NCBI RefSeq assembly: GCF_039852015.1
Contig: NZ_CP156627.1
Coordinates: 744,001 to 808,000, forward strand
Length of the DNA stretch: 64,000 bases
Direction of reading: 5' to 3'
Source of the DNA: Robbsia sp. KACC 23696
GTDB lineage: Bacteria; Pseudomonadota; Gammaproteobacteria; Burkholderiales; Burkholderiaceae
The notes beneath the pieces were generated by a model. It ran no database searches. It worked only from the letters and a program-made list of their open reading frames with translations, and was not told the DNA's origin. The position numbers and the translations under genes are program-made. The number at the start of each line of letters is the position of its first letter. Position 1 is the stretch's first letter. Shown here one piece after another: positions 1 through 64,000 of the stretch.

Positions 1-146
1 TGAATCTTGCCGCAGCCTGCACACGCGAGATTACAGCGCATGAGTGGCTCAAGCATCAGGACGAGCGGATAACGCGCTCGACGCATGAGCTTTTGCTTTA
101 GAACGTACGTGGCGACCGTCCAAGCTTGTGAAATGGGCACTCCCAT
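1..146 (-). CDS. hpnH: HpnH, adenosyl-hopene transferase (radical SAM), N-terminal part only
   Basis: Only the first 48 codons lie in the window; the gene runs off the left edge. The reverse strand begins MGVPISQAWTVATYVL, continues with RYPLVLMLEPLMRCN and reaches the radical-SAM cysteine motif CNLACAGC (CxxxCxxC) followed by GK. This is the characteristic N-terminus of HpnH, the enzyme that joins an adenosyl group to diploptene (hopene) to start C35 hopanoid synthesis at the inner membrane. A ribosome-binding site AAGGAG sits just upstream of the ATG, which fixes the start at 146. Family assignment is by recall of the conserved N-terminus. The rest of the gene is not visible, so intactness cannot be judged. 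Confidence 0.85.
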   Translation of the reverse strand, partial: MGVPISQAWTVATYVLKQKLMRRARYPLVLMLEPLMRCNLACAGCGKI

Positions 147-546
147 GCTGCTGATTCTCCTTGAATAACCTATAACCTGAAAGGACATTCCCGCTCGTAC
201 GCCTTGGGGCGAGTACGTGCGGTGCCGGGTTCGTGTCTTACGAAACCCTTTCCTATCAAGAAAACTACGGTATCGATTAGTGCATTGATATGCGTGCGGA
301 ACGCATTGGACCTTCGCATGTACCGGATTATAGCGCTTGCACGCTATAAGCTGGATCGTTGACCGGGCAGCAAACGCGACTTCGGGCACTTAAACGACAG
401 TGGGTGCGAAGCTTATTCGAGGAGCATTGTCCCCGGGATTGCGGTTTCTTGCTCAAGACCGCTTCCGGGGTGCGGGAAAGAAAATATAAGTTATTGAAAA
501 ATAGGTGGATTTTAATGACTGATCAGTGCGCCGCTTCGACGCGCTT
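147..546. other. gene-free stretch with an inverted repeat
   Basis: No convincing gene is seen between hpnH and the amidase; short open frames here have no recognisable protein features. It must hold the hpnH promoter. An inverted repeat at 328-349 has 8-base arms TTATAGCG and CGCTATAA around a 6-base spacer. There is no T tract after it, so it looks more like an operator or simple hairpin than a terminator. Confidence 0.5.
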
Positions 547-2004
547 TTATTCGCGGTCGCCGGCCCACGCGAGCGGGCGTCGCTGCCGCCACGGGTGAGA
601 TCGCTCGAGCTGTCCCGCGAGCTGGAACAGGACATCCTCGCGGGCAAAGCCGCTCGCGAATTGCATGCCGACAGGTAAGCCGGTCAGCGGTTCTTGTCCA
701 AGCGGCACCGACATGGCGGGAACCCCCGCCACATTGAAAATGGGTGTGAACGGGGAATGGCGAAACACACGATCTGTCCATTCCCGCCCGTCCATTGATT
801 CCGCGCCTGCCGCATAGCGCCCGATGCGATCCGGCCTGCTCGGTAGCGTTGGCGTCAGCAGGACGTCGAATTCTTCGAACCAGGCGCCCACGGAGCGCGT
901 CAAGACGTTCCGCATTGCGAGGGCGTCGGCAAACGCCGCAGCGCTCGTCTGCTTCCCATAGCGAAGGCAGGCTAGGGTGGCGGGTTCGAGGGTCGTATCG
1001 TCCATTGGACGCCCGGTGAATGTTGCAAGCCCTTCGATCCAACCCACGAGTGTCCCGCACCAAATCACGGCGTTTCCGCTGACCAGGGATTCCCACGAAA
1101 CGCCGAGTGCCGGCGTGACCTCGAACACATCGTGGCCTAGCGCTTCCAGATGCTTCGCTGTCGCGAGGGTCGAGGCGGCGATGTCGGCATCGGTGCGTTC
1201 GCCGTTCCAGGGATCGACCATAACGCCTATCTTCAATTTTCGCGGGTCCCGCTCGACCTCCGACAGAAAACTGCGAGCGGGCGCCGGCGTAATGTAAGGA
1301 TCGCCGGTTGCATGTCCTTGTATTGCATCCAGCAAGGCGGCGCTGTCCCGAACCGAGCGACTGAGTCCAAGCTGAACGCCGAAACCGGCAAAAACCTCAT
1401 CCAAGGCGGGGCCGTTGGAGCTTCTCCCGCGCGTGGGCTTAAGGCCAAAGAGTCCGTTGTAAGCGGCGGGTATCCGAATGGACCCCGCTGCATCCGTCGC
1501 ATGCGCCAGCGGTACGATACCCGAAGCAACCGCGGCCGCCGACCCGCCGCTCGACCCACCGGCGCTCAGCGTCGGATCCCAAGGGTTACACGTTGCGCCG
1601 TGCAATAGTGATTCCGTGGTGGTACTGAAAGCCATTTCCGGTGTGGTCGTGCGACCGAGCGTGACGAGGCCGGCATCTCGAAAACGCGCCATGAGCCAGG
1701 AGTCATTGGCGGCGATTACCCCTTCGGCAAGCCGACTCCCTAATTCGCAGCGCTTGCCTGCCATCGATACGGCCAAGTCTTTTATGAGAAAAGGTACCCC
1801 TGCCAAAGGCCCGTTCGCCGTCCGGTCGACGTGTCCGCTTTCTTCGATCGACCAATCCTCGATCACCGCATTGATGCGTGGATTGACGCGCGAGGCGGCC
1901 TTTCGCGCGACCTCGCTCAATTCGGCCGCCGTGACATCGCCTTTTTGCACGAGTTCTGCCAGGCCGACTGCGTCGTAAGCGGTGTATTCGCTGAGTTTCA
2001 TCAT
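547..2004 (-). CDS. Amidase (amidase-signature family)
   Basis: A 485-residue protein of the usual length for amidase-signature hydrolases, which cleave carboxamides through a Ser-cisSer-Lys triad. The glycine/serine-rich signature [14 protein letters not shown] is present, followed by the block [10 protein letters not shown] that carries the nucleophilic serine, and an upstream KDL segment supplies the catalytic lysine. No signal peptide is visible, so it should be cytoplasmic. A LysR gene lies divergently 145 bases away and could regulate it. The substrate is unknown. The family also contains GatA, but there is no gatB or gatC neighbour, so a stand-alone catabolic amidase is more likely. 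Confidence 0.9.
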
Positions 2005-2149
2005 GTGCTTCCGTGTGTAAAAGCAAACGATAGTGGAATGGGGATGGGATAATTAGTCGGCAAAATTGGCAAGCACTGTCCCATCAGCGGGATAATGATC
2101 GAGTGACATTCCATGGGTCGTGGATCCGCTACCATCGAGACCAGCGCCA

Positions 2150-3046
2150 ATGACGAGAGATTTGAACGACACGCTGGCCTTCGTCCGTGTCGTTGAAGCG
2201 GGTAGCTTTACCGCCGCAGCGTCGGCGCTGCAAATCCCGAAGACGACGATCAGCCGACGCGTTCAGGCGTTGGAGCGTCACCTTGGTGCGCAACTTCTCC
2301 ACAGAACGACTAGGAAGCTCCGGCTGACGGAGGCCGGGTCTGCGTACTTCGAACAATGCGCGCCGATTGTGCGACAGCTCGCGGCAGGCGAGACCGCGGT
2401 GCATCGGATTCACGGCAAGCCGCGGGGCTGGCTTCGCGTGACCCTTCCGTATTCATTCGGCGTCGCGTGGATTGCGCCGTTGATCGCGGGTTTTCGGACG
2501 CGCTATCCGGACGTCAGGCTGGAGCTTCTCGCATCCCATGTTCCGATCGATATGTATGCGGAAGACATGGACGTTGCATTGCGGCTTGGCGTGTTGCCCG
2601 ATTCGACGATGATCGCGAGGCGCCTCGGCAGCTTCGCGACGGGCGTGTATGCCAGTCCTCGGTATCTCACATTGCACGGAAAGCCGGAGACGCCGATGGC
2701 ATTGAAGGACTATGCCGCACTGGCGCTGCATCAGGCGCGAAGCGAATCGGGTTATAGCTGGCCGATGCAACAGCGTGGGCGCAAGGCCAAGCACTACGCG
2801 ATCGATCCTTTTATCGTGGCAAGCGATCCTGCCTTTCTGCTCGACGCGGCGCGCGCGGGCCAGGGACTGATCTTGGGGATGGACGAGGGCATGGCCCATG
2901 ATATCGACGCCGGACGTTTGTGCCGGGTTCTGCCTGCACGGGTAGGACCGCCGCAAGAGCTGAATGCCGTATTCCCAGGGGAGCGATTACCGTCGCCAAA
3001 GGTTCGTGCGTTTATCGACTATCTGAAGGAGCGGCTGACGTTTTAG
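2150..3046 (+). CDS. LysR-family transcriptional regulator
   Basis: The protein starts with a winged helix-turn-helix (LNDTLAFVRVVEAGSFTAAA, then PKTTISRRVQALE) and continues with a LysR substrate-binding domain (about residues 90-298). The segment HRTTRKLRLTEAG is typical of the subgroup that often regulates a neighbouring oxidoreductase. The ATG at 2150 is chosen because translation there starts just before the HTH; an in-frame GTG at 2120 would add ten residues. It is divergent from the amidase on its left and points toward a broken quinone oxidoreductase on its right. It may have controlled either one. The target and inducer are unknown. Confidence 0.88.
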   Translation: MTRDLNDTLAFVRVVEAGSFTAAASALQIPKTTISRRVQALERHLGAQLLHRTTRKLRLTEAGSAYFEQCAPIVRQLAAGETAVHRIHGKPRGWLRVTLPYSFGVAWIAPLIAGFRTRYPDVRLELLASHVPIDMYAEDMDVALRLGVLPDSTMIARRLGSFATGVYASPRYLTLHGKPETPMALKDYAALALHQARSESGYSWPMQQRGRKAKHYAIDPFIVASDPAFLLDAARAGQGLILGMDEGMAHDIDAGRLCRVLPARVGPPQELNAVFPGERLPSPKVRAFIDYLKERLTF

Positions 3047-3157
3047 GCCCCGGGCTGAATGGCTTGATTGACGGGCACGATTTATAGCGAGGCTATCGTG
3101 CCACCCGAGGCTAGGCCGACGGATCCAGGCGTATCGAAAGACGCTGACATCCGCGGC

Positions 3158-3733
3158 TCAGGGTTCCAGGATCACCCGGCCCAGCACCGCGTTTTCCTCG
3201 ATATAGCGATGTGCCGCTGCGGCTTCCTCGAGCCGAAACCTGCGGTCGAGAACCACTTCCAACTCGCCTCGCGCTACTTGCCCGAGGAGTGCCTCGACGT
3301 CTTTCTGGGTGTTCGGTGCAGTGAAGCTCGCACGCAGGCTTACGCCCAGCAGCGAGATATTGTTCGTCATCGCGGGCCAGAGGTCGGGCCGCATCGGTTT
3401 TTGGCTGGCGCTGCCGATAAGCAATATCCGACCAAACGGCCGCGTGGCAGCGGCGAGTTGGATCGCCTCGATGCCGACACTGGCCACGCGGTCGCCGATA
3501 CGCTAGCCGAGATCACTGCTGCCAACCGCGATGAACGTCCCTGCCGCTGCATAACCCGGCACGTAGTTTGGCGCGGGTGGCGTCATGCTGCTGCGCGCGA
3601 AGAGGTCACCGCCTTCGATGGCAATCGCCGCGACGCGCAGCAAGACCTCGTTTGCCTTGCAGACCGGATCGCGCAACGTCGCGTAACGTAATACATCGGG
3701 CGGGCCGGCGTTGTCATAGACCGATGCTTTCAC
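3158..3733 (-). pseudogene. Zinc-type alcohol dehydrogenase / quinone oxidoreductase remnant (internal deletion plus stop)
   Basis: The frame starts at a GTG (3733) behind a strong ribosome-binding site AAGGAGG and reads MKASVYDNAGPPDVLRY, the classic N-terminus of NADPH:quinone oxidoreductases. After about 76 residues it hits an in-frame TAG at 3503-3505. In the same frame five codons later it resumes as GDRVAS joined directly to VGIEAIQLAAATRPFGR and runs to a normal C-terminus (GRVILEP). Family members are about 320 residues. Here roughly 120 are missing between the GDRVA motif and the C-terminal part, including the Rossmann nucleotide-binding core. It is therefore a dead gene with an internal deletion and a nonsense codon. 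Confidence 0.85.
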
Positions 3734-3884
3734 GTGAACCTCCTTGGATTTGTTGGACGCAGTGGGGTAAGCCGTGCGCGAGCCGGACCGTCGTACGTGC
3801 CGAGGCGGAATGCCACCGCCCGGACAGATCGCGTTTCCCTTGCCAGTCATCTTTCATCGCTCCAGGATAAGGGGCTCAAGATCG

Positions 3885-4076
3885 CTTTTGAATTACCTCT
3901 TGCACTGGCGCATGCAGATCGCATGCACGCTGCTCGAGAAAACGCGACGCAACGTTGCCGAAGTCGCGCACGAGGTCCGTTACGAATCCGAAAGCGCTTT
4001 CAGTGCCGCCTTCAATAAAGTGCTGGGGATTCGGCCGGGCCAATATCACCGAAGTCTTTCGGACATCAACGCCTGA
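3885..4076 (+). pseudogene. AraC-family regulator, C-terminal fragment
   Basis: About 63 residues (LLNYLLHWRMQIACTLLEK, then VAEVAHEVRYESESAF, then FNKVLGIRPGQYHR) match the second helix-turn-helix of AraC/XylS regulators, including the terminal G-x-x-P-x-x-Y signature. Nothing upstream in any frame supplies the first helix-turn-helix or the N-terminal cupin domain. The fragment sits just upstream of the broken quinone oxidoreductase in the opposite orientation. The two remnants may be the relics of a former oxidoreductase-regulator pair. Confidence 0.75.
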
Positions 4077-4107
4077 CTACGACGGCTTGTCCTGCCGGAT
4101 CGATCGC

Positions 4108-4986
4108 TCAGCGTGCGATCGTCGACGGCCAGGCGCGCGTCAAGGTATCCCGCATGTGTTTCGCGAAGCGCTGTACCGCGACAGGCAGTGCATGAGACGG
4201 GAGGTACAGGTTGATGGCATAGGAGGGAAGCGGCGGCAGGCCGTCGCTTGCCGACAGGATGTGAAGATCGGCCGGCACCGTGCCGGCCAGCCAGGCGCCG
4301 ACGGTGAGGTCGGCGCTGACCGTTGCCGTCGTGGCTTCTAGATTGCCGTTCTCGAAAACGGCGCGCCAGTCGCGTCCATGCACGGCCAACGCGTCGAGGA
4401 GCGCTGGACGGAAGGCACAGGTGTCCGACACGATCGATATCGGCAGGGGCTGCTTCAGATGCGCATTGCCCTCCTTGGCGCCCACCCACACCAGACGCTG
4501 GACGCTGAGACACTCCCCCGCCGAGGGGCCGACCGGCTCTTCGACGATCGCAAGGTCGATCTCGCCATTGCGTAACGCGATCAAGAGATCGGGTGACGCC
4601 GCACAGGTCAAGCCGATTTCCACCATTGGGTGGAGCGTGCCATAGCTGCGCAAGACGGGGGCGATGCAGGTTCCCACCAGATCATAGGGTACGCCCAGCC
4701 GGACCTTGCCCGCAGCGGTGGATTGGGCCATGTCATGCCATACCGCATCGTTCAGCTCGATCAGACGGCGTGCGTGCCCCTGCAGCCTATCGCCGGATGC
4801 GGTGAGCCGCAGACTGCGCTGGCCGCGGATAAACAACGCACAGTCCAGAATTGCTTCCAGACGCTTGATCTGTTGGCTGACCGCTCCCTGCGTCTGCGAC
4901 AACACATTGGCGGCTACCGTCATGCTGCCATGGTGCGCAACGACGGAGAACGTTCGGATTAGTTGAAGGTCGAGGTTTCGGTACAT
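4108..4986 (-). CDS. LysR-family transcriptional regulator next to a LysE exporter
   Basis: A 292-residue regulator beginning MYRNLDLQLIRTFSVVAHHG with a standard LysR winged helix (SQTQGAVSQQIKRLEAIL) and an effector domain. The open frame extends further upstream to 5700, but that extension overlaps the divergent lysE-type gene and has no LysR character, so the start at 4986 is preferred; an in-frame ATG also exists at 5016. The gene is divergent from a LysE-family exporter about 100 bases away. This LysR/LysE layout is the same as the ArgP-ArgO and LysG-LysE pairs, where the regulator senses the exported amino acid. The effector here is unknown. Confidence 0.88.
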   Translation of the reverse strand: MYRNLDLQLIRTFSVVAHHGSMTVAANVLSQTQGAVSQQIKRLEAILDCALFIRGQRSLRLTASGDRLQGHARRLIELNDAVWHDMAQSTAAGKVRLGVPYDLVGTCIAPVLRSYGTLHPMVEIGLTCAASPDLLIALRNGEIDLAIVEEPVGPSAGECLSVQRLVWVGAKEGNAHLKQPLPISIVSDTCAFRPALLDALAVHGRDWRAVFENGNLEATTATVSADLTVGAWLAGTVPADLHILSASDGLPPLPSYAINLYLPSHALPVAVQRFAKHMRDTLTRAWPSTIAR

Positions 4987-5086
4987 CGTCGCATTATGAT
5001 TGCTAATGCGAGGCATCACAAGAATTCGATTTTGTAATGCCAAGCCTTGCGATAGCTTGAGGCTTTTTGCCTTGGGATGTCTTGAA

Positions 5087-5686
5087 ATGGGCTTGGCTTC
5101 TTTCTTACCGCTCGGATTATTCGTCATTTCCGCGACGATCACGCCGGGCGGCGCGACCACGATGGCGACGGCGTCTGGCGCGCACTTCGGCTTCCGGAAA
5201 TCCCTCCCCGTGTTGAGCGGTATCGCCGTGGGCTTGGCGTCGATGGCCGCGGCGGCCGGGTGCGGGCTGGCGGCGTTATTGCTGGCGGCTCCCACGTTGC
5301 AGCTCGTGATGAAAGCGATGGGATCGCTGTATCTTCTCTGGCTCGCCTGGAAGATGGGGCGTGCCGGTGCGCCGAAATCCGCGGGTACGGGAAGCAAGCC
5401 CCTGACATTTATCGGCGGTGTGTGGATGCTGTGGCATAACCCGAAAGGATGGGCTGTGACGGTGGGCGCTGCGGCGTCGTTCGGTTCCATCGTCGCTGGG
5501 CCGGTGCATTTGGCGCTTGTTCTTGCGCTGGCGTTTGGCATCGCATCGTCGCTTTCATTGGGGCTGTGGTGCGCAGCCGGCCAAGTGCTGGCGCGATTGC
5601 TACGCAGCGAGATCCAATGGCGCGCTGTGAATGTCTTGCTGGCGTGCTTGCTGGTGGCGTCGATTATTCCGATGTGGTTGAAGTAG
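5087..5686 (+). CDS. LysE/RhtB-family amino-acid exporter
   Basis: A 199-residue inner-membrane protein with about six hydrophobic segments, starting MGLASFLPLGLFVISATITPG. The N-terminal TPGG motif (ITPGGATTMATASGAHFG) and the later NPKGW motif are diagnostic for LysE/RhtB exporters, which move small amino acids or their derivatives out of the cell. The ATG at 5087 is chosen because upstream codons encode a polar tail unlike the family. Its divergent LysR neighbour probably controls it. The substrate cannot be read from the sequence. Confidence 0.88.
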   Translation: MGLASFLPLGLFVISATITPGGATTMATASGAHFGFRKSLPVLSGIAVGLASMAAAAGCGLAALLLAAPTLQLVMKAMGSLYLLWLAWKMGRAGAPKSAGTGSKPLTFIGGVWMLWHNPKGWAVTVGAAASFGSIVAGPVHLALVLALAFGIASSLSLGLWCAAGQVLARLLRSEIQWRAVNVLLACLLVASIIPMWLK

Positions 5687-5709
5687 CGCCCTACCGTCAC
5701 AGCCCAGAC

Positions 5710-6459
5710 TTACAACTTCGTCCCGCCGCTCGCATCGATAATCTGCCCCGTTGTCCATGCGCCGTCAGGCCCCGCCAGAAACGCCACGACACCCGCGACG
5801 TGTGCTGCTTGGCCAATGCCCGGCAATGCTTGCACCTGTGCCAACATCTCTTTCCCGCCCGGCTCGTGAATCCAGCCGCTCATGCTGGTATCGATCGCAC
5901 CCGGGGCCACGGCGTTGACGGTGATGCCTTTCGGTCCCAGCTCCGCCGCGACTTGCAGCGTCAGCGCATCGACAAAGCCCTTACTGGCGGCGTAAGCGGT
6001 GATTCCCGGAAACGTCACGCGCGTCGCCGCCGTGCTGATATTGATGAGGCGTCCGCCATTGGGCATCAGCGGCACCACGCCTTGCGTGATGAAAAACAAA
6101 CTGCGCATATTGACGCTGACGAGCTTTTCGAAAGCATCGGCAGGTGTCTGCGCCAGATCGCCAAACACCGCGATGCCGGCGTTGTTGACCAGAATGTCGA
6201 TGCGCGGCAGTGCCAATGCATTCAGACGCGCGACAAGTTGTCTGGCACCATCGGCTGCGGAGAGATCGGCTTGCAACAAATGCACTGTCCCGCCAGCGCT
6301 TTGTAACGTCGAAGCCAGTTTCTCGACCTCTGCCTGGCTGTTGCCAAAGTGCAGCACCACTTCGGCGCCATCGTTCGACAGCCGTTGCGCGATCGCGGCG
6401 CCAATGCCACGCGAGGCGCCAGTAATCAAAGCGATCTTTCCTTCGAGAGGCTTGTTCAT
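5710..6459 (-). CDS. SDR-family NAD(P)-dependent oxidoreductase
   Basis: A 249-residue short-chain dehydrogenase. The coenzyme motif TGASRGIG is near the N-terminus, NNAG follows, and the active-site set is present: Ser in the INISTAATR region and Y-x-x-x-K in TAYAASKGF. The C-terminal PG motif (VAPGAID) is typical. The start at 6459 follows a GGAG ribosome-binding site; an in-frame TTG at 6471 lies inside the operator and is less likely. It is the same strand as the TetR gene 81 bases upstream, and an operator-like palindrome lies right in front of its ribosome-binding site. It is probably a TetR-repressed carbonyl reductase of unknown substrate. Confidence 0.9.
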   Translation of the reverse strand: MNKPLEGKIALITGASRGIGAAIAQRLSNDGAEVVLHFGNSQAEVEKLASTLQSAGGTVHLLQADLSAADGARQLVARLNALALPRIDILVNNAGIAVFGDLAQTPADAFEKLVSVNMRSLFFITQGVVPLMPNGGRLINISTAATRVTFPGITAYAASKGFVDALTLQVAAELGPKGITVNAVAPGAIDTSMSGWIHEPGGKEMLAQVQALPGIGQAAHVAGVVAFLAGPDGAWTTGQIIDASGGTKL

Positions 6460-6471
6460 CTGAAACTCCAA

Positions 6472-6489
6472 TTTGACTGATCGGTCAAA
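6472..6489. promoter_or_regulatory. Probable TetR operator in front of the SDR gene
   Basis: Arms TTTGAC and GTCAAA flank a 6-base centre (TGATCG). The same arms and nearly the same centre occur in the perfect palindrome at 7141-7164 upstream of the tetR gene. Two copies of one palindrome, one before the repressor and one before the adjacent enzyme, is the usual TetR arrangement. Confidence 0.7.
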
Positions 6490-6540
6490 ATAAGTGAAAA
6501 GAAAAGCCGCAATCGCGGCCAGTGTGAAGCGTGCCTGAAA

Positions 6541-7125
6541 TCAAGGCATATCGAGAAGTCCGAAGGTCAGCGCGACCAAGCGATCCATTTGCGTGCGGCT
6601 CCTTCCAGCACGGGCCGCCACGCGCAGCCCGCTGATCAATGCAACCAGCCATTCCGCCAGTTCGGCCGAAGGCGTCGCGTTGACGATCGAACCATCGGCC
6701 TGCCCGCGTTCGACTGCCGCGTGCAGGAGCCCGTAGGTGGCGTGCCACCGGCTTGTCAATGCCGATGCCAACGGCGCCTCGTCGACGCCCTCCAGCAACC
6801 CGCTGGTCACGATGCAATTCTGATGCACCGGGTTGTTGCTGGCGCAGCTTTCGACCATGGCGTCGAAGAAAACGCGCAGGGCGGCTCGTCCATCCGCCGC
6901 ATCTCGCATGGCGGCGATGACGTGATCGCCGCGGTGCACCGCGCACGCGATCGCCTGCAAATACATCGTCTGCTTGTCGCCAAACGTGTTGTACAGACTT
7001 TGCTTGCCGAGCCCGGTGGCCTCCTGCAACAGCGCCAAACTGGTGCCGGCATAGCCATGCGTGTTGAAAACGTCGGTCAGACGGTTCAACACCTCGGGTT
7101 CGGAAAAGGAGCGTTCTCGTGCCAT
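6541..7125 (-). CDS. TetR/AcrR-family repressor
   Basis: A 194-residue regulator starting MARERSFSEPEVLNRLTDVFN with a TetR N-terminal HTH (TSLALLQEATGLGKQSLYNTFGDK) and an all-helical ligand-binding domain. The start at 7125 places the HTH at the usual distance from the N-terminus; an in-frame upstream start would put leader codons toward the operator. It lies upstream of and co-directional with the SDR gene. Matching palindromes precede both genes, so it probably represses itself and the SDR. The ligand is unknown; this subgroup often regulates a neighbouring reductase in response to electrophiles or quinones. Confidence 0.9.
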   Translation of the reverse strand: MARERSFSEPEVLNRLTDVFNTHGYAGTSLALLQEATGLGKQSLYNTFGDKQTMYLQAIACAVHRGDHVIAAMRDAADGRAALRVFFDAMVESCASNNPVHQNCIVTSGLLEGVDEAPLASALTSRWHATYGLLHAAVERGQADGSIVNATPSAELAEWLVALISGLRVAARAGRSRTQMDRLVALTFGLLDMP

Positions 7126-7140
7126 ATCGCGAATATAGTG

Positions 7141-7164
7141 CAATTTGACCGATAGGTCAAATTG
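7141..7164. promoter_or_regulatory. Perfect palindromic operator upstream of tetR
   Basis: Ten-base arms CAATTTGACC and GGTCAAATTG surround a 4-base centre GATA, a perfect inverted repeat. It lies 16 bases upstream of the tetR start codon and overlaps the stop codon of the upstream AraC gene. The related palindrome at 6472-6489 precedes the SDR gene, which supports use by this TetR. Confidence 0.8.
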
Positions 7165-7975
7165 GCGGACTGCCTGAGGATCCGCGTTTTCCGCACGTCT
7201 GGCGATACCGCGATGGCGTCACGCCGATTGTCTGCCGCATGATGCGTGTCAGGTGCGCTTGATCGGTGAAGCCGCATTCGAAGGCAACGGTGGCAATGGG
7301 CGTGTTACCGGTCAGCAAACGTCGCGCATGGGCGAGGCGTCGCTCCATGATGTAGCGATGCGGCGTCATGCCGAGGCTTTGTCGAAACGCCCTGACCAGA
7401 AAGCCGACCGATAGCGCGAGTTCCGAGGCGAGTCGATCGATTGTCAGGGACTCGTGCAGATGTCGATCGATAAAGCGATCGGTCGCGGCCAGGCGCCGGT
7501 CGCTAATCCACGGCGTCGTCGGTGTCACGTCGTGACAATGGTGATGGAGCGTCGCGCCCAACGTATCCAACGCCGTGACGAGCGCATCTCCGCCTTGGCC
7601 GCTTATCACCATGCGTCGAAGGAGATACGCTGCTTTTACGGCATCGACATCCACGATCGCGTTCAAGGGTCTTTCGGCAGCGCGCGGATAGGCCAGGGAT
7701 GCGCCAGCGAGATTGCGAATGACCAAATACTCGCCGCCTTCTTTCGAGCAGGAGTAGACCGGACACTCGCGGGGAATCCAGGAAAGGGTATTGGCCGGGC
7801 GGCTGAAAGCACGCTTCTTATCGCTACCGATCGCATCGACACCGCTTTGCGCCTCGAACGCAAAGCCGACGACGTCTTCATCACTGACGTCCTGCACCTC
7901 ATAGCCGGCTTTGGACCATAGCGTCAAGGTACAGCCATCCACGCGCAACGCCTTCAGCGGGTGTGTCATGTGCAT
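7157..7975 (-). CDS. AraC-family transcriptional regulator
   Basis: About 272 residues with an N-terminal sensing domain and a C-terminal double helix-turn-helix (DRLASELALSVGFLVRAFRQ, then IATVAFECGFTDQAHLTRIM, ending IGVTPSRYR). The second helix is complete, unlike the AraC fragment at 3885-4076. ATG codons at 7975 and 7969 are both possible starts and no ribosome-binding site decides between them. It is divergent from the racemase gene and ends inside the tetR operator. Its target is unknown. Confidence 0.87.
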   Translation of the reverse strand: MHMTHPLKALRVDGCTLTLWSKAGYEVQDVSDEDVVGFAFEAQSGVDAIGSDKKRAFSRPANTLSWIPRECPVYSCSKEGGEYLVIRNLAGASLAYPRAAERPLNAIVDVDAVKAAYLLRRMVISGQGGDALVTALDTLGATLHHHCHDVTPTTPWISDRRLAATDRFIDRHLHESLTIDRLASELALSVGFLVRAFRQSLGMTPHRYIMERRLAHARRLLTGNTPIATVAFECGFTDQAHLTRIMRQTIGVTPSRYRQTCGKRGSSGSPPI

Positions 7976-8068
7976 TTCATACAAGAAATTGGCGAGCGAC
8001 TTCCCTAGGATGGGCCTGGATCAGGATCGTTACGACGAACCGACGCCTTATTGTCAAGGAGTGTATCG

Positions 8069-8809
8069 ATGAATGCAATACAACATTCGATCCCGACGGC
8101 GCGCATGGATCGGACGCTGGGTTTGTTGGGCGGGATGAGTTGGGAAAGTACGGCGATCTACTATCGCCTCCTTAACGAAGGGATGCGGCAGCGGCGTGGG
8201 GGACTGCATTCGGCGCCGCTCCTCCTGTCGTCGCCAGATTTCGCGCCCATCGCGGCACATCAAACGGCCGACGAATGGCCGGTGCTAGCACAGCAACTAG
8301 GTGACGCCGGGGCGCACTTGGCGCGAGCAGGCGCCGGAGCATTGCTCCTATGCAGCAACACCATGCATCGCCTGCATGCGGAGATCGAAAACCGTAGCGG
8401 GCTGCCCGTTTTGCATATCGCCGATGCGACGGGGGAAGCGCTGCAGCAGCAAGCTTGTCGGCGCCCCGCCTTGCTGGCGACGCGGTTCACCATGGAAGGG
8501 GCCTTCTATCGCGACAGGCTGCAATCGCGCTTCGGTATCGCGCCATTAGTTCCGGATGCCGAGTCCCGCGAACTCGTTCACCGCATTATTTATGACGAAC
8601 TATGCCAAGGCATTGTGCGCGACGAAAGCCGCCTTCGATATCGACAGGTGATCGAGACCTTGCGGATGCAAGGTGCCGATAGTGTCATCCTGGGCTGCAC
8701 GGAGGTCACGATGTTGATCGGCAAGGCGGATACCGTGCTCCCCGTGTTCGATACGACCGCACTGCACGTCGATGCCGGTATTGCCTGGTTGATGGGTGTC
8801 GGCGTTTAA
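8069..8809 (+). CDS. Aspartate/glutamate racemase family protein
   Basis: A 246-residue protein of the Asp/Glu racemase superfamily, which interconverts L and D acidic amino acids without cofactor using two cysteines. Both are seen: Cys95 in LLLCSNTMH and Cys210 in ILGCTEV. The N-terminal GLLGGMSWEST motif is also characteristic (YgeA/RacX type). The start at 8069 is set by an AAGGAG site upstream. Its 3' end overlaps the tail of the convergent hydrolase remnant by four bases. YgeA-type enzymes often racemise non-acidic amino acids, so the substrate is open. Confidence 0.9.
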   Translation: MNAIQHSIPTARMDRTLGLLGGMSWESTAIYYRLLNEGMRQRRGGLHSAPLLLSSPDFAPIAAHQTADEWPVLAQQLGDAGAHLARAGAGALLLCSNTMHRLHAEIENRSGLPVLHIADATGEALQQQACRRPALLATRFTMEGAFYRDRLQSRFGIAPLVPDAESRELVHRIIYDELCQGIVRDESRLRYRQVIETLRMQGADSVILGCTEVTMLIGKADTVLPVFDTTALHVDAGIAWLMGVGV

Positions 8810-9347
8810 ACGTCGTGCTCCGTCTGTCGTATTAGCCACGCCAACACGGGGGCCAAGGCGGCATCGGAATTTTTCTCATAAATCAGCCCATGGCCATTGC
8901 CCCGAACGCCGTGATCTTCCAGGGCCAGTACCTCGACCGATGCGCCGAATGCGTTAAGGAAATCCGCCGTGGGCGGGCTCGCCGCCGCAAACGCCGACGC
9001 TTCCGCGGTGACGACGAGAATCGGCAAGCCGGCAAGCGATGGCAAGCGATACGTACCCGGTTTGGCGTCCCGCAACACCTCGGGATCGTCCACCATCGGT
9101 TCGAATTGCATCTTCGCTGCCGTTGCACCCCAACGCATATGGCCGATATTGGGAATCAATGCGAATGGTGGCCCCATGGGTTCGACGGCGGCGATGGCTT
9201 TTACGAGATGCGGCCGCCGGTCGGCGATCAGCCAGCCGTCGGGACCCGAGGCGGAGTGCGTGATCAAAATGGCCGGCCCGATTCGGTCGAGCAGGGCAGC
9301 GGTACGATCGGCCAAGGGCGCGTGACCCGCTCAGGCGCCTCCCATTC
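8806..9347 (-). pseudogene. Alpha/beta hydrolase remnant (N-terminal loss plus frameshift)
   Basis: The main frame reads LADRTAALLDRIGPAILITHSASG, with nucleophile-elbow-like ITHSASGPDGW, and ends with HGVRGNGHGLIYEKN, whose His fits the catalytic histidine. Just upstream the homologous residues EWEAPERVTRP appear in a different frame, and the main frame has a stop at 9331-9333. A one-base change near 9314-9317 would rejoin them. The first half of the alpha/beta hydrolase fold, about 120-150 residues, is absent. This looks like an inactive esterase-type gene. Confidence 0.75.
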
Positions 9348-9821
9348 AACAAGACAAGGACCGTATTGTTTCGGTCTGACATTCTTTCTCCCCGGTCAGT
9401 GAGGCGTTCCTCGCGCGATTGACGCTGTCCCGAAATCCGTCTTTCGGCGCGGGTGCGGGTCGCAAGAGGTACGCGTTCAATTAATGTATCGAGCAATATA
9501 TATATCGGCGCGCGAACGTGCGAGATATTTATATACCTATCGATACAAAATAAGTCCGAGAGGGGGTACGTCGGGTAAGACGACCGACAAAATCGGCGCG
9601 GCCTGCGCCGGCTATGTGCCGGGCCGTGGCACTAATGTCATAGGTAGGGAAGGGATGCGGCGCGCGGAAGCGGTTGCTGGCGCCGGTGACAAGCGTGAAG
9701 ACAGGCGCCGAGATTGCCGTAGATGACGGCGTGGCGCCTGTTTAACTGAGGGGAGAATGCCGCGCGTTCTCGCGCGGCTCCACCTTATCGCGCCTTACGG
9801 CGCGATACTTTTCTACCAACT
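9348..9821. other. gene-free stretch with hairpins and an AT-rich patch
   Basis: No supported gene. Around 9484-9550 the base composition is unusually AT-rich with TATATATA runs. Three inverted repeats follow: ACAGGCGCC / GGCGCCTGT at 9701-9741, GCCGCGCG / CGCGCGGC at 9759-9778 and TCGCGCC / GGCGCGA at 9788-9805. The last two lie just past the stop codon of the leftward metC-like gene. Confidence 0.55.
9759..9805 (-). terminator. Tandem hairpins after the metC-like gene, possible terminator
   Basis: Two short perfect hairpins with 4-base loops (8- and 7-base stems, all G/C-rich) directly follow the leftward gene that ends at 9822. The only T run (TACTTTT at 9806-9812) is on the plus-strand side, so a classic leftward intrinsic terminator is not proven. 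Confidence 0.45.
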
Positions 9822-11063
9822 TCAGGCCAGCGCTTGTGCAAAGTCCGCGATGAGATCGTCGAGGCTTTCCAGGCCGACCGACAGGCGTACCAGGCCGTCC
9901 GCAATGCCCATCTGCGCGCGGACTTCGGCACCCGCTTCCCAGAAGATCGTCGGCGCGACAGGAATGATCAGCGTGCGCGTGTCGCCAAGGCCCGTCGCCT
10001 TGATCGGCAACTGCAGGCGATTCAGGACGTCGGACATCGCCGCCGCGTCATGCAGCTCGAAGCTCAACAGCCAGGAATAAGCCTTGAACAGCTGCTTGGC
10101 CTGCGCGTGGTGCGGATGCGACGGCAAGCCCGGGTAATGCACGGCGCTGATCTTCGGATGGGCCGCGAGCCACTCGGCGAGGGCCAGTGCCGTTGCGCTC
10201 GTCTGTTGCACGCGCAGATTCAGCGTCTCGGCGCCGATGCTGATGCTGTGCGCTTGCTCCGGGGACAGCGTGCCGCCCATATCGCGCAGCCCTTTCTTGC
10301 GGATCTGTTGCAGCCCCCATAACGTGGGATCGCCTTTGCGATACGTTGCCGCAATGTTGGGATATTGCGTCCAGTCGAACAGCCCGGTGTCGGTCACCGC
10401 GCCACCGAGCGCGGTGCCGTGACCGGCGATGGTCTTGGTCAGCGACTGAACGACCAGGCTCGCGCCCACCGCGCGGGGCTGGAACAAGGCCGGCGACAGG
10501 ATCGTGTTGTCGATGACGTAGACGATGCCGCGCGCGCGGCACAGATCGCCGATCGCGACGAGATCGGGGATTTGCGTGCCGGGATTGGCGATCGTCTCGA
10601 CGAAGACGATTCGCGTGGTCGGCAGCAATGCCGCCTCGACCGCGGCGACGGATCCCGCATCGACCTTGCTGACATTGATGCCAAAGCCCTGAATCGTATC
10701 GAGAATGCTGTTCGTGTTGCCGAACACATAACGGCTGGAGACGACGTGATCGCCGGCGCGGAGCAAGGTCAGAAAGATCGCCGAAATCGCGGCCATCCCG
10801 GTCGCGAACGAGATGGTGCCGACGCCTTGCTCGAGCCGCGTAATCTTCGTTTCCAGCGCTGCGGATGTCGGCGTACCTTGACGTGCGTAGCTATAGCCGC
10901 CCTTCAACGTCCCTTGGAAGACGCCGATCAGTTCCTCGATCCGGTCGAAGCCGTACTGCACCGAGGTGTGAATCGGCTTGTGGATCCCGCCATGCTCAAC
11001 GCCAAAGCGGCGATCGGAATGCACGTTATCCGCTGTTGAGTCGCTGTTTTCGAAGGTCGGCAT
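9822..11063 (-). CDS. Cystathionine beta-lyase / PLP-dependent trans-sulfuration enzyme
   Basis: A 413-residue Cys/Met-metabolism PLP enzyme (fold type I). Visible marks are YSYARQGTPTSAALETKITRLE near the N-terminus, the cofactor-binding block FATGMAAISA, the Asp of VIDNTILSP and the Schiff-base lysine in QSLTKTIAGHG. The family includes MetC, MetB, MetZ and methionine gamma-lyase, which cannot be separated by eye. Related Burkholderia genes are usually annotated as cystathionine beta-lyase or gamma-synthase. The ATG at 11063 is chosen because the 62 upstream codons in the frame are unlike the family. It is divergent from fabV. Confidence 0.85.
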   Translation of the reverse strand: MPTFENSDSTADNVHSDRRFGVEHGGIHKPIHTSVQYGFDRIEELIGVFQGTLKGGYSYARQGTPTSAALETKITRLEQGVGTISFATGMAAISAIFLTLLRAGDHVVSSRYVFGNTNSILDTIQGFGINVSKVDAGSVAAVEAALLPTTRIVFVETIANPGTQIPDLVAIGDLCRARGIVYVIDNTILSPALFQPRAVGASLVVQSLTKTIAGHGTALGGAVTDTGLFDWTQYPNIAATYRKGDPTLWGLQQIRKKGLRDMGGTLSPEQAHSISIGAETLNLRVQQTSATALALAEWLAAHPKISAVHYPGLPSHPHHAQAKQLFKAYSWLLSFELHDAAAMSDVLNRLQLPIKATGLGDTRTLIIPVAPTIFWEAGAEVRAQMGIADGLVRLSVGLESLDDLIADFAQALA

Positions 11064-11275
11064 GGCGGTAACTGATTTAAAAAGGTGGGGAACCGATGAT
11101 AAACGAAATCGATCCGCCGTTCCGCATTCGCTTACTTTTCGGGCTCCGGCGCGCGCAGACGTGCAACGTTTCAGCGTCCCGATACACTGCATTTTGCATT
11201 CTTGAGACCCCTGTCCCTTACAATATCGGAAACGGCAGTTGCAATTCAATTGCTTAATCCAATGTGAGGAGCTTC

Positions 11276-12472
11276 ATGATCATCAAACCGCGTGTCCGTG
11301 GCTTTATCTGCGTGACGACCCACCCGGCCGGCTGCGAAGCCAACGTCAAAGAACAAATCGCCTATGTCCAGAAGCATGGCGCGATCGAGAACGGGCCGAA
11401 GCGGGTGCTCGTGATCGGTGCATCGACCGGCTATGGCCTGGCGGCCCGGATCTCTGCAGCTTTCGGCTGTGGCGCCGATACGCTGGGCGTGTTCTTCGAG
11501 CGTGCCGGCAGCGAAGACAAGCCGGGTACCGCCGGCTGGTACAACACGGCGGCGTTCGAGAAGCTGGCCACCGAAAAGGGCGTGTATGCCCGCAGCATCA
11601 ACGGTGATGCGTTCTCGACCGCGGTCAAGACGGAAACGATCGATATCATCAAGCGCGATCTGGGCCAGGTCGATCTGGTGGTCTATAGCCTGGCATCGCC
11701 CCGCCGGACGCATCCGATCACGGGCGAGGTCTTTAACTCGACCTTGAAGCCTGTCGGTAAGGATGCGACGTTCCGCGGACTCGATACCGATAAGGAAGTG
11801 ATCAAGGACACCGTTCTCGCGGCAGCGACGCAAACGGAAATCGACAATACCGTCGCCGTGATGGGCGGTGAAGACTGGCAGATGTGGATCGACGCATTGT
11901 CCGACGCTGGTGTGCTGGCCGACGGTGCGAAGACGACCGCGTTCACGTATCTGGGCGAGAAAATCACGCACGATATCTATTGGAACGGCTCGATTGGTGC
12001 AGCGAAGAAGGATCTCGACCAGAAGGTCATCGCGATCCGCCAGAAGCTGGCGGCCGCTGGCGGCGATGCACGCGTGTCCGTATTGAAAGCCGTCGTGACG
12101 CAAGCCAGCTCTGCCATCCCGATGATGCCGCTGTATCTGTCGCTGCTCTTCCGCGTCATGAAGGAAAAGGGCACGCACGAAGGCTGTATCGAGCAGGTGT
12201 ACGGGCTATACAAGGACAGCCTGTACGGCAAAACGCCGCATGTGGACGAAGAAGGTCGCCTGCGCGCCGACTACAAGGAGCTCGATCCGGCGGTTCAGGC
12301 CGAGGTCGTGCAATTGTGGGATAAGGTGACCAACGACAACATTTACGAACTCACCGATTTCGCGGGGTACAAGAAGGAATTTTTGCGACTTTTCGGTTTT
12401 GAAATCGATGGTGTGGATTACGAGGCCGACACGAACCCCGTCGTGCCGATCCCGAATCTGGTACAGATGTAA
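11276..12472 (+). CDS. fabV: Trans-2-enoyl-CoA/ACP reductase FabV
   Basis: A 398-residue NADH-dependent enoyl reductase. It carries the FabV N-terminus ([17 protein letters not shown]), the coenzyme motif [12 protein letters not shown] and the FabV active-site spacing Tyr235-x8-Lys244 ([10 protein letters not shown]). FabV reduces the enoyl double bond in the last step of each fatty-acid elongation round and is naturally insensitive to triclosan in several bacteria. The start at 11276 follows GAGGAG. It is a single-gene unit, divergent from the metC-like gene, with the GH44 gene convergent downstream. Confidence 0.95.
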
Positions 12473-12485
12473 GCCAGCCGTCACC

Positions 12486-14156
12486 CTATTGCGCTGCGTT
12501 CGGCAGCACCAGCAGGGTGACACTTTGCGCGGGCACGGTCATGTTCAACTGCCCGCTCGAATAGCTGGTGTCGGAAAGCCGCGTGGTGGCATTGCTTGCC
12601 AACTGCCACACCTGCGCCGTGCCGGCCGTCGCCATATTCGCCAGCGATACGTTGACATTCGCCGACGTATTCAACTGCTTGTTGATAAGCATCACTGTCA
12701 CCGCCTTGTCGCTACGAATCGCGGCGAAAGCGGAGACGTTATCGGGATTCGGCACCGTCGCGGCGATGCTCGTCGATCCGAATCCCGACCCCTTGCCGTC
12801 ATAATTGCGATACAGCTTGAACGCTTTATAGACCGGCATCGTCGAGTCGATCGTGCCCCAACGCGTGGCCATGTCCAGACCTTCGCGACCAAAGATGCCG
12901 AGAATATCGGCCTGCGCCGTCGCACCGTTCATGATCGTGTCGCCACCCCAGTTATATTCGGTGATCGCGATCGGCGTCCCGACGTAATAATACTTGTTCA
13001 CCCACGAGCGCATCGTCGGGATCAGGGCCACGACACTGTTGATCCAGGTCGGATCCTTATACTGCTTGTCCCATAAATCACGCGTGGAGACATTGCGCTG
13101 GAGCATGAGCGCGGTCGTTTGCGAGTTGGCATCCGCCGAATACTCTCCACTTTGCGGGTAAAAGTGCAAACTGAAGACGTCAATCGGATGGCCTGCCGCC
13201 TTCCATGTTTTCAGTAACCAAGGCACATAATCCATGCCGCCGGTCTGGTTCGTCGCATCCGGCGGCGTCACTGCATAGCCGTGCGTGGCGGTGTATTGCT
13301 GATCATATCCGCTGTGGAAATAGCCGCCCCAGCCCCACTCCTCGGGCGCCACCACTTTCGCGCCGGAATCCGCCGCTTTTACCGCTGCCGAATAGGTGAT
13401 GACGCTATTGGCGATTTCGCTGGCATGGGCGCCCGTGGCGTGTACGTCACGATGGATGTTCTGCCAGAGGCTCGGTTCGTTATCCATCGCGTAATACCGC
13501 ACGCCACCGGTCATTGCCGTGCCGAATTGCTGAACGAGTGCCGTCACGCGGGCCTGCTCGTTCGCGGCCGAATCGGTCGTGGTGGCATCGTCAGGATTGT
13601 TGTTCGTGATCATCGTGCCATTCGCATAGACCCCGGTTCCAGCGTCGGGAAAATACGCGTCGGAACCCGTTTGAGCGCCGTATTTGGCCAGCGAATAACT
13701 CGCCAGTTTCGCGTTGTTCGTACCCACTTTCGCCACGCGACCGATCATCGGTAACGTGATGATCGGCGTGGCGCTGCCCGCCATCGTCGAGGCCACGAAG
13801 CGCCCGCCGAATTGGTTGTTCGGATCGTTGACATCAACGGGAACGCTTTCGAAATACCAATCGGAGCCGGCATTCCGGGCATCGAGCCGCCAGTTGTACA
13901 TCGAGGCACTATCGCCACCTGCGCGATTCACCGTTGCACGCAAATCGTATAGGGTTTCCGTCGTGCCGAAATTGATACCGTAAATATACGGGTTGATGAA
14001 GTGCCGATTCGCCTGTGCATCCACGCTGATTTGAACGACCGGCGTCGTTGTAGCAGCCGGTGCCAAGGGCGATGTGGCACCGCCACATATCGCCAGGAAG
14101 GTAAGCGCCCGTTTCGCACTTGCTGTCAGGATGTTGAAACGTCTGTAGGTATACAT
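12486..14156 (-). CDS. Secreted glycoside hydrolase family 44 (endoglucanase/xyloglucanase type)
   Basis: A 556-residue protein with an N-terminal signal-like segment (RALTFLAICGG, cleavage likely before about residue 35). The catalytic core shows INPYIYGINFG, a probable acid/base glutamate E227 in YAMDNEPSLW and a probable nucleophile E400 in AITEYNWGGD, the spacing and context of GH44. GH44 enzymes cut beta-1,4-glucans such as carboxymethylcellulose and xyloglucan. The C-terminal beta-domain (VMLINKQLN, SVTLLVLP) matches the usual GH44 layout, and no carbohydrate-binding module is visible. A plant-polymer role would suit a plant-associated host. Confidence 0.88.
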   Translation of the reverse strand: MYTYRRFNILTASAKRALTFLAICGGATSPLAPAATTTPVVQISVDAQANRHFINPYIYGINFGTTETLYDLRATVNRAGGDSASMYNWRLDARNAGSDWYFESVPVDVNDPNNQFGGRFVASTMAGSATPIITLPMIGRVAKVGTNNAKLASYSLAKYGAQTGSDAYFPDAGTGVYANGTMITNNNPDDATTTDSAANEQARVTALVQQFGTAMTGGVRYYAMDNEPSLWQNIHRDVHATGAHASEIANSVITYSAAVKAADSGAKVVAPEEWGWGGYFHSGYDQQYTATHGYAVTPPDATNQTGGMDYVPWLLKTWKAAGHPIDVFSLHFYPQSGEYSADANSQTTALMLQRNVSTRDLWDKQYKDPTWINSVVALIPTMRSWVNKYYYVGTPIAITEYNWGGDTIMNGATAQADILGIFGREGLDMATRWGTIDSTMPVYKAFKLYRNYDGKGSGFGSTSIAATVPNPDNVSAFAAIRSDKAVTVMLINKQLNTSANVNVSLANMATAGTAQVWQLASNATTRLSDTSYSSGQLNMTVPAQSVTLLVLPNAAQ

Positions 14157-14532
14157 ACGTACTCCTGAATATAGTCTGTCCGATACCGCTTTATCTGTAC
14201 CTTCTGCTTCTTCCTGCGCAATCTATAGGTGACGATTGTGGAAAGGATTGCAGGCGCTCATGGCGTTGATGCTGGCCGCCACTAAGCAATCGGGCCAGGG
14301 ATGAAGTGCGGTAGTGGAACAAAGAGCCCGGAAAGTCGTTACGCGCTTTCTCGTGCCGCCGAAGGTAGAGCAGCAATCGTCGGGCCTGAAAGCCATAAGC
14401 AACGTGATAGAACGACCGTTTCAGCGGGCTGTTTTTAGCGCGTAAAACGCATCGAATAAGAGGTCGATCGAATAAAACAGTTGGCCAAAATAATGAAACG
14501 TTCGGACGAACGAACGCGGCAACGTGATCGGC
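14157..14532. other. gene-free stretch upstream of the GH44 gene
   Basis: No convincing gene. It should hold the promoter of the leftward GH44 gene. Just past the end of the leftward LysR gene is a small hairpin at 14499-14512 (CGTTCG / CGAACG). Nothing else was recognised. Confidence 0.5.
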
Positions 14533-15441
14533 TTATGCCGATGCCAACATCCCCTTTGCAATGCGCGCGACTTCCTCTCGAAGCCAGACATGCGCGCGGT
14601 CGCCATCGTGACGGACATGCCATGTACTGATCACCGGAAGCGCGGGCACGGTAAGCGGTAGCGTTGCGGTGCCTAATGCAAGGGCCCTCGCCATCGATGC
14701 GCATCCTCTGCTAGGCACGGTCACGAGGAGATCGGATGCGCTCACCATGCATAGCGCCGACGCCGCGGAAGGCGCCGATGCGACGACGCTGCGTGCCAGT
14801 CCGTCTGACGAAAGCGTCTCATCCACGCGGTCTCTCAGTCGCCCGCGACGCGACACGATCACATGCTCTGCAGCGGCATATCGTTCCTTGCTCAGCTTGC
14901 GTTTCAATAGCGGATGGCCAACTCGCATTGCAACGACAAGCGTGTCATGGCCCAGCAGACTATGCGAGACATCCGACTGCGTGGGCAACGCTGCGCCGAT
15001 GTGTAAGTCGACATCGCCGTGCCGTAGCATCGGCGCGTCGGAAAAGGGATCTTCAGCCAGCAATCTCAATTTTACGTGCGGCGCGGTACGACGCAGATCG
15101 GCAAGCAGGCCCTGACCCAATGCACAGGCCAAGGCGTCGTGGCACTGGACAGTGAAGTGTCGCTCGATCAGCGCGGGATCGAAACGCTGCTCGCGCGCCA
15201 GCACCGCCTGGGCCCGCGCGACGATCGCACGAACCTCGTCTCGAATGGATTCGGCGTATGGCGTCGGTGTCATGTGGCGTCCCGCGCGTACCAGGACGGC
15301 ATCACCCGTCATATGACGGATCCGATCGAGCGTGCGGCTCATCGCCGGTGAACTGACGTGCATGCGTGCCGCGGCGCCGCCAACGCTTCCCGTGTCCAAC
15401 AGGGCGTCGAGCGCGACGAGCAGATTCATATCCAGTTGCAT
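14533..15441 (-). CDS. LysR-family transcriptional regulator
   Basis: A 302-residue LysR protein with the HTH near the N-terminus (VGGAAARMHVSSPAMSRTLDRIR) and an effector domain to the end. LLVALDALLDTGSV is the NodD/NahR-type N-terminal helix. It is divergent from the inositol-monophosphatase-like gene, with 113 bases between starts, and may regulate that gene and the reductase after it. Confidence 0.9.
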   Translation of the reverse strand: MQLDMNLLVALDALLDTGSVGGAAARMHVSSPAMSRTLDRIRHMTGDAVLVRAGRHMTPTPYAESIRDEVRAIVARAQAVLAREQRFDPALIERHFTVQCHDALACALGQGLLADLRRTAPHVKLRLLAEDPFSDAPMLRHGDVDLHIGAALPTQSDVSHSLLGHDTLVVAMRVGHPLLKRKLSKERYAAAEHVIVSRRGRLRDRVDETLSSDGLARSVVASAPSAASALCMVSASDLLVTVPSRGCASMARALALGTATLPLTVPALPVISTWHVRHDGDRAHVWLREEVARIAKGMLASA

Positions 15442-15554
15442 ATGCGTTATCTAACAGGTAAGAAGAGTTGACTTGATGTTAATTGAGATAAGCCGAAAAA
15501 TGAAGTCCATGCGGTTCGGAACCACTACACCTTGCTTAGCAAAGGAGAGAAACC

Positions 15555-16415
15555 ATGAATCAAGTCACACCAATGCTGCAGACGGCGCAGCGCCTGGCAG
15601 CGGCTGCAACGCTCAGTGCGCGTGACGATGCGCTGCTTGCGGCCATGGTCGCGACGGTGCGCGTTGCAGGCGCCGAATTGCTGCGTCATTTCGATGAGAT
15701 GGCGCCGCCGCCCGCGGATCCGTCGGATATCGTGCGAGCAATAGAGGTCAACGATGCGTTGTCGCTCGACATCGTGCGGGGTCTCCTCGAGCAAGCCCGT
15801 CCAAAGGCCGGGTGGGTGGAGGACGAGCTGGCGGGCGGCGCATTGCCCGCGGGGGAATGGTGGCTCGTCGATCCTGTGGAGGGCAATATCAACCATGTTC
15901 AGGGTATTGCGCAGTGGGGCGTCAGCGCGACATTGATTCGCGATAACGTGCCCGTGCTAACCGCCATTTATGAACCGGTCGCGGGACGTCTCTATACGGC
16001 GGCACGCGGCCACGGCGCGGCATACGCGAACGGCGTGCCGATGCGCGTATCTCAGAAAACGGCATTGAGCGCGGCGATCCTGAGTACCGGACAGGCGCGC
16101 CCGGGTGAAGGCACTGAAACCCATCGTCGGATCGGCGCGTCGGTGACCGCGATGCTCGATGCCGCGCTCGTCGTGCGCACGACGGTTCCCGCGACCTTCG
16201 AACTTGCCCACGTGGCGGCCGGAAGGATCGACGGCTTCTGGCAGTACAGCAATGTACGGTCCGGGCAGGCTGCCGGCGCATTGCTCGTGGCCGAAGCCGG
16301 CGGCGTGGTGTCCGATATTCACGGTCGGCCTTGGACCCTTGCCAGTGATGACTTCCTGGTCTGCGCGCCCGGCATACATCGCGCATTTCTCGATGCGCTC
16401 GACAAGGTGCGCTGA
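15555..16415 (+). CDS. Inositol monophosphatase-like protein with degenerate metal site
   Basis: A 286-residue protein of the IMPase/FBPase-type phosphatase fold. The motif normally written DPIDGTTN is here DPVEGNIN: Asp106 is kept, the second Asp is Glu109 and the Thr is Asn111. The closing motif WDxAAG is replaced by SGQAAG, so the third metal-ligand Asp is Gln238. The overall fold signatures (FELAHVAAGRIDGFW, ALLVAEAGG) are intact, so the gene looks expressed rather than decayed. It may have altered or lost phosphatase activity. AAAGGAGAG precedes the ATG. It is probably in one unit with the F420-type reductase gene that follows 51 bases later. Confidence 0.85.
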   Translation: MNQVTPMLQTAQRLAAAATLSARDDALLAAMVATVRVAGAELLRHFDEMAPPPADPSDIVRAIEVNDALSLDIVRGLLEQARPKAGWVEDELAGGALPAGEWWLVDPVEGNINHVQGIAQWGVSATLIRDNVPVLTAIYEPVAGRLYTAARGHGAAYANGVPMRVSQKTALSAAILSTGQARPGEGTETHRRIGASVTAMLDAALVVRTTVPATFELAHVAAGRIDGFWQYSNVRSGQAAGALLVAEAGGVVSDIHGRPWTLASDDFLVCAPGIHRAFLDALDKVR

Positions 16416-16466
16416 ATCGCACGCTCGTCGGAAAGACTGACCCTCACTATTTCAATGGAGCACAGC

Positions 16467-17102
16467 ATGAAAATCGGCATTCTCGGCGCGGGACGCGTAG
16501 GCGGCACACTGGCGAATGCATTGGCCGCCAAGGGCCATGACATCACCGTGGGCCATCGCGATCCACAAGCTGCACGAGCAAAGTGGCAGGGTGCGGCGGT
16601 ACGGCATGCATCGCTGGTGGACGCGGCGGCGTCGACTAACTTGGTGATCAACGCGCTGCCTGGCGATACGGCGCTGGTTAGCGTCACGGCGCTTGCCGCA
16701 TCGCTGGCGGGTAAAACGCTGCTGGACGTGTCGAACGCGACGACGCGTCTGCCGAACGGCTTGCCGGGTGGGCTGCTTTACCCCGGCGACAGCGTGGCGG
16801 AACGGCTGCAAGCGGCGCTGTCGGAGACGCGCGTCGTCAAAGCGCTCAATACGATGATCTTCAGCGTCATGGTGGCGCCGCGCAGTGTGGCAACGCCGCC
16901 GCAGGCATTTTTAAGCGGTAACGATGAAGCCGCGAAAGCGCAGGTGCAAGCGCTACTGTTGGATCTGGATTGGTCCGCCGAGTGGATCATCGACCTTGGC
17001 GGCATCGAGACGGCGCGCGCCACTGAAGCGCTGATCCTGATGGTGCCGCACCTGATCAAGGCGAAGGGCTTCAAGCCGTTCGCCTTGACTGCCGCATACT
17101 GA
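16467..17102 (+). CDS. NADPH-dependent F420-reductase-like / NAD(P)-binding oxidoreductase
   Basis: A 211-residue protein beginning MKIGILGAGRVGGTLANALA, a dinucleotide-binding GxGxxG fold, followed by VTVGHRDP-like sequence and the KTLLDVSNA strand. This is the F420H2:NADP oxidoreductase-like family, common in bacteria that lack coenzyme F420, where the true reaction is usually unknown. The ATG at 16467 is preferred over 16455 because it follows a GGAG site. It is co-directional with the IMPase-like gene and both are divergent from the LysR gene. Confidence 0.82.
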   Translation: MKIGILGAGRVGGTLANALAAKGHDITVGHRDPQAARAKWQGAAVRHASLVDAAASTNLVINALPGDTALVSVTALAASLAGKTLLDVSNATTRLPNGLPGGLLYPGDSVAERLQAALSETRVVKALNTMIFSVMVAPRSVATPPQAFLSGNDEAAKAQVQALLLDLDWSAEWIIDLGGIETARATEALILMVPHLIKAKGFKPFALTAAY

Positions 17103-17168
17103 TAGACGATGCGCGCGGCCCGGGCCGCGCCCGCGCCGCCTGTGGCGGTAACGAAGCCGATGCGCCGT

Positions 17169-17867
17169 TCAACGACGGCGCTTGGCCGAGCGGTTGCGCC
17201 ACGCCATCATCGACCCTGTGACGATTTCCCATATCATGATGGAATAGACCGATCCGCGTTCGAGAAGACCGCGCGGGAGCGTGGTCAGGAGCGAGACCAA
17301 GGTTACGGCGCTGAGAAGGCCGACGCTTCCGAGGACGATGCTCAACGACGCGAACCGTCGAGATAGGCCGATCTGGCGATGCGCGCACCCGTATGCGATC
17401 AGCGCGACATTGCCAGAGACGATCGCCAGTTGGGCACCTAACAGATGGTAGCGTAGCGATCCGTCTTCCAGCGCCGCTTCCGATCCGTGGTAGTACCCCA
17501 CCAGGAGCATGCCCACGCCATGCAATAAGCCCAGCATTACGATGCCAAATCGCCAGGGCCGCGTCGTCTGTCCGGACACGATGAGGTTGGCGATGAAGAA
17601 GAGTAGGCCTTCCAGCATGAAACCGATGTTCATCAGTCCATGCAGTGGTGAGCAGATCGGTCGGCCATGAAAGAGGATGCCGCATCCTGCTACGCCGAGG
17701 TCGCTGATGTAATTCCGGGCGTAACTGTAGGGCGGCGTATGCCATGCGGCGGCCGATATCGTTTCCGCGGCAAGGTAGAGCAACCCGGCGGCGGCAAAAC
17801 ATAAGCCGCCGACTTTCGCGGAATCGCTTATTCGCTGCGTGCGTGGGGCCACCGATTGAACAGGCAT
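17169..17867 (-). CDS. DUF998-family integral membrane protein
   Basis: A 232-residue protein with about six hydrophobic helices and the DUF998 landmark YISDLGVAGCG after the first helix. The family has no established function. It is transcribed leftward and convergent with the reductase gene. It lies alone, so no context clue is available. Confidence 0.8.
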   Translation of the reverse strand: MPVQSVAPRTQRISDSAKVGGLCFAAAGLLYLAAETISAAAWHTPPYSYARNYISDLGVAGCGILFHGRPICSPLHGLMNIGFMLEGLLFFIANLIVSGQTTRPWRFGIVMLGLLHGVGMLLVGYYHGSEAALEDGSLRYHLLGAQLAIVSGNVALIAYGCAHRQIGLSRRFASLSIVLGSVGLLSAVTLVSLLTTLPRGLLERGSVYSIMIWEIVTGSMMAWRNRSAKRRR

Positions 17868-18043
17868 GCGCCTCCTTGGTTCGCAAGCGTAAAAGTCATT
17901 ATCGCCGAAGTAGGGCGGTCAAACACACGTTTTTCAAACAGCACTTACGAAGCGCCTTATAACTCTTTGAGTTGTTCTCGGGCACAATCCCTCTTGCCAG
18001 CGATATTCAGTAAGCGCCCGGTCATCCTATCTTGAAAGTGCCT
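17868..18043. other. short gene-free stretch
   Basis: Separates the DUF998 gene from the end of mesD. It should carry the DUF998 promoter; no clear site was recognised. Confidence 0.4.
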
Positions 18044-19075
18044 TTAGATGGGTGCCAGCTCTCGCCGGATCAGTTCCGCCCCCGCGCTCAAAGCATTTAG
18101 CTTGCCCCTAGCAACAGCACGCGACAAGGGCGCCATGCCGCAGTTGGTGCACGGATAGAGCTTGTCCGCATCCACAAAGCGAAGTGCCTTACGCAGCGTG
18201 CTGGCGACTTCCTCCGGGGTTTCAATGATATCGGTCGCGACGTCGATAGCGCCGACCATCACCTTCTTGCCTCGGATGAGTTCGATCAGATCCATCGGAA
18301 CGTGGGAGTTGTGACACTCCAGCGAAATCATATCGATACTGGACTTCTGCAGCTTCGGAAACGCTTCCTCGTATTGCCGCCACTCGGATCCCAGCGTTTT
18401 CTTCCAGTCCGTGTTGGCCTTGATGCCGTAGCCGTAGCAGATATGTACGGCGGTTTCGCATTTCAGCCCTTCGATCGCGCGTTCCAAGGTTGCCACGCCC
18501 CACTCGTTCACCTCATCGAAGAACACATTGAACGCGGGCTCGTCGAATTGAATAATGTCGACGCCTGCAGCCTCCAATTCCTTCGCTTCCTCGTTCAGGA
18601 TCTTTGCGAACTCCCACGCAAGCTTTTCGCGGCTCTTGTAGTGATCGTCGTAAAGCGTATCGATCATCGTCATCGGACCTGGGAGCGCCCACTTGATCGG
18701 TTGCTTGGTTTGCTGGCGCAGAAACTTGGCATCTTCGACGAAGACCGGCTTTTGGCGCGCAACCGCGTCCACGACCGTGGGCACGCTCGCATCGTAGCGA
18801 TCGCGAATACGGACTGTCTTACGGTTGGCGAAATCCACGCCGTGGAGATGCTCGATGAACGTGGTCACGAAATGCTGGCGTGTCTGTTCACCGTCACTGA
18901 CGATATCGATCCCCGCATGTTGCTGCTCCTGCAACGACAGGCGCAAGGCATCTTGTTTGCCCTCGATCAATGCTTTGTCTTGCAATTTCCACGGCGACCA
19001 CAGTGTCTCGGGCTGAGCGAGCCAGGACGGTTTCGGCAAACTTCCGGCAGTGGATGTGGGGAGCACTTTCTTCAT
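18044..19075 (-). CDS. mesD: MesD-type methionine synthase (core-MetE, folate-independent)
   Basis: A 343-residue protein equal to the C-terminal catalytic half of cobalamin-independent methionine synthase. It starts MKKVLPTSTAGSLPKPSWL and carries the zinc-site residues His and Cys in VHICYG and a further Cys in CTNCG. Full-length MetE is about 750 residues, so this is a core-MetE. It lies 25 bases downstream of a DUF1852 gene, the exact pairing of MesD with MesX, which makes methionine without methyltetrahydrofolate and needs oxygen. The start at 19075 is chosen over the longer frame because it begins the conserved domain. A MetR-like regulator is divergent from the pair. Confidence 0.88.
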   Translation of the reverse strand: MKKVLPTSTAGSLPKPSWLAQPETLWSPWKLQDKALIEGKQDALRLSLQEQQHAGIDIVSDGEQTRQHFVTTFIEHLHGVDFANRKTVRIRDRYDASVPTVVDAVARQKPVFVEDAKFLRQQTKQPIKWALPGPMTMIDTLYDDHYKSREKLAWEFAKILNEEAKELEAAGVDIIQFDEPAFNVFFDEVNEWGVATLERAIEGLKCETAVHICYGYGIKANTDWKKTLGSEWRQYEEAFPKLQKSSIDMISLECHNSHVPMDLIELIRGKKVMVGAIDVATDIIETPEEVASTLRKALRFVDADKLYPCTNCGMAPLSRAVARGKLNALSAGAELIRRELAPI

Positions 19076-19100
19076 GGTAGAAAACCTTGTGTTTTGTTGA

Positions 19101-20084
19101 TCAGAGAGCGTATTCGGCAGACCACTGCTCGAGCATTGCTTGATAAGGCTTGATGAATTGCTGTTCGACGAATCGCCCCTGCTCGACAGCCAGCCGGCTG
19201 CGTTCTTCGCGATCGTATTCAATCCGCGTCAGCGAAAAGTCCTGCTGCTTCAGGCTCGGCTTGAAAAGCGGGCCGGCTGGAGAATTCGCGTTGTAGATTT
19301 CCGGTCGATAGATTTTCTGGAAGCTATCCATCGTGCTGATGGTGCTGATGAGCTCGAGATCGGTGTAATCGGCAAGCAGATCGCCGACGAAATAAAAAGC
19401 AAACGGCGCAACACTGTGTGGCGGCATGAAATAACGGACCTTCAAGCCCATCTTTTCGAAATATTCGTCCGTCAACGAATAGTCGTTCTGCTGGTACTCG
19501 ATGCCCAACACGGGATGCAGATTGACGGTCCGTCGATAGGTCCTGCTGCTCGAAACGCTCAGGCAGATGACGGGCGGCTTTGCAAAACGATCCTTGTAGG
19601 CGCGCGAGCTGACAAAGTGCTTGAACAGCCTCCCATGCAACTCGCCAAAGCCCTCGGGCTTGCTGAAGTCAGGCTGATCCTTGTTGTGCTCGGGCAATCG
19701 CACGCTGAAGTCATAGTCCCTGACATAGGAGGAAAAATTGTTTCCAGCAATACCATCGATGCGTTTCCCGGCCTTCCGATCGAGGATGTTCGTTTTCAAT
19801 ATTTCTATCAACGGCAGCGCGTTGCAGTTGTTGACGCCCTCGACATGCATTCCGACTGAAACGATGTCGATCTCGACGGTGTAGCGATCACCTTCTGGGT
19901 TATCCCAATGTGCCAATGCATTGAAGCGCCGGTCGATCATCCTGAAAGTGTTGCGCAAGTTCTCCTGGCGACTTGGCCCTCTGGCCAGGTTGGCAAAGTT
20001 CGTCGTAATGCGGGTGTTTTCTGACGGGCAATAGTCTTCATCGAAATGCATGCTCTCGATGAGAAAGGTGAATTCTTTACGCAT
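19101..20084 (-). CDS. mesX: MesX (DUF1852), partner of MesD
   Basis: A 327-residue DUF1852 protein starting MRKEFTFLIESMHFDEDYCP. DUF1852 members are nearly always next to a core-MetE gene, and genetic work on such pairs named them MesX and MesD, with MesX required for MesD-dependent methionine synthesis. The biochemical role of MesX (for example as an oxygenase feeding the methyl donor) is not settled. The start at 20084 fits family length; the longer frame to 20162 adds a basic, low-similarity tail. It is the first gene of the leftward mesX-mesD unit and faces the MetR-like regulator. Confidence 0.88.
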   Translation of the reverse strand: MRKEFTFLIESMHFDEDYCPSENTRITTNFANLARGPSRQENLRNTFRMIDRRFNALAHWDNPEGDRYTVEIDIVSVGMHVEGVNNCNALPLIEILKTNILDRKAGKRIDGIAGNNFSSYVRDYDFSVRLPEHNKDQPDFSKPEGFGELHGRLFKHFVSSRAYKDRFAKPPVICLSVSSSRTYRRTVNLHPVLGIEYQQNDYSLTDEYFEKMGLKVRYFMPPHSVAPFAFYFVGDLLADYTDLELISTISTMDSFQKIYRPEIYNANSPAGPLFKPSLKQQDFSLTRIEYDREERSRLAVEQGRFVEQQFIKPYQAMLEQWSAEYAL

Positions 20085-20239
20085 AGTGATCTTGCACCTT
20101 GATTTCTGAGATGGGCGCGCTGCCTGCTCTTTGCTTTTCAACGCGCCTTGCTCAAACGGCATGCGTCGAACGGCGCGGCGGCCATGCGCTTTGTGCCGAT
20201 CGGAAGTAGCAGAACTGCGGAGGATGATATAGTTTCCGC

Positions 20240-20270
20240 TTCATGAATAAAAATGGATTTATTTCATGAA
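20240..20270. promoter_or_regulatory. Paired TTCATGAA sites between mesX and the MetR-like gene
   Basis: Two identical octamers TTCATGAA occur at 20240-20247 and 20263-20270, and a third near match TTCATGGA at 20284-20291. MetR binds TGAA/TTCA half-sites, so these lie where a MetR-like protein should bind to control both mesXD and itself. Confidence 0.65.
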
Positions 20271-20298
20271 AGCATTAACTTTGTTCATGGAGTAAGCG

Positions 20299-21207
20299 AT
20301 GCTGGAGCGCAGTCATTTGCTGGTCGTGCGGGAAGTGGAGCGGAAGGGTTCGCTCACGGCCGCGGCCGATACGCTCAATCTCACGCAGTCGGCGCTGAGC
20401 CATGCCGTGAAGAAGCTCGAGCAGCAGTTGGGTACACCGGTATGGACGCGTGAGGGGCGCGCTTTGCGGCTCACGCAGGCCGGAGCGTATCTGCTCGGCC
20501 TTGCGAACCGGTTGTTGCCGCAATTCGAGCTCGCCGAAGCGCGCATGAAACAGTACGCGCAGGGCGAACGCGGCACATTGCGGATCGGCATGGAATGCGC
20601 GCCGTGCTACCAGTGGCTGCTGAAGGTCGTGTCGCCGTACTTGACGCGCTGGCCGGATGTCGATGTCGACGTAAAGCAGCGCTTCCAGTTCGGCGGCATT
20701 GGCGCGTTGCTAGGCTATGAAATCGACGTGCTCGTCACACCCGATCCGCTCAAGCGGGCGGAGCTGCATTTTCAGCCGGTATTCGATTACGAGCAGGTAC
20801 TGGTGGTCGGCGATGACCATGCGTTGGCGGGCGAAGCGTATGTCACACCGGAGCAACTGGCGGAGGAAGTGTTGATAACGTATCCCGTTGAAACCGAACG
20901 GCTCGATATCTACACGCAGTTCCTTACGCCAGCGAACACGGTGCCGAAACGCCACAAGGTGATCGAGACGACCGACATCATCCTGCAGATGGTGGCGAGC
21001 GGCCGCGGCGTCGCGGCATTGCCGCGCTGGCTCGTGGAGGAGTATGCGAGCTGGATGCCGCTAACGGTCGTGCAGCTTGGAAAGAAGGGGATTGCAAAGC
21101 AGATTTTCCTCGGCACGCGCAAGACGGATGACAATATCGATTACCTTGCCGCCTTTCTCAAAGACGCGCGAGAGTGGACATGGGCGGGCGCGAAAATGCG
21201 AGACTAG
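20299..21207 (+). CDS. MetR-like LysR-family regulator
   Basis: A 302-residue LysR protein starting MLERSHLLVVREVERKGSLTAAAD with HTH TLNLTQSALSHAVKKLEQQLG. The effector domain contains ECAPCYQWL, typical of MetR, which uses homocysteine to control methionine-synthase genes. Its position divergent from mesX-mesD and the TTCATGAA repeats between them support a MetR-type role. Confirmation would need binding data. Confidence 0.85.
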   Translation: MLERSHLLVVREVERKGSLTAAADTLNLTQSALSHAVKKLEQQLGTPVWTREGRALRLTQAGAYLLGLANRLLPQFELAEARMKQYAQGERGTLRIGMECAPCYQWLLKVVSPYLTRWPDVDVDVKQRFQFGGIGALLGYEIDVLVTPDPLKRAELHFQPVFDYEQVLVVGDDHALAGEAYVTPEQLAEEVLITYPVETERLDIYTQFLTPANTVPKRHKVIETTDIILQMVASGRGVAALPRWLVEEYASWMPLTVVQLGKKGIAKQIFLGTRKTDDNIDYLAAFLKDAREWTWAGAKMRD

Positions 21208-21282
21208 TTCGACACACTTGCCCCTCCGATCCGGTGCTAGCCCTTCATTGAATCGATGCGGGACATCGTTACCTGAACGGCT

Positions 21283-22488
21283 CTAAGCGCCGTGCTGATA
21301 CCCGCGCGCTTTCTCGCGATCGTAGATGTTGTGCGCCTCGTTGGGTGTATCGTCGAAAAGTTGAAGGTATCCTTGGAATCGAAACACGCGATTGCGTTTC
21401 TTGCCGGTCGTCTCTTTAACAAGTCCTTCGTTTTCGAGGTTAGAGAGCGCATTATTCGCCGTCGCATAGGTGACATCAAGTAGTCGCTCTGCGGCGCGAG
21501 CGTCCATGATCGGATGCCTGAACAGATGATCGATCAGCGCTAACTCCGGCTTTCCCATCTTGACGGAAGCTTGCTGTGCGGCCGTGCGGAATTGGACGAT
21601 GCGTTTTGCTGTGTCGGCGGCCTCATGTCCGACGGCCGCGACACCGGTGAGGAAGAATTTGACCCATCCCTCCCAGTTTCCATTCACCCGTACATCCATC
21701 AAGCGGTCGTAGTATTCGAACCGGTTTGCCTTCAGGTAGTGGCTAATGTAAAGCAGTGGTTTGGCCATTACCTGACGTTGATGGAGCATCAAGGGCACAA
21801 GCAGTCGTCCGACACGACCATTTCCATCGAGGAAAGGATGGATTGTTTCAAACTGAAGATGCGTTATGGCGCATTGGATTGATACAGGCAGGGAGTGCCT
21901 GTCATGCATAAACTGTTCAAGGTCGGACAGCGCTTCGTTCATTTCCGGAACTGGCGGCGGGACGAAGGACGCGTTGCTTAACGTGGAGCCCTGAGGGCCG
22001 ATCCAGTTTTGCGTTTTGCGGAATTCACCCGGATCTTTGTGCTCCCCACGCACGCCGTCCATCAAGCGCGAGTGGGTCTCACGGATGAGCCGCAGCGACA
22101 GTGGCAGCGTCGCCAGTCGTTCCATCCCGTAGTTCATTGCGTCTACGTAATTGACGACCTCGGCGATGTCCTTGGTGCGTGCGCCTCCGTCATGTACCTC
22201 GGCTTCCAGCACCTCATCGAGTGTGCATTGAATTCCTTCGATCTGCGAGCTCAGCACAGCCTCTTTACGTACGTACATCGCAACGAACAAATCTGGATTT
22301 GGCAGAATCTCGGTAATCCCTGCGAGACGCCCTAGCGCAATATCTGCCTCCGACAGGAGTCGGATCATTTTACCGTCGAAACCGATGCTTGGCGGCAACT
22401 TTGCCGGGACATATGCCAAATAGCCGCTTCCTTGCGGAACGGTCTTGCCGGCCCTGGAATGACAAGCTTGCATAACACGCACCCTCAT
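21283..22488 (-). CDS. Fic-domain AMP transferase with N-terminal inhibitory helix
   Basis: A 401-residue class II Fic protein. The active-site loop HPFLDGNGRVGR (His217 to Arg228) is canonical for AMPylation. The auto-inhibitory motif S-x-x-x-E-G (Ser80 to Gly85 in SSQIEG) is in the N-terminal helix as expected for class II. The C-terminal part (about 300-380) is a winged helix (RAAERLLDVTYATANNALSNLENEGL). Starts at 22488 and 22473 are both possible. Fic proteins of this type are common solitary enzymes; the target protein is unknown. Broken higBA genes lie divergently upstream. Confidence 0.9.
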   Translation of the reverse strand: MRVRVMQACHSRAGKTVPQGSGYLAYVPAKLPPSIGFDGKMIRLLSEADIALGRLAGITEILPNPDLFVAMYVRKEAVLSSQIEGIQCTLDEVLEAEVHDGGARTKDIAEVVNYVDAMNYGMERLATLPLSLRLIRETHSRLMDGVRGEHKDPGEFRKTQNWIGPQGSTLSNASFVPPPVPEMNEALSDLEQFMHDRHSLPVSIQCAITHLQFETIHPFLDGNGRVGRLLVPLMLHQRQVMAKPLLYISHYLKANRFEYYDRLMDVRVNGNWEGWVKFFLTGVAAVGHEAADTAKRIVQFRTAAQQASVKMGKPELALIDHLFRHPIMDARAAERLLDVTYATANNALSNLENEGLVKETTGKKRNRVFRFQGYLQLFDDTPNEAHNIYDREKARGYQHGA

Positions 22489-22535
22489 TTCGCGTCTTTA
22501 TTATAGAGTTTCGCATTTTTTTATAATAAAAGCCA

Positions 22536-22745
22536 ATGAGACTGGTCTTATTTCGCGAAATTGCAATACTGCGGATCGCGCAAGCTGATGTGGCCTCGTC
22601 GCTGAACTTCATGAAGGTTCCGCCTGGTAATGACTTAACGGAGTATGACGGCGCCTGGCACGTGCGGATCAACGACCAGTTCAGGTTGAGCTTCAAATGG
22701 GGCAATAGTGGGCCTTATGATGTTCGAATCGAAGACCCGCATTGA
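22536..22745 (+). pseudogene. HigB-type toxin, N-terminally truncated
   Basis: The C-terminal two thirds match HigB/RelE-like mRNA interferases: KVPPGNDLTEYDGAWHVRIN, then DQFRLSFKWG, then YDVRIEDPH. The first 20-25 residues of the toxin (the opening strand and helix) are absent. A TATAAT-like sequence lies only nine bases before the ATG. It is followed 12 bases later by a truncated HigA start. The toxin is probably inactive. Confidence 0.65.
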
Positions 22746-22756
22746 TAGGAGTGAGT

Positions 22757-22870
22757 ATGTTTAAGAATTGTATGAGCCCTGTCCATCCGGGCGAAGTATT
22801 GCTGGAGTCGCGGTGCCGATACGAAACGCGGGCACAGGCGAGATTGGATGTGGTCGACTGGATAACTTAG
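22757..22870 (+). pseudogene. HigA-type antitoxin, N-terminal fragment
   Basis: Thirty-seven codons reading MFKNCMSPVHPGEVLLES, the standard HigA opening (HPGEVLLE), then unrelated residues and a TAG at 22868. The XRE helix-turn-helix that should follow is missing. A ribosome-binding site AGGAG precedes it and the spacing from the toxin is that of a normal higBA operon. The antitoxin was cut off by a deletion or insertion after about residue 18. Confidence 0.7.
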
Positions 22871-22990
22871 TCCCCCCCACCGCTGTCAACCAATGGCGCG
22901 CTGGCGCGTTATTCACCGTGGAATGCCGCTTTCGGCATTTTTGTGGGACGGCTAACGGCGCACCGGAAAACGCGCTACCTGGAAATAGAC

Positions 22991-23119
22991 ATGAAAAAAA
23001 TCTTGGCTGTCATGTTGGTTGCGGTCTTCGCATCGTCGGTTGCTCAAGCTTGCCCGAAGGGCACGCATTTGACGGGCGGCACGGGCAAACATCACAAGGG
23101 CGGTGTTTGCAAGAAGTAA
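22991..23119 (+). CDS. Small exported Cys/Gly/Lys-rich peptide, 42 residues
   Basis: Reads MKKILAVMLVAVFASSVAQA, a complete Sec signal peptide with an A-x-A cleavage site, then a 22-residue mature part starting CPKGTH and rich in Gly, Lys and His with two cysteines. GGA lies ten bases before the ATG. The mature peptide has no family I recognise. The second Cys could allow a disulfide, and the Cys right after the cleavage site has no good lipobox. It was not flagged as a long open frame because of its size, but the signal peptide is convincing. Confidence 0.65.
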   Translation: MKKILAVMLVAVFASSVAQACPKGTHLTGGTGKHHKGGVCKK

Positions 23120-23378
23120 TAGCCGAGCGCTACCCGGCCGGGCATGGCGATATGGTCGGGCCCGGCACGGATACCAGCCACGTGCGCATTTAGACGTGTG
23201 AGTATGGCGCCGTACGACGATCTTGCCCTGGCCAGCACTGAGGCCGAGCCAATCGATCGTCGCGGGCCGACTCACCCGCTGCCGGTGGGGCGCTGCAATC
23301 GGGCATGGTCCGTGGCAATGTCATGCCCTGACATCAGTGGATGCCATTCCACATCCGAATTTGCTGGCACTCATTCCG

Positions 23379-23927
23379 ATGCTATCGGACCAATTGCTGC
23401 CGGCTGTCCTGAATCTCGGTCTGCTTGCGATGGCCGCCGAACGTGCGCAGCAAGGCTTGCGCGCCACGGCATTGCGCGACCCCCTTACCGGCGTGTGGAA
23501 CCGCGCCGGATTTGAAGTGCATTCGCGCGCGCTGATCGTGCCCGGCGCGACCATTCTGGTTTTGCACCTCGATCACTTCAAGCAGATCAACGATCGCTAC
23601 GGCCATCTGGTCGGTGACAGCGTGCTCAAGGCCGTGGCCGGCCTTGCGGGCTCGGAGGTGGAGTCCTTGGGTGGCGAATTCGGCCGACTGGGCGGTGATG
23701 AATTTTTGGCGGTCCTCCCCGCGTGGCGCGCCCCTTACGCGCAGGCCTGCGCCGCGCAGATCCAGGAGGCTTGCCGTCGTTACACGAGTGACATGCCCGA
23801 ATGGACAGTCGGTCTCGGCCGGGCGACGGTCGAGCATGGCGAGTCGACGTGGCGCGACGCATTTCTACGCGCGGATCGCGCGCTGTATCGCGCGAAGCTG
23901 GACGGCAGAAACACGCTGTCCGAATGA
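23379..23927 (+). CDS. GGDEF-domain diguanylate cyclase-like protein
   Basis: A GGDEF domain with DPLTGVWNRAGF at its start, the metal-binding LDHFKQINDRYGH block and the active-site loop RLGGDEF. This is the family that makes cyclic di-GMP from GTP. No product-inhibition RxxD motif is seen five residues before GGDEF. The N-terminus is uncertain: the frame is open back to a TTG at 23223, but an ATG at 23379 (MLSDQLLPAVLNL) gives about 182 residues. No sensor or membrane segment is visible, so the protein may be a truncated or short cyclase. Confidence 0.8.
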   Translation: MLSDQLLPAVLNLGLLAMAAERAQQGLRATALRDPLTGVWNRAGFEVHSRALIVPGATILVLHLDHFKQINDRYGHLVGDSVLKAVAGLAGSEVESLGGEFGRLGGDEFLAVLPAWRAPYAQACAAQIQEACRRYTSDMPEWTVGLGRATVEHGESTWRDAFLRADRALYRAKLDGRNTLSE

Positions 23928-24086
23928 GTGCCGCCTCGGTTGCGGCCGCCGCATCGTTCGGTGCAAGCGCGTGCGCTGCAACGTGGGAATGTCGTCCAAT
24001 CGTCTCGATGGCGTCGCTAATTTGCCGCTCAGGCCCGCTCCTTGCTCATACTTTGCGCTCGACTAACGATAACAAGGAGATTAGCG

Positions 24087-24536
24087 ATGACATCCACCAC
24101 CAAAATTTTGAACGGCTTGATCGAGACATCCATCGACGGCGAGAAGGGCTTCCGGAAGGCTGCCGAAGATGCGAAGGGCGTTGATCTTAAGGGCCTATTT
24201 AACGAGCGTGCGGGCGAATGCGCGCATGCTGTCGTCGAATTGCGTGCAGAAGTGACACGTCTGGGCGGCAAGCCCGAAGAGGACGGCTCGATCGCGGGCG
24301 CACTGCATCGCGGCTGGGTTGCAGTGAAATCGTCGGTGACGTCGAATGACGATCTGGCTGTGCTGGAAGAAGTGGAGCGCGGCGAGGATTCGGCCAAGAA
24401 GAATTACAGCGATGCGCTTGCGCAAGAACTGCCGAGCGAGGTACGCGTTCTGGTCGAGAAACAATACCAGGGCGTGCTGCGCAACCACGATCGCATTCGC
24501 GATTTGCGCAATGCCTATCGCGCCGAAGCGAAGTAA
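24087..24536 (+). CDS. DUF2383 / PA2169-type four-helix-bundle protein
   Basis: A 149-residue helical protein starting MTSTTKILNGLIETSIDGEKGF. Members of this ferritin-like family (PA2169, DUF2383) carry conserved Glu/His residues in the bundle; here CAHAVVELRAEV and RNHDRIRDLRNAY show the pattern. They are often induced by stress, but the function is not known. AAGGAG precedes the ATG at 24087. Confidence 0.85.
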   Translation: MTSTTKILNGLIETSIDGEKGFRKAAEDAKGVDLKGLFNERAGECAHAVVELRAEVTRLGGKPEEDGSIAGALHRGWVAVKSSVTSNDDLAVLEEVERGEDSAKKNYSDALAQELPSEVRVLVEKQYQGVLRNHDRIRDLRNAYRAEAK

Positions 24537-24615
24537 TCCCGGCGTTACCGTGCTCTCACGGGTAGTAACGACGGGCCGCCTTTTGCGCTAACGCGCGGGC
24601 GCGTCCGTCGTTGGT

Positions 24616-24652
24616 CTTTCTCACTGCTTGCACGTTGCAGGCGGTGAGAAAG
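24616..24652. terminator. Inverted repeat after the DUF2383 gene
   Basis: Arms CTTTCTCAC and GTGAGAAAG with a 19-base loop lie between the DUF2383 gene and the convergent AtuA-tail gene. There is no clear T tract, so a terminator role is only plausible. Confidence 0.4.
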
Positions 24653-24691
24653 CCAGCCAAGCATTGCTAATGTCGCTAAAACGACGTAATT

Positions 24692-25021
24692 TCAAGATGC
24701 TGGACAGTCAAACTGCATATCCGACACGTCAAGATCCAATAGCGCCGAACTCATCGATTTACCGTGTGCGTCGAGTGCCAGCGAGCGCGTTACGCCGCCA
24801 CCGAGTGCATCGCCGAGTACGAAATTAAAAGCCGCCAGACGCGGCAGCTCATAACGCACCACCTCTCCGCGTACGACCCCGCCTAAAAAGATTTTCACGC
24901 GCGCCGCAGTCAATGCGATACGCAGCGCTTCATAATGCGCAGGGTCAAGGCAGATGACCGATATATTCAACGTATTGCCCTTGTCACCAGTGCGCGAGTG
25001 CGCGATGTCCCGTAGTTTCAT
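24692..25021 (-). CDS. AtuA-like C-terminal ferredoxin-fold protein
   Basis: A 109-residue protein starting MKLRDIAHSRTGDKGNTLNI, the signature of the small AtuA-like domain that is fused to the C-terminus of AtuA in some bacteria and separate in others. It begins one base after the stop codon of the AtuA gene, so the two are translationally coupled. It is thought to form part of the same enzyme complex; the reaction is unknown. Confidence 0.85.
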   Translation of the reverse strand: MKLRDIAHSRTGDKGNTLNISVICLDPAHYEALRIALTAARVKIFLGGVVRGEVVRYELPRLAAFNFVLGDALGGGVTRSLALDAHGKSMSSALLDLDVSDMQFDCPAS

Positions 25022-25022
25022 C

Positions 25023-26381
25023 TCATCCCTCGACAAATGAAAACGTCGGCTTCGCGTGTTCGCGCGGCAGCAATATCGATTGCACGGCGAGCACCTCACG
25101 CACCGACTTGGTAACACCGCCTCCGGCTGCCGGACCGTTCGTGTATAGCGTCTCGACCTCGTTTGCAATGCGTCGGGCTTCTGCCGCGGACGCGGTTCGC
25201 CCCGTCACGCGTGCGCGTACCTCATAGGGTTCGCCGGCACGCGAGCCCACCGTATCGCCGTGCAAGGAGTTCACGCCGATCAAGTCGAAACGCAGCTCGC
25301 TCGTCCGCACACCGGTCAGCGAGAGGCGGTCTCGCACGATATCGAGCGCGAGCCGTGCTCGCGTTACCGCTCCCGGGCCACCATAGGAGATCTGGCCTTC
25401 GCCGATAAAGCCGTCGACATAGGCAACCGATACCTTCAGCGTCGGCGTGCGGGCCGACCCGCTTCCGCCGGTGACGCGAATGCGGTCGCGCGCTTCTTCA
25501 AGGACACTGACCTGCGAGAAGTCGGCGACGACATCCGGTTGTAAATAACGCCGCGGATCATGGATTTCGTACAGCAACTGTTCCTTGCACGTCGCTTCGG
25601 TCACACGGCCGCCGGCATCAGGCAGCTTCGTGACGACGACCGACCCATCGGCCGCGACTTCGCCGATGGGGAAGCCCAGGCGCGCGAGATTCGGAACGTC
25701 CTTGACGCCAGGATCGGCAAAATAGCCACCGGTAACCTGCCCGGCACATTCGAGCAAATGACCGATGACGGTGGCCTGTCCCAGCGTGTGCCAGTCATCC
25801 ATGCGCCACCCGAATGCGTGCACCAGCGGTGCCGCAAACAGCGCCGGATCGGCCACGCGGCCGGTCAGTACGATCTGCGCGCCTGCGGCGAGCGCATCGA
25901 CGATGGGCGCGGCGCCCAGGTAAGCATTCGCCGAGACGATGCGGTCCTTGTACGATGCGACATCGTCTCCCGATTCCTCGAAACGGAAGTCGCCCTGCAT
26001 CACGACATCGAGCACGTCGTCGCCGGTGACGGCGGCTATTTTGATGTCACCTAGCCCAAGCGCCTGTGCGATCTGTGCAGTCTTCCGCGCGGCGGCAATG
26101 GGATTGGCCGCGCCCATGTTCGAAATGATCCGTACGCCATGACGGATCGCGGCGGGAAGGACGGCCTGCATCCGCGCTTCCAGCAAAGGATCATAGCCTT
26201 GTTGCGGATCCTTGCGCCGTGCTTCCTGCGCGATGGCGATGGTCCGTTCCGCGAGGCATTCGAAGACGAGAAAATCGAGCGCGCCGTGTTCCGCGAGTTC
26301 GACGGCGGGTTCGATGCGATCGCCCGAATACCCGGCGCCGGCGCCGATCCGCACGCGGCGGTGGTCTTGCGTGGCAGTCAT
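25023..26381 (-). CDS. AtuA family protein (DUF1446)
   Basis: A 452-residue acyclic-terpene-utilization AtuA-like protein. Recognisable marks are RIGAGAGYSGDRIEPAVELAE at the N-terminus and the middle block RVADPALFAAPLVHAFGW. In Pseudomonas the atu operon degrades citronellol, but AtuA homologues here are linked to a citrate/tricarboxylate transporter and a LysR gene instead of acyl-CoA genes. The tail gene follows at once and the CitMHS gene precedes it by 25 bases, so the three form one operon. Confidence 0.88.
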   Translation of the reverse strand: MTATQDHRRVRIGAGAGYSGDRIEPAVELAEHGALDFLVFECLAERTIAIAQEARRKDPQQGYDPLLEARMQAVLPAAIRHGVRIISNMGAANPIAAARKTAQIAQALGLGDIKIAAVTGDDVLDVVMQGDFRFEESGDDVASYKDRIVSANAYLGAAPIVDALAAGAQIVLTGRVADPALFAAPLVHAFGWRMDDWHTLGQATVIGHLLECAGQVTGGYFADPGVKDVPNLARLGFPIGEVAADGSVVVTKLPDAGGRVTEATCKEQLLYEIHDPRRYLQPDVVADFSQVSVLEEARDRIRVTGGSGSARTPTLKVSVAYVDGFIGEGQISYGGPGAVTRARLALDIVRDRLSLTGVRTSELRFDLIGVNSLHGDTVGSRAGEPYEVRARVTGRTASAAEARRIANEVETLYTNGPAAGGGVTKSVREVLAVQSILLPREHAKPTFSFVEG

Positions 26382-26406
26382 GCTGACCTCATCCGTTCAA
26401 TGAATC

Positions 26407-27711
26407 TCATAATGAAAAAACACCCAGCGCGACACAGGCGATCGTCATGACGATCGACGCGCCGAACAGCAGTGGGAAGGTGAATTTCTGATGGTCGGCG
26501 AGATCGATGCCGCACAGACCCACCACCAGGAATGTTGCGGGCGTTAGCGGACTGACCGGGAAGCCCGTCGTCATCTGCCCGAGCAGTGCCGCTTGCCCGA
26601 CATGCACCGGCGCCACGCCGAGCTGTCCGGCCACCTCGGCAATCACCGGGAGCACCCCGAAGTAGAAAGAGTCCGGATCGAACAACAGGCTGAGCGGCAT
26701 CGACAGCAGACCGAGGGCGACCGGAATATGGCCTGCCATCGACGGCGGTACGAATCCAACGGCGGCTTGCGCCATCGCCTTCAGCATGCCACTGCCTTGC
26801 AGCACGCCCGTGAAGACGCCGGCAGCGAGCAGAATGCCGGCCATCATCAAGGCCGCGCGCGCATGCGCATCGATCCGCTTGCGCTGCATATCGACGTTCG
26901 GATAATTGATCATCAAGGCCACGCACAGGCCGACCATGAACATGATCGTCGGGGGCACTTTCTCGCCCATGACGACCATCGTGCCCAGCACCACGGCCGT
27001 GAGCGCGAGATTGAACCAGAACAGGCGCGGCCGGCGCAGCGCTTGCTCGTCGGGCGTCAATTCGCGTTTCGGCATCGGTACCGAGCCTAGGGCGCCGGTG
27101 AGGCCGAGGCGCTTTTCCTCGCGTCGTCCAAGCCAGTAAGCGACGCCGAAGACGAACACGAGCCCGATGGCCTGCACCGGAATCAAGGGATTGAACAGCG
27201 CCGATATCGGCAGATGGAGGGACGCGGACGCACGGATCATCGGTCCTGTCCATGGCAGAAAGTTAATGCCCGCAGCCAAGGACACGGCAGCGGCTAACAC
27301 ACGCCGATCCATTTTTAGGCGATCGTACAAGGGCAGCATGGCCGGGATCGTGACGAGAAAACAGACGGCGCCCGAGCCGTCGAGGTGAATCAGTAGGGCG
27401 AGCAGCGTCGTGCCCATGACGATGCGCGTGGGCCGCGTGCCGACGGCGCGCAGGATGCGGTCGATGATCGGGTCGAGCGTGCCGGCATCGGTGATCGTGC
27501 CGAAATACAGGATGGCGAAGACGAACATGCCGACGACGGGCGCCAGGCTCTTGAGCCCGTCGATCACGAATTTGCTGGTCTGAAAGCCGAATCCGCCGAT
27601 CAGCGACGCGGCGATCGGCACGATGATGAGCGCGACCAACGGCGACATCCGTTTCGACAAAATCGCGGCTAATAGCACGACGATCGTAGCCAGCCCCAGT
27701 AATGGCAGCAT
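26407..27711 (-). CDS. CitMHS-family citrate-Mg2+:H+/Na+ symporter
   Basis: A 434-residue inner-membrane carrier with about 12 hydrophobic segments. LIHLDGSGAVCFLVTIPAML and INFLPWTGPMIRA are characteristic of CitMHS transporters, which import citrate or related polycarboxylates complexed with a divalent metal. It is the first gene of the leftward operon with AtuA and the AtuA-like tail, divergent from a LysR regulator. The arrangement suggests uptake and breakdown of a tricarboxylate-like compound under LysR control. Confidence 0.9.
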   Translation of the reverse strand: MLPLLGLATIVVLLAAILSKRMSPLVALIIVPIAASLIGGFGFQTSKFVIDGLKSLAPVVGMFVFAILYFGTITDAGTLDPIIDRILRAVGTRPTRIVMGTTLLALLIHLDGSGAVCFLVTIPAMLPLYDRLKMDRRVLAAAVSLAAGINFLPWTGPMIRASASLHLPISALFNPLIPVQAIGLVFVFGVAYWLGRREEKRLGLTGALGSVPMPKRELTPDEQALRRPRLFWFNLALTAVVLGTMVVMGEKVPPTIMFMVGLCVALMINYPNVDMQRKRIDAHARAALMMAGILLAAGVFTGVLQGSGMLKAMAQAAVGFVPPSMAGHIPVALGLLSMPLSLLFDPDSFYFGVLPVIAEVAGQLGVAPVHVGQAALLGQMTTGFPVSPLTPATFLVVGLCGIDLADHQKFTFPLLFGASIVMTIACVALGVFSL

Positions 27712-27810
27712 GTGCTTGTCTCCAATATTGTTTTTTAATGCGGTTCAGCGTAAGTTCGATCGTGCAATAGAACAATTGAAATGATTTGATCGCAGCGATT
27801 ACAAAACATC
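27712..27810. promoter_or_regulatory. Divergent promoter region of citMHS operon and LysR gene
   Basis: A 99-base intergenic region. It has an inverted repeat GTTC / GAAC at 27754-27773, a plausible LysR site, and T/A-rich stretches (TTGTTTTTTAATG) that could serve leftward transcription. No convincing -35/-10 pair was picked out. Confidence 0.35.
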
Positions 27811-28713
27811 ATGGATCTGAGTCTTCGGGATATTCGCGCGTTCATCGCCGTGGCGCAGACGGCAAGCTTCACCCGTGCGGCGCAGCGCTTGCATCTGTCG
27901 CAACCGGCCTTGAGCGTGCAGATTCGACGACTGGAAGCGACCATCGGCGTGCGTCTGCTCGACCGCAACAGTCGTAACGTCGCGCTCACGCCGACGGGAC
28001 GTGCCTTGCTGCCGGTACTGGAGAAGTCGCTGCATGACATGGAGCAGGTGTTGCGCGATGCGCGGGCCCTCGGCGATGGCTCTAGCGGCGTGGTGCGCAT
28101 CGGCTGTCTGCCGACGTTCGCGGCCAGCGTCTTGCCGGAGTTGATTCAGCAGGTCAAGCTTGTCGTGCCGCGTGCCCGCTTTCATGTGCGCGACGTCGTT
28201 GCCAGCATGGTCAACACGCTGGTCCGTAACGAGGATGTCGACATCGGTCTTACCGGCGGCGAACTTACCGACCGTGCGTTCGAGGTGCTGCACGCCGATG
28301 TCGATCGGCTCGTCGCCGTGCTGCCGGTACGCCATCCGCTGGCACGACGCAAACGCATCGCCTTGGCCGATCTCGCCGGCCTCCCTCTCGTATTGACCGC
28401 TCGGGGTACGAGCGTGCGTGCGGTCGTCGATGAGGCGTTTGCCGCGGCGGGATATCTGCCGGAGATCACGTGTGAACCAATGTACATGATGACGGCGGTG
28501 GCGATGGTGCGCGCGGGACTGGGCGTGACGATCTTGCCGGCGTCCGCGCGCGAGGTGCGCGCAGAACCGGAGTTGAAGGTCCGACCGATCGTCGATCCCA
28601 CGTTCTTGCGGCCGATCGCGTTGATCAAGAAGCGCGGCAGGACCTTGCCGCCGGTCGCTGAAACCTTCGTCTCGATGGCGATCGAACGATGGGAAACATC
28701 GATCGCGAAATGA
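27811..28713 (+). CDS. LysR-family regulator of the citMHS/AtuA operon
   Basis: A 300-residue LysR protein starting MDLSLRDIRAFIAVAQTASF with HTH QRLHLSQPALSVQIRRLEATIG. The effector domain shows the CbbR/CysB-like pattern GCLPTFAASVLPELI. It is divergent from the transporter operon and probably senses the transported acid. Confidence 0.9.
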   Translation: MDLSLRDIRAFIAVAQTASFTRAAQRLHLSQPALSVQIRRLEATIGVRLLDRNSRNVALTPTGRALLPVLEKSLHDMEQVLRDARALGDGSSGVVRIGCLPTFAASVLPELIQQVKLVVPRARFHVRDVVASMVNTLVRNEDVDIGLTGGELTDRAFEVLHADVDRLVAVLPVRHPLARRKRIALADLAGLPLVLTARGTSVRAVVDEAFAAAGYLPEITCEPMYMMTAVAMVRAGLGVTILPASAREVRAEPELKVRPIVDPTFLRPIALIKKRGRTLPPVAETFVSMAIERWETSIAK

Positions 28714-28731
28714 GTCCGTAGAATATCAGTT

Positions 28732-28750
28732 GCAAATGATTCTCATTTAA
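28732..28750. promoter_or_regulatory. Fur box upstream of the PPTase gene
   Basis: GCAAATGATTCTCATTTAA resembles the 19-base Fur consensus, and AAATGA / TCATTT form a palindrome around TTC. It lies about 85 bases upstream of the PPTase start, a normal operator position, and indicates iron repression of the PPTase gene. Confidence 0.75.
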
Positions 28751-28834
28751 TTGCGTCTCGCTGCATGATGTTTTATCCTTCTGTCATGCCTTTTTCCGGC
28801 GTCGTAGCATCAACGCACGCGAAAGGAATGCGTA

Positions 28835-29572
28835 ATGATCGAACAGGCTGTACTGCTGCGGAGTGAAGGGCGCTGGCCGTCGGACCTGGCGATATGGCAT
28901 GTCGCCATTCCGGCCTCCGAGCAAGCGATAGACGTTGCGGTCCTCGATGCAAGCGAACATGCACGTGCGGCCCTTTATCGGCAAGACAGTGACCGACGCC
29001 GCTTTCAGGCGACGCGCAGTGCGCTGCGAAACGTGTTGGGTCGGCACCTTGATATCGACCCTTCCTCGGTGCGTTTTAAGACTGGCTCGCGCGGACGACC
29101 GGCGTTGCGCGACACCGAGTCCGCGCTGTCCTTCAACGTTTCTCACGCAGGCGATCATGCCTTGATCGCGTTGTCCGATACGCGGGATGTCGGTATCGAT
29201 GTGGAGCGGATCGATCCGACCTTGGATTGGCGCACCTTACTCGATCTCGTGTGTACGCCTTCCGAGCGCTTGCTGCTATCCGATACGACGCTGTCGCCGG
29301 CGCTGCTGCGACAGCGCTTCTTTCAGTGTTGGACGGCAAAAGAAGCGTTGTTGAAGGCACGGGGACTCGGCATCGCGGATGGTTTGCAGTCACTGTCCAT
29401 CGATTTTTCGGCGGGCGTACGACCCCTCGCGGCAACGCTCGGGCCATCGATGGCCGGCATGAATGACCTTCGCTATTGCTGGTTGCTCGATATACCCGGC
29501 TATATGGGGTGCCTGGCCTTTGCTAGCCCGGCAACAGTGGCGTCGGAAAGGATCGCGTGCGACGGCGCTTGA
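28835..29572 (+). CDS. Sfp-type 4'-phosphopantetheinyl transferase
   Basis: A 245-residue PPTase that loads the phosphopantetheine arm on NRPS carrier domains. The signature motifs are DVGIDVERID (Asp122, Glu124 bind Mg2+ and CoA) and WTAKEALLKARG (Trp166, Lys169, Glu170, Lys174). SFNVSHAGDHALIA supplies the earlier conserved block. A Fur box is upstream and the NRPS locus starts 6 kb away, so its job is to activate these synthetases, which need nine or more such arms. Primary-metabolism AcpS is a different, shorter family. Confidence 0.92.
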   Translation: MIEQAVLLRSEGRWPSDLAIWHVAIPASEQAIDVAVLDASEHARAALYRQDSDRRRFQATRSALRNVLGRHLDIDPSSVRFKTGSRGRPALRDTESALSFNVSHAGDHALIALSDTRDVGIDVERIDPTLDWRTLLDLVCTPSERLLLSDTTLSPALLRQRFFQCWTAKEALLKARGLGIADGLQSLSIDFSAGVRPLAATLGPSMAGMNDLRYCWLLDIPGYMGCLAFASPATVASERIACDGA

Positions 29573-29724
29573 CGAAACAGGCGACGAGAGGCGCGAAGGC
29601 GGGACGTTTGATCGTTCCCCGCTTTATCGAATACATCCGCTTGCAAGAGACATGCAGGCGTTACACAAGAACAGGGATGGCGCGCGACGGTATGTTCGTC
29701 CATCGCCGTCATCCCGATGGAGCG

Positions 29725-30174
29725 ATGGAAACGATGCCCATGCAGCAGATAGAACGTCAGCTTCAAAGTGCGGGCCTGAAGGCCACCATCCCGCGCATTC
29801 AGGTCTTGTCTTTTTTTCGCGGCACGAAACGTCGGCACGCCAGCGCGGAAGAGGTGTTCCGTCACTTGGCGCGTGCCGATGTCGACATCGGGCTCGCCAC
29901 TGTCTATCGCGTGCTAGGCCAACTCGTCGAGGTGGGCATCCTTGCGAGCGGCACGCTGAATTCCGCGGCGGCCGTGTATGAACTCAACGAAGGTCCGCAT
30001 CATGATCACGTGATCTGCGTGCGTTGCGGCCGCGTCGATGAGTTTTCCGATCCGGTGATCGAGGCGCGGCAGAAACTCATGGCCGAAGAGTTGGGCTATA
30101 CCTTGGACAGCCATCATCTCGTGTTGCGCGGCTATTGCGCCGCTTGCCGCCAGCCGCCACCCAACGCACGGTAA
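29725..30174 (+). CDS. Fur-family iron-responsive regulator
   Basis: About 149 residues starting METMPMQQIERQLQSAGLK with a Fur winged helix (ATVYRVLGQLVEVGI) and the metal-site motif HHDHVICVRCGRVDEF, plus a final CAAC. The frame is open upstream to 29557, but those codons do not resemble Fur; starts at 29725, 29734 or 29740 are possible. It sits between the Fur-box-controlled PPTase and the exporter operon. It may be a local Fur paralogue that controls the cluster, rather than the housekeeping Fur. Its 3' end overlaps the convergent NodT gene by 43 bases. Confidence 0.87.
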   Translation: METMPMQQIERQLQSAGLKATIPRIQVLSFFRGTKRRHASAEEVFRHLARADVDIGLATVYRVLGQLVEVGILASGTLNSAAAVYELNEGPHHDHVICVRCGRVDEFSDPVIEARQKLMAEELGYTLDSHHLVLRGYCAACRQPPPNAR

Positions 30175-31520
30175 AGCGACACCGCGGCTTGCAGCCGCGC
30201 CAACTTCAATTGCACCGCTTCGTCGCGTGCCGCATATAAGGTCTGCTGCGCATTCAGCACGACCAGCATCGTCTCCCCGCCTGCGCGATATCGATATTCG
30301 GCGAGCGTCAACGCCTGCTGCGCCTGCGCCAGCTCGTCGTCCTGCGCGCGTTGTTGTGCCTCGGTGCCCGCGATGGCGTTGAGCGCGCGTTCGACATCGG
30401 CAAACGCCGAGACGATCGATTGCCGATACGTGGCCAATAAGGCGGATTTCTGCGCGACGGCGAGGTCGCGTTGCGCGGCGAGCGAGCCGGCATCGAAAAT
30501 CGGCGCCGTAAGCCCGGCCGCGATGCTATACAGAGAGCTGTCGAACAGCGTGCGGAGTCGGTCGTTGCCGAAGCCCGCATTGCCGGTCAGCGTGATCGCT
30601 GGCAACATTGCCGCGCGCGCGGCGACGATATTCGCGTCTGCCGCGCGCAATTGCGCCTCCGCGCTGGCCAGATCGGGACGGCGCGTCAGCAGCGACGACG
30701 GAATGCCTGCATCGACTCGCGGCACCTGCAACGGTTCGAGGGCATCGGTGGAAAGGGTCAAGGCGCTTGGCGGCATGCCGAGCAAGGTGGCCAATGACGC
30801 CGCCGCATCGTTGGCGGCTTGTGCGCGTTCGGCAACGACCCGGCGCTGCGCCGCCAACAGGCCGCGCTGCTGAGCGAGTTCGAGCGGCGTGGCGGCACCG
30901 GCCTGCGCCTGGGCCGTGATCACTGTCAGGATGTCGGCCGCCGATTGGGCATTCTGCTTGGCGATAGCGAGCCGCTCTCGCAGACTCACCGCCTGCAGCC
31001 AGGTCGTGGCGACATCGGCCGTGACCGTCAGCGTGACCGTGTCACGATCGAATTCGGACGCGTGAAGCTGCGCGACCGCGGCATCGCGCTGCGCGCGATT
31101 GCGTCCCCAGAAATCGAGTTCGTAGGTGGCGGCCAGGCCCAGATCGAAGGCGGTCCCCTGCACATTCGTATTGGTGACAAAGCCGCCCTGATGACTGCCG
31201 TCGACAAAACCCGTCACCGTGGGCAGTAAGGTCGCGCCGGCAATCCGGCTGCTCGCTTGTGCTTGCTGTACGCGCGCCACCGCCGCCTCGACGTCGAAAC
31301 TATTCGCGGCGGCCTGGGCGACGAGTCGGTCGAGTTCCGCGCTGCCGAAGTCGTGCCACCACTGCGACGTGACGGCGCTGGCGGGCGCGGCCGGGGGCGC
31401 ATAGCGCCACGTCGGCGGCGGGGTGATTCCTAGCGCGGTGTCGGGGGCGTGCAGCGTGCACCCGGCACCTGTCAGCGTCAGGACGGCGTAAGCGATGCCG
31501 TATCTTAGGCGTTCATTCAT
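30132..31520 (-). CDS. NodT-family outer-membrane efflux lipoprotein
   Basis: A 462-residue outer-membrane factor of the TolC/NodT type. The N-terminus ends in a lipobox-like LTGAGC, followed by two OEP repeats typical of the family (PTVTGFVDGSH region and PAITLTGNAGFGND region) and a C-terminal SLYRALGGGW. It overlaps the macB gene by eight bases. It should form the outer-membrane channel of the same tripartite pump, like OpmQ in PvdRT-OpmQ. Confidence 0.9.
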   Translation of the reverse strand: MNERLRYGIAYAVLTLTGAGCTLHAPDTALGITPPPTWRYAPPAAPASAVTSQWWHDFGSAELDRLVAQAAANSFDVEAAVARVQQAQASSRIAGATLLPTVTGFVDGSHQGGFVTNTNVQGTAFDLGLAATYELDFWGRNRAQRDAAVAQLHASEFDRDTVTLTVTADVATTWLQAVSLRERLAIAKQNAQSAADILTVITAQAQAGAATPLELAQQRGLLAAQRRVVAERAQAANDAAASLATLLGMPPSALTLSTDALEPLQVPRVDAGIPSSLLTRRPDLASAEAQLRAADANIVAARAAMLPAITLTGNAGFGNDRLRTLFDSSLYSIAAGLTAPIFDAGSLAAQRDLAVAQKSALLATYRQSIVSAFADVERALNAIAGTEAQQRAQDDELAQAQQALTLAEYRYRAGGETMLVVLNAQQTLYAARDEAVQLKLARLQAAVSLYRALGGGWRQAAQ

Positions 31521-33579
31521 TCGCGAGCGCCACCACCGGGTCGAGCCGCGCCGCCTGACGGGCCGGCATGAAACCGAATACCAGCCCCGTCAGTAAGGCG
31601 GAGCCAAACGCCAGCGACATCGCCGAGACCGAGAAGATGGCGGAGACGTGCCAGGCGATCAGACCCGCGCCGATCAGCATGCCCGTCAGCACCCCCAACA
31701 CGCCGCCGATGCCGGACACCAAGGTGGCCTCGGTGAGGAATTGGCGCAGGATATCGGTCTGCCGTGCCCCGGTCGCCATGCGTATCCCGATTTCTCGAGT
31801 GCGCTCCTTGACCGACATCAGCATGATATTCATCACGCCGATGCCACCGACGATCAGCGAGATCGCGGCGATCAAGCCGAGCATCAGCGTCAAGGTGCTC
31901 TGGGTTTCAGTCTGCGCCTTGATCGATGCGGCACGATCGTAGATCTGGAAATCCCGCATGTGGTGCGCCTTCTGCAGCGTATCGCCGATGCGTGCGGCGG
32001 TCTGGCTGGCCTGGTCGAGCCGATCGATCAGCACCGAGATCCACGACAGATCGGTCGTTCCGACGATCCGGCGACTGGCCGAGGAGAACGGCATCAACAC
32101 GACGTCGTCGTCATCGGCATTGCCGGAGGTGGCGCCTTTCTCGGCGAGTTCGCCAATGACCTCGAACGGCACGTTGTTGACGAGCACGTAGTGCCCCACT
32201 GGATCGGCGGCGCCGAAGAGTTTTTCGGAAACGCGTTTGCCCAATAACATGACGGCGGACAAGTCCTGCTCGTCCTGTGCATTGAAAAACAAGCCGCGGG
32301 TGGGCGCCCAATCCAGCACCCGCGGTGCATCCTGCGTGACGCCCCAGACCGTCGTCTGGACGTCGAGGTTGCCGTAGCGCAGCGTCACGGCGCCCGACAG
32401 GAAGGGCATCGCCGCCGTGACGTTGGGAACCGCGCGGACAATGTCGGCATCGGCTTCGGACAGCGTGCCGCCCGGGCCGCGTGGATTGTCGCCGCCTGGT
32501 GTGACATACATCCGATTGGTGCCGAAGCTGGAGATCTTGGCGATGACTTCGCGTTCGGTGCCGGCACCGATCGCCAACATCACGATGACCGATGCCACGC
32601 CGATGATGATGCCGAGCAGCGTCAACAGCGTGCGGAAGCGATTGGTCCACAGCACGCGCCACGCCGCGCGCAGCGCCTCGACCGTATCGGTGGCCAGGGA
32701 CGCGGTATGGGAGACGCCTTCGGCCATCGATGCGATCAGCGCCGCGGCGTTCATCGATGGCGCCCGCGTCGGTCGATCGTCGCGGGTCGAGTCGCTGACG
32801 ATCTCGCCATCGCGAATCTCGATCGTGCGCCGCGCGCGGGCCGCGACGCCGCGGTCGTGCGTGATGAGGATGATCGTATGGCCCGCGTCGGCGAGTTCTT
32901 CGAGCAAGGTCATCACTTCCGCGCCGCTTTTGGAATCCAGCGCACCGGTTGGCTCGTCGGCGAGCAGAATATGGCCGCCGTTCATCAGCGCGCGTGCAAT
33001 GGACACGCGCTGCTGTTGACCACCGGAGAGTTGGGGCGGCCGATGATCGAGACGGCTATCGAGGCCGAGTCGCGCGAGGAGCGCGGTCGCGCGCGCCTGC
33101 CGAGCCGCCGTGGGCATGCCTGCGTAGATCGCCGGAATCTCCACGTTCTCCCGCGCCGTCTCGGTGGCAATCAGATGGTATCCCTGAAAGACGAAGCCGA
33201 ATGCTTCACGTCGAAGCCAGGCAAGCTCGTCGGAATCGAGATCGCCGATGTCGCGTCCGGCAAAGCGATAGCTGCCGGACGTCGGCCGATCCAGACAACC
33301 GAGCAGATGCATCAAGGTGGATTTACCGGAGCCGGAGGCGCCGACGATGGCGACGAACTCCCCGGCACGGATGGACAGCGTGACGCCACGCAGTACATCG
33401 ACGCGCGGCGCCGGCACGCCATCGGCATCTGCCGACGTGCCGCCGTACGACTTGCGGATATCCTGGAGCGCGATCAGGGGCACGGACGCCTCCTCGATCG
33501 GCGTATCCACCGACTCGTGCGTTGCGGCATGTGCTTGTCCGTACGCGGGCGATGGCGATGGCGACGCGGCGCTTACCAT
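31513..33579 (-). CDS. MacB-like ABC transporter (ATPase fused to FtsX-type permease)
   Basis: A 688-residue protein. Residues 35-280 form an ABC ATPase (Walker A GASGSGKST at 80-88, signature LSGGQQQR, Walker B ILLADEP). The C-terminal half has the MacB transmembrane/periplasmic domain with four helices (NRFRTLLTLLGIIIGVASV; ISLIVGGIGVMNIMLMSVKERTREIGIR). It overlaps macA by seven bases and the outer-membrane gene by eight, with GGGGAGG before its start. Generic MacB exports macrolides, but in PvdT-type systems the same fold secretes a siderophore. Location beside the NRPS genes favours that role. Confidence 0.92.
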   Translation of the reverse strand: MVSAASPSPSPAYGQAHAATHESVDTPIEEASVPLIALQDIRKSYGGTSADADGVPAPRVDVLRGVTLSIRAGEFVAIVGASGSGKSTLMHLLGCLDRPTSGSYRFAGRDIGDLDSDELAWLRREAFGFVFQGYHLIATETARENVEIPAIYAGMPTAARQARATALLARLGLDSRLDHRPPQLSGGQQQRVSIARALMNGGHILLADEPTGALDSKSGAEVMTLLEELADAGHTIILITHDRGVAARARRTIEIRDGEIVSDSTRDDRPTRAPSMNAAALIASMAEGVSHTASLATDTVEALRAAWRVLWTNRFRTLLTLLGIIIGVASVIVMLAIGAGTEREVIAKISSFGTNRMYVTPGGDNPRGPGGTLSEADADIVRAVPNVTAAMPFLSGAVTLRYGNLDVQTTVWGVTQDAPRVLDWAPTRGLFFNAQDEQDLSAVMLLGKRVSEKLFGAADPVGHYVLVNNVPFEVIGELAEKGATSGNADDDDVVLMPFSSASRRIVGTTDLSWISVLIDRLDQASQTAARIGDTLQKAHHMRDFQIYDRAASIKAQTETQSTLTLMLGLIAAISLIVGGIGVMNIMLMSVKERTREIGIRMATGARQTDILRQFLTEATLVSGIGGVLGVLTGMLIGAGLIAWHVSAIFSVSAMSLAFGSALLTGLVFGFMPARQAARLDPVVALANE

Positions 33580-34760
33580 TCGAACCTCCCCGCCGATGCC
33601 CTTGTATGGTCGATCGATGTCACCAAGCGGTCGCCGGGCCGGAGGCCGGACAGGACCTCGGCGCTCAAGCGGTCGTGCACGCCGATGCGCACATCGCGCG
33701 AGACGACCTTGCCGTCTTCACGCACCTTGGCCAGGTAATGATCGGGCTGCCCGTCGACCGGCGTGATGGCCGATAGCGGCGCGACGACCACGTCCTTCGC
33801 GCGCGCTTCGACGAAGAAGACCTGCGCGCTCATCTGCGGCATCAGCTGCCGGTCGCGGTTCGCGACATCGAAAAGGACGGTGTAGAGCACGACCTTGCCC
33901 TGGGCCGCATTGGACGACGACGCGGTGCCCTGTCCATTGCTTGCCGCCGCCGATCGATTCGGCGGCGCCGGCAGGATTTGCCTTACCTCGCTTGCCCATT
34001 GTCGATCCGGCGCTCCGAGCGTCGTGAAATACACCGGCATCCGCGGCTGCACGTGGAGGATGTCGGCTTCCGAGACTTGCGTCCAGACCGTCATCGTCGA
34101 CAGGTCGGCGATGCGCAGAATCGTCGGCGTCTGGTAGGTGGCGTTCAGTGTCTGCCCTTCTCGCGCATCCAGGCTCACGACGGTGCCATCCATCGGCGCA
34201 TAGATCCGTGTATAGCCGAGTTGCGCGTCGGCGCCGCGCAGTGTCGATTGCGCGCCGACGATCTGCGCGCGCACGTTGTCCGCGGACGCGCGGGCGGCAC
34301 GCAATGCCGCCCGTGCGGTTTCCAGGTCTTCCTGGCGCGTGGCCCCGCTGGCATTCATCGTCTGCTGGCGTCGGTACTGCGTCTCGGCGAGATCGCGCTG
34401 CGCGAGGGCGCCGGCCAACTGCGCACGCAGGCTGTCGAGCGTTGCCCGATCGGCGTCGACTTGTGCCTGCTGCACGCTCGGATCGATTTCCACCAGCAAC
34501 TGGCCGCGATGCACGGTGTCGCCTGCCTGCACGTAGAGGCGACGAATGGCACCCGACGCCTGCGCGCCGACATCGACATAGCTATGCGGCTGCAAGGTCC
34601 CGAGCGCGGTCACATTGACTTCGATATTGCCGCGCGCGATCGGCACGGTCGTGATCTTCTCGACGCTACGAAAGAACGATATCCAAAGAATCCAGGCGAC
34701 CGCGAGCACCACGATGACGAGGAGGCCGGATCGGAGGTGTCTGCGACTGCGTTGCTTCAT
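33573..34760 (-). CDS. MacA/PvdR-like periplasmic adaptor (HlyD family)
   Basis: A 395-residue membrane-fusion protein with one N-terminal helix (SGLLVIVVLAVAWILWIS), lipoyl-type half motifs (VDVGAQASGAIRRLYVQAGD), a coiled-coil hairpin (about 110-180) and beta-barrel domains. It should bridge the MacB-like ABC protein and the NodT-like channel. It is the first gene of the leftward exporter operon, which shares its upstream region with the rightward NRPS operon. Confidence 0.92.
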   Translation of the reverse strand: MKQRSRRHLRSGLLVIVVLAVAWILWISFFRSVEKITTVPIARGNIEVNVTALGTLQPHSYVDVGAQASGAIRRLYVQAGDTVHRGQLLVEIDPSVQQAQVDADRATLDSLRAQLAGALAQRDLAETQYRRQQTMNASGATRQEDLETARAALRAARASADNVRAQIVGAQSTLRGADAQLGYTRIYAPMDGTVVSLDAREGQTLNATYQTPTILRIADLSTMTVWTQVSEADILHVQPRMPVYFTTLGAPDRQWASEVRQILPAPPNRSAAASNGQGTASSSNAAQGKVVLYTVLFDVANRDRQLMPQMSAQVFFVEARAKDVVVAPLSAITPVDGQPDHYLAKVREDGKVVSRDVRIGVHDRLSAEVLSGLRPGDRLVTSIDHTRASAGRFEW

Positions 34761-35345
34761 CGTCGATAGAAAAAGTTCGGTCGTTCAACAGCGAGGTGGA
34801 GACGGCCGCGTCGACGCCCGGCGCGACATTCTTTCGAGCCAAGCAGTGGCGCAGCGGATGATGCAGAGGGGGAAGGTGGACGTGCTTCGACATGCTTCGT
34901 GCCGCGAACGCGTATCCGACATCGCGCGTTCACGAACCGGTCATCGTCCGCCATTACGATTTTCGTAATATTGGCCGTACGAAGCGATCTTGGCGTTTTA
35001 TGCGGCGCTTAAATGCTGCGTTTGGCGTCCTGTCATGTGCGCTCTGTGCTGCCCGGCTGCGGGGCAGGATCGCGGTCCGGCTGAGATTATAAGCGCATTA
35101 CGCCGCATTACCATGTGAATTTAGCGTGACCGGATGTAACGCCCTTTCTTACGACAGGGATATCCCTTAGCGCGCATTAGACCATTCTGTCACTTCCGGG
35201 CCGCAGCACCGATGTGGCGTGGTTCTGAGATATCACTTTGGATACCATTACTTAGGAAACGGTCGAAAGATAAATGTAATAAATAAAACGCGTGCTTTCT
35301 AGCCGATATTCGGGAACGCGACGTGGCTAACGATTCGGAAACGCC

Positions 35346-35374
35346 TTGACATCGGCTTAAGCTTCGCATAATTT
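35346..35374 (+). promoter_or_regulatory. Sigma70-type promoter of the siderophore operon
   Basis: TTGACA at 35346-35351, a 17-base spacer, then TAATTT at 35369-35374. This -35/-10 pair sits directly upstream of the Fur palindrome, about 170 bases before mbtH. Confidence 0.6.
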
Positions 35375-35385
35375 TAGCCCACGAT

Positions 35386-35400
35386 TGAGAATCATTCTCA
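35386..35400. promoter_or_regulatory. Fur box in front of the siderophore operon
   Basis: TGAGAATCATTCTCA is a perfect 7-1-7 palindrome of the Fur/IHF-like TGAGAAT type, just downstream of the -10 of the predicted promoter, where repressor binding would block transcription. It lies 146 bases before mbtH. Confidence 0.8.
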
Positions 35401-35546
35401 TTCCTAATGTTCGTATCGATGTAACGGCTCACGGGCTGGCGACGGCGTGAGCGGGTCGAACGCGGCGTGCGTTGCACGTGCGAAGCGGAACCCGCGTCGA
35501 CCGTCGGCGGGGGCCATGGGCCTAACTTTTCAGGCGAGGGCATGCA

Positions 35547-35789
35547 ATGAGTTGGGACGACGAGAACGCGGAGTTCGACGTGGTGATGAACCACGAAGAG
35601 CAGTATTCGATCTGGCCGAGCTATAAGCAGATTCCAGGAGGCTGGCGCGCGGTGGGCAAGCGTGGAAAGAAGGCGGAGTGCCTGGCCTATATCGATGAAC
35701 ACTGGACCGATATGCGGCCGGCCAGCTTGCGCAAGGCAATGGACGGGGCGGCGGCGGAGTCTGCGCCCGCGACCCAGCCGATGCACTGA
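35547..35789 (+). CDS. MbtH-like protein
   Basis: An 80-residue MbtH-family protein, the small partner that many NRPS adenylation domains need for folding and activity. It has the family core ([19 protein letters not shown] and then [15 protein letters not shown]), with the conserved Ser, Trp and Pro positions. It is the first gene of the rightward operon, behind the Fur box; the TE gene begins eight bases after its stop. Confidence 0.93.
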
Positions 35790-35797
35790 TCCACGTC

Positions 35798-36634
35798 ATG
35801 CACAGCGCAGGACATGGAATGCGACCCGACGTACGACGCGAGACGGTGACCTTGCTCTGTTTGCCGTATGCCGGCGGCAGCGCGAGCCTTTATCGCGAAT
35901 GGACGGCGCGTTTGCCCGACTGGATCAAGCTGATGCCGTTGCATATGCCGGGGCGCGGTGTGCGACTCGCCATGCGGCCCATGCATCGCTGGCCGGAATT
36001 GATCGATCTGCTGGTGGCCGACGCTTTGCCGCATGTCAGCGGCCCTTATGCGATTTTCGGTCACAGCTTGGGGTCGCTTGTCGGCATCGAGCTGGCCTAT
36101 GCCCTCGATGCCCGGCATGGCAGGCCGCCTGTGTGGGTGGGTGCATCGGCCGGCAAGGCCCCGAGTCATCGACCCCGGATGCTGCATTGGCTCGATTGCC
36201 CGGAAGACGAATTTCTGGACGAGGTCAGGGCGCTGAAAGGCATGCCGGAGGCGCTGCTGCAGGACCGTGAATTCATGAAGTTGGTACTCCCTTATCTGCG
36301 CGCCGATTTTCATTTGTCCGGCAGTTATCTGTATCCCGATGCAGGTCGTATGACACCGTTGCACTGTCCTTTGCTTGTTGTCAATGGCACTGAGGACTAC
36401 GAAATGCATGCCGATCCATTGACGCTGAGCGAATGGTCAAGAGAAACCCTTGGTACCTGCGATCGACGCGTGATAGACGCGGGACATTTTTTCATCAACA
36501 CGCATCGCGATGCATTGATCGACATGGTCGTCGACAGTCTCGCGCGTGCGGTTCATCTATCCAGGCCCTATGCCACGCCGCTACACGCCTGCACGGTTGA
36601 CAGTCAGCGGCCATCGAGGAGGTTTGTATCGTGA
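35798..36634 (+). CDS. Type II thioesterase
   Basis: A 278-residue stand-alone thioesterase, which clears misloaded carrier domains. It has LLCLPYAGGSAS at the start, the nucleophile motif GHSLG (Ser90), and a final GHFF with the catalytic His; an Asp in TEDYE is plausible. Starts at 35798 and 35819 are both possible. Its stop overlaps the next gene's GTG start by four bases. Confidence 0.92.
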   Translation: MHSAGHGMRPDVRRETVTLLCLPYAGGSASLYREWTARLPDWIKLMPLHMPGRGVRLAMRPMHRWPELIDLLVADALPHVSGPYAIFGHSLGSLVGIELAYALDARHGRPPVWVGASAGKAPSHRPRMLHWLDCPEDEFLDEVRALKGMPEALLQDREFMKLVLPYLRADFHLSGSYLYPDAGRMTPLHCPLLVVNGTEDYEMHADPLTLSEWSRETLGTCDRRVIDAGHFFINTHRDALIDMVVDSLARAVHLSRPYATPLHACTVDSQRPSRRFVS

Positions 36635-38103
36635 TCAAGTCGTCGCCCCTTTTCGATTTCACGCCGTATCTCGCCCAGCGCGAGACGGTGCTCGAATTGA
36701 TTCGCGAATTCGCTTCGCATCAGGCGTTTCGCAGCGCGGCAGTGGAAGAGCTGGAGCTGGATGAAGATTTCTATCGCCGACCGTTGCGCCCCGAGGACCT
36801 GGAATTTCTGCAGTTCAAGAAACCGGTTCTCTCGGAGCGGGTCAGTCGGCTGCCGTCACTGGCGACGCAGCGCTTGCTGCTGAGTCTTAACGAGGTGGCC
36901 ATTGCGCGCTTTCCTCGGGCGGAGGACGTGCTCGGGTCGCAGGTCGACGCGGCAGCGGAGTACGCCCGGTTCGATGCGTTCTACGGTGAGCAGAATCAAC
37001 TGTTGGGCGCACGCATCCGGCCCTATCTCGAGCACTACGGTTTCACGTTTCTCGGTAACGAAGCGCATCCCAGCGAAACCATCGGCGACTTCACCGGGCG
37101 TTTTCGCGCGCTGATCGCGCAGGAAACCGCGTTCTGGGCGCAGATGTTCGCGATGTTGTCGCGCAACGATTATCTGGTGGAGGGGCTGCGCTTCATCATG
37201 ATCCAGCGTTGGAGCCTTGCGCCGTCCAGACGGTCCGCCGTCGCGCGGGCCGCCGCGTCCGGATTCTTCGACTGCGTGGCCGAGCACGATCGTCCCGATG
37301 TCGCGTCGGCTGCAGACGATGCCACGCTTGCCCGGGTCGCCGAATTCGTCGGCGTGACGCGGCGTGAGCATTCGTACTGGCAGTTCTATCTGCCGACCAG
37401 CATGGTCAAGTGCAATTTGTTGTACGCGCTGGGCTCGCGGCCCGATCGCGCGTTTGCCTTGCTGGGTGCCGCCTTCGTCGCCGAAGCGGAAGCGCTGGCG
37501 TTTTCGGCGGCGTTGGCGACGGCCTGTCCGCATCTGGTGCCCTCGGCCACTCGCCCGCAGGACGCTGCCGGTGCGCTAGAGGCCGTGGTCGCGCGTTTCG
37601 CGCGTGCGTTGAGCGCCATTCAAACGCGCTTCGGCGCCGAAGGTTTGTTGCGCGCTGGACAAGGGATGGGCGCCGGCGAAAAAATCGCCGACCGCGCCCG
37701 TTGGGATCTGGGTGAGCAATTGAAGTGGCTTTCGGCAATCGAGCGCTATGTGGCATTCGCCGAGAAGATCGATACGCGGGTCAATCGCGAATGTCCCGAA
37801 ATCGATCGGGAGACCTTCGTCGAACCGCGCGACATGTGTTCGACCACCCATGTGCATAACGATCACCGATTGGTCGTGATCCGCAGCCCGGCGCCGGAAG
37901 GGACGATTCAGATGCATTTCTGGGGCAATCTCGGCATGCGTCATGAAATGAAAGAGGGCGACAAGGTGTTGATCCCCGACGGCCGTTTGCATGGCTCCAC
38001 CGTCGTTTGCGAGGAGTGCACCTACGACCAGCCGATCATCCCGGACGAATGGATCGAGGCGCTGCTCGACGAACAGGCCGAGCCGGTGTCGAGCGTCGCA
38101 TAG
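36631..38103 (+). CDS. GrbD-like cupin/N-oxygenase candidate for graminine formation
   Basis: A 490-residue protein with a helical N-terminus, a middle helical block (about 160-300, REHSYWQFYLPTSMVKCNLL) that resembles the heme-oxygenase-like diiron fold, and a C-terminal cupin (about 400-470) with His407, His409 and His454 as likely metal ligands. The same order and almost the same cupin spacing are known for SznF, which builds the N-nitroso group of streptozotocin. GrbD of gramibactin clusters pairs with a YqcI/YcgG protein, as here. I infer it helps convert hydroxylated arginine into the diazeniumdiolate residue. A GTG start follows AGGAGG and overlaps the thioesterase stop. The GrbD family name is from memory of gramibactin loci, so a search is needed to confirm it. 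Confidence 0.7.
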   Translation: MIKSSPLFDFTPYLAQRETVLELIREFASHQAFRSAAVEELELDEDFYRRPLRPEDLEFLQFKKPVLSERVSRLPSLATQRLLLSLNEVAIARFPRAEDVLGSQVDAAAEYARFDAFYGEQNQLLGARIRPYLEHYGFTFLGNEAHPSETIGDFTGRFRALIAQETAFWAQMFAMLSRNDYLVEGLRFIMIQRWSLAPSRRSAVARAAASGFFDCVAEHDRPDVASAADDATLARVAEFVGVTRREHSYWQFYLPTSMVKCNLLYALGSRPDRAFALLGAAFVAEAEALAFSAALATACPHLVPSATRPQDAAGALEAVVARFARALSAIQTRFGAEGLLRAGQGMGAGEKIADRARWDLGEQLKWLSAIERYVAFAEKIDTRVNRECPEIDRETFVEPRDMCSTTHVHNDHRLVVIRSPAPEGTIQMHFWGNLGMRHEMKEGDKVLIPDGRLHGSTVVCEECTYDQPIIPDEWIEALLDEQAEPVSSVA

Positions 38104-38166
38104 GCCGATATCGGATCGAGACAAGTGAGCGGGCACATATCAACACCGTTGCAGGTGGAGGGGATC

Positions 38167-39216
38167 ATGCAGTCAGAAGCAAGCGGCGGATCGAAACAGG
38201 ACAGCCGAAAACCACAGACAAGCGACTGGCGCACGCGCATCATCGTCGGCGACCAACTCGGCGTGGAAGATCCGCCCGCTTGGATGCCGCAGTCGTACAA
38301 GACGCTTTACGACATCGTGATCGACCCGCGCTATCCGTGCTTTTTCGGTACGCAGGCGGAGCGTCGCGGCGAGATGTTCTATTCCTATGTGCAGGGCAAG
38401 GACATCAGCGGCATGGCGGCCACGATGGCGACGTTCGCACGGCTTGCCGACGAACCGGCCTATCGCAAACACAATATCGCCGTGTTTTTCGAGCCGGATG
38501 CCGAGCCCCTGTCGCATCAGGCGTATCACGATCATTTCTGGCGCACCTTGCAGCATCTGCATGATGTCGATCCGGATCCGGAAGCCGACTATCAACCCGA
38601 TCCGCATGACGAGGCATGGGAGTTTTCTTTCGCCGGTCTGCAGACGTTCGTCGTCTGCGCCTGTCCGTCTTTCGAGACGCGTCACAGTCGCAATCTCGGT
38701 CCTGGCATGGTGTTGCTGTTTCAGCCGCGCGCGGTGTTCGTCGACACCATTACGAACAAAGTCATCGGTCGAGAGGCGCGTAATCAGGTGCGTGCGCGTT
38801 TGCGCGAGTGGGATGCCGTCGAGCCGCATCCGGATCTCGGTTTCTATGGCGATCCCGGCAACCTCGAATGGAAGCAGTACTTCCTCTCCGATGAAAACGT
38901 CGCGGCGATCGATAAATGTCCTTTCCTGAACCGTCGTCATGCGACGTTGCAGCAACGCTCCGCGATGGCGGAAAAGGCTCCTTCGAATGCCCCGATCGTC
39001 GCAGCCGACGTATTGGGCGCGACGCCTCCGGCCGGCGGCGTACTCACCCCGGAGCAGCGGATCGCCGCCATGAACGTGGCCCGCGGGGTTTCCGGCGCTT
39101 CCGAGCCCTTTTCCCTGTCGCGCGACGGATCGCGACGCTTCGACGGCGACGCATCGCGCGAGAGCGCGCCTCGCCATGAAAGCGCATCGCGCGCTCACGA
39201 CGAGCGCGACGGTTGA
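38167..39216 (+). CDS. GrbE-like YqcI/YcgG-family protein (likely arginine N-hydroxylase)
   Basis: A 349-residue protein of the YqcI/YcgG family. Diagnostic blocks are DPRYPCFFGTQAERRGEMFY, HDEAWEFSFAGLQTFV, ARNQVRARLREWD and DKCPFLNRRH. In D-cycloserine and gramibactin pathways this family (DcsA, GrbE) N-hydroxylates L-arginine using heme. The C-terminal 70 residues are low-complexity (DGSRRFDGDASRESAP) and may be disordered. The ATG at 38167 follows GGAGGGG; an upstream GTG would add 14 residues. It lies next to the GrbD-like gene and before the NRPS, exactly as expected for graminine supply. Confidence 0.82.
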   Translation: MQSEASGGSKQDSRKPQTSDWRTRIIVGDQLGVEDPPAWMPQSYKTLYDIVIDPRYPCFFGTQAERRGEMFYSYVQGKDISGMAATMATFARLADEPAYRKHNIAVFFEPDAEPLSHQAYHDHFWRTLQHLHDVDPDPEADYQPDPHDEAWEFSFAGLQTFVVCACPSFETRHSRNLGPGMVLLFQPRAVFVDTITNKVIGREARNQVRARLREWDAVEPHPDLGFYGDPGNLEWKQYFLSDENVAAIDKCPFLNRRHATLQQRSAMAEKAPSNAPIVAADVLGATPPAGGVLTPEQRIAAMNVARGVSGASEPFSLSRDGSRRFDGDASRESAPRHESASRAHDERDG

Positions 39217-39304
39217 GCCTGCTACGAAAGGTGAGGGGCTTGGCGCGCCGTCATCGGCTCCGGTCGATCGGGCTGCGGAAACGGGACTTTGGGTATATTT
39301 CAAG

Positions 39305-55496
<16,192 letters not shown>

Positions 55497-55507
<11 letters not shown>

Positions 55508-58500
55508 AACCCCTCAACCGTCGAATGTGGCATGCCGACTCGGCGAACTGGCCGCGACGCATCCCGATGCGACGGCGATCATCACGGTGTCTGCCGATGG
55601 CGATACCCGCCATGACTATGCCGACCTCGAACGTCGCGCGCGATGCATCGCATCCTGGTTCGTCGCGCACGACGCGGTGGGCCGGCGTGCGCTATTGCTT
55701 GCCGACAGTGGCATCGATTACGTCGCGGCATTTTTCGGCTGCCTCTATGCCGGCGTGATCGCGGTACCGGTCTATCCGCCGGAGTCGGCGCGCGAACAGC
55801 ACCTCGCGCGGCTGCGTGGCATCGCGCAGGATTGCGATGCCGCCTACGTGCTGACCACCGGCGATATCGATGAGAAGCATGCCGACGCGCTTGCCGCCAT
55901 CGCGCCGGGCGCGGCCATCGTCGTGATCGATCGCGTCTGTGCCGATCCCGGCCTCGGCGACATGCAGGTCGCGCCGCGCGTCATTGGCGGCGGCGACGAT
56001 ATCGCGTTTCTTCAGTACACGTCCGGCTCGACGGCGGCGCCGAAGGGCGTGATGGTCTCGCATGCGAATATCTTTGCGAACGAGAACGCGATCAAAGCAG
56101 GCCTCGGCGTCACGACCGAGGACGTGTTTGTCAGTTGGCTGCCGCTGTATCACGACATGGGGCTGATCGGCTCACTGTTGCAGCCGATCCATAGCGGCAT
56201 CCCGCTGGTGCTGATGTCGCCGCAGTTCTTTCTCGAACGCCCGGTGCGCTGGCTCGAAGCGATCGCGCGTCATCGCGGCACGATCTCGGGCGGTCCGGAT
56301 TTCGCGTACCGCCTGTGCTGTGAGCGAGTACGGGATACGCAAATCGGCGGGCTCGATCTGTCGAGCTGGCGCGTCGCGTTTTGCGGCTCGGAACCGGTCC
56401 GGCATGACACGCAAGAGGACTTTGCCGAACGCTTCGCGGCGGCAGGCTTCGACGCCGATGCACGCTATCCCTGCTACGGCCTGGCCGAAGCGACGCTCTT
56501 CGTCAGCGGCGGCACGCGCGGTGTCGGGCTGGTGAGCGCGGCCTTTGCGGAAGCGGACTTGCGTGCCGGTCGTGCGCGCGCCGATGCGCAAGGCGCCCGA
56601 CTCGTGCAGTGCGGTCGCGCGGCCTTTGCCCACGACATCCAGATCGTCGATCCCGACAGCCGCGCGACGTTGCCCGACGGCGATTCGGGCGAGATCTGGG
56701 TCAGCGGGCCGAGCATCGCGCACGGCTATTGGCAAAACGCGACCGCCAGCAACGAGACATTCGTCGAGCACGACGGCGTGCGTTGGCTGCGCACCGGCGA
56801 TCTGGGCTTCCGCCACGACGGCGGCTTGTATGTCGTGGGGCGTCGCAAGGATATGATCATCGTGCGCGGGCAAAACCTGTACCCGCAGGACATCGAGCGG
56901 ATTATCGAAGCCGAGGTGGACGTCGTGCGCAAGGGGCGGGTCGCCGCCTTCGGTGTCACGCTGGCCGGACGCGAAGGGATCGGCGTGGCGGTCGAGGTGT
57001 CGCGCAGCACGCAGAAGCTGGTGCCGCCCCAAGCACTCGTCGATGCCTTGAACGAAGCCGTCAGCGTCGCGTGCGGCGAGCCGTTGTCGCTGGCCGTGCT
57101 GCTGCAGCCGGGCGCGCTGCCGAAGACGTCGAGCGGCAAGCTTCAACGCGCTGCCACGGCCCAGCGATGGCAGCAACGCGACCTCGACGCCTATGCGATC
57201 TATGAAGCGGGCCAGTTTGTCGATGGCGCGCCAGCGGCGCAGGGTGACGCGGCCGATGTGCCGCTCGACGCGCTGGAGACCGAGCTGGCGACGCTATGGT
57301 CCGACGTCCTCGAACGCACGGTCGCCACGGCCGACGCCCACTTCTTCTCGCTCGGCGGCAGTTCACTGCGCGCAACGCAACTGACCGCGCGTATCCGAGA
57401 GCGCTGGCAACTGCGTTTCGAGATGGCCGATCTCTTTGCCGCGCCGGTACTGCGCCGTTGCGCTGCCGTGATTGCCGCGCGGATCGCAGCGGGCGAGTCA
57501 TACCGGACCGAGACGATCGTCGCCGCGAGTGACGACATCGGACGCTATCCGGCGTCATTGGGGCAACGGCGCTTTTGGTTCCTGTGGCAGATGGACCGGC
57601 TTAGCAATGCCTATCATATGGCCGGTGGCCTCGCGGTCCATGGCGTCGTCGATATCGCCGCGTTGCACGTCGCCCTCGACGCGCTTGCCAGACAGCACGG
57701 CGCATTGCGCACGACCTTCGCGGCGGACGAGGCGGCGGACGTCGTGCAAATCGTGCAGGCGCCCGCGCCGATCGCGATCGCCGAGATCGACGCGCGGCAT
57801 TGCGCCGACCGCGTGGACGCGTTACTGCACACCTTCGTGGGCACGCCGTTCGATCTGGTCGCGGGGCCGTTATGGCGTGCCGCGATAATCCGCGTGGGCG
57901 AGACCGACAGCCGCATCGTGCTCGCGATGCACCACGTCGTCGCCGATGGGTGGTCAGTCGATCTGCTGCTCGACGAGCTGGCGCGCCGCTATGGCGTGGC
58001 CAGCGAGGGCGAAGCACAGCGGTTCGCGCCGCCGCTGCTGCGTTATCCGGACTATGCGCATTGGCAACGTCGATGGGTCGAGACCGCCGAGAAGACGGCG
58101 CAGCTGCAGTACTGGCGCGCGCAGCTCACGCCGCCCTATGTGCCGCTGGTGCTTCCGGTCGATCAGGCACGGACTCCGGCGACGGACCATCCCGCCGGCC
58201 ATCTGCCGTTTGCGATTCCCGACGAACTGCGCGACGCGCTGCGGCAAGTCGAGCGCGAACAGGGCTTGACCTTCTTCACGGTGTCGATCGCGGCATTCGC
58301 GCTCGCGCTGTATGCCTATACAGGGGAAAGCGATATTCGCATCGGCGTGCCGCTGGATGGCCGTGCGCGAAGCGCGCTGCGCGAGTTGGTGGGTTTCTGC
58401 GTCAATACGCAGGTCGTGCGATGCCAGATCGCGCCGCACGCGTCGCTGAGCGAGGCGCTTCATGTGATGCGTACTGCCGTGCTCGGCGCGCAAGATAAGC

Positions 58501-61500
58501 AGGATCTGCCCTTCGACCTGTTGGTCGATGCGCTGCGGCCGGAACGCGGAGCCGCGGGGGCGCCGTTGTTCGACGTGATGTACGGGCATCAGCCCGCCAT
58601 CGACGGCGTCGTGCAGGCGATGGCAGGCGTTACCGCGCATCGTTTCAGGGTGCCGGATCAAACGGTGCCGTTCGAACTGACGCTCGATACCTACGAGGCA
58701 GCCGACGGTCAGGTGTCCGGCACCTTTACCTATGCAGCCGATCTGTTCGCACCGCAGACGATCGACGGCATCGCCGCGCGCTACCGCGCCTTGCTCGCCG
58801 CCTTTGCCGCCGATACCGATCGCCGCGTGGCGGATGCGCTATCGGACGGCGATAGCGAACGCAGCCTCCTGCTGTCATGGTCGGGAAGCATGGCCGCCGA
58901 TAACGCGCCGCCGCTGGTCATCGACGCCATCGCGCAGCGTGCCGCGCGCGATCCCGACGCGATAGCGGTCATCGAGGGGACAGGCGCGCTTCGGTATGAG
59001 GCCTTGAATGCACGCGCCAATCAGTTGGCGCATCGGCTGATCCAGATGGGCGTCGGTCAGGATGTGCGCGTGGGCATTGCGGTCGAGCGCTCGATCGATA
59101 TGATCGTCGGTCTGCTCGCGATCCTGAAGGCCGGTGGCGCTTATGTTCCGCTGGATCCGTCCTATCCGCGTGACCGGCTCGCCTACATGCTGGAGGATAG
59201 TCGCGTCGACTTGCTGCTGACGCAGTCGCACGTACGCGATCGCGTTCCCGCCGCACACGTGTCCTCGGTCATTGAAATCGACCGCGTCGATCTGTCCGCC
59301 GAGCCGGTGGGGAATCCGAGCGTTGCCGTGCATCCGGACAGTCTCGCCTATGTGATCTACACGTCGGGATCGACGGGAAAACCGAAGGGCGTGGGCATTT
59401 CGCAGCGCGCGCTCGCGATCCATACGTCCGCGACGATCGATTTCTGTCGGATGACGGCCGCCGATCGCGTGCTGCAGTTTGCAACGTTCAGCTTCGATGG
59501 ATTCGTCGAGGAAATGTATCCGACCTTGTCGGTCGGCGCGGCGATGGTGCTCCGGGGCGAAGATCTCTGGGACAGCAAGACGCTCTACCAGAAGCTGCAC
59601 GCGCATCGAATCAGCATCATCGACGTCACGACGGCCTACTGGCATCTGCTCGCCCAGGACTTCGCCGCGGCCGGTCCACGCGACTACGGCGCGCTGCGGC
59701 TGGCCATCGCGGGCGGTGAGGCGATGGCGCTCGAAGGTGTGAAGGCCTGGCGTGCGGCCGGGCTGCAGCACGTGACGCTGCTCAACACCTATGGACCGAC
59801 GGAGACGACGGTGTCGTCGACGCTGTTCGACTGTGCAGCGATGCTCGCATCGCACGCGCACGACGGTCGCGTGCCGATCGGACGCGCGCTCCCCGGCCGG
59901 CGGGTCTATGTGCTCGATGCGCGCGGCGAACTGGCGCCGCGCGGCGTGTCGGGCGAGTTGTGCATCGGCGGACCGGGTGTCGCACGTGGCTATCTGAACC
60001 GTTCCGCGCTGACCGCGGAACGGTTTGTCCCGGATCCCTTCGACGGCGAGGGCGGTCGCCTGTATCGCACCGGGGATCTGGTGCGCTGGCGTGCCGACGG
60101 TGTATTGGAGTATCTCGGCCGAATCGACCATCAAGTGAAGATTCGCGGCTTCCGGATCGAGTTGGGCGAAGTCGAGGCGCAGTTGCTGGCGCATCCCGCG
60201 GTTCGCGAGGCCGTGGTCGTGGCGCAGGACGTCGCGGGCGGGACGCGATTGGTGGGCTATGTCACGGCGCAGCCGGATCAGATGCCGACACCGGAGGCGC
60301 TGCGCGTCGCGCTCGCCGCTTTGCTGCCCGACTATATGGTGCCGGGCGCGATCGTCGTGCTCGACCGACTGCCGCTGACGCCCAGTGGGAAAGTGGACCG
60401 CAAAGCCTTGCCGGTGCCTGCGCCGATACAGACGGCGCAAGCCTATGCAGCGCCACGCGGCGACGTGGAAGGGGCGCTGGCGCGGATCTGGCAGGACCTG
60501 TTGGGCGTCGAGCGCATCGGTCGCGACGACAACTTCTTCGCGCTCGGTGGCGACTCGATTCTCAGCCTGAAGGCGGTCGCCCGCGCGCATGACGTGGGCT
60601 TGCAATTCACCCCCCGACAACTCTTCGATGCGCAGACGGTGGCCGCGCTTGCGCTGGCGTTGGCCGGTGCATCGGGCAGTGGCGTGCCGCCATTGCGGCC
60701 GTGCGCGTCGCGCGATCGACAGCGCCTGCCGCTGTCGTATGCGCAGCAGCGCCTTTGGTTCCTCTGGCATTTGCAGCCCGAGAGCACGGCGTATCACATG
60801 GCGGGCGCGTTACGCCTGCAAGGCGTGGTGGACGCGCAGGCGGTGCGGGCGAGCTTCGCTGCACTGGTGGCGCGCCACGAGAGCCTGCGCACGACGTTCG
60901 AGGCCGACGCCAGCGGCCAGGCGGTACAGGTGATCGGCGTCGATGCACGTTTCGACTGGCGTCACGTCGATGCCGTCGATGCCGTTGTTGGCGCGTCGGA
61001 CCGGCAAGACGGGCAGGCGGTGCGGGAACGGATCGGCGCCGCGCTGGCAGGCGAGCCGTTCGACCTGACATCGGGGCCGCTGTTGCGCGTGGCGTTGATC
61101 CGTGTGCAGCCGGACGAGCACGTGCTCGCGGTATCGATGCATCACATCGTGTCCGATGGCTGGTCGGTCGAGGTATTGCTGGAGGAATTCGTCGCCGCCT
61201 ATCGCGCGACCGTGATGGGCGAGGCCCTGTCGCTGCCGGTCTTGCCGGTGCAGTACGCGGACTATGCGCTGTGGCAGCGCGACTGGCTGGAGGCCGGCGA
61301 GCGCGAGCGGCAACTGGCGTATTGGCGCGAGACGCTGGGTGACGATCATCCGGTATTGGCGCTGCCGTCGGACCATCCGCGGCAGGCGATCGCGCAGTAC
61401 CCGGCAAGCACGCTGCCGGTCGCGCTGCCGCCCTCGATCGCGGAGGCGGTGCGTCGCACCGCGGGCGTGCACGGTACGACGCCGTTTGTCGTGCTGCTCA

Positions 61501-64000
61501 CCGCGTTTACGATGTTGCTGCACCGCTATACGGGACAGACCGATATTCGCGTCGGGTCGCCCGTTGCCAATCGAGATCGGCCGGAGACGGCAGGCGTGGT
61601 CGGCCTGTTCGTGAACATGCAGGTCCTGCGTGCGCACTTGCACGATCGCATGCCTTTGACCGCGCTGCTTGACGACATGAAGGCCACCGTCCGCGATGCG
61701 CAGGCGCACGCGGATCTGCCGTTCGACGTATTGGTCGACGCGTTGCAGCCGGAGCGTAGCTTGAGCCATACACCGCTGTTCCAGGTCATGTTCAACCATC
61801 TTCGCGAGGATGACCGGGTCCTGAATGCCTTGCCCGGTATGACGGTGGCATGGCTGCCGCCGCTGACGGGGATGGCGCAGTGCGAACTGACGCTGACGAC
61901 GACGGAAAGCGTCACCGGCGCCATGTCGGCCAGCCTGACCTATGCAGAGACGCTGTTCGATGCCGCGACGATGGTGCAGTTCGGGCGGCATTACGTGTCG
62001 ATGTTGGCGGCCTTGACCGACGCCTCGGCGCAAGTCCTCTCGGATGTCACGTTGTTGTCCGAGCGGGAGCGGGACGCGTTGCTGGCCCAAGGGACATGCC
62101 CCGAACCTTATCCGGATGCCATGCCGGTTCACGCGCGCATAGCGCTTGCAGCACGGACGCATCCGGAACGACTCGCCGTGCGCTACGGGGAGACGCGCCT
62201 CAGTTATGGCGAGCTGGATGCGCGGGCGAATCAGCTGGCGCATCGACTCGTCGCGCTCGGTGTCGGCCCCGAGGTCGGCGTCGGCATCGCCGTGGAGCGG
62301 TCGGTCGAGATGGTCGTCGGTCTTCTTGCCATCCTGAAGGCCGGTGGCGCGTATGTCCCGCTGGATCCCGAGTATCCGCAGGAACGGCTGGCCTACATGC
62401 TCGACGACAGCCGCATCCGTCTGCTGTTGACGCAGTCATGGATCCGCGCCCGTCTGCCGCTGTCCGACGCCGTGACGCTGCTGGATCTCGATACGATCGA
62501 CGTCTCGCAGGAGCCCGTGGACGCGCCCTCGGTCGGCGTGCACGGCGACAACGTCGCCTATGTGATCTACACGTCGGGCTCCACCGGACGTCCGAAAGGC
62601 GCCGCGAACCGGCACAGCGCATTGACGAACCGCCTGGCCTGGATGCAAGCCGCCTACCGTCTCGATGCGCACGACGTGGTGCTGCAGAAGACGCCGTTCA
62701 GCTTTGATGTATCGGTCTGGGAGTTCTTCTGGCCCTTGGTAAGCGGCGCCGGGCTGGCGCTTGCCGAGCCCGGGGCGCACCGCGATCCGCAACGTCTGGT
62801 CGCGTCGATCGCGGCGCATGCGGTCACGACGCTGCATTTCGTGCCGTCGATGCTGCAGGCATTCGTCGATCATGCGGGTGTGCGCGCCTGCACGGGACTG
62901 ACGCGGATCGTGTGCAGTGGCGAGGCCTTGCCGGCGGATCTCGCGAACCGGACGCTGGCGTTGCTGCCGCGCGCGGCGCTATACAACCTCTACGGCCCCA
63001 CCGAAGCGGCGATCGACGTGACCCATTGGCAATGTCGCCCCGGCGACGCGGTGGTGCCGATCGGCAATCCGATCGGGAATGTCAGCACTCATGTGCTCGA
63101 TCGATCGATGCAGCTCGTGCCGCGCGGGGTGGCCGGCGAGCTGTATCTGGGCGGCGCGGGCCTGGCGCGCGGTTATCTGTATCGGCCGGCCTTGAGCGCC
63201 GAGCGCTTCGTGCCCGATCCGTTCGATCCGAACGGCGCGCGTCTGTACCGCACCGGCGATCTGGTGCGGTGGTCGGCGCAGGGCGCGCTGGAGTATCTGG
63301 GCCGGCTCGACCATCAGGTCAAGATCCGCGGCTTCCGCATAGAACTTGGCGAGATCGAGACGCAATTGGTGCAGGCCGGGGCGCGTGAGGCGGTCGTGAC
63401 CGCCCAGGAAGGCCCGGGCGGCACGCGACTGGTCGCGTACGTCACCGCGCAAACCGGACCGGCGCGCGATGTGCATGCCGACGTGAGCGACGATGTGACC
63501 AGTGATGTGGTCAGCGATGTGGCCAAATTCCGCATCGCTCTCGCGCGGCACTTGCCGGACTATATGGTGCCGGGCGTGATCGTCATACTCGACGCGCTGC
63601 CGCTGAACGCAAACGGCAAGGTCGACAGAAAGGCGCTGCCGGCGCCGACCTATCAAGTGCAGGGCTATCAGCCGCCGGAGGGCGCGGCGGAAACCGCACT
63701 CGCAGCCATTTGGCAGGCCGTGTTGGGCGTGGATCGGGTCGGCCGCCACGATAATTTCTTCGAGTTGGGCGGCGATTCCATTCTCAGCCTGCAAATCGTC
63801 GCGCGCGCGCGGCAAGCCGGATGGCACGTCAGCTCGCGGCAATTGTTCGAGCACCAGACGGTCGGCCTGCTGGCAACGGTCGCGCGGCGAACCGATGTTG
63901 ATGCCGATGTCGATGCCGATGCCGTCGCGGTTCAGCAGGAACAGGGCAGCGTACCGCTGTTGCCGATCCAGTCGTGGTTCTTCGCCACGCCGGTGGCGAA
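55497..64000 (+). CDS. FAAL-initiated NRPS, 5' part (cut by window edge)
   Basis: Starts ATG at 55497 inside the last codons of the first NRPS, behind AAGG, and stays open to the window end (at least 2834 residues). Approximate residues: FAAL 1-562 (YTSGSTAAPKGVM, WLPLYHDMGLIG), ACP 589-662 (Ser623 in LGGSSL), C 682-1115 (HHVVADGWS), A 1140-1638, PCP 1652-1724, C 1745-2188 (HHIVSDGWS), A 2205-2715, PCP 2729-2798, then the first residues of an E domain (VPLLPIQSWFF). The second A domain pocket DVWHVSLID is serine; the first reads D-G-E-I-I-G-T-V-S, not one I can assign. FAAL activates a fatty acid as acyl-AMP and loads it on the ACP, so this protein should start the lipopeptide although it is encoded second. 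Confidence 0.92.
63468..63524 (+). repeat. Five-copy 12-base repeat inside the second A domain
   Basis: Codes the units DVHA, DVSD, DVTS, DVVS, DVAK. It sits between the A8 region and the PDYMVP block of the A domain, where the sister serine domains have only a short linker. It looks like a replication-slippage expansion kept in frame. Confidence 0.75.
63894..63923 (+). repeat. Short Asp-Val/Ala codon repeat in the PCP-E linker
   Basis: Encodes DVDADVDADA as two and a half 12-base units, in the linker between the last visible PCP and the E domain. It resembles the expansion at 63468 and is a likely slippage tract. Confidence 0.65.

Follow-up and report, generated by a model that had tools for sequence, protein, structure and literature searches.

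The window, a 64,000-nucleotide stretch of the Robbsia sp. KACC 23696 genome, contains adjoining grbD-like and grbE-like genes. Their open reading frames lie at 36631-38103 and 38125-39216, where the preliminary description had placed them. As also proposed there, they share an operon with giant NRPS genes and with genes for an MbtH-like protein and a type II thioesterase, the latter two preceding the pair.

35547..35789, + strand, MbtH-like protein (PF03621, E = 1e-23)
35798..36634, + strand, type II thioesterase (PF00975, E = 7e-40)
36631..38103, + strand, GrbD-like protein with a haem-oxygenase-like fold and a C-terminal cupin (SznF homology, fold, cupin histidines)
38125..39216, + strand, GrbE-like protein, candidate YqcI/YcgG haem-thiolate arginine N-hydroxylase (PF08892, AglA match)

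The GrbD-like protein has 490 amino acids, and its GTG start codon overlaps the stop codon of the thioesterase gene (GTGA). Searches with Pfam and NCBIfam profiles produced no match for this protein, and neither collection alone names GrbD. In sequence comparison, residues 45-468 match SznF (E = 6e-27). When the AlphaFold model is compared with known structures, only SznF chains match well (best E = 3.7e-16, TM about 0.67-0.71), and the next unrelated match has E = 0.008. The cupin histidines His407, His409 and His454 are invariant in 33 of 33 homologues. Thus the cupin and the haem-oxygenase-like middle part of the preliminary description stand as regards histidines and fold, but most of the diiron ligands are missing. 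The seven diiron positions of the SznF haem-oxygenase-like domain were taken to be those reportedly given by McBride 2021; in the GrbD-like protein only Glu285 is identical and Glu317 is similar. Nor is the diiron site, taken as a whole, conserved across the GrbD family. Active diiron chemistry in GrbD was rejected, since most ligands are absent, and the haem-oxygenase-like domain is probably a mere scaffold, most of its metal site being gone. This is the difference from SznF of the streptozotocin pathway, which shares homology and fold over nearly the full length as well as the cupin histidines, but has its own diiron site; in Robbsia, hydroxylation is presumably the job of GrbE. We infer that the GrbD-like protein forms the N-N bond.

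The GrbE-like protein belongs to the YqcI/YcgG family (PF08892, E = 1.4e-64), as had been suggested, and matches AglA (E = 5e-37). Its residues Cys72, Phe175, Arg189, Arg202, Phe205, Arg219 and Arg223 correspond to haem and substrate residues of AglA, with one Lys replaced by Arg. Cys72 occupies the position of the haem-ligand cysteine, and the thiolate-haem residues are kept. ATG at 38167, preceded by GGAGGGG, is a more likely start codon than GTG at 38125. In all GrbD relatives with at least 40% identity a GrbE gene lies within about 0.5 kb, save for exceptions due to contig ends or to fusion of GrbE with an NRPS. Since GrbE is near GrbD in essentially all relatives, the pairing is not due to chance. 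A scheme that leaves arginine hydroxylation to the haem enzyme GrbE and only N-N bond formation to GrbD would fit in this further clade too. No in vitro reconstitution of GrbD and GrbE themselves was found in the literature consulted (PMC11705231).

The operon is preceded by a Fur box, as previously noted, which is a perfect 7-1-7 palindrome in a divergent intergenic region. Two sites with at most one mismatch were found in the window versus 0.04 expected, and several of the nearest relatives have Fur-box near-matches about 1.1-1.2 kb upstream of grbD. The second site precedes a phosphopantetheinyl transferase gene, followed by genes for a Fur-family regulator and a candidate tripartite pump.

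28731..28745, + strand, Fur-box-like site TGCAAATGATTCTCA upstream of the phosphopantetheinyl transferase gene (1 mismatch to TGANAATNATTNTCA)
28835..29572, + strand, 4'-phosphopantetheinyl transferase, activating carrier domains (PF01648, E = 5e-16; PF22624)
29665..30174, + strand, Fur-family regulator, approximate start, with 29557 as a possible beginning of the ORF (PF01475, E = 2e-35)
30132..31520, - strand, outer-membrane efflux protein of NodT/OprM type (TIGR01845, E = 2e-97)
31513..33579, - strand, MacB-type ABC exporter, possibly with a PvdT-like role (MacB structures, E = 3e-165)
33573..34760, - strand, MacA-type periplasmic adaptor, possibly with a PvdR-like role (NCBIfam MacA, E = 4e-79)
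35386..35400, + strand, Fur box TGAGAATCATTCTCA upstream of mbtH (0 mismatches)

The Fur-family regulator scores 129 bits against the NCBIfam Fur model, whose cut-off is 146. Such a regulator is also found near grbD of P. ferrariae and BCC1885. Homologues of the phosphopantetheinyl transferase and of the MacA-type adaptor are present in clusters of relatives, and a MacB homologue lies near grbD in 12 named loci.

Two NRPS genes follow grbE, the start of the second (N2) overlapping the stop of the first (N1) by 11 bases.

39176..55507, + strand, NRPS N1, C-A(Gra)-T-E-C-A(Ser)-T-E-C-A(Ser)-T-C-A(Gra)-T-TE; the true start may be ATG 39305
40748..42367 (approximate limits), + strand, graminine adenylation domain 1, code DVHRTGLVAK, a published Gra code
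45248..46867 (approximate limits), + strand, serine adenylation domain, code DVWHVSLIDK, followed by an E domain
49730..51349 (approximate limits), + strand, serine adenylation domain, code DVWHVSLIDK, without an E domain
52886..54505 (approximate limits), + strand, graminine adenylation domain 2, code DVHRTGLVAK
54665..55507 (approximate limits), + strand, C-terminal thioesterase domain of N1, chain release (GWSLGG motif)
55497..64000, + strand, NRPS N2, 5165 amino acids, continuing past the window end to C2:814994

The adenylation codes were read with loosened motif patterns, as stricter ones missed some domains. The code DVHRTGLVAK is the published graminine code (PMC10391617). It is carried twice, by domains that are 99.6% identical, and thus the residue left unassigned in the preliminary description is graminine. 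The serines predicted there are borne out by three Ser codes in the assembly line, the second Ser domain of N1 being 98% identical to the preceding one. N2 has the structure FAAL-T-C-A(DGEDIGTVSK)-T-C-A(Ser)-T-E-C-A(DGEDHGTVTK)-T-C-TauD, where the TauD domain is recognised by PF02668 (E = 5e-42). For DGEDIGTVSK and DGEDHGTVTK, the assignment to Orn or Lys comes only from comparison with plantaribactin. As controls, code reading of P. graminis and of a plantaribactin-type Burkholderia cluster gave masses of 835.3792 and 1105.5484, equal to the published values of gramibactin and plantaribactin with acyl length as a fitted parameter.

The whole cluster spans 55 kb and extends past the window; the preliminary description covered only part of it. 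Outside the window lie an Asp module (N3, code DLTKIGHVGK), the TauD beta-hydroxylase domain, a Gly-Thr-Gly NRPS, a TonB receptor, a PvdQ-like acylase encoded at C2:830666-833293, a Fhu-type importer and a PvdE-type exporter. The importer set consists of a FhuB-type permease and a FhuD-like binding protein together with the receptor, and the cyclic-peptide exporter matches TIGR01194 with E = 5e-173.

The FAAL and TE domains fix the start and the end of the chain. The position of the Gly-Thr-Gly NRPS within it is deduced, and the predicted product is acyl-(Orn/Lys)-D-Ser-Orn-OHAsp-Gly-Thr-Gly-D-Gra-D-Ser-Ser-Gra. This exact 11-residue chain has roughly an even chance of being right, and would be longer than that of any characterised relative found. 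A shorter siderophore, acyl-(Orn/Lys)-D-Ser-Orn-OHAsp-D-Gra-D-Ser-Ser-Gra, would arise if the Gly-Thr-Gly NRPS were unused. Its eight residues are the size of plantaribactin and tistrellabactin, and on inspection of the sequences the condensation-domain types permit direct chain transfer from N3 to N1. However, the Gly-Thr-Gly NRPS is in the same gene run, downstream of the receptor gene, with its stop overlapping the acylase start, and graminine clusters of Pandoraea, Chitinasiproducens, Pollutimonas and Bordetella LUAb4 have an NRPS in the same position, after the Asp module or hydroxylase gene. The shorter chain is thus possible, but rather unlikely. Iterative modules do occur in this siderophore class, e.g. 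in tistrellabactin (PMC10391617). Hydroxamates on the Orn residues were considered and rejected: the cluster showed no Orn/Lys N-oxygenase gene, and genome-wide PF13434 matches are weak and partial and arise in most control genomes too.

Under the antiSMASH rule, a graminine cluster has GrbD, GrbE and an NRPS containing C and A domains (PMC12971057). Here, a SznF-like GrbD with an intact cupin, an adjacent YqcI/YcgG GrbE, two adenylation domains with Gra codes, and siderophore receptor and importer genes were found. Because of the SznF homology and fold of GrbD, the AglA residues of GrbE, the exact Gra codes, the importer and the Fur boxes, the locus is very probably a Fur-controlled cluster for making, exporting and taking up a gramibactin-type (C-diazeniumdiolate) graminine siderophore. 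The preliminary description had taken the pair as the mark of such a cluster, and the SznF match that it proposed to look for, the AglA match, the pairing in relatives and the Gra codes bear this out. A metallophore for another metal is conceivable, as chalkophomycin binds Cu(II) and involves the GrbD/GrbE homologues ChmM/ChmN (PMC11177257). However, the Fur boxes, the beta-hydroxyaspartate machinery, the TonB siderophore receptor and the Fhu-type importer point to Fe(III), making copper very improbable.

From the genes, residues and codes read in the sequence we infer the product, the module order and the chemistry as follows. GrbE, as a haem-thiolate enzyme, would N-hydroxylate free arginine, and the GrbD cupin would rearrange hydroxyarginine to L-graminine. 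N2 would load a fatty acid via its FAAL domain and follow it with a basic residue, D-Ser and Orn; Asp would be loaded by N3 and hydroxylated by the terminal TauD domain of N2. The separate NRPS would add Gly-Thr-Gly, and N1 would add D-Gra, D-Ser, Ser and Gra before release by the thioesterase. The PvdE-type exporter would carry the acyl peptide to the periplasm, where the PvdQ/MacQ-like acylase may cut off the lipid, and the siderophore may leave the cell through the MacAB-OprM pump. The TonB receptor and Fhu-type ABC importer would recover the Fe(III) complex, with six donor atoms coming from the two graminines and beta-hydroxyaspartate.

The deacylation step would resemble pyoverdine maturation. 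The pyoverdine system (PvdE, PvdQ, PvdRT-OpmQ) likewise combines a cyclic-peptide ABC exporter, a PvdQ-family NTN acylase and a MacAB-OprM pump in one locus (PMC6206403), whereas no chromophore genes were seen in the Robbsia locus and the substrate would be a graminine peptide. The acylase matches the PvdQ family with E = 6e-157, but with 524 bits against a model cut-off of 950, and among solved structures it is closest to 5c9i, "protein related to penicillin acylase", and not to PvdQ. It may therefore act on another substrate, e.g. acyl-homoserine lactones, the lipid being kept as in the amphiphilic siderophores gramibactin, megapolibactin and plantaribactin; characterised members from Burkholderiaceae do retain their acyl chains (PMC6771848, and the mass fit). 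On the other hand, the acylase gene lies within the operon, overlapping the stop codon of the NRPS, is paired with a PvdE-type exporter and recurs in those clusters of this GrbD clade that were followed at full length, and tistrellabactin, with an NTN hydrolase gene, has no lipid (PMC10391617). Retention of the lipid is a serious alternative, if a little less than an even prospect, and pyoverdine-like deacylation, predicted from the gene content, could go either way. The full combination, the longest siderophore of its class made as a lipid-anchored 11-residue precursor and matured in the periplasm through the PvdE-type exporter, PvdQ-like acylase and MacAB pump, is put forward only tentatively. 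If true, one GrbD clade would include siderophores that are soluble in water, as against lipid-bearing ones in the gramibactin clade, and the locus would link the graminine class to a pyoverdine-like maturation route. A related acylase lies about 30 kb from the NRPSs in the plantaribactin-type region; plantaribactin keeps its lipid despite it, which weakens the acylase argument for deacylation.

In the GrbD tree, the Robbsia protein and P. graminis GrbD fall in different clades. No characterised product was recognised in the Robbsia clade, P. megapolitana and Trinickia not being placed by name in the tree. This, and a predicted chain unlike any published diazeniumdiolate siderophore found, favour the earlier suggestion of a new member. 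The siderophore class is already known, and the predicted product would be a new, unusually long member of it. Graminine is a rare nitric-oxide-releasing amino acid, few graminine siderophores have been isolated so far, and no report of one from Robbsia, a genus including plant pathogens, was found in the literature searched. For a predicted new NO-donating siderophore, the locus yields a precise structure and mass that can be tested. The calculated [M+H]+ of the 11-mer with two Orn is 1154.503 in cyclic, deacylated form, 1172.514 if linear and 1336.670 if a C12 acyl chain is present, and each replacement of Orn by Lys would add 14.016.

The gramibactin cluster (grb) of Paraburkholderia graminis also has adjacent GrbD and GrbE (56% and 67% identical to those of Robbsia), a FAAL homologue, an OHAsp-type Asp module, DVHRTGLVAK codes, a TonB receptor and a FecCD-type importer. 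However, gramibactin has six residues and keeps its C8 acyl chain, and the P. graminis stretch examined contains no PvdQ-like acylase. Its line OHAsp-Thr-Thr-Gra-Gly-Gra is not matched by the Robbsia codes, whereas the P. graminis control does read gramibactin. The plantaribactin cluster (Burkholderia plantarii/glumae type; region G338, recognised as such by its predicted mass) shares the FAAL start, OHAsp, two Ser, the DGEDHGTVTK Orn code and two Gra, but differs in having eight residues, Gra residues separated by Gln and Gly, another module order and a GrbD only 57% identical. The tistrellabactin cluster (mob) of Tistrella mobilis shares the Gra code, OHAsp, the NTN hydrolase and the lipid-free product (PMC10391617), but has one Gra plus an N-hydroxy-Orn hydroxamate in eight residues, GrbE fused to an NRPS, and a GrbD 51% identical.

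The contigs of the nearest relatives, P. ferrariae and P. fungorum ES3-20, end shortly after grbE, and these were left out of the NRPS comparison. In the genomes of Pollutimonas bauzanensis and Bordetella sp. LUAb4, the N1 adjacent to grbDE starts with Gra-E and ends with TE, N2 carries FAAL and TauD (fused or in the next gene), and a further NRPS follows the hydroxylase; the residue content is different, and no reported product was found. The related Pandoraea clusters were also considered as makers of pandorabactin, and this was rejected because pandorabactin, an N-hydroxyornithine/Asp siderophore, contains no graminine (PMC12144892).

The graminine (Gra) cluster lies in a genome of 6.32 Mb in three contigs, and the window corresponds to C2:744001-808000, where C2 denotes coordinates on contig NZ_CP156627.1. 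Both the GrbD-like and the GrbE-like ORF of the preliminary description were found in the sequence, and its reading of the pair as the mark of a gramibactin-type diazeniumdiolate siderophore cluster is right in substance. Judged from its genes, from which the product is predicted, the cluster adds a new member to this siderophore class. The features are as follows.

Window 29557-30174: Fur-family regulator gene at the cluster edge, scoring below the NCBIfam Fur cut-off
Window 36631-38103: GrbD-like gene
Window 38125-39216: GrbE-like gene
Window 39176-55507: NRPS gene N1, C-A(Gra)-T-E-C-A(Ser)-T-E-C-A(Ser)-T-C-A(Gra)-T-TE
Window 55497 to C2:814994: NRPS gene N2, FAAL-T-C-A(DGEDIGTVSK)-T-C-A(Ser)-T-E-C-A(DGEDHGTVTK)-T-C-TauD
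C2:815013-818426: NRPS gene N3, Asp module preceded by a condensation-like domain that lacks the HHxxxDG motif
C2:818498: weaker Fur-like site with 2 mismatches, after N3
C2:820978-830682: further NRPS gene with codes Gly-Thr-Gly

A perfect Fur box and the genes for MbtH and a type II thioesterase precede the GrbD and GrbE ORFs, and a MacAB-OprM efflux set diverges from these upstream elements. The thioesterase gene overlaps grbD, and N1 overlaps N2. Farther upstream are a phosphopantetheinyl transferase gene with its own Fur-like box and the Fur-family gene, which may encode a cluster-specific regulator. Relatives of the latter (65-70% identity) occur near grbD of P. ferrariae and Paraburkholderia sp. 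BCC1885.

In profile searches GrbD was named by no Pfam or NCBIfam model. Its sequence does, however, match SznF across residues 45-468, and SznF is the sole convincing structural match of its AlphaFold model (mean pLDDT 74). All 33 homologues compared share the three cupin histidines (407, 409 and 454 in this GrbD). At the seven SznF diiron positions (numbered after McBride 2021), position-by-position comparison found only one identical and one similar residue. This agrees with the published pattern: SznF homologues whose genes neighbour NRPS genes frequently retain the cupin and lack the iron site of the haem-oxygenase-like domain, arginine hydroxylation being taken over by the YqcI/YcgG haem enzyme ChmN (PMC11177257). 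GrbE is a YqcI/YcgG protein. Of the AglA residues checked, it retains the haem-ligating cysteine and those that contact haem and substrate, one of them as Arg in place of Lys. GrbE adjoins GrbD in all relatives with GrbD identity of at least 40%, except at contig ends and in genome G310. In the latter, a large FAAL-bearing NRPS starting at 13193 has GrbE fused at its N-terminus, an arrangement much like that of MobF of tistrellabactin.

Adenylation-domain codes were read with motif anchors; the code DVHRTGLVAK has been published for Gra (PMC10391617). The FAAL places N2 first and the TE places N1 last; read collinearly on this basis, the predicted chain is acyl-(Orn/Lys)-D-Ser-Orn-OHAsp-Gly-Thr-Gly-D-Gra-D-Ser-Ser-Gra (OHAsp, beta-hydroxyaspartate). 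Its 11 residues would exceed the 6 to 8 of gramibactin, plantaribactin and tistrellabactins, those characterised members whose sizes could be established here. For DGEDHGTVTK, comparison with the plantaribactin-type genome G338 favours Orn; DGEDIGTVSK probably codes for Orn or Lys. Within N1, identity is 99.6% between the two Gra adenylation domains (540 aa) and 98% between the two Ser domains (519 aa), a sign of recent internal duplication or gene conversion.

As a control, the identical script was run on P. graminis and on the Burkholderia-like G338. P. graminis reads OHAsp-Thr-Thr-Gra-Gly-Gra, the gramibactin composition; with a C8 acyl the cyclic [M+H]+ is 835.3792, the published linear gramibactin value minus water. 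G338 reads OHAsp-Ser-Ser-(DGEDHGTVTK) and Gra-(DAEYLGTVTK)-Gly plus Gra; with Orn and Gln at the coded positions and a C12 acyl it gives 1105.5484, the published plantaribactin mass. Since the acyl length was fitted in both cases, the agreement is a test of composition and acyl chain together. The 3-hydroxymyristate named for plantaribactin in a figure legend (PMC6771848) would not fit the G338-derived composition.

Beyond the window, N3 is followed by the Fur-like site, a TonB receptor, the Gly-Thr-Gly NRPS and an NTN acylase of the PvdQ/MacQ family, whose start overlaps the NRPS stop. Then come an FhuD-like binding protein, an FhuB-like permease, an ATPase and a cyclic-peptide exporter (TIGR01194) whose gene ends at C2:838870. 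Similar acylases were found in clusters of G310, P. eburnea, Pandoraea iniqua, Chitinasiproducens and Pollutimonas, and not in the stretch of the P. graminis cluster examined; MacB homologues occur near grbD in 12 named loci. Pyoverdine maturation and export use PvdE, PvdQ and PvdRT-OpmQ (PMC6206403), and tistrellabactin has an NTN hydrolase gene and a product without lipid. By these parallels a pyoverdine-like maturation route is possible, and deacylation of the predicted siderophore by it plausible. On the other hand, in the plantaribactin type a related acylase lies about 30 kb from the biosynthetic genes, yet the product keeps its lipid.

In the GrbD tree, one clade holds P. graminis, the plantaribactin type, R. 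andropogonis and the other Robbsia genome. The window's clade contains P. ferrariae (80% identity over kept columns), P. phosphatilytica, P. bannensis, P. eburnea, Pandoraea and Chitinasiproducens, with Pollutimonas and Bordetella LUAb4 deeper. The nearest relatives thus lie outside Robbsia, which suggests horizontal acquisition.

A graminine cluster is present in all three Robbsia genomes compared. The other two GrbDs (L082 of R. andropogonis ICMP2807; L005 of G002) are 53-57% identical to the window's, and the NRPS line-ups differ as far as sequence was examined. In Paraburkholderia sp. BCC1885 both GrbD types occur, on separate contigs (L038, L060), with 75% and 56% identity to the GrbD of the window. 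In Accumulibacter and Propionivibrio (L093, L097, L102), a GrbE-like gene (42%) lies about 2.2 kb from that of a remote GrbD/SznF homologue (27-32%), possibly an unexplored N-N bond pathway. Adjacent GrbD/GrbE pairs also occur in the Alphaproteobacteria Reyranella, Acetobacter senegalensis and Nitrospirillum (L085, L086, L090).
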